From Armatimonadota bacterium (GTDB taxonomy: Bacteria > Vulcanimicrobiota > JACPDT01), in assembly GCA_016183865.1 (NCBI GenBank), contig JACPDT010000084.1, forward strand, positions 1-36,533: a stretch of 36,533 bases of DNA. Direction: 5' to 3'. Shown in pieces: positions 1 through 36,533 of the stretch; position 1 is the stretch's first letter, and every line of letters begins with the position of its first letter. Position numbers and translations under genes: made by a program. The notes beneath the pieces are model-generated. The model saw nothing but the letters and a program-made list of their open reading frames with translations. It was not told the origin of the DNA and did not search any database.

Positions 1-376
1 AAGGGGGAATCGTTTGCGTGAGTCTCGGACCGGATGGAGAAACATCGGTTTCGTCCCACGTGGGACCGGCCTCCCCTCCCACGTTTCCCCGCAAGTCAAG
101 AATCTCGCCGCAACAAAGGGCTTCCTCCACCTTGCTTTCAGATACGTAATGCACCCCATTCGGACCCTCCACCCACGCCAGGCGTTGATCCGCTGCCAGA
201 TAGACCGAGCCCATTCCTCCGGATTTCAGGATCTTCCTGACTTCATAGCGAGCCTGAAGAACCGTCCCAGGGGGAAGCAAAAGAGCGGTTCCCGGCGTGC
301 CTGCAACAGGCGTACCACAGGCGATGCAAAACTTCGCCGAGTCTCTATTCACCCGACCGCAATCCGGGTAGTACAT
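1..376 (-). CDS. Zinc-ribbon Ser/Thr protein kinase-like protein, 3' part outside window
   Basis: Reading leftward from ATG at 376 the frame stays open to the window edge (125 codons), so the C-terminus is missing. Residues 1-24 form a zinc ribbon (one CxxC-type half degraded to YPDC, the other FCIACG). A linker ending LPPGTVLQARYEV follows, then the start of a Hanks-type kinase with the glycine loop LKSGGMGSVYLAADQRL. A Shine-Dalgarno-like AGAGGGGG lies about 5 nt upstream of the ATG. The frame then departs from the kinase fold: the beta-3 lysine segment (VAIK type) expected within about 10 residues of the loop is absent and the sequence becomes Gly/Pro-rich. It may be a truncated or rearranged kinase or a pseudogene; the missing 3' end would settle this. 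It lies 20 bp downstream of the ATPase gene on the same strand. Confidence 0.6.
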   Translation of the reverse strand, partial: MYYPDCGRVNRDSAKFCIACGTPVAGTPGTALLLPPGTVLQARYEVRKILKSGGMGSVYLAADQRLAWVEGPNGVHYVSESKVEEALCCGEILDLRGNVGGEAGPTWDETDVSPSGPRLTQTIPP

Positions 377-396
377 GCTGACCCCCTCTTCTTTCT

Positions 397-1701
397 TTAC
401 AGGTAATATATGGGCACGAAGAGAATCTTTGTGCTGGTCTTCTCCAGATAGCCCCAATAGTTTTTTGTCAGAACCATGGAACGCTCCGGCTTGAAGGCTT
501 CTATGAAGCTTGCAAGGCTCCTTGATATCCTCTCCCTGTCGAAGGGGGAGAACCTAACCTCCACCGGAATGACTCGCCCTTCGCGATGAAGCACGAAATC
601 CACTTCTGCTCCTACTTTCGTGCGCCAGAAGTTGATTTTCTCCTCGTCTTCGAGCAACTGACTGAGTCTTATGAAAACACTGTTCTCGGCAATAGCCCCG
701 GCGTCCGGACGCTTGTCGAGGCTGACCATGTTTTCGATCAGGGTGTTTCTAAAACCCATGTCCATAAAGAAAATCTTTGGATTCCTCGTAAGCTCCTTCT
801 GGCGATTAGTGAAGAATGGCCGGATTTCCCTGCAGACGAAGGTCTCCTTCAAAATGTTCAGATGCTTCTTGATATTACGATAATCGAGATGAGCTGCCTG
901 ACTCAGATTCTGATAAACGGCGATATTCCCAACTTGCGCGGCCAGATACTGGGAAAGCAGATAAAGGTTGTTCTCCGTCGCCAACTCGAGGAGAGTCTTG
1001 ATGTCTTTCATGATATAGTTGTTGTAGATATCCGCCAGCAGCTTCTTACGAACGGCACTCCCCTCTGCCAGCACTATCGCGGGGTATCCTCCCCAGATAC
1101 AGAATTCCTCATAATGCCTGATCATCTCTTCATGGAATACATCAACACCCCTGTCAGGCTTGAAGTCCTTCCCCTCCTTCAGCCACTCTATTACTTGCTC
1201 GCTCTTCCCACGATATATTCTTCCCGCCCTCTTATCTCTTGCCCCGAGGAATTCGCCGAAGTTGAAAGGATAGAGATGGAAGCTCAGGGTCCGCCCGACC
1301 ATGAATTTTCCGACATGAGCCTTGATGTCAAGTGACGACGACCCCGTGATGATCACCTTCACATCGGGCATTGTATCATATATCAGTTTCAGCTTTCGTC
1401 CGCCTTCGACAGCGTACTGGAACTCATCAATCATCAGGTACAACTTCCGAGACGCTCCCGACGGCATGAAGGTGCGTACAAAGGCAACCGGCTCCGCCTC
1501 GAATTGGGCAAGAAGCCTCCTGTCCTCAAAGGTTACATAACAAATCGCCTCATCGGGTATCTTCATCTTCCTGCGCAGGTGCTCTCTTAGAATTTCGAGA
1601 AACGTGGTCTTGCCGGACTGCCTCGGACCGATGACAGCGATGAATTCCTTTCTTTTCAGGAATGATTCCATGCTTCCGAGCAGGTCTCTCGGACAAGTCA
1701 T
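397..1701 (-). CDS. AAA ATPase with DUF4143-type C-terminal domain
   Basis: A 434-residue solitary ATPase of the AAA_14/DUF4143 family common in bacteria and archaea. Walker A is GPRQSGKTTF (about 25-34), Walker B LYLMIDEFQ (about 88-96), and a sensor-1-like IITGSSSLD follows. The C-terminal third carries the family signature of a winged-helix-like segment and a nuclease-fold-like strand pattern (FWRTKVGAEVDFVL). These proteins are often found alone or with mobile DNA and their cellular role is largely unknown. The ATG at 1701 is preceded by GAGGT, and a near-consensus promoter lies at 1736-1763. A paralog occurs at 31139-32266. Both flanks hold kinase gene pieces, which suggests the ATPase arrived in, or accompanied rearrangement of, an older kinase locus. 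Confidence 0.85.
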   Translation of the reverse strand: MTCPRDLLGSMESFLKRKEFIAVIGPRQSGKTTFLEILREHLRRKMKIPDEAICYVTFEDRRLLAQFEAEPVAFVRTFMPSGASRKLYLMIDEFQYAVEGGRKLKLIYDTMPDVKVIITGSSSLDIKAHVGKFMVGRTLSFHLYPFNFGEFLGARDKRAGRIYRGKSEQVIEWLKEGKDFKPDRGVDVFHEEMIRHYEEFCIWGGYPAIVLAEGSAVRKKLLADIYNNYIMKDIKTLLELATENNLYLLSQYLAAQVGNIAVYQNLSQAAHLDYRNIKKHLNILKETFVCREIRPFFTNRQKELTRNPKIFFMDMGFRNTLIENMVSLDKRPDAGAIAENSVFIRLSQLLEDEEKINFWRTKVGAEVDFVLHREGRVIPVEVRFSPFDRERISRSLASFIEAFKPERSMVLTKNYWGYLEKTSTKILFVPIYYL

Positions 1702-1735
1702 ATAACCTCACTATTTGTGCATCTATTGCAATTTT

Positions 1736-1763
1736 AGTATAACCAATTCTGCAAAATTGTCAA
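1736..1763 (-). promoter_or_regulatory. Sigma-70-type promoter of the DUF4143 ATPase gene
   Basis: On the minus strand TTGACA (1763-1758) and TATACT (1741-1736) are separated by 16 bp. Transcription would start near 1729, giving a leader of about 28 nt before the ATG at 1701. The -35 box overlaps the TGA that ends the upstream FGE remnant. Confidence 0.7.
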
Positions 1764-2233
1764 TATACGGGTCGAAACTGCTGGGACTTCGCATTCGTAT
1801 TCCGTGTTTCGGTACCGGACGTCCCAGGAAGTTTCCCTGCGCGCCTGTACCTGAAGCCGCCGCGAGCCACCCTGTCGTTGCTTGTTGCCTCGATCTCCCA
1901 AATACGACCATAGGGGGGCGCCCTGATAATTGGAGTGCCACGGATCTGCACACCACTCCCACACATTTCCGTGCATGTCATACAACCCAAAAGCATTTGC
2001 TGCCTTGAAAAAACCGACTGGCGTCGTCCATACCGAAAAACTGCTGAAGCTTACAAATTCCGGCGTGATGATCTGACCGAAATGAAAGGGAGTAGTAGTC
2101 CCTGCACGACACGCATATTCCCATTCCGCCTGGAGCGGATCGCCCGGGCAATCCCAAGATCAATGAGGAAAACCGCGCCGTCTTGTTTCTTGATCATTAT
2201 GTTGGAGGGCTTGGGATCACGGTATACATTCAA
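1760..2233 (-). pseudogene. Decayed Ser/Thr kinase - formylglycine-generating-enzyme (FGE-sulfatase) gene
   Basis: Three reading frames carry consecutive pieces of recognisable domains. At 2233-2130 lies kinase subdomain VIB-VII (VYRDPKPSNIMI, then FLIDLGIARAI). From about 2130 a different frame carries the FGE-sulfatase core AEWEYACRAGTTTPFHFG and later GLYDMHGNVWEWCADPW. After a G6 run at 1913-1918 the frame changes again and gives DRVARGGFRYRR through QQFRPVY and a TGA at about 1760. Kinase-FGE fusions are an established architecture. Here the kinase activation loop and C-lobe and the first half of the FGE domain are deleted, and one further frameshift is present. No intact product is possible. 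It is oriented like the neighbouring genes and lies directly upstream of the ATPase. Confidence 0.8.
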
Positions 2234-2288
2234 TTACGAAGAACGAAGGGAAGTCATCACATTTACGCAAAAATGGATTCGTCTTCCA

Positions 2289-3113
2289 CTACCACCTCTG
2301 CTCATGGGTTTTCATGTACTGAAGCCACGATTCCTGAAGATCTTTCACGTTCTTGATTTGCGGGCCATAGACGGCCTCCAGGGACTGGTCCACCGATTTC
2401 TTCCGAAGAACGGACAGGAAGTTCTGGAAGGTTCGCTCACCGTGCCCCTTGATCAGATATGTCACCAGACTGAGAGCTAGAGCTTCCGCATACCAGAGTC
2501 TTACTTTGTCCGAATCTCTCTCCCAGTGGACATCCATGTAGACAAGCTGCTCCAGAGGGATGTATGTGCCTTTGCGGATTTGTTCGATGTACAGGGCGGT
2601 TTGCTCGGCCTGTCTCGCGAACCTGGCTTCCTCCAGTTCTGCAAGGCCCTCGGAGATCCAATTGACCGATGTATGGCTGAAACCGAGGTAATTGTCGAAA
2701 ATCAGATGAGTCAGCTCGTGAGTAAAAAGACGCCCCATGGCGCCGCTTGACTGCTCCCTGTGCATGGTGATGACCAGCTTGAAGGAATCGGCGTGACCGT
2801 CGGACCAGGGAGGATGTGTGGCCAGGTGTGTATATTCGGCCCGTGTGTTGTAGAGGGTCACACGGATTTTCCGGCCCTTCCAGATAGGAAGGTCCAGGGG
2901 AGAGGGGGCATCCAGGTCCCGAAGGATCCTGGGGAAGACATCTTCCGCCACTCTCGCCAGTCTTCCCGCCATATTCTCATCCTGATGCTCGATCTGGAAA
3001 TGGGCGGTTTCCTTCACCTGGAAGGCGGTTTCCTTCGCAACACCCCACCCTGTGCTTGTCTGGAGCAGGATGGGAACGGCAAGGAGGAGGCAAATAAGGC
3101 GCGAAGCCTTCAT
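2289..3113 (-). CDS. Exported gluzincin-type metallopeptidase (peptidase MA-like)
   Basis: The protein of 274 residues has an N-terminal signal peptide (hydrophobic stretch about 5-18) and a zinc-binding HELTH motif at about 132-136. The second-helix motif WISEGLAE follows, with E155 as likely third zinc ligand. This arrangement (HExxH, about 18 residues, then W-x-x-E-G-x-A) is typical of the peptidase MA/M48-M61-like gluzincins of bacterial envelopes. The ATG at 3113 overlaps the stop of the YkgJ-TPR gene (TGATG), indicating translational coupling; an in-frame GTG lies one codon earlier at 3116. It is the last gene of the long minus-strand operon. The substrate is unknown and no link to sugar uptake is evident beyond co-transcription. 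Confidence 0.75.
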   Translation of the reverse strand: MKASRLICLLLAVPILLQTSTGWGVAKETAFQVKETAHFQIEHQDENMAGRLARVAEDVFPRILRDLDAPSPLDLPIWKGRKIRVTLYNTRAEYTHLATHPPWSDGHADSFKLVITMHREQSSGAMGRLFTHELTHLIFDNYLGFSHTSVNWISEGLAELEEARFARQAEQTALYIEQIRKGTYIPLEQLVYMDVHWERDSDKVRLWYAEALALSLVTYLIKGHGERTFQNFLSVLRKKSVDQSLEAVYGPQIKNVKDLQESWLQYMKTHEQRW

Positions 3114-4339
3114 CACTTTGCCGCCAGGGCTTCCAGATCTCTGTCTATTTCCGCGATCAATGAAGTCTTCTCCTGTTCCAGTGCGAGGGTTCTTGCTTTA
3201 GTGAGGATCTTCCGGGCCTCATCCAGGGCGTTCCGCTTACCGTAGACCCGTCCCAATATGGTAAGGGCAGGGACATAAGTGGGGTTGACGGTCAGCACCT
3301 GCTTCAACGCGTGCTCTGCTTTCTCCCACCAGCCGGAAGAACAGTAGGCCAGACTCAGGGCGTACAGGCAGTCCGTATCCCCGGGTTGGAGATTCACGGC
3401 TTTTTCGAAATGGGGAATGCTCTCTTCATGCCAGCCCAATTGACCGTAAATAAAGCCGAGACACACACAGGGCTCGGGGTTGTCCGGCTCAAGCTCCGCA
3501 TGAATCTTATGTTCGCTTATGGCTTCCTGCAGGTAGCCCCGCTTTGAGTAACCGAAAGCCAGTCTGGAATGGATGTGGGAATCCTTCGGACGAAGGGCGA
3601 GGGCCTCCAGATATTCCTTTTTTGCGAAGTCCCATTGATCCTCATCATCAAGGATGACGGCCAGATGGAAATGGGAAAAGGGGCTTTGGGGGTTCAGTTT
3701 TATGGCTTTCCTATAGACATCCTTGGCCTCACCGATTCTCCCCGCATTGTGATAAGCGGCGGCGAGTCTCTCGTGAGTCTTCGCCGATTGTGGGGCCTGC
3801 TCCACCGCGGCCTCCCACCGGAGCACTTCTTTGGCAAAATCGTCCATCAGGTCACCTCCACAGAATTCCAGATAGTCCCGTTTCAGTTTCGCGAATTCCC
3901 TTGCAAGGGGAACCTTTGTCCAGTAATCGAGCAGGTCCACCGCGGTCGCCGCAGACTTGTAAACGCATAGCTCAGGGGCCTCCGCCAGGTCTTCTGCGTA
4001 CATGTACGGCCCGAAGGTTCGGCAGGAGAAAGGACGATGGGGGTGGATCATGCAGCCTGTCTCAAAGGAGTAAAAGGGACAGTGATCGTACAGAAGGTTC
4101 CCCGCTTCATCTCGCCTGAGGGCCACATAGTCCCTGAAGGCTTCCACCTCCGATTCGGAGTGGAGCGTTCTGAGATAATCATATTCGATGTCCTGCACCT
4201 TCGGCCTCATGGGTCCTGCGCAACAATGACGACAGGTCTCGCAATGATTATAGTCATCCATTTTTGGAAGCTCATTGGAGACCTGTTCATAAACCTTTGT
4301 CAGCCGCGAAAAATAGGACTTTATTGATTCTTTCTCCAC
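3113..4339 (-). CDS. YkgJ-type cysteine-cluster protein with C-terminal TPR repeats
   Basis: The N-terminal half holds a CxxCxxCC cluster (HCETCRHCCAGP) followed by Asp- and Cys-containing segments (CPFYSFETGCMIHPHRPFSC). This is the pattern of the YkgJ/Fe-S or zinc-binding family PF03692. The C-terminal half consists of about six tetratricopeptide repeats (for example AYHNAGRIGEAKDVYRKAI and LGFIYGQLGWHEESIPHFEK). I favour GTG at 4339 because AGGAG lies 8 nt upstream; a longer reading from GTG at 4390 adds 17 residues but has its SD too far away. The YkgJ domain is often linked to cysteine-rich modification or metal handling, but no reaction is firmly established. The fusion to TPRs suggests a scaffold. 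It is coupled to the metallopeptidase downstream. Confidence 0.8.
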   Translation of the reverse strand: MEKESIKSYFSRLTKVYEQVSNELPKMDDYNHCETCRHCCAGPMRPKVQDIEYDYLRTLHSESEVEAFRDYVALRRDEAGNLLYDHCPFYSFETGCMIHPHRPFSCRTFGPYMYAEDLAEAPELCVYKSAATAVDLLDYWTKVPLAREFAKLKRDYLEFCGGDLMDDFAKEVLRWEAAVEQAPQSAKTHERLAAAYHNAGRIGEAKDVYRKAIKLNPQSPFSHFHLAVILDDEDQWDFAKKEYLEALALRPKDSHIHSRLAFGYSKRGYLQEAISEHKIHAELEPDNPEPCVCLGFIYGQLGWHEESIPHFEKAVNLQPGDTDCLYALSLAYCSSGWWEKAEHALKQVLTVNPTYVPALTILGRVYGKRNALDEARKILTKARTLALEQEKTSLIAEIDRDLEALAAK

Positions 4340-4417
4340 ATTCTCAACTCCTGATCCTTGGTGAATTGCGGATTCGGTAACATCTTGCACAGAGAGAGCC
4401 CGTTTCCTCCCCGAAGA

Positions 4418-6529
4418 TCAACTACGCCTCAGCGTTGCCTCTCGCTGCTGCGCCCATTCGATCTCCAGATCGTCTCCGTCCAGGTGCTCCTTGAACCAGT
4501 GATAACCCGATCTGTCCAGCGTCACCTCCAGGTGGAAGCGGCTTTTCCCGACTCGAAGATTCTCGATCCGCACCCGGGACAGCCCGGGGAAGAAGTGCGG
4601 GGCGATTCGAAGACCCTCCCCTATTCCCCTTGGCGCTAGTCCCAGAAGGGTTTGCACCATAAAAACGGGGATCGCCAGAGACCAGGCCTGAAGCCTGCAG
4701 GCCCTGAGGATCGGAACCGGCGGGTCAGGATCGGCCCTCTGAATTCCGGCGAAAAGCTCCGGCAACTGCCCCTGCGGAAATCTTGCCGATGCCTGGAGGA
4801 GGGACTCGATCAAGAGAGAAGCGGCATTAGAGAATCCGTATCGCTTCATGCCCGCTGCGATGAGCATGGTGTCATGAGGCCAGACGGACCCTTTGTGGTA
4901 GCTGAAAGGGTGGTAGCCTTTCTCCCCGGAGGAAAGGCACCTGAGCCCCCATCCTGAGAAGATGTCGGGCTGCATCAGACGGTGGACTACGTGCCCCGCC
5001 CTGGCCCGGGGTATCACGCCGGACCAAAGCCCGTGCCCGCAATTCGTGGCAATCGGACGGCATCGTCTCCCTCTTCCATCCCTGGCAAGGGCGTAGAATC
5101 GGAGATCCTCCAGCCAGAAGGTCTCGTCGAAACGGGCCTCCACCTGTTCCGCCCGTATTTTCATCTCCTGCTCTTTTTCCGGTTTCTTCATGAAACGGTA
5201 AAGGCCGGCCATTCTGACAAAGGCATCATGGAGATATCCCTGCACTTCAGGAAGGGCGATGGGAGGAGGCGCGGGAGTCCCGTCCCTGCCGATTATGGAG
5301 TCTGCGGAGTCTTTCCACCCCAGGTTTCCAAGCCCTCCTGTGGGGACATATTCCAGCAGCCTGTCCTTGCCGGCGGCTGTGGAGTCCTGAATCCAGGCGA
5401 GAATTCTCTCCGCGCATGGAAGCAGCTCCAGAAGGAGTCCCTCATTTCCGGTCCATCCTACGTACTCAGCGAGGAGGACAAGGAAAAGGAGGGAAGCATC
5501 CACTGTGGCGTAATTTCTTCTGAAGGGAACCTCTCCCGTTCTCGCCATCTCGCCATCCCTCAGTTCATGGGGGATTTTTCCGGGCCCTTCCCCCGTTCTT
5601 GGATCATCCCTCATGCCTTGATGGGAAGCCAGATATCGGAGGACCCCTTCCGCGATTTCGGGCTCCCACACCAGAGCCTGATAGGCGGTGAGGAGGCTGT
5701 CCCTTCCGAAGGGGCAGCCGAACCAGGGCAATCCTGCCTGAGGAATGGGGCCCTGCGGCTCTTCCATGAGGAGGCCCTTGAGCCCTTCGATGCCGCTCTT
5801 CAGGGCCTGACTCAGGAGAGGATGATCTGTAAAGAAACGCACACCTCCCCGGACGTTATACGGCACGCGAGGGACAGGGGAGAGGCTCCGCTCCCGTACC
5901 ATCGGAGTGATCCTGACCCTGATGGAAGCGCTTCCGCCCGAGGGAAGGAGGATCTCATAAACGGCTGTCCCTTCCTCAGCCAGGCTCTCCGGCGCAGGGT
6001 CGAAGGAAATCAGGGTGGATCGCGTACAGCCATCCATGCCGACACGACCCAGAGTTATGGAATTGCGGGTCAACTCAGGGTTGAGTTTCGTCCCACGTAC
6101 CTGTCGGGAGGGCTTCCGTCCTGAAAGCATCCCCCTGACCTCGAAGATGTCCGAAAAAGAGCTGCCTGCCTCCCAGACGCAAGTGATCGCCATTTCACAG
6201 GGGGAATGGTTCTCGATGACGATTCTTTCCTCGAAATCGAGAGACAGGAGGCGCTCCCTTTTCACCAGAACGGATTGGGCCGGCAATTCCTTTCCCCCTA
6301 TCCTCGTTCGGCGGTTCGTGAAGTACAAACAGTCCCTGTCCGTTTCCCACTCGGAACGAGAAAGGACCTGCAAAGGAACGTCCGGGAGAAAGAAAACAAG
6401 CTCATCCAGGAACCGGGTGTCTCGAAAATAGAAGCCATACCCTTCCTGGTTCTTTTGTTTGGGGATATCCCCGTGCTCGTTACTCACAAGGAATGCGCCG
6501 TTTCGGGCCAGAATGCGGTCTCCTTCCAC
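4418..6529 (-). CDS. Amylo-alpha-1,6-glucosidase / glycogen-debranching-like glycosidase
   Basis: About 703 residues with the two-part architecture of the bacterial GDE_N_bis plus GDE_C/MGH1-like glycosidases. The N-terminal beta-domain begins RILARNGAFLVSNEHGDI and contains YGFYFRDTRFL. The (alpha/alpha)6-barrel holds WFGCPFGRDSLLTAYQALVW and later GYHPFSYHKGSVWPHDTMLI. No signal peptide is present, so it should act in the cytoplasm on imported alpha-glucans or glucosides. GTG at 6529 is chosen because AGGAGG lies 6 nt upstream; ATG at 6535 abuts the same SD. It follows the GH65 gene by about 30 bp. Exact linkage specificity cannot be read from sequence, since members of this fold also act on sucrose, mannosylglycerate and similar glycosides. 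Confidence 0.85.
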   Translation of the reverse strand: MEGDRILARNGAFLVSNEHGDIPKQKNQEGYGFYFRDTRFLDELVFFLPDVPLQVLSRSEWETDRDCLYFTNRRTRIGGKELPAQSVLVKRERLLSLDFEERIVIENHSPCEMAITCVWEAGSSFSDIFEVRGMLSGRKPSRQVRGTKLNPELTRNSITLGRVGMDGCTRSTLISFDPAPESLAEEGTAVYEILLPSGGSASIRVRITPMVRERSLSPVPRVPYNVRGGVRFFTDHPLLSQALKSGIEGLKGLLMEEPQGPIPQAGLPWFGCPFGRDSLLTAYQALVWEPEIAEGVLRYLASHQGMRDDPRTGEGPGKIPHELRDGEMARTGEVPFRRNYATVDASLLFLVLLAEYVGWTGNEGLLLELLPCAERILAWIQDSTAAGKDRLLEYVPTGGLGNLGWKDSADSIIGRDGTPAPPPIALPEVQGYLHDAFVRMAGLYRFMKKPEKEQEMKIRAEQVEARFDETFWLEDLRFYALARDGRGRRCRPIATNCGHGLWSGVIPRARAGHVVHRLMQPDIFSGWGLRCLSSGEKGYHPFSYHKGSVWPHDTMLIAAGMKRYGFSNAASLLIESLLQASARFPQGQLPELFAGIQRADPDPPVPILRACRLQAWSLAIPVFMVQTLLGLAPRGIGEGLRIAPHFFPGLSRVRIENLRVGKSRFHLEVTLDRSGYHWFKEHLDGDDLEIEWAQQREATLRRS

Positions 6530-6558
6530 CCTCATCCTCCTAAATTCAACACCAAAAT

Positions 6559-6578
6559 TTCACCGCAGAGGCACAGAG
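6559..6578. repeat. Dispersed 20-mer repeat, copy 1
   Basis: TTCACCGCAGAGGCACAGAG, 19 of 20 identical to 14623-14642. It overlaps the last codons and stop of the GH65 gene, whose terminal residues TSVPLR are encoded by the repeat. Confidence 0.7.
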
Positions 6579-8872
6579 GTCGAACCACCCTCTTCCACGC
6601 TCACTGCCTTGCCGCAGATGGTGAGCTGCACCTGGGGTCCGCCGGACCCTTTCGGGCGGGAGACTCGAACCAGGGAGCGGGTGATCGAAATCCTCAAGGG
6701 CACATTGTGCAGAAAAAGAGTGAAGGCGAGGGACTCCCAGTTTCGCGGCAGCCTGGGCGCCACTTCCAGTCCCTCCTCGGTCATCTTCACCCCTCCAAAT
6801 CCGAAGACAAGGGCCTGCCAGCTTCCTCCCATGGCAGCCATATGGAGGCCATGGGAGGAGTTTCCCATCCGATCCGCGAGATCCAGGTTTACGCTTTGCA
6901 CGAAATAGGAGTATGCCTTCTCCGTTTCTCCCAGATCGGAAGCAACAAGGGAATGGATCCCTCTGGAAAGAGAAGAGCCATGGGCCGTTCGGGGCTCATA
7001 AAAGTCCCATTGGGTTCGGAGGAAGGGTGGATGCCAGGAGCGTCCCAGCAATGCGGCCAGCATCAGGACATCGGGCTGTTTCAATACCTGAACCCTCTGG
7101 ATCGCTTCATGCCCCAGGATCACGTCCATGGGCCTTGTTCTCGGCTCGTATTGAGCCAGATCCACGGACTCCAGATTCAGGAATCCGTCAAATTGAATCA
7201 AGAGACCGGTGGCAGGGTCCTGTCCTATTTTCATGTGGCCGGCCACATTTTCCCAGCAGGCCGACTCCTCTTTTGTCAGAGAAAGGCGGGAGAACAGGCC
7301 CGGCCACTGATCGGGTCTCCGGGACCGGATCAGGCGGCCGACCTCAATGGCTTTTCTGATATTCCATTGGGCCATGGAATTCGTAAAGACATTGTTATCA
7401 ATGTTCTCGTGATACTCATCAGGTCCTATGACCTGATGAATTCCGAAATGGCCGTCAGAGTCAGGCACTGCTCGGCTCGCCCAGAAGCGGGCCGTCTCGA
7501 TGATGATCTCAGCCCCCCTGGAGGCCAGAAACTCCAGGTCTCCCGTAGCCTGCCAGTACTGCCAGTAAGCCAGAGCCACATCTGCGCTGATATGCTGCTC
7601 CCTGTCTCCGCACCAGATCCTGATCTCCTTGCCCGAATCCGGGTGGCGGATCCATCTTGGCGTGGTTTCTTCCCCTGTATCGGTGCTCTCCCAGGCAAAC
7701 CATGCCCCTTTGTATCCGTTTTCCTCGGCCTTTTTGCGGGCCCCCTTCAGTGTGAGATAGCGATAGGTCAGCAAAGTCCTGGCTGTTTCCGGCTGGGTCC
7801 AGATGAAGAAAGGCAGCATGAAGGTCTCTGTATCCCAAAAGACATGACCCTTGTAGCCTGGACCGGACAGCCCTTTGGCCGCGATGCTCGCCCTTGGGTC
7901 CACGGGTGACGCACATTGGAGAAGATGAAAAATGCAGAAACGGATCGCCCTTTGGGATTCAGGATCTCCCTGGATCTCCACATCGCTTCTTCTCCAGAGC
8001 TCGGACCAGATTCGGGAATGGGCTGAGACCAAATTCTCAAAAGATTCGGAATTGTGTTTTCCCAACACATTCAAGGCGTCGAACCAGGGATCTTCCCTGG
8101 GAATATCCCTGGATGTCGTTGTGGCTACCCGTTTTTCCAGCCTGAAGGGGACATTTCTTTTGGGAGTCCACTCCGTGGCATGACAGGACGCACCGCAGGG
8201 AGAGGGCGACAGAATACGTGTCGTAAACCTCGCTCCCCCGCTGTTCATCTTGTGACAGGCCGCCTGGGCAATCTCAATTTTCGAGTAAAGAGTTCGAGTG
8301 AGGAGACGAAGCTCTCCCCCCGGGGAGGTGTCTGCTTTTCCCACCTCCAGGTGGGTCGGCCCGTTATCGGACAAGGAAGCGTCAAGAAAGCTCTCGAGAC
8401 GCATTGGGGCCTCATGGTTTAAGGGCGTCACCTCGTAGATGAGTGCGGCAAGATGACGGTCATCCATGCTTAACATTCTGACTGTTCTGATCATCGTCAC
8501 CGCGCCTTTGGAGTCTTGCCAGGTCACTCGTCGCTCGAAGGTTCCCTTTTTCATGTCCAGGGTCAGCCTGGATTCCAGAACTGTTCCACTGTGAAGGGAG
8601 AAGGGCGCCCCATCCACAAAGAGCCGCACTCTTGTCCATTCAGGAATTACGGGGAGCTCCGGAACATGACCGGGGACTTCATCAAAGACCCCGGCCAGAT
8701 AGGTTCCGGAAAGGGTTCCCCTGCCGCCCTCTTCGGGCGCTCCCCTGGTCCCCATATATCCGTTGGCCAGGGTAAAAAGACTCTCCAGGGCGCCCATGTC
8801 CTGGGAGGGCTGGTATTCCCTTTCCACGAGAAAAGAAAGGTCAATTTTCGTGTCTGTGCTCATTTTCTTCAT
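6560..8872 (-). CDS. Glycoside hydrolase family 65 protein (disaccharide phosphorylase or hydrolase)
   Basis: A full-length GH65 enzyme (about 770 residues) of the maltose/trehalose/kojibiose phosphorylase family. The N-terminal beta-sandwich has LESLFTLANGYMGTRG. The (alpha/alpha)6-barrel has YKGHVFWDTETFMLPFF and the catalytic segment VIGPDEYHENIDNNVFTN, whose Glu (about E486) aligns with the known general acid. The C-terminal beta-domain has GSSLSRGIHSLVASDLG. Phosphorylases of this family split alpha-glucosides to beta-glucose-1-phosphate plus glucose; hydrolases also exist and I cannot separate them here. The start is ambiguous (ATG at 8881, 8872 or 8863); 8872 has GGTGA 9 nt upstream. 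The gene overlaps the end of the HAD gene. Its C-terminus runs into a dispersed repeat. Confidence 0.88.
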   Translation of the reverse strand: MKKMSTDTKIDLSFLVEREYQPSQDMGALESLFTLANGYMGTRGAPEEGGRGTLSGTYLAGVFDEVPGHVPELPVIPEWTRVRLFVDGAPFSLHSGTVLESRLTLDMKKGTFERRVTWQDSKGAVTMIRTVRMLSMDDRHLAALIYEVTPLNHEAPMRLESFLDASLSDNGPTHLEVGKADTSPGGELRLLTRTLYSKIEIAQAACHKMNSGGARFTTRILSPSPCGASCHATEWTPKRNVPFRLEKRVATTTSRDIPREDPWFDALNVLGKHNSESFENLVSAHSRIWSELWRRSDVEIQGDPESQRAIRFCIFHLLQCASPVDPRASIAAKGLSGPGYKGHVFWDTETFMLPFFIWTQPETARTLLTYRYLTLKGARKKAEENGYKGAWFAWESTDTGEETTPRWIRHPDSGKEIRIWCGDREQHISADVALAYWQYWQATGDLEFLASRGAEIIIETARFWASRAVPDSDGHFGIHQVIGPDEYHENIDNNVFTNSMAQWNIRKAIEVGRLIRSRRPDQWPGLFSRLSLTKEESACWENVAGHMKIGQDPATGLLIQFDGFLNLESVDLAQYEPRTRPMDVILGHEAIQRVQVLKQPDVLMLAALLGRSWHPPFLRTQWDFYEPRTAHGSSLSRGIHSLVASDLGETEKAYSYFVQSVNLDLADRMGNSSHGLHMAAMGGSWQALVFGFGGVKMTEEGLEVAPRLPRNWESLAFTLFLHNVPLRISITRSLVRVSRPKGSGGPQVQLTICGKAVSVEEGGSTSVPLR

Positions 8873-9764
8873 TTTCAGCATCACCAGGGATCTGACCTTC
8901 AAGGAGACCCAGAAAGGCCTGTACTCCCCCACCTATGTGGAGAACCCCGGGAGGGACCCCGTTGGGCTCTTTTCCCACAGACACGTAGGTCGCTCCTTCG
9001 GCCAGGGGGGTCACCATCCTGAAATCGCTTCCTTCGAAGCCTCCTATCGGGCCGAATTCGTCCCCCACGATCAGAATTTGGGAGGGCCTGATGCCTTTTT
9101 CCGCCGCAAGAGTAGTCAGGAGATATTCCATGGAGTCGCTCTTGTCCGTAAGGCCGATTTCCACGTGCTTGACATCTGTGGTGATCTTCCCCGAAAGCCC
9201 CAACTTTCGGGATTTGTCCCCCACCATCCGGATGATCTGCGCGATTCCTTCACTCACGGAATGGTTGTGAAGGCGTTCGGAAACAGCGGAGAGGAGCTCG
9301 CCGATCCGCACCTTGGGCGGGTTCTCCCACTCCGGCAATGGGATCAGGTCCAGTTTTCTCCGGTTCAGGCGATCCGAAGCAATAGAAATTTCGAGGTGAT
9401 ATTTGGAAAGGAGCTCCTCTTTTATCTCTCCAGCGACTTGATCCAGGAGGGCGTTTTCCTCCGGAGTGGCTTCCCGTCTGAACAGGAGGGTTTCACGGCC
9501 CCTTTCATCGTATCCGTAACCCTCGGATCCCCGGTTCGCACAGACGGCGAGCCCCTTTCTGAGAGAGGGGGCGACCTTCGCTCCGAACTGGCGATGGATG
9601 TTTCCGAAATGGGTTCCTGTGACGACGGAAAGAAGTCTTCCCCCGGCGAGGAGCGGTTCCGCTCTGGAAAGAAGCTCGTCAACAGGGTCTTCTCTTCCTG
9701 AGACGGCTGTTCCGTCCCAGTCGAAAACCAGCAGGGAATAGGATTTCAGAAGGCGGGGATTCAT
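8841..9764 (-). CDS. HAD-superfamily phosphatase
   Basis: Motif I FDWDGTAVSG near the N-terminus (nucleophile and acid/base Asp), motif II LSVVTGTHFG, a conserved KSRKLGLSGK lysine region and motif IV LIVGDEFGPIGGFEGSDFRM identify a HAD hydrolase. The long cap between motifs II and III resembles type-C2B phosphatases (sucrose/trehalose-phosphate and phosphomannomutase-like) rather than beta-phosphoglucomutase. It may dephosphorylate a sugar phosphate made in this operon; that is inference from context. ATG at 9764 is preceded by GAGG at 6 nt; an upstream TTG at 9776 overlaps the previous stop. The 3' end overlaps the GH65 start region, which indicates coupled translation. Confidence 0.8.
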   Translation of the reverse strand: MNPRLLKSYSLLVFDWDGTAVSGREDPVDELLSRAEPLLAGGRLLSVVTGTHFGNIHRQFGAKVAPSLRKGLAVCANRGSEGYGYDERGRETLLFRREATPEENALLDQVAGEIKEELLSKYHLEISIASDRLNRRKLDLIPLPEWENPPKVRIGELLSAVSERLHNHSVSEGIAQIIRMVGDKSRKLGLSGKITTDVKHVEIGLTDKSDSMEYLLTTLAAEKGIRPSQILIVGDEFGPIGGFEGSDFRMVTPLAEGATYVSVGKEPNGVPPGVLHIGGGVQAFLGLLEGQIPGDAENEENEHRHEN

Positions 9765-9772
9765 GGGAAGCC

Positions 9773-10519
9773 TCAATCCAGCTTGAAGAAGGTCATTCGC
9801 TGTGCGAGCCTCTGGGCCAGTCTGGCCAGAGAAGTGGAGCTTTCGGCGATCTCGTCATTGACGCTTTTCTGCTCTTCCGTTGCGGCACTCACCTGTTCCA
9901 CCCCTGCGGCATTGGAATGGGTGATTTCGTGTACTTCGTGGATTTTTTCCACGATCTTGTCGTTTCCCGAGAGAAGCTCATGGGTAATGCTCTTCTCCAG
10001 TGCCACATTGCTTAGACATTCGTCCACAAGACTTACCAGCCTGAGACATTCCTCCTCTCCCAGCTTGCTCTTTTGCTCGATGAGGCCATCTCTCACCCTG
10101 CCGAAAAGATCTGTGGCGAACTCGACATTCTGGCCCACCATTGCGATGACTTCGGAGATCTCCTTCACGAAACTTACCGCCTCTTGCACAAGACGCAACT
10201 GCTTTTCAGCATTTCCGGAGAGGTCCATCATGGCGGTTACAATCTGTTCCGTGGAAAAGGCGCTCTGGATGCAGGATTCCGCCACAGCGCACGCGGACTG
10301 GTTGACCTGATTTACAAGCTCCCTCACCTCCTTCACAAGGCAAGCGAGAGTGATGCTCATCGTGCTCAAGGCCGTCGAGATGGATTGCATTTCCTTGATT
10401 TCACTGTCAGGGAGAGGGTGGGAAAAATTGCCTTCCGCGAGACTATCCAGGTATGCAGTAACTGCGACAAAGGAATCATTGAGACTCCTGGGATCAAATC
10501 CGTTCACCTGATCCGTCAC
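9773..10519 (-). CDS. Soluble MCP-like alpha-helical signalling protein
   Basis: A 248-residue protein with no signal peptide or membrane segment. Residues about 20-75 resemble a HAMP/linker helix pair (YLDSLAEGNFSHPLPDSEI). The rest is a long coiled coil with MCP-like heptads and a typical adaptation-end segment (VEQVSAATEEQKSVNDEIAE). The highly conserved receptor hairpin tip that binds CheA/CheW (with its LNAAIEAARAGE-type core) is not visible, so ordinary chemotaxis signalling is doubtful. The GTG start at 10519 has GAGGTG about 6 nt upstream. It lies between the permease and HAD genes, so it is co-transcribed with the sugar system. It could sense transport state, or be a shortened receptor relic. 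Confidence 0.65.
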   Translation of the reverse strand: MTDQVNGFDPRSLNDSFVAVTAYLDSLAEGNFSHPLPDSEIKEMQSISTALSTMSITLACLVKEVRELVNQVNQSACAVAESCIQSAFSTEQIVTAMMDLSGNAEKQLRLVQEAVSFVKEISEVIAMVGQNVEFATDLFGRVRDGLIEQKSKLGEEECLRLVSLVDECLSNVALEKSITHELLSGNDKIVEKIHEVHEITHSNAAGVEQVSAATEEQKSVNDEIAESSTSLARLAQRLAQRMTFFKLD

Positions 10520-10564
10520 CGCTCACCTCTCATTGTGGAGATTCGGCATCCTGTCTATCGGGAG

Positions 10565-11389
10565 TTATTTGAGACCGGTAGTCGCGATTCCTTTAATGAA
10601 ATACCTTTGAAAGAAAAGGAAGATCAGGATAATCGGTACACTGTTAAACATGGAGCCCGCCAGAACAAGGGCCCAGTCCGTGGCATATTCGCTCCGAAAG
10701 TAGTTGAGCCCCAGGGGAAGGGTGAAGTTCTCAGGCGTATTCAGGACGATCAGAGGCCACATGAAGCCGTTCCAGGAACCCTGGAAGCTGAAGATGGCCA
10801 GGGCGCCCAAAGCCGGCGTTGCCAGAGGCAGAATGATCCTCCAGAAAATAAGGAGACGGGAGCACCCGTCTATGTGGGCCGCTTCCTCCAGCTCCCTCGG
10901 AATCCCCTTGAAGAACTGGGTCATAAGGAAAATGCCGAAGGCCCCGGCTGCTCCGGGGACTATGACGGCATAGAAGGTATTTACCCAGCCCAGGGAGTTC
11001 GCAATGGCGTAATTGGAGATCATGGTAGCCTGGGCGGGTATCATCATGCTTCCAAGAGTGGCGAGAAAAAGGAGCTTTTTTCCCGGGAAGCTCAGGCGGG
11101 CAAAAGCGTACCCGGCCATGGAGCAGAAGAGAAGCTGGCAGATCACATGCACGATCGCAAGGAACACGCTGTTCACCAGCCATTTCGGAAAAAAGGGGGA
11201 AACCTGCCAGACTTTTGCGTAGTTGTCAAGGGTGAAAGGGCTGGGAATGAGATTCGGAGGCCACTCCAGAGCCTTTTCGGCGGGCTTCAGGGATGCGGAG
11301 ACGGAAACAAGAAAAGGCGCCATGGTAAGAAGAGCGATAGAGATCAGGACCAGATAGAGAAGGTATTTGAGGGCTTGATTTTTCTTCAT
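10565..11389 (-). CDS. Carbohydrate ABC transporter permease, MalG type
   Basis: About 274 residues with six predicted membrane helices. The cytoplasmic EAA loop is EEAAHIDGCSRLLIFWRIIL followed by PLATPALGALAIFSF, diagnostic of the CUT1 family inner permease. It would pair with the MalF-type subunit and an ATPase encoded elsewhere to import an oligosaccharide or glycoside. The ATG at 11389 overlaps the stop of the upstream permease by one base (TGATG), so the two are made in equal amounts. An in-frame TTG one codon earlier is an alternative start. Confidence 0.92.
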   Translation of the reverse strand: MKKNQALKYLLYLVLISIALLTMAPFLVSVSASLKPAEKALEWPPNLIPSPFTLDNYAKVWQVSPFFPKWLVNSVFLAIVHVICQLLFCSMAGYAFARLSFPGKKLLFLATLGSMMIPAQATMISNYAIANSLGWVNTFYAVIVPGAAGAFGIFLMTQFFKGIPRELEEAAHIDGCSRLLIFWRIILPLATPALGALAIFSFQGSWNGFMWPLIVLNTPENFTLPLGLNYFRSEYATDWALVLAGSMFNSVPIILIFLFFQRYFIKGIATTGLK

Positions 11390-12294
11390 CAATATTCGGG
11401 CTCCACATCCAGAAATTTTCTCGCAAGAGACGTGGCCGTAAATATGACGGCAAACAACAGAAAGGCTCCTGCACAGGCATACCCCATGGAAAAGTCACGA
11501 AAGGCATACGAATAGATCAGATAAACCACGGTCAGAGTGGATTTCAGAGGGCCTCCATTGGTCATGACATAGATCTGATCAAATACCTGAAAACACCCGA
11601 TCATGCCCATTACGACCACGAAAAAGATGGTGGGGCGCAAGAGGGGCAGCGTGATCTTCCAGAATACGCGGAAGGGATGGGCGCCGTCGATTCGGGCAGC
11701 CTCGTAAACAGTTTCCGGAATGCTTTGAAGCCCTGCGAGGAAAATCACCATAAAGGTCCCTGAAGTTGTCCATATATTTAGAGACATGATGGATTGGAGG
11801 GCGAATCGCTTATCCCTGAGCCAGTCGAGATCATCCGGAACCCAGCCGAGGAGCGGCGCTTCTTTCACTAGGGAAAGAACGTAGTTGATCATTCCCAATT
11901 TGCTGAACATCCACATGAAGATAAGAGAGATTACTACAGAGCAGGTGACGGACGGGAAATAGAATGCCGCCCTGAAGAAAGGTTTCCCTTTCAGCTTCTG
12001 ATCCAGGATCACCGCAATCAAGAGGGCAAGTGCGGTCTGAAGGCCGACCACCCATACAGTGTAAATACAGGTATTCTTGATGGCCATTCGAAAGTCAGGG
12101 TCCCAGAGGAGTGTTCGGTAGTTGCGGAGTCCCACATGGATCGGTGCGGAGAGGAGATCATAGGAGTGAAAGGAGAGATAGAAGGCATAGATTATGGAAA
12201 AGAAAGTGAAAACCACCAGCACCCCGAGATAAGGGGAAAGAAGAAGATAAGCCGTCAAAGCCTCTTCTAATCTTGCCTTGGAGAATTTCTTCAA
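11389..12294 (-). CDS. Carbohydrate ABC transporter permease, MalF type
   Basis: A 301-residue CUT1-family permease with N-terminal helix LTAYLLLSPYLGVLVVFTF and further helices. The EAA motif is VYEAARIDGAHPFRVFWKIT followed by LPLLRPTIFFVVVMG. The start is TTG at 12294, preceded by AAGGGAGA at about 5 nt. It follows the isomerase by 10 bp and overlaps the MalG-type gene. As in most CUT1 operons no ATPase is encoded with it; in other bacteria one MsiK-like ATPase serves several such systems. The substrate cannot be read from sequence, but the GH65 and debranching-like enzymes downstream favour an alpha-linked glucoside. Confidence 0.92.
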   Translation of the reverse strand: MKKFSKARLEEALTAYLLLSPYLGVLVVFTFFSIIYAFYLSFHSYDLLSAPIHVGLRNYRTLLWDPDFRMAIKNTCIYTVWVVGLQTALALLIAVILDQKLKGKPFFRAAFYFPSVTCSVVISLIFMWMFSKLGMINYVLSLVKEAPLLGWVPDDLDWLRDKRFALQSIMSLNIWTTSGTFMVIFLAGLQSIPETVYEAARIDGAHPFRVFWKITLPLLRPTIFFVVVMGMIGCFQVFDQIYVMTNGGPLKSTLTVVYLIYSYAFRDFSMGYACAGAFLLFAVIFTATSLARKFLDVEPEY

Positions 12295-12304
12295 GACTTC
12301 TCCC

Positions 12305-13195
12305 TTAAACGAGAAATTCAGCCAGATGCCTATGTCCCAGAAGCAGTCCTTTGCGCACCTTTTCGGGAGTCCCTTCCCAGACAGGATCTTCGTGCTCGAT
12401 GCTCAGAGCGCCGTCATAGCCCATCTCGTGCAATGCGGCGATAAAGCGGCGCCAGTCGGCCCCACCCAGACCCGGCAGCCGGTAGCGCCACCAGCCTTTC
12501 CCGTAAATTCCTACTCTCCCCAGGACATGGGGCAGGATCTCCGTATCCTTGGCATGGACGTGAAAGACCCTGCTCGCAAATCCCCTGAGGGCTGAAAGAT
12601 GGTCAATACCCTGCCAGAGCAAGTGGGATGGATCGAAATTCAAACCGAAATTCGGAGATGGCAGGATCTCAAACATCCTGTCCCATATTTCGGGAGAATA
12701 GGCCACATTGCTTCCACCGGGCCATTCATACATCATGGGACAATTCTCGATCATGAGCTTTACTTTGCGGTCTGAGGCGTAAGAGACAAGAGGTGGGAAT
12801 ACGGCCTTGAAGAGATCAAGGTTCTCGGCAACGTCCTTCCACGGATCGCGACCCACGAATGTCCCCACAAGGGGAACGCCCAGAAGATGGGCCGCATCAA
12901 TGACCCTCTTCAAATGGTGGTGTATCTTTGTCCGTGTCTCTTCATCGGGATGGAGGTTGTTGGGGTAGTAGGCCAGGGACGAGATCGAAAGACCCGATCC
13001 GTGGAAGAGGCCCTGTATGGCCTCCGCCCTTTCATCGGTGAGGGTATTCATGTCAATGTGGCAGGTCCCTCCATAGGCGCGATCCTTGCCGTTCCTGGGC
13101 CAGCACGCGACCTCCAGAGCTTGAAAACCGGCGAATGATTCGGAAAACAGGCTGTCAGAAATCCGAGCTTCATTTTTTCCTCCTTTAAGGTTCAT
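12305..13195 (-). CDS. Sugar phosphate isomerase/epimerase-like TIM barrel protein, N-terminus apparently frameshifted
   Basis: The body matches the xylose-isomerase-like/AP-endonuclease-2 superfamily. FQALEVACWP, the metal-ligand regions LMIENCPMMYEWPGG and NFGLNFDPSHLLWQG, the strand VFHVHAKDTE and YDGALSIEHEDP all fit. Such enzymes are common in CUT1 sugar operons. The expected first strand MKLGFLTACFP is present at 13173, behind a perfect AAAGGAGG at 5 nt, but in a different frame; the main frame only begins to match the family about 15 codons later. About ten expected residues are also missing there. The annotated frame can still start at 13195 (ATG overlapping the preceding TGA), but its first residues then translate the SD region. 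The gene may be inactivated or mis-sequenced. Confidence 0.75.
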   Translation of the reverse strand: MNLKGGKNEARISDSLFSESFAGFQALEVACWPRNGKDRAYGGTCHIDMNTLTDERAEAIQGLFHGSGLSISSLAYYPNNLHPDEETRTKIHHHLKRVIDAAHLLGVPLVGTFVGRDPWKDVAENLDLFKAVFPPLVSYASDRKVKLMIENCPMMYEWPGGSNVAYSPEIWDRMFEILPSPNFGLNFDPSHLLWQGIDHLSALRGFASRVFHVHAKDTEILPHVLGRVGIYGKGWWRYRLPGLGGADWRRFIAALHEMGYDGALSIEHEDPVWEGTPEKVRKGLLLGHRHLAEFLV

Positions 13196-14451
13196 GGCAA
13201 AAGCCAGCGGTTGATCTGGGATACGGCGTCATCCAGGGCTTGCTGAGGGCTCTTGACCGAAAGAAAAACCTCCTGGACAGCGGCGCCCATGATGTCATCC
13301 ATCTTCCGGCCCCCAGGGCCGAACTGATAGGGTTGTCCGTAAGAGGCGCCCGCCATGTGCGCCATGCTGGTCGGGTGCTCAAGGAAATAGGGATCCTTCT
13401 GCAAAGCGGATCGGGACGGCAGGGCCATGCCGGAGTGGAGGATTTTTTTCTGGATGTCGAGGCTTGTCAAATGCCGGATGAGGTCCCATGCATCCCTTGG
13501 ATGTTTCGATTTCTTGGGAATGACATAAGCCACCGTGAAGACCAGGTTGGCCCGATCCCCTTTCGGGCCCTTTGGGATCTCGCAGACCCCATAAGAAAGG
13601 GAAGGGAAGCTCTTTTTGACGTATAGCTCAAGCCAGGCGCCCTCAAGAACCATCGCGCTGTAACCTTTAGCGAAGGCGTCTCCGGGCCAGTTTCCTCCCA
13701 CCTCGGAAGGAAGACAGGCACTCTGATCCTTGAGCTTCAAGTCCCCGTAGAAGGTCAAAGCCTCGACCGCCTGAGAGCTGTTGAGGACACACGCGGTTCC
13801 TTCCGGATTCAGGATTCGCGCCCTGTTCTGAAGCGCGAAGGGAAGCCAGTGAGGAAGATCTTCGGCCAGAGAGAGCCCGTATCGGAGACGGCGGCGATCC
13901 CGCGTATCGGTCAGGCCCTTTGCCGTTTCTCGGAGTTGCTCCCAGCTCCATGTGCCGTTTGGATAGGGTATGCCTGCCTCGTCAAAGATTCTCTTGTTAT
14001 AATAGAGAGCATATGTATTGAAATCCTTGGGAATTCCGTATACAAGCCCATTCCAGGAAAAGGCCCTTTCCAGGGACGGGATGAACTCCGCCATCTCAGG
14101 TGACCCTTTCAAGAAAGGGTCCATGGGCAGGAGAACACCCTTTGCCATCAGGTATTGAGCAACCTTCGAATCCAGGTAAAACACGTCAGGCGCCGTGCCG
14201 CTGGCCAACTGGATCACGATTTTCGGAAAGTAGTCCCCCGTGATGGGCTCGTAGCGCACATCGAGGTTCGGATGTTTCTCCGCGAATTCCTTGATGCACT
14301 CCATGAGAAGCGTTTCTTCCGCAGGAGACGAAGTCCATCCCGATATGCGAAGAACCGTGTCTGAGGATCGGGCTCCCCCTGGCTTGCAGCCGATGGAGAA
14401 GAAGCTTAAGGAGAAGACAACGACCACCGCAAGGAAGAGACACAGGGGCAT
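13192..14451 (-). CDS. ABC transporter sugar-binding lipoprotein (family 1 extracellular solute-binding protein)
   Basis: About 419 residues. The N-terminus MPLCLFLAVVVVFSLSFF followed by SIGCKPGG is a lipoprotein signal with the lipobox Cys at about 21. The mature part has the family 1 (MalE-like) pattern: VLRISGWTSSPAEETLL, HPNLDVRYEPITGDYFPKI, GTAPDVFYLDS and LVYGIPKDFNTYALYYNKRI. It would capture the sugar outside the membrane and deliver it to the two permeases. ATG at 14451 directly precedes the signal peptide; the frame is open upstream to 14568, but that part translates a G-rich dispersed repeat and is unlikely to be protein. No good SD precedes 14451, so the true start is uncertain. 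It is the first gene of the long operon. Confidence 0.85.
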   Translation of the reverse strand: MPLCLFLAVVVVFSLSFFSIGCKPGGARSSDTVLRISGWTSSPAEETLLMECIKEFAEKHPNLDVRYEPITGDYFPKIVIQLASGTAPDVFYLDSKVAQYLMAKGVLLPMDPFLKGSPEMAEFIPSLERAFSWNGLVYGIPKDFNTYALYYNKRIFDEAGIPYPNGTWSWEQLRETAKGLTDTRDRRRLRYGLSLAEDLPHWLPFALQNRARILNPEGTACVLNSSQAVEALTFYGDLKLKDQSACLPSEVGGNWPGDAFAKGYSAMVLEGAWLELYVKKSFPSLSYGVCEIPKGPKGDRANLVFTVAYVIPKKSKHPRDAWDLIRHLTSLDIQKKILHSGMALPSRSALQKDPYFLEHPTSMAHMAGASYGQPYQFGPGGRKMDDIMGAAVQEVFLSVKSPQQALDDAVSQINRWLLP

Positions 14452-14514
14452 GGAGGTCAGGTGGGGGTGACTACTGAGTCCCTCCCCCTTGAGGGGGGAG
14501 GTCAGGTGGGGGTG
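14452..14514. repeat. G-rich duplicated element with internal hairpin
   Basis: GGAGGTCAGGTGGGGGTG occurs at 14452-14469 and again at 14497-14514. Between them lies a hairpin CCTCCCCC-TTGA-GGGGGGAGG (14481-14501). It sits immediately upstream of the solute-binding protein start and looks like an inserted intergenic repeat. It may have displaced the original SD. Confidence 0.65.
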
Positions 14515-14622
14515 GTTTGCCCCTGTCTTTGCGCCGTTTCCTTCGGGAACCACAAGCAGCCTCCCCACCCTCTGAATGTACTCGGGTCATTCGTCTGCAC
14601 ATCCGGAATTCCTGCAGGAATA

Positions 14623-14642
14623 TTCACCACAGAGGCACAGAG
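14623..14642. repeat. Dispersed 20-mer repeat, copy 2
   Basis: TTCACCACAGAGGCACAGAG, one mismatch from 6559-6578. It lies in the intergenic space between the sugar operon and the phospholipase-D-like gene. No gene is visible in 14515-14704. Confidence 0.7.
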
Positions 14643-14704
14643 AACACGGAGAATTCAGGGATCACAGGGCCGAGGTTGCCGGTTTGCGCGGGGTGACGCC
14701 TGCA

Positions 14705-15937
14705 CTACGCCGGTATCGTACCGCTGGGGATGTCTTCAAGGTAGGTGGGCGTATCTGCGGTCTTGGTCTTCCAATCCTTCTGGAAGACTTTCTCAAAGGA
14801 GCTGTTCACATCTTCTGCGAGGATTTCCACATTTGCTTCTCTGTTGGTCTTGAAGCCTGCATAAGACCAGTTTGCGCTTCCCACGATTGTCTTGTCCTCG
14901 TCAAAAACAGCCATTTTGGCGTGGAGCTTTTCTCCGGTCTCCGAATCGCACTCATACCATTTCACGGGGACTCCCGCTTCTTTCAGCTCATTGAAAGCCT
15001 TTTCGTTGATGGCATTGCCTTTGATTTTCAACGGATGGAGAATGACTCTTACATCCACCCCCCGTTCATGGGCGCTTTTCAGGGCTTCTATGGCGGGCCT
15101 GGACGACAGCACAAAAAGCTCCGCATGGATGGATTCCCTGGCATCGTCAATGGAGTGCAAAATCGCCTTCTGAATGGTTTGTTCCTTGGCTTCAAGGCTT
15201 GATGTGACCACATTTACCGTTGCATTCGCATCGGGATGAGCAGGGGTATGGCCGATATATGGAATCTCTCCTGACTGGCCCCCTGACTTGAGCCAATCTT
15301 CCCGGAAAATCCATTTCATTTTATCTACTGCCGGGCCTTCGACTTTTACGTCGAAATCGTGATTGAGAGGGGAGTGGTTGCCCCAGTTCATGCCCCCGAT
15401 GATCGCCTGGTCCCCATCCACAAGCAGCATTTTTACATGGCACAATTGTCCGTACTTGGCGCCCGGGGAGCCTGGTTCTTTTGCCGGATAGGTCAGAACT
15501 TTTACGCCGTTGTCCGAGAGCTTCTCGATGACTTCTTTTCTGGATTCCTCCCAATCCTCATTGGGCGGGTCCATGATGACCTGGACCTTGATCCCCTTTT
15601 TGGCTTCCTTGATCAAAAGGTCCACCACGTCCTTGTTCTGGAGATCGAACATCTCGATCTGAATCGTCTTCTTAGCGCCGGAGATGCTTTTCTTGACCTG
15701 GGTGAAGATGTCGTCACTGTCGTCCTTCGGCGTTACCCGTTCATCGAAAAGAGGGGTCACCTTGTTGCCCGGGAGATACCAGGGAGGCAACTCCTCCGCC
15801 TCTGCGTCAGAGCTGGGGACATAGGTCTCTGCCTCGCCATCGCGGTTTTCTTCTTTTGTCTTCCTGATTCCCTTCGGAGAAGGAAATATCCCAAAAGAAC
15901 CGCCTGGCGCGGGATTTCCTGTGATTTCGCTCGACAT
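14705..15937 (-). CDS. Phospholipase D-like protein with two HKD motifs
   Basis: About 410 residues. A disordered, acidic N-terminal 70 residues precede two PLD catalytic halves: H167-x-K169-x4-D174 in HVKMLLVDGDQAIIGGMNWG, and H339-x-K341-x4-D346 in HAKMAVFDEDKTIVGSANWS. Both active-site halves are intact, so an active phosphodiesterase or transphosphatidylase is expected. No Sec signal or membrane helix is seen; unlike cardiolipin synthases it lacks N-terminal helices, and unlike Nuc-type nucleases it has both halves in one chain. ATG at 15937 has GAGGAGG 5-7 nt upstream; an earlier ATG at 15982 has no good SD. It is monocistronic, with a promoter near 16015. The lipid or nucleic-acid substrate is unknown. 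Confidence 0.85.
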   Translation of the reverse strand: MSSEITGNPAPGGSFGIFPSPKGIRKTKEENRDGEAETYVPSSDAEAEELPPWYLPGNKVTPLFDERVTPKDDSDDIFTQVKKSISGAKKTIQIEMFDLQNKDVVDLLIKEAKKGIKVQVIMDPPNEDWEESRKEVIEKLSDNGVKVLTYPAKEPGSPGAKYGQLCHVKMLLVDGDQAIIGGMNWGNHSPLNHDFDVKVEGPAVDKMKWIFREDWLKSGGQSGEIPYIGHTPAHPDANATVNVVTSSLEAKEQTIQKAILHSIDDARESIHAELFVLSSRPAIEALKSAHERGVDVRVILHPLKIKGNAINEKAFNELKEAGVPVKWYECDSETGEKLHAKMAVFDEDKTIVGSANWSYAGFKTNREANVEILAEDVNSSFEKVFQKDWKTKTADTPTYLEDIPSGTIPA

Positions 15938-16014
15938 TGGCTCCTCCTCAACGATCGGGGTTCTGATCCCCGATTCGGCCATACTGATGACAAAATCTTC
16001 CTTAAATTATATAT

Positions 16015-16020
16015 ATTATA
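16015..16020 (-). promoter_or_regulatory. Putative -10 box (TATAAT) for the PLD-like gene
   Basis: A perfect TATAAT on the minus strand, 78 bp before the ATG at 15937. The -35 position holds only TGGCAA (weak). Just upstream, 16044-16063, two near-copies of TTAACATTTTG/TTAACATTTG lie in tandem and could be an activator or repressor site. Confidence 0.45.
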
Positions 16021-16179
16021 ACCCAGGAGGGACTCTTTTGCCATTAACATTTTGTTAACATTTGTTTCCGCGCCATCCATTGGGAGATCCCCTCGCAAGG
16101 AGGAAGGGAAGCCGTGGAGAAACAGGGATGGCACGACAAAATCGCAGGAACATTTGTGGTGAAAGTGAGGTAAGTAATC

Positions 16180-16857
16180 ATGAAATCAAGTTATGCTCCG
16201 CTTTCGGCTGGATTTGTCGCACTCGCTCTCTTTCTCGTGACGTTCACTCTCGCTCCACAAGCCGCACGAGCCTCAGAAGGGACCGGAACCCTTTACTACC
16301 TGGACGGCGGAAGAGGGGGGGGCGTGGTGCACCTTTATACAGGGAGCGGTCTTCTGCGCATTGCCTTCGTTTCGGGCAAATACAAGGAAATTGGATTCCG
16401 CGGGGCGGACGGTTACGCCTATGGCGCGATCTGGAAAGTCGGTTATCACAAGGCACAGGTCGGGCTGGTTCTGGACCGGGCGGTCTTTACGGGTCGTTTC
16501 GATTCAGCCGTGAGGCCCGCCGATCTGTTGGTCCGACGCCACTATGCGCTTCTGTCCAAAGGGTCTTATGAAAAGGCTTACAATCATTTGAGCTCTGCAT
16601 GGAAGCGAACCCAGTCTTACGACGCTTTTGTGAAGGGCTTTCAGGAAGTCAAGTTTGCGGACACCGCCCAGACCCCGCCTTCCTACGCCCTGAAAATCAT
16701 CGGACACAACCCCCGGGAAGTTCTGGTGCTCGTAGATGCGACCTGGTTCACCGAAGGCAGGGGCGGCTATTACCGCTTCACCGTGGTAAGAGAAAAGGGG
16801 TCCTGGGTCATTGACCGTTCGGACCCCATTACTCACGAGAAGTGGAGGGACTCCTGA
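16180..16857 (+). CDS. Secreted protein with NTF2-like C-terminal domain
   Basis: A 225-residue protein beginning with a clear signal peptide (hydrophobic GFVALALFLVTFTLA, probable cleavage after QAARA). Residues about 33-105 are Gly- and Tyr-rich beta structure. Residues about 110-220 look like an NTF2/SnoaL-type cone: a helical start (RHYALLSKGSYEKAYNHLS) and strands ending YYRFTVVREKGSWVIDR. Such domains often bind small ligands or serve as exported modules without known reaction. GAGGT lies about 8 nt before the ATG. It is convergent with the Pro-rich small gene, 2 bp between stops. The function is unknown. Confidence 0.7.
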   Translation: MKSSYAPLSAGFVALALFLVTFTLAPQAARASEGTGTLYYLDGGRGGGVVHLYTGSGLLRIAFVSGKYKEIGFRGADGYAYGAIWKVGYHKAQVGLVLDRAVFTGRFDSAVRPADLLVRRHYALLSKGSYEKAYNHLSSAWKRTQSYDAFVKGFQEVKFADTAQTPPSYALKIIGHNPREVLVLVDATWFTEGRGGYYRFTVVREKGSWVIDRSDPITHEKWRDS

Positions 16858-16859
16858 CG

Positions 16860-17168
16860 CTAAGGTCCCACAATCTCTCCAAGGAGAAGCTCCTGGGACG
16901 GATTGTTCTGCAGTAGCTTGGCGATGCCGGAGAGCTTCACCTTGTCTTGAGGCTCCGCATTCGCATTTTGCTGGGGAACAAGACCGTGAACAAAATCGGG
17001 ATGGGTTGGGCTCAATGGTGGGGGAGCAGTTGAAGGGTTCGGGCCCGCTCCGGTTGCGGGACCCGTGCTGGAAGTCCCGCCCGCGTTCGGAGGCGGGTCC
17101 TGGGGGAAAGGCGGCGAGCCGCCACCCAAAGTGATGGGCTTGATGACCTGATCCAACAGTCCTGCCAT
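16860..17168 (-). CDS. Small Pro/Gly-rich protein with FlgM-like C-terminal motif
   Basis: A 102-residue protein. Residues 15-60 are a low-complexity Pro/Gly/Thr-rich linker. The C-terminal part contains DKVKLSGIAKLLQ (75-87), which resembles the D-x-[VI]-x-[LI]-S-x-x-A-K motif of FlgM-type anti-sigma factors and other flagellar-secreted proteins. No Sec signal is present. A strong SD GAGAGGAGG lies 8 nt before the ATG, which supports translation despite low complexity. The gene is alone and convergent with the NTF2-like gene. It may be an exported or regulatory peptide; I do not recognise an orthologue. Confidence 0.6.
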   Translation of the reverse strand: MAGLLDQVIKPITLGGGSPPFPQDPPPNAGGTSSTGPATGAGPNPSTAPPPLSPTHPDFVHGLVPQQNANAEPQDKVKLSGIAKLLQNNPSQELLLGEIVGP

Positions 17169-17563
17169 TAGGAAGGCCTCCTCTCAGATTTGTAAGATGC
17201 CCATCCTATCCCCTCACCCTGTGCTCAAATTCCACATTCACTCGTCTGTTTCGGCGCCAGGTTCCGGCTTTTTATTCACGACCCTGTGGCCTCTCGTAAA
17301 GGGTGGAATGGCGCCACCGCAGGAATTTAACAAGTTCCCCTCAGTCCCTCAAAAACGTTAACACGGCGAGGTTCCCGACCGCCGACAAGGCTGTCGCTCC
17401 ACATAAACAACGGTGAAGATTAACAAGTTCGCAAGGAGATTGGTGGCGAAATGACGGAAACCGTAGCCGTTCAGGGGGTCGGGGGTCAGGGACCAGGGAT
17501 CGGGCAGCCTTGGGTCGAAGTCTGCTTTTGTCCACTCTACCAAACACAAAGGAGTCACAGAAC
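17169..17563. other. Intergenic region without a recognisable gene
   Basis: Open frames here are short and show no protein-like pattern. TTAACAAGTTC occurs twice (about 17328-17338 and 17420-17430), and a GGTCAGGGACCAGGGAT-type low-complexity stretch lies near 17480-17500. The 3' end carries the SD for the next gene. Confidence 0.5.
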
Positions 17564-18040
17564 ATGAGAAGATGGCGATTTCTGGTAACAGCAGCAGTGC
17601 TTCTATTGGCCGCGTCCTTTGTTTTTGAAGCCCGGGGCATTGAAAAAATCAGTCCTGATCCGAAAGGAGTTGCACTTGTGGATGAGCTTGTCAAAGCTCT
17701 CTCCATCGCGGATGCAGACGCCAGGGTCAAGGCGCTCCTGCCCCTTGTTCACAAAAGCCTGCTCTCCCGGGATGGAAAGGATCTGGACTGGAATGTGAAG
17801 GACTACTCCTACAAGAAAGCCTGGCAAAACGTGAAGTTCTATAAGCAACCTGTGGAGATTCACGAGGTCCACAAGGGCAATGTCTTTACAATCGGTTTCA
17901 GGGAAACGGCTGAAAGAGGCCGCGGAGACAAGTATTTCATCAAGAAAAAGGAAGGCATCAATGGGATGCCTGCTCCTATTTCCATTTTCTGGCCCGAAAA
18001 CGGTGGGGATCCTAAGGTTATTGATATGGGGAGCCTGTAG
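17564..18040 (+). CDS. Small secreted protein of unknown function
   Basis: About 158 residues. The ATG at 17564 follows AAAGGAG at about 9 nt and starts a signal peptide MRRWRFLVTAAVLLLAASF; an upstream start at 17510 would bury the signal in an unlikely extension. The mature protein is Lys-rich, with an amphipathic helix (VALVDELVKALSIADADARV) followed by beta-strands (KQPVEIHEVHKGNVFTIGF). This is broadly like the NTF2-like secreted neighbour at 16180 but not clearly homologous. It ends 1 bp before the convergent stop of 18042-19148. No function can be assigned. Confidence 0.7.
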   Translation: MRRWRFLVTAAVLLLAASFVFEARGIEKISPDPKGVALVDELVKALSIADADARVKALLPLVHKSLLSRDGKDLDWNVKDYSYKKAWQNVKFYKQPVEIHEVHKGNVFTIGFRETAERGRGDKYFIKKKEGINGMPAPISIFWPENGGDPKVIDMGSL

Positions 18041-18041
18041 T

Positions 18042-19148
18042 TCAGGGTTTCCCCTTGCCCCTGCCCAGGAGCTCGGATTTCACGTTCTCCAGGTCTTTGA
18101 CGGCTTGTGAGTTTTGTTTATAGGCTCTTATGAAGTTGGGAATCAAGGCGCTTGAGATGAGGTACTTATCCGTACCGCGGGGAGGATTCTCCATCAGGGG
18201 GAGCTTTCCCGACTCGATGGCGGTCAATGCGCTTCTCATGAATTGGAGATAGAACAGCTCATCGGCCAGAATGCTCGACTTTCTCGCGATTTGGTATTTA
18301 GCCACAAGGAAAATCCGGTAATACTTGGGGTAACCTCCCGCAAGACCCGCGAAAAAGGCAGGAGGAAAGTCGCCTTTTCGCGCCTTCAGTTTTTCAAGGT
18401 AGTCTGTTCCCAGCATCCGTTCCACCTCCAGCGCCCTGTGAAAGGAGTTTTCTTTTTCCTCCTGGAGGAGGTTGAGCTCTGCGAGGACTCTTGAATAGTC
18501 CGCCTTCACCCCTTTTTCCACCATGTATTGAAGGGGATTCAGGATCCACTTCTGACAGGCCACATTTATCATCAGGTTTATCAAGGCGCCTCCGCTCGGG
18601 GTTCCTCTCTGCCCCAACTCCCGGAGAAAGCGCAGCCCATACATACAATCATCCGCCGCATCCTGCGGTTTCCCATTTTCCAGGTCTTCGTAAGCTTTGA
18701 CTGCCGTTATTTGAGCAATCCTCCTTGCTGCTTTGAAGTTCAGGGGTCTCATCTCAACGCCCTCTTCATATTGAAGATTGAAGCGGCACCAGGGTTGATT
18801 GTATGCTTCCTTTAAGAGCTTAAAAACTTTGTGGTTTTTTTTCAATTGCTCCCGGAGTTCTGCCCTGTTGTGGGAGAAGTAGTCCCGAAGATCTTCGGTT
18901 TTGTTGGGGCCTGTAGCGTAATTGATCAGATCCATGGCGGCGACGTAGTAGGGCGCCCCGTTCTCTTCGGGAGGGATCTGGGGAGGGATGGTCTGCTCGA
19001 TGGAGGAGATTTCCCCCTTCTGCCTTATGGAGTCCAATTCCCGTGCGACCTTGCCGGAAAGGAGAGATGTAGACATGTGCTCTACGAAAACAACCAGCAG
19101 GGCAAGGAGCAGAACGACGGTAAGAGCTGCGCTTTTCATGATTTTCAT
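18042..19148 (-). CDS. Membrane-anchored protein of unknown function, third gene of the ECF operon
   Basis: 368 residues with a single N-terminal membrane anchor (AALTVVLLLALLVVFVEHM) and a long, mainly helical extracytoplasmic domain. The domain has TPR/SEL-like helix spacing (KAYEDLENGKPQDAADDCMY, LRFLRELGQRG) but no canonical repeat. The ATG at 19148 overlaps the anti-sigma candidate's stop (ATGA) and has GAGGAGG at 7 nt, so it is translated with the two preceding genes. Position suggests an effector or sensor of the ECF regulon. I do not recognise the family. Confidence 0.7.
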   Translation of the reverse strand: MKIMKSAALTVVLLLALLVVFVEHMSTSLLSGKVARELDSIRQKGEISSIEQTIPPQIPPEENGAPYYVAAMDLINYATGPNKTEDLRDYFSHNRAELREQLKKNHKVFKLLKEAYNQPWCRFNLQYEEGVEMRPLNFKAARRIAQITAVKAYEDLENGKPQDAADDCMYGLRFLRELGQRGTPSGGALINLMINVACQKWILNPLQYMVEKGVKADYSRVLAELNLLQEEKENSFHRALEVERMLGTDYLEKLKARKGDFPPAFFAGLAGGYPKYYRIFLVAKYQIARKSSILADELFYLQFMRSALTAIESGKLPLMENPPRGTDKYLISSALIPNFIRAYKQNSQAVKDLENVKSELLGRGKGKP

Positions 19149-19528
19149 AATCCCGCCTCCTCATACTTTTTCCTGACGTCGCAGGGGGGAACCGTCCGCT
19201 CTCGACCCAGGAGGGAAACCAGTTTGTGGTATGTGGATTTCAGAACCGTGGATTTGGGGGTAAGGTCAGGGGAGGGGTGAGACATTTCCTTATCCCAGAA
19301 GAGGAAACCGAAAAGAAGAACGGCAAGGAGGGCATTGGTCATGGCCAACCGGTTGAACGGCGCCCGGGACCCGGGGTCGCGGGTCAGGCCGGATCTCTTC
19401 CCAGGCAGCAACGGTCGGGACCGTTCGATCTCGTCAAGCAAAGTTTGTTTCAGGTCTTGCTTGAATCCCTGATCCAGTGACCGGAGCTCGAATTTTCTCA
19501 GACGTTTTTCCACCAGACTGTCATCCAT
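19145..19528 (-). CDS. Putative single-pass anti-sigma factor
   Basis: About 127 residues: a charged, helical cytoplasmic N-terminus (VEKRLRKFELRSLDQGFKQD), one membrane helix (ALLAVLLFGFLFW) and a short C-terminal tail. ATG at 19528 overlaps the sigma gene's TGA by 8 bp (ATGGATGA). The order sigma, small membrane protein, overlapping, is characteristic of ECF sigma/anti-sigma pairs. The zinc-binding HxxxCxxC anti-sigma motif is absent, so the role rests on context. A stretch RDPGSRAP between the N-terminal helices and the membrane helix looks like low-complexity repeat DNA translated in frame. Confidence 0.6.
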   Translation of the reverse strand: MDDSLVEKRLRKFELRSLDQGFKQDLKQTLLDEIERSRPLLPGKRSGLTRDPGSRAPFNRLAMTNALLAVLLFGFLFWDKEMSHPSPDLTPKSTVLKSTYHKLVSLLGRERTVPPCDVRKKYEEAGL

Positions 19529-20057
19529 GTCGGACCTCCAGCGCCTTGCGCAGCTTCTCCAGGGCATAGCGATATCGGCTTGCGGCCGTGTCTTGCGGGA
19601 TCTCCAGCAATTCCCCGATCTCTCGAAACTTCAAGTTCTCGTAGACCTTGAGCACAATGATCTCCCTTTGCTCCTGCGGCAGTTTCCCCAGGGCCTCCTC
19701 GATTTCGGCTGCTTGCGCGCGTTCCTGAGCTTTGGAAGGAACCTCCAGGAGGTGGTCCGGCAAAGTGCATTCTTCCCGGCTTTCCCTGATGAAGTTCAGC
19801 GCCTCGTTTCGTAGCGATTTATATAGATAAGCCTTGATGTTGCGCACGGATTGCAGAAGATTCCGGTTCCGAATCAGCCGGAGGAAAAATCGCTGCAGAA
19901 TCTCTTCCGCGTCGTCCGCGCGGCGGATGAGAATCAGCGCATAGCGAAACAGCGGTTCTGCGTATAGCTCGAACAGCCTGCCCACTGCGGCAGGATCTCC
20001 TGCCTCCACAGCCCTGCATATGCTGATTTCGCGAAGATATCTCAGGAAATTGCTCAT
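19521..20057 (-). CDS. RNA polymerase ECF-type sigma-70 factor
   Basis: 178 residues with sigma region 2 (LFELYAEPLFRYALILIRRA, DDAEEILQRFFLRLIRNRN) and region 4 (LGKLPQEQREIIVLKVYENL, FREIGELLEIPQDTAASRYR). No region 1 or 3 is present, as is usual for ECF factors. It should direct polymerase to envelope- or stress-related promoters after release by the downstream membrane protein. It is divergent from the first HEIGH-peptidase gene, with 288 bp between. I could not find a convincing duplicated -35/-10 pair that would show autoregulation or regulation of the peptidase. Confidence 0.9.
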   Translation of the reverse strand: MSNFLRYLREISICRAVEAGDPAAVGRLFELYAEPLFRYALILIRRADDAEEILQRFFLRLIRNRNLLQSVRNIKAYLYKSLRNEALNFIRESREECTLPDHLLEVPSKAQERAQAAEIEEALGKLPQEQREIIVLKVYENLKFREIGELLEIPQDTAASRYRYALEKLRKALEVRHG

Positions 20058-20345
20058 CGGTCATAAGACACGGAAGAGGGGATTTTTTGTCTAAGATTCG
20101 ACAGAGCTCCTCCAATACTGTAACATCCTGTCAATACAAGCTATCATCATGTCATGCCACGATTATCGGAGGGTCATGAGCAGGTCGAATCCCGGCCCGA
20201 TAATCAGATTGTAGCAGTCGAGCCGCCTTCGTTAACAAATAGCTGCGTTTTGTCAGCGACATGCCATGAATTTGTGATTGGAGGGTAAGTTTTTGGATGA
20301 TAATATTATCAAAGTGCCTGTTGCGAGAGAGGGGGAGGGCATGGC
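20058..20345. promoter_or_regulatory. Divergent intergenic region, ECF sigma gene / HEIGH peptidase 1
   Basis: It contains a perfect 12-bp palindrome GATAATATTATC at 20299-20310, 36 bp before the peptidase ATG. This palindrome could be an operator or overlap a -10 box. On the minus strand TTGACA occurs at 20134-20129 but without a good -10. No small gene is seen. Confidence 0.45.
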
Positions 20346-21482
20346 ATGGATTACCTTAGTTTTCCCGTAAACGGAGCCTTTGGGAGCATACAGAATCGTG
20401 GATTTCGTGGTCCATACACAGGTGCTCAGCCTTTGGATCCCACCCCGACATACAACACCGGTTACAGCGGAATCTATGGGATCTCTCAAAATCAAGGACT
20501 GAGTGACCCTTACACGTATGTCCGGCCTCCCGATCCCACGCAGACAGACAACGCCGGTTCCAATCCCGTGGAGTCCGTCGTTGTTTCACCGCTTGCGCAA
20601 AAGGGACGGGAGGGATTCACGTACAACGTGGTAGACGCCTATTTGGGAAACCTGCCTCCAGGGGCCTTGCAGAACTCGGAAAAAGCCAGGAACGCCCTTC
20701 TGGACCCAAATATCCCTGAGGGCCGGCGCAAGATCCTCTCAGACGCCTTACGCTCCATCCCGGGGGACCATCTGACCATGCTGAACATGGATGGCATTAA
20801 GATCCAGGTTGAAGACAAGGGAAAACACTACGCCCATTACAAGAAAAAAGACTCCGCCATATATGTCAGCGACCGGATGATGAAAGATCTGGAAGATCCC
20901 GCCAGAAGCAAGGATGCAGAAAGTGTCCTGCGGCACGAGATCGGCCATGCTCTCATTGATTCGATCATACTCAGGGAGGGCGGGGCTGCATCGAGTTTCA
21001 CAAGCTATCTCGACAGTCCTCCCGCCACAGAGCCCGGCGCCCAGCGTCGCGGGGTCGTCGAGCAAGCAACAAGAAGAAACAAGGGACAAATTAGAGTAGA
21101 TGATGCCGTGGAGGAGAAGCTGGCGGACACCTACGCCGATCTTTTCAGCCCTTACTCGGAAGAAAGAAGCCGCCTGGGCAGCAAGGACTCTCAAGAGATC
21201 CAGCTATGGACCCAGACTCTGAGCCGCGGGTACCAGGCCGGAAAAGAGAAGCCCATATCCCCCATTGTCAAGGATTACAAGGAGATTCCCGGCTACAAGC
21301 AGGCAGTTTCCTGGGGGGAGAAGTTCAATCAGCTTGTCGGCCAGGTGCGGAACAACGGTTGGGCCTCATCTCTTGCTCTTGGTGGTTATTTCGAAGACCA
21401 TTACAAGCAGTTACATCAGTATTATCAGAATTATGCGCAATTGGCGGACCTGGACGACGACCCCTGGGGGCACTGGCGTTAG
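20346..21482 (+). CDS. HEIGH metallopeptidase-like protein, paralog 1
   Basis: 378 residues, first of three paralogs. H197-E-I-G-H201 (in LRHEIGHALIDS) and, 55 residues on, E256/E257 in DDAVEEKLADTYADLFSP fit a gluzincin-type zinc site. The layout recalls the anthrax-lethal-factor-like family (HExGH, then E-x-x-A-[DE]), but this is family-level inference. A YAHYKKKDSAIYVS segment precedes the zinc site, as in both paralogs. The N-terminus has no Sec signal. It holds a 32-residue tandem duplication (16-47, 48-79) and then SPLAQ (81-85). The chain ends DLDDDPWGHWR. GGGGGAGGG lies 6 nt before ATG 20346. The end overlaps the convergent oxidoreductase stop by 3 bp. Confidence 0.75.
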   Translation: MDYLSFPVNGAFGSIQNRGFRGPYTGAQPLDPTPTYNTGYSGIYGISQNQGLSDPYTYVRPPDPTQTDNAGSNPVESVVVSPLAQKGREGFTYNVVDAYLGNLPPGALQNSEKARNALLDPNIPEGRRKILSDALRSIPGDHLTMLNMDGIKIQVEDKGKHYAHYKKKDSAIYVSDRMMKDLEDPARSKDAESVLRHEIGHALIDSIILREGGAASSFTSYLDSPPATEPGAQRRGVVEQATRRNKGQIRVDDAVEEKLADTYADLFSPYSEERSRLGSKDSQEIQLWTQTLSRGYQAGKEKPISPIVKDYKEIPGYKQAVSWGEKFNQLVGQVRNNGWASSLALGGYFEDHYKQLHQYYQNYAQLADLDDDPWGHWR

Positions 21483-22180
21483 TTGGGGGTTGAGAAAACG
21501 ATTGTCTGGCTGAAGCGCTCTTCTTTCCAGGGGTCGCCATGACTGTGGTAGCCCCGACTTTCCCAGAAACCGGGGTCATCCTTTTCAACAAACGAGATTT
21601 TGCGGATGAATTTGGCGGACTTCCATGCATAGAGCTTCGGGACCACCAGTCGCGCGGGACCGCCGTGCTCAACAGGAAGCGGTGCTCCATCCAGTTTACA
21701 GGCAAGAATGACATCAGGCGCCAGGGCGTCATCAATCGGGATGTTTGTAGTGTAATCGTCAGAGCAATGGCATACTACAAAACGCGCTCTCTCTCCGGGG
21801 AGAACAATGTCTGCAAGAGTCTTGAATTGCACGCCTCCCCAGCTTACATCGAATTTGCTCCAGGTCGTAACGCAGTGGAAATCGGAGACCTGCTCGATTT
21901 GCGGCAACCGGCTGAATTCCGGCCAGGTCCAGGTCCTTGGGTTGGCGACTTCGCCTTCCACCGAAAAGGACCAGGTTCTCGGATCGAAGGCCGGATGGAT
22001 CCCCAGGTCAAGAACAGGGAAACCTGCGGAAAGGGTTTGGCCTGGCGGCAGACGGTCGCGACCCTTGCGCGGCGGCTTCGCTCCATGCAACGCGACGAAT
22101 TTTTTCTTGGCGGACAGGATCTTCTCTCTCACATGATTGGAATTCGACAAGAGTCCTTTAGGACCGCAACATCCTGACAA
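21479..22180 (-). CDS. Sulfite-oxidase-like molybdopterin oxidoreductase
   Basis: 233 residues of the sulfite-oxidase/YedY (MsrP) molybdopterin fold, in the short soluble family. The molybdenum-ligating Cys is C103 in DFHCVTTWSKFDVSWGGV. Other family features are GFPVLDLGIHPAFDPRTWSF, ADIVLPGERARFVVCHCSDD, YTTNIPIDDAL and HGGPARLVVPKLYAWKSAK. No Tat signal or haem domain is present, so it is probably cytoplasmic. The substrate is unknown. TTG at 22180 is the first start; GTG a few codons downstream is possible. It is convergent with peptidase 1 and occupies the place where, next to the other paralogs, a histidine kinase lies. Confidence 0.85.
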   Translation of the reverse strand: MSGCCGPKGLLSNSNHVREKILSAKKKFVALHGAKPPRKGRDRLPPGQTLSAGFPVLDLGIHPAFDPRTWSFSVEGEVANPRTWTWPEFSRLPQIEQVSDFHCVTTWSKFDVSWGGVQFKTLADIVLPGERARFVVCHCSDDYTTNIPIDDALAPDVILACKLDGAPLPVEHGGPARLVVPKLYAWKSAKFIRKISFVEKDDPGFWESRGYHSHGDPWKEERFSQTIVFSTPN

Positions 22181-22335
22181 ATTCCGGCAGTTCTTCCCGT
22201 TCCAATGCGGCCCAATTGCGCAACTTATTCACAATTTAAGGTGTCCTGCGAGTTCTTTGTCATCGTCAGGTCACCGAGCCGTCAATCACGAGCGGGATAT
22301 CCAAGTACACAACAGAAGTTTTGGAGGGAGCGAAG

Positions 22336-23274
22336 ATGACCTTGGCCGTGGGACGAATGCTCGACTATGCCAGGAACTCAGTCACTGACAAACCTGCCGC
22401 TGCTTCACCGCAACCTGAGGTCGCCGTAACTCAACCTGCTCCACAGCAGGACTCCACTGCGCTTTCACCTCTTGCCAGGAAAGACGCCGAGACCGTTCCA
22501 CAGTCAGAAGGGTTTCCCTGGACTCGGGTTCAAGACCAGATGGAGGCTCTGAAGCGTAACCCGAATTTTGTCGAGAATCTGGGAAAGGGCAGGGAGGCTC
22601 TCCTGGACGACAGCATACCCGAAGATGCAAGAAGGCAAATTGCAGACGCCCTCCGGTCCATTCCGGGAGAGCATCTTGCCTCCTTGAATCAGGACAACAT
22701 AGGAATCAAGATGGAAAAGGATGGGACTGAGTACGCCCATTACCGGAAGAACGACTCCAGCATCTACCTGAGCCCCCAGCTCATCAACGACCTCCTGGAT
22801 CCCTCAAAGAGCAGGGACGCGGAAGCGGCAATCCGCCACGAAATCGGTCACGCCGTCCTGGATTCCTATGCCTTGAGACCCGCGTCCTCCCAGGGTTCCT
22901 TCCGTCAGTACCTTGACAGGGACTCGGACACTCATCACAGGGGATTCTCGGACGATCTGAGTAGAAGAGAAAAGGGGGAACGCAAGGTAAACGACTCACT
23001 TGAGGAGAACCTTGCAGATGTGTACTCATTCTTTTTCAGCCCCTACCAGGAGGACCGCATCAAGCTTGACCAGGAGGATGCCCGGCATTTTTCCAATGAT
23101 CCCTATCAGGTCCGTCTTGACGAGGGCAACATCGGAGCAAGTATGCTGTGGATGGGCAGCCTCTCGTGGGCCTTTTTTCAGAACCCGATAGCGCCCCTGC
23201 CCGGCGACCTTTCGCAGGATCCCTATTACCGCCAAACTGTTCTCGACGACGACCCCTGGGGGCATTGGCGTTAG
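22336..23274 (+). CDS. HEIGH metallopeptidase-like protein, paralog 2
   Basis: About 312 residues. A Pro/Gln-rich linker with SPLAR (44-48) leads to a helical segment (DDSIPEDARRQIADALRSIP), then YAHYRKNDSSIYLS. The zinc motif is H168-E-I-G-H172, and E223/E224 lie in NDSLEENLADVYSFFFSP. The terminus is LDDDPWGHWR. No Sec signal or membrane helix is seen. ATG at 22336 follows GGAGGG at 7-8 nt; a TTG at 22321 coincides with the SD and is not used. The gene is followed 24 bp later by a histidine kinase, so the two form a cassette. The first two thirds align well with both paralogs; the part between the HEIGH helix and the second Glu motif varies most. Confidence 0.75.
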   Translation: MTLAVGRMLDYARNSVTDKPAAASPQPEVAVTQPAPQQDSTALSPLARKDAETVPQSEGFPWTRVQDQMEALKRNPNFVENLGKGREALLDDSIPEDARRQIADALRSIPGEHLASLNQDNIGIKMEKDGTEYAHYRKNDSSIYLSPQLINDLLDPSKSRDAEAAIRHEIGHAVLDSYALRPASSQGSFRQYLDRDSDTHHRGFSDDLSRREKGERKVNDSLEENLADVYSFFFSPYQEDRIKLDQEDARHFSNDPYQVRLDEGNIGASMLWMGSLSWAFFQNPIAPLPGDLSQDPYYRQTVLDDDPWGHWR

Positions 23275-23298
23275 GATGGGAGTTGAGAGAACGATTCC

Positions 23299-25236
23299 GT
23301 GACAGCCTCCAAGAAGGAACAAATATTCGATTTCTGTCTTTTTGCTATATTTCTCGGGGTTTTTGCCCTGTCTCTTCGATCCGTCCGTGTCGCCTCCTGG
23401 GTTGATTTTCTTGTTTTTTTCGTTCTTTTGCTTCTTTTCTACTCGATTCGCGTTCCTCTGCCCGGAGTGGGAATCTATTTTTGTCTGGCTCTCCCCGCCT
23501 TCCTGAGCACCGTGTTGGTCATGGGACCCTCTGCGGCCTGGATTGCGCTCCTGGTCACAATCGCCGATTCGGTGATCCACAGATCTCGTTGGCAGGCCGT
23601 TCTTTTCAATGTCTACCACGATTTTCTTTGCGTCTCTGTTTCCGCCTGGGTTTACTCCTCATGTGGAGGCCAGACGCCCTTGAGCACCCTCCAATTACAC
23701 TCACTTGTCCCCGGATTTGCCGCCAGTGCCACTTTTTTTGTCACCGATTTCGCGCTGACCAACACTCGCCTTGCCGTCGCTCTAGGGAAACCACCCTGGC
23801 GCCGGTTCTATGACATGAAGTTCGCGCTGCTGGACACGGCCCTGTTCCCTCTGGGCTTTCTGGTAGCCTTGTGCTACTCGAGTTGGAGCGTGTCCGGTCT
23901 TTTGCTGGTAGGGCTTCCCCTCTTGCTGGCGGCCCTGATTCTGGGATTCGCCCTGAAAGGCAGCGGCCAAATGGATGAGCTAAGAGTCATTCTGGATACC
24001 GCATCAGAGGTGAATTCCTCCCTGGACCTTGAGCGAATCCTGAAAGCCATCGCCTCAAGAATCGCGCAGGTTCTTTCCCCGGAGGAGTGCCTGATAGCCG
24101 TCTTGCGGGGAGATCAGGAAGTCTGGATGGTTGCGGACGGGAGAGATCGAAAAGAGCCGGTTCTGTATCTTCCCGTACAGGATTTGGCCGTAGCTAGAGA
24201 AGAGCTCAATCGGCTCCAGGAAGAGACGGCAGGGCAGGACTCCTCTTCGTTCCCTTTTCTGGACTCCCAGTTCTATGCGGGAAAGGCACCGAAGGTCTTT
24301 TTTCCTGTGAAAGGGGAGGGGGAGACTGCAGGGCTGATTGTTCGTGTAACGCGAAGCCTCTTCTTCGAGGAGCACCGGGAACTTATCGCCATCTTATCCC
24401 AGCAGGGCTCAAGCGCCATCAAGAATGCGAAGATGTATACCGATCTGAAAGCGGCGCAAGCCCAGATCATACAATCGGGCAAGATGGCGGCACTGGGGCA
24501 ATTGGCTGCAGGGGTTGCCCACGAGGTCAACAATCCCCTCGGGGCCATTATGACTTCGGTTGATCTTATTTCAGATGATGACACCGATCCGGAGCTACGC
24601 AGAGAAGGGGTCCAGCTTATCAAACAGGGGATCACCCGATGCAAGGAGATTGTGAATCACCTTCTCCAGTATGCCCATCAGGGGGGTCCTGATCAGGATT
24701 CCCCGGCCGACCAGATTGTGGAAGCAAAGCAGGTTGTTGAGAAAACCCTGGTACTTTTTCTGGAGTCTTTTCGGAGATTGGGCATAGAGGTCATGACGGA
24801 ATACGATTCACACAGCCTGGTGCGGGGAAGCCCCCAGGAGCTCAATCAGTTGCTGACCAACCTTCTCTTGAATGCGAAAGACGCCATAGTGGAACGTCGG
24901 GAAAAGGAGGGGTCCGGTTTCCCGAAGGATAAGGCGAAGATTTCCATAAAGACCCGTTCAGATGGAGTATACGCATACATGGAGGTTCAGGATAATGGGA
25001 TCGGGATCCCCCCAAAGACTTTGCCGAAGATTTTCGATCCCTTTTTTACCACAAAGGAAGTTGGAAAAGGCTCGGGGCTTGGCCTTGCCAATGCCCTTTC
25101 CATTGCAAAGAAATACGGCGGAGACATAAGAGTGTCGTCAAAGGCCGGTGATACGCTCTTCTCCGCAAAGTTTCCTGAGATCAAAAGAAAGGAAAGAATT
25201 CACACAGTCGCAACATCTGAGTACCCGCGGTCATGA
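23299..25236 (+). CDS. Membrane sensor histidine kinase with GAF domain, copy 1
   Basis: 645 residues, GTG start. Residues about 10-215 form roughly eight membrane helices with the MASE-like signature PLPGVGIYFCLALP and VMGPSAAWIALLVTIADS. A cytoplasmic GAF domain follows (about 230-385, starting LDTASEVNSSLDLERILKAI). The HisKA segment contains the phospho-acceptor H408 in LAAGVAHEVNNPLGAI. The ATPase domain has N-box LLLNAKDAI, G1 VQDNGIGIP, F-box FDPFFTTKEVG and G2 KGSGLGLA. All catalytic boxes are intact. No receiver is attached; the cognate is probably the receiver/HD-GYP protein at 28417. It follows peptidase 2 by 24 bp and ends at a strong terminator. Confidence 0.92.
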   Translation: MTASKKEQIFDFCLFAIFLGVFALSLRSVRVASWVDFLVFFVLLLLFYSIRVPLPGVGIYFCLALPAFLSTVLVMGPSAAWIALLVTIADSVIHRSRWQAVLFNVYHDFLCVSVSAWVYSSCGGQTPLSTLQLHSLVPGFAASATFFVTDFALTNTRLAVALGKPPWRRFYDMKFALLDTALFPLGFLVALCYSSWSVSGLLLVGLPLLLAALILGFALKGSGQMDELRVILDTASEVNSSLDLERILKAIASRIAQVLSPEECLIAVLRGDQEVWMVADGRDRKEPVLYLPVQDLAVAREELNRLQEETAGQDSSSFPFLDSQFYAGKAPKVFFPVKGEGETAGLIVRVTRSLFFEEHRELIAILSQQGSSAIKNAKMYTDLKAAQAQIIQSGKMAALGQLAAGVAHEVNNPLGAIMTSVDLISDDDTDPELRREGVQLIKQGITRCKEIVNHLLQYAHQGGPDQDSPADQIVEAKQVVEKTLVLFLESFRRLGIEVMTEYDSHSLVRGSPQELNQLLTNLLLNAKDAIVERREKEGSGFPKDKAKISIKTRSDGVYAYMEVQDNGIGIPPKTLPKIFDPFFTTKEVGKGSGLGLANALSIAKKYGGDIRVSSKAGDTLFSAKFPEIKRKERIHTVATSEYPRS

Positions 25237-25320
25237 GGGCGTAAGAGACGAGTCATGGCCCGGCAAGATAAGGGAGGTATAAACAGAACAGGTTCCATCT
25301 TCCTCACCCCTGTTTGAGCC

Positions 25321-25347
25321 GGCCCGATTCACTCGGGCCAATTTTTT
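25321..25347 (+). terminator. Intrinsic terminator after histidine kinase 1
   Basis: GGCCCGA-TTCAC-TCGGGCC is a perfect 7-bp GC-rich stem followed by AATTTTTT, 84 bp after the kinase stop. The left arm plus flanking bases (CCGGCCCGATTC, 25319-25330) can instead pair with GAATCGGGCCGG at 25353-25364, so two hairpins compete. Confidence 0.8.
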
Positions 25348-25417
25348 CCCTGGAATCGGGCCGGTTGTATTACGAAAAGGGAAGGAAAAGATGGGGAGTT
25401 GTTCACATTTCGGCAAC

Positions 25418-25430
25418 GATTGTGACAATC
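25418..25430. promoter_or_regulatory. 13-bp perfect palindrome upstream of peptidase 3
   Basis: GATTGT-G-ACAATC, 85 bp before the ATG of peptidase 3 and between the terminator and that gene. It is a plausible dimeric operator. I could not place a confident -35/-10 pair in 25365-25500. Confidence 0.4.
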
Positions 25431-25514
25431 CAGTGACCGGAACGTCATGAAGCTGTGTGATAGGATCATGAAGGGAAGGGTCCTGCCTTTCAGTCGCAAA
25501 GGAGGGTTCAGGTG

Positions 25515-26513
25515 ATGGGAGAACCGGTGGAAAAAATCGGCAAAGCCAAGGAGAAACAGCCTCAAGAGGTCATGAACTCCGGCTTCCAGGCAATCGGCAA
25601 TGAACAAAAAGTGCCTCCGGAAACGCAACCGGAGGATTTGACCGCTTTTTCCCCTCTAGTCCAGGATGGTGGGCCTCAATGGGGAGTGCCGGCGCGCGAT
25701 GATGAGGTATTCCCCTGGGGCGACAACTCCGCAATGACCGGTTTGGAGAAGCTCAAGCAGTGGTCTGCGAGAAAGAAAGAGGATCGAGCCTTTACGGATA
25801 ATCCCGAAGCTGTGAAGGCTTCGTTGATGAATGACGATATCCCACCGGACCAGAAGCAACTGATCTCAAACGCTCTGGATCCCATACCCGTGGATCACCT
25901 GGCTGACTTGAGTCATGACGGCATAAAGATCCAGGTGGCGGAAAACAGTGATCAATACGCGCATTATAGAAAAAAGGATTCCACCATTTACCTGAGCCAA
26001 CAACTGATGGACGATCTGTCCGATCCCGCCAAAAAGGATCAGGCGGAAACCGTCATCAGGCACGAGATCGGTCATGCCTTTCTTGACTCCTATGTGCTGG
26101 GAAAGGGGAACTTTCGCAACGGCTTTCTGAATTACGTTTCCAAGGGACCTGGCGGCGCTCCGGATTCTCCCCCGGAGACTCAGTACGGGGATTATGGTTT
26201 CCAGGAAACGGGCGATCTTCTGGAGAATGATAAACCCCTGCCTGACAGCAAGCCCGGGGAGATTCACGTGAATGATGAGCGGGAAGAGCAATTCGCCGAT
26301 GCCTATGCGACCTTTTTCAGCCCTGACGGTCATGGCAAGGGACGGTTGCTGCGAAGCGGAGACACACAGGCTTTTGCCCTGTTTGTAGGGAGCAAGTCCG
26401 ACAAACAGGTCAGAATCGGAAATCCCTTCGCCAAACCTCTTGACGTCACACAGGATCCCTACTACAACCAGGCTACGTCCGATGACGATCCCTGGGGGGT
26501 ATGGGCCAGGTAG
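25515..26513 (+). CDS. HEIGH metallopeptidase-like protein, paralog 3
   Basis: About 332 residues. The N-terminal linker is rich in Glu, Lys and Gln and carries SPLVQ (46-50). A helical segment (NDDIPPDQKQLISNALDPIP) leads to YAHYRKKDSTIYLS, then H183-E-I-G-H187 in IRHEIGHAFLDSYVLG, then E257/E258 in NDEREEQFADAYATFFSP. The terminus is SDDDPWGVWAR, a near-copy of the other two. No Sec signal is seen. ATG at 25515 follows GGAGGG at 8 nt; a GTG lies one codon before. Kinase copy 2 begins 24 bp after the stop, exactly the spacing seen after paralog 2. Proteolytic activity is inferred from the zinc motifs only. Confidence 0.75.
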   Translation: MGEPVEKIGKAKEKQPQEVMNSGFQAIGNEQKVPPETQPEDLTAFSPLVQDGGPQWGVPARDDEVFPWGDNSAMTGLEKLKQWSARKKEDRAFTDNPEAVKASLMNDDIPPDQKQLISNALDPIPVDHLADLSHDGIKIQVAENSDQYAHYRKKDSTIYLSQQLMDDLSDPAKKDQAETVIRHEIGHAFLDSYVLGKGNFRNGFLNYVSKGPGGAPDSPPETQYGDYGFQETGDLLENDKPLPDSKPGEIHVNDEREEQFADAYATFFSPDGHGKGRLLRSGDTQAFALFVGSKSDKQVRIGNPFAKPLDVTQDPYYNQATSDDDPWGVWAR

Positions 26514-26537
26514 GGGGAGGTTCCCAAAAGTCTTTCT

Positions 26538-28427
26538 GTGACCCGATCAAGGCATGAGAAACGGTTTGCTCTCTGTATTTCCATTCTGACGCTTCCGGGG
26601 CTCTTTCTTTCCATTCATGCGATTCAGGCGTCCAATCGGATGGACGTCTTCTTCTTTGCGGTTCTTCTTTTTCTTTTTAGCTTCATAGAAGTGCCCTTGC
26701 CCAGGATAGGGATCTATTTTCGCCTCACAGCCGCCATCCTCTTCGGCGCCGTTCTCGTTCTGGGGCCGGCGGCGGCCTGGATCGCCCTTCTCGTCTCACT
26801 GGCCAATTCGGGAATCCGCAAATATCGCTGGTATGCGGCCTTGTTCAATGGTTCCCATGATTTTTTGTGTGTCGGCGCCTCTGCCTGGGTGTATCTGGCC
26901 TCAGGGGGACGAATTCCCGTGGGGGAGGTGGGATTCCATTCCCTCTTACCCGCACTTGCCGCCGCCGGGGTCCTCTTCCTTACCGACTATGTCTTGACCA
27001 ATTTTGCGGTGTCCGTTTCCATGGGAAAGCCGCCATGGCACCCCCTTTACGACATACGGGCCGCTTTGCTGGACGCGGGCCTGTTCCCTCTCGGGATACT
27101 GGTTTCTCTCTGCTATTCTTACTGGGGTGTATCGTCGCTTCTTCTCGTGGGATTTCCGATTCTCCTGACATCCGCCGTTCTGGGCTATGCCCTCAGGGGA
27201 ACCGGGCAACTTGATGAGCTGAAGGTGGTTCTGGACACCGCCTCCCAGATCAACTCTTCCCTGGATTTGGAGGAGATTCTGCAGGCCATCGTTTCCCGTA
27301 TCTCAAAAGTCGTGATGCCTGAGGAATGTCTTATTGCTCTCTTGCGTTCCGGACCGGATGAATGGATGATCCTGGATGCCCGGAAATGTGGAGGGCCTGC
27401 TCAGCGCATTCCGGCCAAAGAGCATGCCAGAGCGGAATTGGATCGGGTTCAGGAAGGGGCTGTGATGACGGATGGCCTGACGTTTCCTGTACTGGATTCC
27501 CTTTTCTTTCCCGGGCGTTTCCCCAAAATGGTCTTCCCTGTTCGTACAGAGGGGCGGATTGCGGGTCTGATCGTTCTTGTCACCCAGAGCTATTTTCTGG
27601 AGGAGCATAGAAAGCTTGTGGATATTTTCGCACAGCAGAGCGGAAGTGCCATCAAAAACGCAAGAATGTACTCCGACCTCAAGGGGGCCCAGGCCCGGAT
27701 GATCGAGTCCAGCAAGATGGCTGCCCTGGGTCAATTGGCTGCAGGGGTGGCCCATGAGGTCAACAATCCCCTTGCGGCGATTCTTACTTCCGTTCAGCTC
27801 ATGTCGGGCCCGCAAACGGATTCTGAGCTTCGCCAGGAAGGAGTCCGACTGATCAAGGAAGGGATCGCCCGGTGCAAGAAGATCGTGAACCAGCTCCTCC
27901 AGTATGCACATGGGGGCGCAACGAACAGAGATCTCGGGGTTCACAGGGAAGTGGAGGTCAGCCAGGTAGTGGAAGACACGTTGATTCTCTTCCAGGAATC
28001 TTTCAGAAAAGTTGGAATTCAGGTCTCATCCGACTATCATCCACCATGCCTTGTGCGGGCCAATCCACAGGATCTCAGTCAACTGTTCACAAATCTCCTG
28101 CTGAATGCCCGGGATGCCGTCGAGGAGCGTCAAGAAAAGGGAGAGATCCCCTCAGGAGCGCTCATTTCCATAAAAACCGGCTCCGATGATGGGTACTCCT
28201 TTATCGAGATCCTGGACAATGGCGTGGGAATTCAGTCCGAGGTTCTGCCCAGAATCTTTGATCCCTTTTTCACCACAAAGGAAGTGGGAAAGGGCTCCGG
28301 ACTCGGCCTTGCCAATGCCATGTCCATTGCAAGGAAGTACGGAGGAGACATTCAGGTATCATCGAAAATTGGGGAAACCCTCTTTTCCGTGAAGTTTCCA
28401 GACGGGAGAAACGAAATTGTCCAGTGA
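26538..28427 (+). CDS. Membrane sensor histidine kinase with GAF domain, copy 2
   Basis: 629 residues, GTG start, paralogous to copy 1 along its whole length. About eight membrane helices (PLPRIGIYFRLTAAILFGAV, LGPAAAWIALLVSLANSGI), then a GAF domain (LDTASQINSSLDLEEILQAI). H406 lies in LAAGVAHEVNNPLAAI, followed by N-box LLLNARDAV, G1 LDNGVGIQ, FDPFFTTKEVG and GKGSGLGLANAM. The membrane domain is conserved between copies in overall pattern but varies in the loops, which would fit different ligands. The stop TGA lies inside the first codons of the receiver/HD-GYP gene (11-bp overlap), so kinase and regulator are translationally coupled and are the likely cognate pair. Confidence 0.92.
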   Translation: MTRSRHEKRFALCISILTLPGLFLSIHAIQASNRMDVFFFAVLLFLFSFIEVPLPRIGIYFRLTAAILFGAVLVLGPAAAWIALLVSLANSGIRKYRWYAALFNGSHDFLCVGASAWVYLASGGRIPVGEVGFHSLLPALAAAGVLFLTDYVLTNFAVSVSMGKPPWHPLYDIRAALLDAGLFPLGILVSLCYSYWGVSSLLLVGFPILLTSAVLGYALRGTGQLDELKVVLDTASQINSSLDLEEILQAIVSRISKVVMPEECLIALLRSGPDEWMILDARKCGGPAQRIPAKEHARAELDRVQEGAVMTDGLTFPVLDSLFFPGRFPKMVFPVRTEGRIAGLIVLVTQSYFLEEHRKLVDIFAQQSGSAIKNARMYSDLKGAQARMIESSKMAALGQLAAGVAHEVNNPLAAILTSVQLMSGPQTDSELRQEGVRLIKEGIARCKKIVNQLLQYAHGGATNRDLGVHREVEVSQVVEDTLILFQESFRKVGIQVSSDYHPPCLVRANPQDLSQLFTNLLLNARDAVEERQEKGEIPSGALISIKTGSDDGYSFIEILDNGVGIQSEVLPRIFDPFFTTKEVGKGSGLGLANAMSIARKYGGDIQVSSKIGETLFSVKFPDGRNEIVQ

Positions 28428-30060
28428 GAAGATCCTTGTCGTAGAAGACGACCCCCTGGTGAGGGAGGCATTGAAACTCACTCTCAAACAGGCCGGATAC
28501 GATGTCTCCACCGCTTCCGACGGACGGGAGGCCATTTCCCTTGCTGAGAAGGAATCCTTCGATCTTTTCATCATGGATGTGCGAATGCCCGGGATAGACG
28601 GCATCGAGTCTCTTTCGCGGATGAAGGAATCTCAGCCTGAAGCCCAGAGTATTGTCATGACCGGCTATGCGGATCGGGACGCCCCCGTGAAGGCTCTCCG
28701 CCTGGGGGCGGCGGACTACTTCTACAAACCCTTTGACCCGGAGGAGCTTCTCCGGAGTGTCCGCCATCATTTGGAGAAGTGCCGCCTGACCCGCAATGAG
28801 CGGGTTGTCTCAAAAAGGCTCCTCCAATCCAACCTCCAAACTCTCAAACAGGTCGCCCTTCTTGTGGAGGACCGGAACCGCTGGTTCCGCGGCCATTCCC
28901 GAAGGACCGCGGAATGGGCGGTTCGGGTTGCCAGGAAACTGGAGCTGGATCCGGAGCGGATCGAGCTCCTTGAGACGGCGGCACTCCTTCACGATATCGG
29001 ACAGATCTATGTTCAGGAAGAGATCCTGGGGAAACCCGGAGAGCTTTCCCCGGAGGAGCGGGAAGCCGTTCGCGCCCATCCTGTTCTGGCCCGTGAGTTT
29101 CTGGGCGCTGTTTCGGAGTTTCGCGAGATTCTGTACATCATTCATCACCATCACGAATGGTGGAACGGCAAGGGGTATCCATCGGGCCTTTCGGGTGAGG
29201 AGATTCCTATCGAATCACGGATCCTGTCCGTTTGCGAGGCCTATGACGCTCTGATCAGTCCCCGTCCCCACAGAGGCGCCTTTTCCACGGATGAGGCCTT
29301 TGAGGTTCTCAGGACCCATTCCGGCACCCAGTTTGACGGAGATATCGTAAAAACCCTCATTTCCCGCGTAAACCATCCGGAGGATGGGTCGGATGAGGGC
29401 GCCCTTCCCGAGGATCGGGATACCCTGGGCACATTGGAGCTTCTGGCGAGGGCGTATGAGCAGGTGGACAGCGATCTTGCCGTGGAGGCATTTCAGCGTC
29501 TTTCCGCCCTTTCGGAGTCCTCTTCCGGTCGTCGTCCCCTCCTTCGGAGTCTCCTGAGCCTGGCTTCTCTGTATCGTCGTCAGGGGAATCTCCTGAAAGC
29601 CCGTACCTGTGTGGAGCTTCTTTTGGAGAAATCCCGGGAGCAGATGGATTTTTTGTATCGCGGCGAGGGCTTGCTTTTGGATGGCGCGATTTTTCTTTCA
29701 GAGCAGCGTTATGAGGAGGCTTCCGCGAGCTTTCAGGAGGCATCCCGTCATTTTTCTCACCTGGACCGCCGTGCGGAGAAGGCGAAGGCCGATCTCTTTC
29801 TGGCCCGTTCGGGCCAGGCTTCCGGCTCGGAGTTTTTGTCCCATCTTCGGAGCTCTTTTTCGGTTCTGGAGTCTCTGAGCAGTGTGGAGCATGAGGATAT
29901 TCTCTTAGGGGAGCGAGACTTGTTGTCTCCTGTGGTCCTGTATGGATTGAGAGATCAGGAGCTTCGTCCTGTGGCTTCCGGGATTTGCCTGGGTTGGGGA
30001 GCAGGGCTTCCAGATTCTTCTCAATCAACAGATCATCGAGGATGGGGAATGGAAGAGTAA
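28417..30060 (+). CDS. Response regulator with HD-GYP domain and helical repeat region
   Basis: 547 residues from TTG at 28417, the start supported by the homologous MASSEKIL at 35946. Residues 1-120 are a receiver domain with phospho-acceptor D54 (DLFIMDVRMPGIDG), conserved T (SIVMTGYADRD) and K (YFYKPFDP). Residues about 150-320 form an HD-GYP domain: HSRRTAEWAVRVARKL, ETAALLHDIGQ, HHHHEWWNGKGYPSGL. The usual HDIGK Lys is Gln; the metal-binding His/Asp and the GYP loop remain, so c-di-GMP hydrolysis is possible. Residues 340-520 are TPR-like helices. The last about 35 residues (after ASGICLG) look like out-of-frame translation, because the following activator module continues in the +1 frame. 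Confidence 0.85.
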   Translation: MSSEKILVVEDDPLVREALKLTLKQAGYDVSTASDGREAISLAEKESFDLFIMDVRMPGIDGIESLSRMKESQPEAQSIVMTGYADRDAPVKALRLGAADYFYKPFDPEELLRSVRHHLEKCRLTRNERVVSKRLLQSNLQTLKQVALLVEDRNRWFRGHSRRTAEWAVRVARKLELDPERIELLETAALLHDIGQIYVQEEILGKPGELSPEEREAVRAHPVLAREFLGAVSEFREILYIIHHHHEWWNGKGYPSGLSGEEIPIESRILSVCEAYDALISPRPHRGAFSTDEAFEVLRTHSGTQFDGDIVKTLISRVNHPEDGSDEGALPEDRDTLGTLELLARAYEQVDSDLAVEAFQRLSALSESSSGRRPLLRSLLSLASLYRRQGNLLKARTCVELLLEKSREQMDFLYRGEGLLLDGAIFLSEQRYEEASASFQEASRHFSHLDRRAEKAKADLFLARSGQASGSEFLSHLRSSFSVLESLSSVEHEDILLGERDLLSPVVLYGLRDQELRPVASGICLGWGAGLPDSSQSTDHRGWGMEE

Positions 30061-30079
30061 GAAGGCCAGACTCTTTCTC

Positions 30080-30736
30080 GTGTATCTCTTGATTCACAGA
30101 GGTCGTGCAGTGGGAGAAGACAAGATCATGGAGACCTTCTGGCCGGGAGACCCTGAAAAGGCGCAGAACAGCCTGTATTCCACCCTCCATCGGCTCAGGA
30201 AAGCCCTTGAGAAAAAGGGCGACGGCAGCCTCGCCGACCCTGTCCTTCATCAAGGCAAGGGTTATGGTTTCAACACAGATATCCAGCACTCTTTCGATGT
30301 GGAAGAATTTGAGAGCTCTTATGAAAAGGGAGCGCGTCTCTGGGAGAGCAGGCAGAGGGGCGATGCAGCAGCTCATTTCCAGCGGGCTGACCGGCTCTAT
30401 GGAGGTGAGTTCCTGGAGGGCGTCTACGAAGATTGGGCCCTGGCCGTGAGGGAACGCCTGGAGCGCAAGTACCTGGATGTTCTGGTCTATCTGGCTCAAT
30501 TCTATAACGAAGATGGACGTTTCGATCTCGGAATCAGCTATGCCGAGAGGGCAGTGGATATGGAGCGATGCGAGGAGCGGGCCCATGCAGAGCTCATGAA
30601 CGGCTATTTCCGCTCAGGAAAACGCGATCTCGCAGTACGCCAATATCACACCCTCTGCAAAATCCTGAAGGACCACCTGGGTCTTTCCCCATCCCCTCCC
30701 ACGGTCCGCCTTCACCTTCAGATTACGCAATCCTGA
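30080..30736 (+). CDS. SARP/BTAD-type transcriptional activator module, probably the frameshifted 3' part of the preceding gene
   Basis: The reading frame contains the C-terminal half of an OmpR-like winged helix (LLIHRGRAVGEDKIMETFWP, NSLYSTLHRLRKALEKKG, GYGFNTDI). A bacterial transcriptional activation domain follows (FLEGVYEDWALAVRERLERK, AERAVDMERCEERAHAELM, CKILKDHLGLSPSP). GTG at 30080 is the first start in this frame, but the open frame upstream (from about 30009) already reads FQILLNQQII, EDGEW, KSKKARLF, the expected first strands and helix of the same winged helix. No start codon lies there. The domain therefore most likely belonged to the receiver/HD-GYP gene and was separated by a one-base change near 29995-30015. 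A programmed shift is also conceivable. Confidence 0.75.
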   Translation: MYLLIHRGRAVGEDKIMETFWPGDPEKAQNSLYSTLHRLRKALEKKGDGSLADPVLHQGKGYGFNTDIQHSFDVEEFESSYEKGARLWESRQRGDAAAHFQRADRLYGGEFLEGVYEDWALAVRERLERKYLDVLVYLAQFYNEDGRFDLGISYAERAVDMERCEERAHAELMNGYFRSGKRDLAVRQYHTLCKILKDHLGLSPSPPTVRLHLQITQS

Positions 30737-30783
30737 GAATGACAACCCGTCGGAAGCGCTTATTTCCCCGATGACAAGCATCT

Positions 30784-30813
30784 GCGGCCCCACAGCCCCT
30801 CTGTGAGGGCCGC
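30784..30813. terminator. GC-rich hairpin after the BTAD module (copy A of the RTX-gene terminator)
   Basis: GCGGCCC-CACAG pairs with CTGTGAGGGCCGC with one bulge; no T-run follows. It is a diverged copy of the hairpin at 34509-34541. Confidence 0.5.
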
Positions 30814-30869
30814 CAGAAAACCTCCTTCCCTCATCAACTACCCGGGCCAGTTACCGTATTCCACATTCC
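30796..30869. repeat. 74-bp direct repeat, copy A
   Basis: Identical to 34523-34596, offset 3727 bp. On the minus strand 30838-30869 encodes NVEYGNWPG-stop, the very C-terminus of the RTX-like protein, so this copy is a relic of that gene's 3' end plus its downstream hairpin. Confidence 0.9.
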
Positions 30870-30927
30870 GACGATGTTATACTGTTTTTAGTTGAAAAGA
30901 GAAAAGTGGCTCCTTCTCTGTCGTCCA

Positions 30928-31062
30928 TTTTTCCACTGGTACAACACTGCCCATTATCATTCCGGCATCGCATACCTTACACCGGAAACTGTCCATTTCG
31001 GCCAAGCGGCTCAGGTCCTTGCCGCCCGATACGAACGACTCCTTCAAGCCTATGAGGATCAC
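30928..31062 (+). mobile_element. Remnant of an IS3-type transposase C-terminus
   Basis: The frame FFHWYNTAHYHSGIAYLTPE followed by TVHFGQAAQVLAARYERLLQ and AYEDH matches the C-terminal integrase-core end of IS3-family transposases (W-Y-N-x-x-H-x-H-S-G-I pattern). The upstream catalytic D, D residues and any inverted repeats are missing, and it is fused to unrelated codons before the stop at about 31107. It lies just inside copy A of the direct repeat, so transposition probably helped bring in the following segment. It is not functional. Confidence 0.75.
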
Positions 31063-31103
31063 CTGTTCTTTTCAAGAATTTGTGGATTAGTAATCCCTGA
31101 AAT

Positions 31104-31132
31104 TTGACAAAAATATGGATTCATTATATACT
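31104..31132 (+). promoter_or_regulatory. Near-consensus promoter of DUF4143 ATPase 2, predicted leaderless
   Basis: TTGACA (31104-31109), 17-bp spacer, TATACT (31127-31132). Seven bases after the -10 box is the A of ATG at 31139. Confidence 0.75.
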
Positions 31133-31138
31133 GTGGAT

Positions 31139-32266
31139 ATGATAAAAAGGTTCTTCAGCAGGCTTGACACATATCTGATGCCTCAAAAAGTACTCGTCAT
31201 ATATGGACCAAGACGGGTGGGCAAAACGACGCTATTGAACGCCTTCTTGAAAAGTACCACACTCCGATATAAATTGGATTCCGGCGACAATATCCGGGTA
31301 CAGCAACTTCTCGGTTCCCGAGATTTTTCTCAGATTCTCCCTTATGCGGAAGGGTACGAGCTCATCGCCATAGACGAGGCACAACAAGTTCAGGGGATCG
31401 GCGCCGGCCTCAAGATCATAGTGGACCACGCCCCAAATATAAAGATCATTGCCACAGGTTCGTCCTCTTTCGATTTGGCCCACCAGGTCGGAGAGCCGCT
31501 GACGGGAAGAAAATTTACGATAACCCTTTATCCTATTGCTCAGCTTGAGTTGCTGGACAGGTACAACAGGTTCGAACTCTCACAGAAACTGGAGGATTTT
31601 CTCGTCTTTGGGTCCTATCCGGAGATCGTTACAGCCAAAAGTCGCAAAGAAAAAATTATGTTGTTGCAGGAAATCGCGGAATCTTATCTTCTGAAAGATA
31701 TCCTGGTCCTGGACAAGGTAAAAGGGTCGAAAGTCTTATTCGATCTCTTAAAACTTCTGGCGTTTCAAATCGGTAGTGAGGTCTCCTACAGCGAACTGGC
31801 GAACAGTTTGCGCATTGATGTGAAAACAGTGGCTCGCTATCTGGACCTCCTAACCAAGACCTTTGTCATCACACCCTTGCACGGATTCAGTCGCAATCTG
31901 CGTTCGGAGATTACCCGGAAACACAAGTACTTCTTCATTGATAACGGAGTGCGTAATGCCGTGATTTCCCAGTTCAATCCGCTGGAAGACAGGAATGACG
32001 GCGGACAGCTTTTCGAGAATTTCGTTTTCATCGAGCGACTAAAAAAACGTACATACCACGGTATCCTGGGCAACGCATATTTTTGGAGAACCTATGAACA
32101 ACAGGAAATTGACCTGGTGGAAGAAGGCGAGGGCAAGCTGCACGGATATGAATGCAAGTGGTCCACAAGAAGAAGAGCAACCCCGCCCAAACTATGGCGA
32201 ACAGCCTATCCGAAGGCGGGATTCTCTGCGATAACCCCTGAGAATTATCTGGAATTCATTACATAG
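31139..32266 (+). CDS. AAA ATPase with DUF4143-type C-terminal domain, second copy
   Basis: About 375 residues. Walker A is YGPRRVGKTTLL (22-33), Walker B YELIAIDEAQ, sensor-like IIATGSSSFDLA, and the C-terminal segment FWRTYEQQEIDLVEEGEG resembles the restriction-endonuclease-like end of DUF4143 proteins. It is a distant paralog of 397-1701 (same architecture, modest similarity) and is about 60 residues shorter. The start at 31139 is chosen because the promoter overlaps an earlier in-frame ATG at 31115; no SD is seen, as expected for a leaderless mRNA. Base composition is visibly more AT-rich than the Ada-AlkA/MGMT genes downstream, consistent with separate origin. Its role is unknown. Confidence 0.85.
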   Translation: MIKRFFSRLDTYLMPQKVLVIYGPRRVGKTTLLNAFLKSTTLRYKLDSGDNIRVQQLLGSRDFSQILPYAEGYELIAIDEAQQVQGIGAGLKIIVDHAPNIKIIATGSSSFDLAHQVGEPLTGRKFTITLYPIAQLELLDRYNRFELSQKLEDFLVFGSYPEIVTAKSRKEKIMLLQEIAESYLLKDILVLDKVKGSKVLFDLLKLLAFQIGSEVSYSELANSLRIDVKTVARYLDLLTKTFVITPLHGFSRNLRSEITRKHKYFFIDNGVRNAVISQFNPLEDRNDGGQLFENFVFIERLKKRTYHGILGNAYFWRTYEQQEIDLVEEGEGKLHGYECKWSTRRRATPPKLWRTAYPKAGFSAITPENYLEFIT

Positions 32267-32349
32267 AGATTTCAATTAAGAAGGAAGGATAAAGGATAGG
32301 AAAATCGTTTTTCTCTGTCCAGTGGTTTCCACGGGAAAGCGGAAACTCC

Positions 32350-32383
32350 TACCCCGATTTTCGGGGTTCTGAGGGGTATTTTT
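32350..32383 (+). terminator. Possible terminator after ATPase 2
   Basis: TACCCC (32350-32355) can pair with GGGGTA (32373-32378), followed by TTTTT. A competing inner stem ACCCCGA-TTT-TCGGGGT (32351-32367) shares the left arm. Confidence 0.5.
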
Positions 32384-32565
32384 CGGCAATGCCCGGGCTG
32401 TCGGCCTGTTTTCCTTGAAGTTTCAAGCGTAGATGTATTCGTGAAAGTACGCGTCGGCGGGAATCTCAGGATCAACCGTGTACGGCTCCCAGGTCTCCGC
32501 CACTCTGTGGCAAAATTTAGGTGGTGGATTTGGGGTCACCGGTTGCTTCCATGTCCGAAAACGGC
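32384..32565 (-). other. Intergenic stretch with a short protein-like fragment
   Basis: On the minus strand about 32428-32520 reads FCHRVAETWEPYTVDPEIPA, then DAYFHEYIYA and a stop. This looks like the C-terminal end of a lost gene, but I cannot name the family. Nothing else is seen. Confidence 0.3.
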
Positions 32566-32594
32566 TAGACCTCACATCCAGGATCTGCTATAAT
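32566..32594 (+). promoter_or_regulatory. Promoter of the Ada-AlkA gene, predicted leaderless
   Basis: TAGACC (4 of 6 to the -35 consensus), 17-bp spacer, perfect TATAAT at 32589-32594. ATG at 32601 is 7 bases after the -10 box, so start of transcription and translation coincide, as at 31139. Confidence 0.65.
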
Positions 32595-32600
32595 AGCCCC

Positions 32601-32996
32601 ATGAAACTCGACCCGGACGTATGTTATCAAGCCGCTCTAGCCCGTGATCCCCGCTTTGACGGGATATTCTTCATAGGTGTCGCCTCCACTGGAATCTACT
32701 GTCGGACCGTATGCACAGCCAGGATGCCTCGTCGAGAAAACTGTTCCTTTTTTCCCAGCGCGGCCGCTGCGGAGCGGGCGGGATTCCGTCCCTGTCTTCT
32801 TTGCCGCCCGGAGCTCGCGCCCGGCAACGCGCGCGTCGACGCTGTCGGCCGCTGGGCCGCTGCCGGCCTCAGTCGCATCGAAGATGGCGCCCTTGCCGAG
32901 AGAAGCCTGCAGAAACTGTCAGAGGAGATGGGGATCAGCGACCGTCACCTGCGACGCGTCGTGCAGGCCAAGTTCGGACGACCTGCCCATCATTGA
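32601..32996 (+). pseudogene. Ada metal-binding domain and partial AraC helix-turn-helix: 5' part of a disrupted Ada-AlkA gene
   Basis: 131 codons. The Ada N-terminal domain is intact, with zinc/acceptor cysteines C34, C38, C65 and C68 in the same spacing as E. coli Ada C38/C42/C69/C72 (IYCRTVCTAR, GFRPCLLCRPE). The first helices of the AraC-type domain follow (LSEEMGISDRHLRRVVQAKF). After KFG the frame runs out (RPAHH-stop). The DNA instead continues in another frame at DLPIIEVAMAGGF, the second half of the AraC domain. About 20-25 residues (the VELAQTRRLLLAKQLL-type helix) are missing, so a deletion removed them and shifted the frame. The short product might still sense methylphosphotriesters. 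Confidence 0.8.
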
Positions 32997-33966
32997 AGTC
33001 GCAATGGCCGGCGGCTTCTCCAGTCTGCGACGCTTCAACGCCCTGATCAAATCGCGGTATCGCCTGAACCCTTCCGAGTTGCGAAGGATGCGGGGGTCCG
33101 ATATCCCGCGGGATACGCTGGCCTGCGAAATCGCCTATCGCCCGCCGCTTGACTGGGAAGCCTTGAGCAGGTTCCTATCCATTCGTGCCTGCGGCGGCGT
33201 CGAAGCGTTCGAGGGGGTTCGATACCTGCGCACGGTTTCCTGGAAGAACCATCGCGGTTGGATCGCTGTTGAGCCGGCGAGCAAGAAGCCCACGCTGCGG
33301 GTCGAAGTTTCAGCCTCTCTGGCGCCGGCACTGATGCCGGTTCTCGCACGGGTCAAACGCCTGTTCGACCTGGCCGCAGAGCCACAAAAGATCGCCGCGC
33401 ATCTCGGCCCGCTTGCTGCGACAGACCCCGGACTGCGCGTTCCCGGGGCCTTCAGCGGCTTCGAGATCGCGCTGCGCGCGATCCTGGGGCAGCAGGTCAG
33501 CGTGCGAGCCGCCACAACCTTGATGCGACGGCTTGTAAGCATGTTCGGAGAGAAACTAGAGACCCCATGGGCGCTCCTGACGCACCTCCCGCCGGCTGCC
33601 GAGCGATTGGCTCACGCAAGCATGGAAGAACTGACTTCCCTCGGGATCACCACGACACGGAGCCGGTCGCTGCTGGCGTTGGCCCAGGCCGTCGCCGCAG
33701 GGAAGCTCGTTCTCGAGCCCGTCGGCGACGTGGAAAAAACGATGGCGCAATTGCAGGAGTTGCCGGGCATCGGGGAGTGGACGGTCCATTACGTTGCCAT
33801 GCGCGCCCTGAACTGGCCGGACGCGTTTCCTCACGGCGACCTGGGCATCCGCAAGGCGCTCCAACAGGCCCGCCCTAGAGAGATTCTTAGAATGGCCGAA
33901 GCATGGCGCCCTTGGCGCGCCTACGCAGCCATGCATCTTTGGAGATCCTTGGAGGTGATATCATGA
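32980..33966 (+). pseudogene. AlkA DNA-3-methyladenine glycosylase: 3' part of the disrupted Ada-AlkA gene
   Basis: The frame starts with the end of the AraC domain (FSSLRRFNALIKSRYRLNPS) and continues through an intact AlkA domain: N-terminal AlkA_N (YRPPLDWEALSRFLSIRACG), helix-hairpin-helix (LQELPGIGEWTVHYVAMRAL) and catalytic Asp region (DAFPHGDLGIRKAL). The enzyme would excise alkylated purines. Because of the deletion and frameshift near 32978, the glycosylase has no normal start; an internal ATG at 33003 could still yield it. The TGA (33964-33966) overlaps the next gene's ATG (ATGA). The fused parent is a standard alkylation-repair architecture, followed as usual by an ogt-type gene. 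Confidence 0.8.
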
Positions 33967-34610
33967 CCACCTGGTACACCAGCGTTGACAGTCCTTTTCA
34001 GTCACTGCTCCTGACTTCCGATGGAGCGGCTCTGACCGGCCTTTACATGGTTGCACACGAACCTGGCCCGGCGATGGGCGATGACTGGGTCCACGACGAG
34101 GCCGCTCCTTTTGCGGAGGCCAGGCGACAACTTGCGGCCTATTTCGCCGGCGCCTTGAAAGAATTCGACCTGCCGCTCGCCATGAAGGGCGCCAGCTTCC
34201 ATCAACGGGTGTGGGACGAGCTGAAGCGAATTCCTTACGGCAGCATTATCACTTACGCGGAACTGGCGAGGCGAGTCGGGAATCCCAGGGCCTCGCGTGC
34301 GGTGGGACAGGCCAACGGACGCAATCCCATCTCAATCATCGTGCCCTGCCACAGGGTCATCGGAGCAACGGGCCGACTGATCGGATATGGAGGCGGGCTC
34401 CCGCAGAAGCAGGCCCTGCTGAACCTCGAGGCGTCGGTGCTTGCCTCACCATCTGCCGTACAATTCCAAATAATGCGCCGTCGGTATCTGAGGTGCGACC
34501 TGAGGCCCGGCGGCCCCCACAACCCCTCTGTGAGGGCCGCCAGAAAACCTCCTTCCCTCATCAACTACCCGGGCCAGTTACCGTATTCCACATTCCAGAC
34601 ACTGACCTGA
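33963..34610 (+). CDS. ogt: Methylated-DNA--protein-cysteine methyltransferase (Ogt type), C-terminally extended
   Basis: The first about 160 residues are a complete O6-alkylguanine transferase: FHQRVWDELKRIPYGSIITY, AVGQANGRNPISIIVPCHRV (acceptor Cys in PCHRV) and IGYGGGLPQKQALLNLE. The protein removes alkyl groups from O6 of guanine in a suicidal reaction. It is coupled to AlkA by ATGA. Normal family members end soon after ALLNLE; here the frame continues about 50 residues through the hairpin and direct repeat copy B and into the antisense of the RTX-like gene (46-bp overlap). The natural stop seems to have been lost at the insert boundary. The tail may be unstructured. Confidence 0.88.
   Translation: MTTWYTSVDSPFQSLLLTSDGAALTGLYMVAHEPGPAMGDDWVHDEAAPFAEARRQLAAYFAGALKEFDLPLAMKGASFHQRVWDELKRIPYGSIITYAELARRVGNPRASRAVGQANGRNPISIIVPCHRVIGATGRLIGYGGGLPQKQALLNLEASVLASPSAVQFQIMRRRYLRCDLRPGGPHNPSVRAARKPPSLINYPGQLPYSTFQTLT
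34509..34541. terminator. GC-rich hairpin between the ogt-type and RTX-like genes
   Basis: GGCGGCCCCCAC pairs with GTGAGGGCCGCC, 11 of 12 bp, 9-nt loop. It lies 24 bp after the RTX-like gene's stop on the minus strand and inside the ogt reading frame. No T-run follows on either strand. Confidence 0.55.
34523..34596. repeat. 74-bp direct repeat, copy B
   Basis: Identical to 30796-30869. It contains the last codons of the RTX-like gene (minus strand), its stop and the right arm of the downstream hairpin. Confidence 0.9.
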
Positions 34611-35797
34611 TCCCACCAGTTATCCCACGGTGTCCTCGTTTGATTGACCAGGGCTTCATCCTGCCCTGCCCCGCCATCTACCTGTATCTTGTCTCTTCCG
34701 GGTCCGCCCTCTGCACGGATCCGGTCACTTCCTCCACCCCCTTGAATGGCAATATCATCATTTCCATGACGTCCATCCACTGAGATGCTGTTTTCCCAGC
34801 CTCCGTACACGCGGAGCCGGTCGTCTCCCGGGCCGCCGAGGATGTTAAATGTGTCTCTGTAACCTCCCCATGCGTCTATCGTATCACGTCCGCCTTCGAA
34901 ATGTAGCTCTCCATTCAGGTCGTATCTGTTATTTCCCCAGCTTCCCCACGTGCGGACTTGATCATCCCCCTTCCCGCCGCTGAGTCCGATCGTGTTGCTC
35001 CACCCTCCCCATGCGTCCATTTTGTCGTTCCCTCCATCTCCTGACATGCCGATCTTGTTGCGCCATCCACCCATGGAAGTCACAGAATCGTTGCCTTCTC
35101 CTCCCCTCATGCCGACAAGGCTGTCTGTTCCTCCAACACTCCATATGTTGTCGTCACCGACTCCTCCATGCAGGCGGATCATGTTCATCTGACCTCCGTT
35201 GGCAACAATCGTATCATTGCCGGAATCTCCGTTGACGGTTACGTTGTTCAGAAACCCGGCGTTTACGAAAAGACGATCATCTCCATCCCCTCCGTTCACG
35301 ACCACCCTGTCGCCGCCCGAACCGTTCATTACAATCTGGTCATTTCCGCCGTTGCCGTTTACGGTGAGGGAGCCTTCAAGGCTCATCAAACCCTGATACA
35401 AGAGATTTCCGTTTCCGTCCCTGGTTTCCACCCATCTTCCGCTCTCATCGTTCCTTTCGCTGATTCTCAAATCATTGTCCCCATCGCCGAAATCGAGAAT
35501 CTTGTTTCCGTATTGATCGCTCGTCATCCGATACTCTTCGCCTGTATTTGGATTTTTGTAATGCTCCACAGTGTTTCCATTAGCATCTTGCACCACATTA
35601 TATGGGGCAGGGGACGCCGGGTACATCTGTTGCGCCAGGGGGGAAATGTTTACACCATCCTGACCCTTCCCTCTCGTGGATCCCGCCTGTATTGACTCGT
35701 CCTGGCCCACTCTCTCCACCACATTTTTCCCTGCGACTCCCCCTGTATATGGAGCAATCGCTCGCACATCCACAGGTTTTACTTGAGAAATGTCCAT
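34565..35797 (-). CDS. RTX-like calcium-binding beta-roll protein with SPLAQ linker
   Basis: 410 residues. Residues 1-60 are disordered, without a Sec signal, and contain VNISPLAQQM (SPLAQ at 52-56). Residues about 60-125 are beta-rich with D-x-N-G turns (QDANGNTVEHYKNPNTGEEY). From about 125 to 375, roughly a dozen G-G-x-G-[ND]-D-x-[IVL] nonapeptide-type turns recur at 20-26-residue spacing (NGGDGDDRL, SGGKGDDQV, LGGPGDDRL). Between them lie aromatic GGW-x-N-x-I segments, unusual for classic RTX proteins. The tail is Trp-rich (TPWDNWWDQVSVW, then NVEYGNWPG). GAGGAGG lies 7 nt before ATG 35797. It is divergent from a receiver/HD-GYP gene. A calcium-stabilised exported or surface protein is likely. 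Confidence 0.85.
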   Translation of the reverse strand: MDISQVKPVDVRAIAPYTGGVAGKNVVERVGQDESIQAGSTRGKGQDGVNISPLAQQMYPASPAPYNVVQDANGNTVEHYKNPNTGEEYRMTSDQYGNKILDFGDGDNDLRISERNDESGRWVETRDGNGNLLYQGLMSLEGSLTVNGNGGNDQIVMNGSGGDRVVVNGGDGDDRLFVNAGFLNNVTVNGDSGNDTIVANGGQMNMIRLHGGVGDDNIWSVGGTDSLVGMRGGEGNDSVTSMGGWRNKIGMSGDGGNDKMDAWGGWSNTIGLSGGKGDDQVRTWGSWGNNRYDLNGELHFEGGRDTIDAWGGYRDTFNILGGPGDDRLRVYGGWENSISVDGRHGNDDIAIQGGGGSDRIRAEGGPGRDKIQVDGGAGQDEALVNQTRTPWDNWWDQVSVWNVEYGNWPG

Positions 35798-35855
35798 GTC
35801 ATTGCCTCCTCTTCCTTTTGATCTTGAGGAGGTTATCCCCTGATGTTTTCACCCA

Positions 35856-35888
35856 CCTGTGACCTTTCCATGACATTTGGATCACAGG
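35856..35888. promoter_or_regulatory. Inverted repeat in the divergent RTX / regulator intergenic region
   Basis: CCTGTGACC (35856-35864) and GGATCACAGG (35879-35888) form a dyad with one unpaired base. It is centred between the two divergent genes and is a candidate operator for both. No confident promoter boxes were seen. Confidence 0.45.
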
Positions 35889-35945
35889 GGGATTTTTGCC
35901 GCAGAAAGTGAAAGTTTCTTTCAAGTTTCCTACGATGGGTGAGCC

Positions 35946-36533
35946 ATGGCATCCAGTGAAAAAATTCTCATAGTTGAAGATGACTCCCTGATGCGGGAGG
36001 CCCTGAAATTGGCCATTCGCAAGGCAGGGTATGACGTCTCTGTCGCCTCCGACGGATTTGAGGCCATCTCCCTCGCTGAAAAGGAGTCTTTTGATCTGAT
36101 CATTATTGATGTGAGGATGCCGGGGATGGATGGCATCGAGTCCCTTTCGCAGATGAAGGAAAGCCAGCCCGAGGCCCAGAGTATTGTAATCACCGGATAT
36201 GCGGACAGGGATGCGCCGGTAAATGCCATGCGCCTGGGGGCCTGCGATTATTTCTACAAACCCTTTCAAACGGATGAGCTTTTGCGGAGCATCCGCCACC
36301 ACCTGGACAGGTGCCGACAGATCAGGAGCGAGCGGGCCGTATCGAATCGCTTGCGACAATCCTATCTCGAGACACTGAAGCTCATTGCCGCGCTTCTTGA
36401 GGAAAGAAATCCTTATTTTCACGGCCATTCACGAAGGACTGCGGAGTGGGCAGTCAGGGTCGCAAGGAAGCTCAAGCTTGACAAGGAGCGGATCGAGCTT
36501 CTGGAGACGGCGGCCCTACTTCACGATATCGGA
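35946..36533 (+). CDS. Response regulator with HD-GYP domain, second copy, cut by window edge
   Basis: ATG at 35946 opens a frame that runs to the end of the window (196 codons). Receiver domain: KILIVEDDSLMREALKLAI, phospho-acceptor in FDLIIIDVRMPGMDG, SIVITGYADRDAP, YFYKPF. The HD-GYP start follows: HSRRTAEWAVRVARKLKLD and ETAALLHDIG. It is a close paralog of 28417-30060, with long runs of identity in both domains. The C-terminal half, including any TPR or BTAD region, lies outside. GGGTGA about 3-5 nt before the ATG is a weak SD. Divergent orientation to the RTX-like gene suggests it controls that gene. Confidence 0.88.
   Translation, partial: MASSEKILIVEDDSLMREALKLAIRKAGYDVSVASDGFEAISLAEKESFDLIIIDVRMPGMDGIESLSQMKESQPEAQSIVITGYADRDAPVNAMRLGACDYFYKPFQTDELLRSIRHHLDRCRQIRSERAVSNRLRQSYLETLKLIAALLEERNPYFHGHSRRTAEWAVRVARKLKLDKERIELLETAALLHDIG

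What the first reader, a model, noticed from the sequence alone, without database searches (positions are those of the whole stretch)
20346..30736. Candidate new system: duplicated cassettes of HEIGH metallopeptidase + membrane histidine kinase, ending in a receiver/HD-GYP/BTAD regulator
Three paralogous putative zinc peptidases and two paralogous 8-TM GAF histidine kinases alternate, with 24 bp between peptidase and kinase in both complete cassettes. The last kinase overlaps a receiver/HD-GYP gene by 11 bp. The peptidases have HEIGH and a downstream E-E-x-x-A-D motif, no Sec signal, and shared linker and C-terminal motifs. Seen: order, spacing, motifs. Known: each domain family. Inference: each kinase senses something linked to its partner peptidase, or controls it, and the module has expanded by cassette duplication. 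I know of no described system with this gene set.
Basis: partly seen in the sequence, partly recalled or inferred. Interest (0 to 1): 0.85.

Follow-up and report, generated by a model that had tools for sequence, protein, structure and literature searches.

The report
Protease genes paired with membrane sensors
In an uncultured bacterium, genes for protease-like proteins that share a peculiar aromatic, arginine-ended tail sit directly in front of genes for membrane sensors again and again, which suggests an undescribed way for a cell to sense, or respond to, a protein that it makes itself.

Summary
The genes, spacing and motifs are real, with corrections. P1 has no kinase, so there are two complete cassettes, [P2-HK1] and [P3-HK2-regulator], with a terminator-like hairpin between them. 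The regulator and BTAD ORFs are one gene split by a frameshift. By weak sequence hits, the E-x-x-A-D motif and Foldseek, the peptidases resemble the M34 family (anthrax lethal factor C-domain, PPEP-1/Zmp1).

Pairing recurs. In the window's own genome 6 of 11 scorable M34-like genes lie directly upstream of a membrane sensor (p about 4e-8), ending in a histidine kinase (4) or HD-GYP domain (2). Two other genomes of the phylum have M34-like + membrane HD-GYP pairs. In the same slot other sensors have clostripain (C11) proteins, disordered or LysM proteins, or 46-95-residue peptides.

In the own genome many of these unrelated partners share an aromatic tail ending in Arg (DDDPWGHWR, SGGPFWWWR, GDDGWYYYR, GGFWR); partners 7/17 against 5/461 other ORFs. 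One partner has lost the first His of HExxH yet keeps tail and sensor.

Best reading: a leaderless partner read by its own membrane sensor, ComX-ComP-like, with the protease as one interchangeable body. The pairing is shown; export, ligand role and signalling direction are inferred. A sorting tail on secreted proteases is the close rival.

The parts
20346..21482 (+). P1, M34-like metallopeptidase (378 aa), SPLAQ motif, tail DDDPWGHWR; no sensor adjacent
20571..20600 (+). P1 motif ESVVVSPLAQ
20934..20948 (+). P1 HEIGH motif
21453..21479 (+). P1 C-terminal tail DDDPWGHWR
21479..22180 (-). Convergent Oxidored_molyb (PF00174) gene between P1 and P2; not thought part of the module
22321..23274 (+). 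P2, M34-like metallopeptidase (317 aa as listed; likely ATG start at 22336), motif DSTALSPLAR, tail DDDPWGHWR
22837..22851 (+). P2 HEIGH motif
23299..25236 (+). HK1: multi-TM, weak GAF, HisKA, HATPase_c; 24 bp after P2
25321..25339 (+). Terminator-like hairpin GGCCCGATTCACTCGGGCC followed by a T run, between cassettes
25512..26513 (+). P3, M34-like metallopeptidase (333 aa; likely ATG start at 25515), motif DLTAFSPLVQ, tail DDDPWGVWAR
26061..26075 (+). P3 HEIGH motif
26481..26510 (+). P3 C-terminal tail DDDPWGVWAR
26538..28427 (+). HK2: multi-TM, GAF, HisKA, HATPase_c; 24 bp after P3, overlaps the regulator by 11 bp
28417..30060 (+). Regulator, first part: receiver, HD-GYP (HD_5), TPR-like
29960..30080 (+). 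Frameshift zone that splits the regulator; the wHTH N-terminal half reads in another frame
30080..30736 (+). Regulator, second part: winged helix (Trans_reg_C) and BTAD
34565..35797 (-). Possibly related protein: DGVNISPLAQ motif, RTX-like Gly-Asp repeats (by eye), Trp-rich tail
35946..36533 (+). Second receiver/HD-GYP regulator, cut by the contig end, divergent from 34565-35797

Best explanation
The locus holds two co-oriented partner-sensor cassettes. The partner (P2, P3) has no Sec signal, a disordered N-terminal part with a [DE]xVxxSPLAQ-type motif, an M34-like zinc peptidase domain, and an aromatic, Arg-ended C-terminal tail. The next gene is a multi-pass membrane sensor (TM-GAF-HisKA-HATPase). 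I propose that the partner is moved out of, or to the face of, the membrane by a non-Sec route, and that its tail or a fragment of it is recognised by the membrane domain of its own sensor, as ComX is by ComP. The peptidase domain is one interchangeable body and may mature the partner or act on surface proteins. HK2 would then phosphorylate the adjoining receiver/HD-GYP/TPR/BTAD regulator, lowering cyclic di-GMP and changing transcription. Shown: gene pairing, recurrence, shared tail and motif, domain families. Inferred: export, ligand role, direction of signalling, output.
For: Six of 11 scorable M34-like genes of this genome are directly upstream of a membrane sensor; background at most 95/4410, P = 4e-8, or 1e-6 counting the window pairs once. 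M34-like + membrane HD-GYP pairs recur with 11-17 bp gaps in G005 and G009, about 40% GC against 52-56%. The slot is filled by unrelated proteins: C11 (C213 8 bp; C318 208 bp; C211 526 bp), LysM proteins, disordered proteins and 46-95-residue ERIAP peptides; ERIAP peptides also lie upstream of a membrane HD-GYP in G005 and G009. Tail (at least 2 aromatics in the last 9 residues and final Arg): 7/17 partners against 5/461 other ORFs of 150 aa or more, P = 1.3e-8; all nine peptides aligned and the tenth, from C321, end aromatic plus Arg. C192 reads EELGH for HExxH but keeps tail and sensor. Relatives with the SPL-type motif carry LysM or RTX-like repeats, domains normally outside the cytoplasm. 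ComX, 52-73 aa with Trp near its C-terminus, lies before the multi-TM kinase ComP (PMC4008528).
Against: P1 and C335 carry the tail with no adjacent sensor, and P1, P2 and C335 have identical tails, as a general sorting tag would. Several sensors have no recognisable partner, and tails in G005/G009 are of another type (VPVWGG, GGWGGG). C55, C220, C211 and C318 partners lack the Arg-ended tail. No experiment or co-variation test shows tail-sensor recognition. The export route is unidentified. Counts come from one fragmented genome; the loci were chosen because they neighbour sensors, proteases or regulators, and the tail rule was set after seeing the tails.
Confidence: 0.4

Rival explanations
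1. Sorting-tail model: M34-like and C11 proteins and their relatives are secreted by a common leaderless route that reads the SPLAQ motif and/or aromatic-Arg tail; the adjoining sensor only controls production of its own protease, for example in a cyclic di-GMP controlled attachment/release switch like that served by PPEP-1.
For: Tail and motif also occur on proteins without an adjacent sensor (P1, C335, window 34565-35797). PPEP-1/Zmp1 is a secreted protease of this kind used for release from the sessile state (PMC11460543; PMC3841139). Outputs here are HD-GYP or kinase plus HD-GYP regulator.
Against: Short peptides with no catalytic body hold the same slot and tail; a degenerate-site partner keeps the pairing; tails differ between cassettes more than a single export signal usually would.
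Confidence: 0.35
2. The peptidase is cytoplasmic and acts on its own sensor or on the regulator, switching signalling by proteolysis.
For: No Sec signal; 24 bp coupling; a PPEP homologue without signal peptide, CD1597, is presumed intracellular (PMC11460543).
Against: LysM and RTX-like relatives and short peptides in the same class; a partner with a degenerate active site.
Confidence: 0.12
3. The proximity is operon hitch-hiking: one ancestral pair duplicated, without functional link.
For: P2-HK1 and P3-HK2 are clearly paralogous cassettes; 5 of 11 M34-like genes and most C11 genes are unpaired.
Against: Different M34 subfamilies and the unrelated C11 family pair with sensors having different output domains, and pairs recur in another family of the phylum.
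Confidence: 0.06

Closest known systems
M34 peptidases: PPEP-1/Zmp1 and the anthrax lethal factor C-terminal domain (Pfam ATLF PF07737)
   Same: HExxH followed by an E-x-x-A-[DE] motif; best PDB sequence hits (weak) and best fold hits are this family; known members are extracellular
   Different: Below the Pfam cut-off, no Sec signal, SPLAQ motif, aromatic-Arg tail, own N-terminal part, paired with membrane sensors
ComX-ComP-ComA quorum sensing (ComQXPA)
   Same: Leaderless precursor with an aromatic residue near its C-terminus, gene directly before a multi-TM histidine kinase, followed by a response regulator (PMC4008528)
   Different: Partners here can be full proteases; sensor can end in HD-GYP; regulator is HD-GYP/BTAD, not the ComA type; no ComQ seen in the window; kinase is HisKA (PF00512), not PF07730
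Clostripain family C11 (PF03415)
   Same: The window's genome has 32 matches; C213 and C318 copies directly precede membrane HD-GYP proteins
   Different: Most are unpaired; no C11 in the window itself
Receiver-HD-GYP response regulators (for example RpfG) and BTAD/SARP regulators
   Same: Receiver plus HD-GYP, and wHTH plus BTAD, above Pfam cut-offs
   Different: Both halves with a TPR-like middle in one protein in paralogues; RpfC/RpfG sense a fatty acid (own knowledge)

Membership tests
M34 (ATLF/PPEP) peptidase | HExxH zinc motif | tested here: met
   Invariant in P1-P3; degenerate in C192 only
M34 (ATLF/PPEP) peptidase | Downstream Glu in an E-x-x-A-[DE] helix | tested here: met
   EE[KNQ].AD at spacing 51-70 in P1-P3 and 29-60 in most paralogues
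M34 (ATLF/PPEP) peptidase | M34 fold | tested here: inconclusive
   Foldseek best hits lethal factor, Certhrax, PPEP-1/-2, prob up to 1.00 but E 2e-3; model mean pLDDT 51, residues 101-190 at 82-94
M34 (ATLF/PPEP) peptidase | Pfam ATLF gathering score | tested here: not met
   P3 12.1 and C83 25.3 bits against 27.4
M34 (ATLF/PPEP) peptidase | Substrate specificity of the family | not testable with these tools
   needs enzyme assay
Membrane HisKA histidine kinase | HisKA and HATPase_c above cut-off, membrane N-terminus | tested here: met
   Both kinases; hydropathy
HD-GYP/BTAD response regulator | Receiver, HD-GYP, BTAD above cut-off | tested here: met
   but split by a frameshift
ComQXPA quorum sensing | Trp near the precursor C-terminus, gene directly before a multi-TM kinase | tested here: met
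   definition from PMC4008528
ComQXPA quorum sensing | Precursor of about 52-73 residues | tested here: not met
   P2 and P3 are 317 and 333 aa; only the ERIAP peptides of other loci are of that size
ComQXPA quorum sensing | ComQ isoprenyl transferase next to the precursor | tested here: not met
   no such gene beside the cassettes; rest of the genome not searched
ComQXPA quorum sensing | Secreted modified peptide activates the kinase | not testable with these tools
   needs experiment

The most novel reading that the evidence does not exclude
A new class of self-sensing: leaderless partners with interchangeable bodies (M34-like metalloprotease, clostripain-type protease, LysM protein, short peptide), often sharing an aromatic-Arg tail, each read by a dedicated membrane sensor whose output module (histidine kinase or cyclic di-GMP phosphodiesterase) is interchangeable too.
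Probability: 0.25. Interest if true: 0.85.

Novelty: new variant of a known kind. Interest (0 to 1): 0.62.

Why it matters
If right, proteases related to PPEP-1 and lethal factor are part of a bacterial signalling pair and not only secreted enzymes, and a phylum with few studied members has a large set of protein or peptide signals that gene finders miss because the precursors are short or disordered. It also gives a rule for finding them: the gene directly before a multi-TM GAF/HK or HD-GYP sensor, with an aromatic tail ending in Arg. Even under the rival sorting-tail reading, the tail would mark an undescribed leaderless export class.

Tried and rejected
Genome-contig scans with the peptidase alignment and with the kinase N-terminal pair found no confirmed relative; a third query had no stretch conserved enough to search with. 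The strict peptidase profile found only one weak, different protein (L029) in the phylum. Non-flagellar type III secretion: four FHIPEP matches; two are in flagellar-type gene sets and two are partial, so no injectisome was seen. M48 membership: P3 just passes the Pfam cut-off (21.1 against 20.3) but P1 and P2 do not, and fold and PDB hits go to M34. Structure of the kinase membrane domain: unusable, pLDDT 37. Riboswitch or other known RNA in the window: none at gathering score. Known families for the ERIAP peptides: only a weak RiPP-leader hit, E 0.047. The DNA pattern scan for DDDPWG found only the five known peptidases. The organism could not be named with these tools.

Full report
Observation. 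P1 is solitary: it faces a convergent Oxidored_molyb gene. A terminator-like hairpin at 25321-25339 lies between HK1 and P3, so the likely units are P2-HK1 and P3-HK2-regulator. The RR and BTAD ORFs lie in different frames, and the N-terminal half of the winged helix reads only in the second frame; intact paralogues are single proteins of about 795-834 aa. One more such regulator begins at 35946 and runs off the contig.

What the peptidases are. Pfam gives only sub-threshold ATLF hits and one marginal M48 hit for P3. A profile of six paralogues against PDB sequences returns only PPEP-1/Zmp1 and lethal factor, at E 0.26-2. The AlphaFold model of P3 is confident only in the core (residues 101-190, block means 82-94), and Foldseek ranks lethal factor, Certhrax and PPEP-1/-2 on top. 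The HExxH plus E-x-x-A-D pattern agrees. I call them M34-like, not proven M34 members.

The pairing is general. The genome has 13 matches to an M34-like profile. Leaving out one at a contig end and one weak match, 6 of 11 stand directly upstream of a membrane sensor: P2, P3, C83 and C55 before kinases, C213 and C192 before membrane HD-GYP proteins. With at most 95 signalling genes in about 4410 genes (one per kb, assumed) this is P = 4e-8, or 1e-6 if the two window pairs count once. In G005 and G009, of another family and lower GC, an M34-like gene precedes a membrane HD-GYP protein by 11 and 17 bp. The more distant M34-like hits that I looked at in the phylum are not paired.

The slot takes other proteins. 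In C213 the order is M34-like, HD-GYP sensor, clostripain (C11), HD-GYP sensor. C318 and C211 have C11 genes 208 and 526 bp before sensors, although most of the 32 C11 matches are unpaired. LysM proteins with DTVSLSP motifs precede kinases in G005 and G009. Peptides of about 46-95 residues with a VEExExRIAP core precede the sensors of C331, C210 and C264; homologues lie directly before a membrane HD-GYP protein in G005 and G009.

The tail. Many own-genome partners end in an aromatic stretch and Arg: DDDPWGHWR, DDDPWGVWAR, SGPWGGWYR, SGGPWGSSWR, SGGPFWWWR, KGPWNLYR, DDLVWRKRWR, GDDGWYYYR, GGFWR, GWYWR. Under a fixed rule, 12 of 478 ORFs of at least 150 aa qualify: 7 of 17 partners and 5 of 461 others, P = 1.3e-8. 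Three of the 7 are close M34 paralogues, the rule was set after seeing the tails, and the loci were not a random sample, so the number is indicative. The C192 partner has lost the first His of HExxH but keeps tail and sensor, as expected if catalysis is not what is conserved in the slot.

The SPL motif. A motif of the type [DE]xVxxSPLAQ is in 7 of 14 M34-like proteins (from some of which it was derived) and in 10 of 437 other ORFs. It also occurs in LysM proteins and in window 34565-35797, which has RTX-like repeats and a Trp-rich tail. LysM and RTX-type repeats usually work outside the cytoplasm (own knowledge), so I infer leaderless export of this class. No route was identified.

Mechanism. 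The nearest working analogue is ComX-ComP: a 52-73 aa precursor with a Trp near its C-terminus, encoded before a multi-TM kinase (PMC4008528). It is an analogy, not membership: no ComQ was seen and the bodies differ. The nearest functional analogue of the enzymes is PPEP-1, secreted to release C. difficile from its sessile state (PMC11460543). The HD-GYP outputs here would lower cyclic di-GMP, so a release or lifestyle switch is a plausible purpose; this step is inference. The sorting-tail model explains P1, C335 and the identical tails better; the ligand model explains the peptides, the degenerate peptidase and the diversity of tails better.

Limits. One fragmented genome (353 contigs, 96% complete, 3% contamination) carries most of the evidence. 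No genome of the same family was found among those searched. No experiment was possible.

Noticed in passing
genome G000, 32 places: Very large expansion of clostripain (C11) peptidases, mostly not beside sensors; one M34-like + C11 tandem on C262 (L191 2196-5327).
   Followed up: partly
window 34565-35797 (-): RTX-like repeat protein with the SPLAQ motif and a Trp-rich tail, divergent from a second receiver/HD-GYP regulator at 35946.
   Followed up: partly
window 29960-30080: Frameshift splits the regulator; C211 (L026) shows a similar RR/BTAD split. Could be assembly error or real.
   Followed up: partly
L020 (C331) 650-9300: Tandem array of three related membrane sensors with seven ERIAP peptides ending in FWR, LWR or YWR.
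   Followed up: partly
L150 5549-6598 (-): M34-like partner whose HExxH reads EELGH, still directly before a membrane HD-GYP protein.
   Followed up: no
G000 C261 and C127: Two partial FlhA C-terminal (FHIPEP) matches apart from the two flagellar gene sets.
   Followed up: no
window 397-1701 (-) and 31115-32266 (+): Two AAA_14/DUF4143 ATPases flank the region.
   Followed up: no
33 of 98 same-phylum genomes searched: M34-like matches, mostly weak and, where looked at, mostly without an adjacent sensor.
   Followed up: partly
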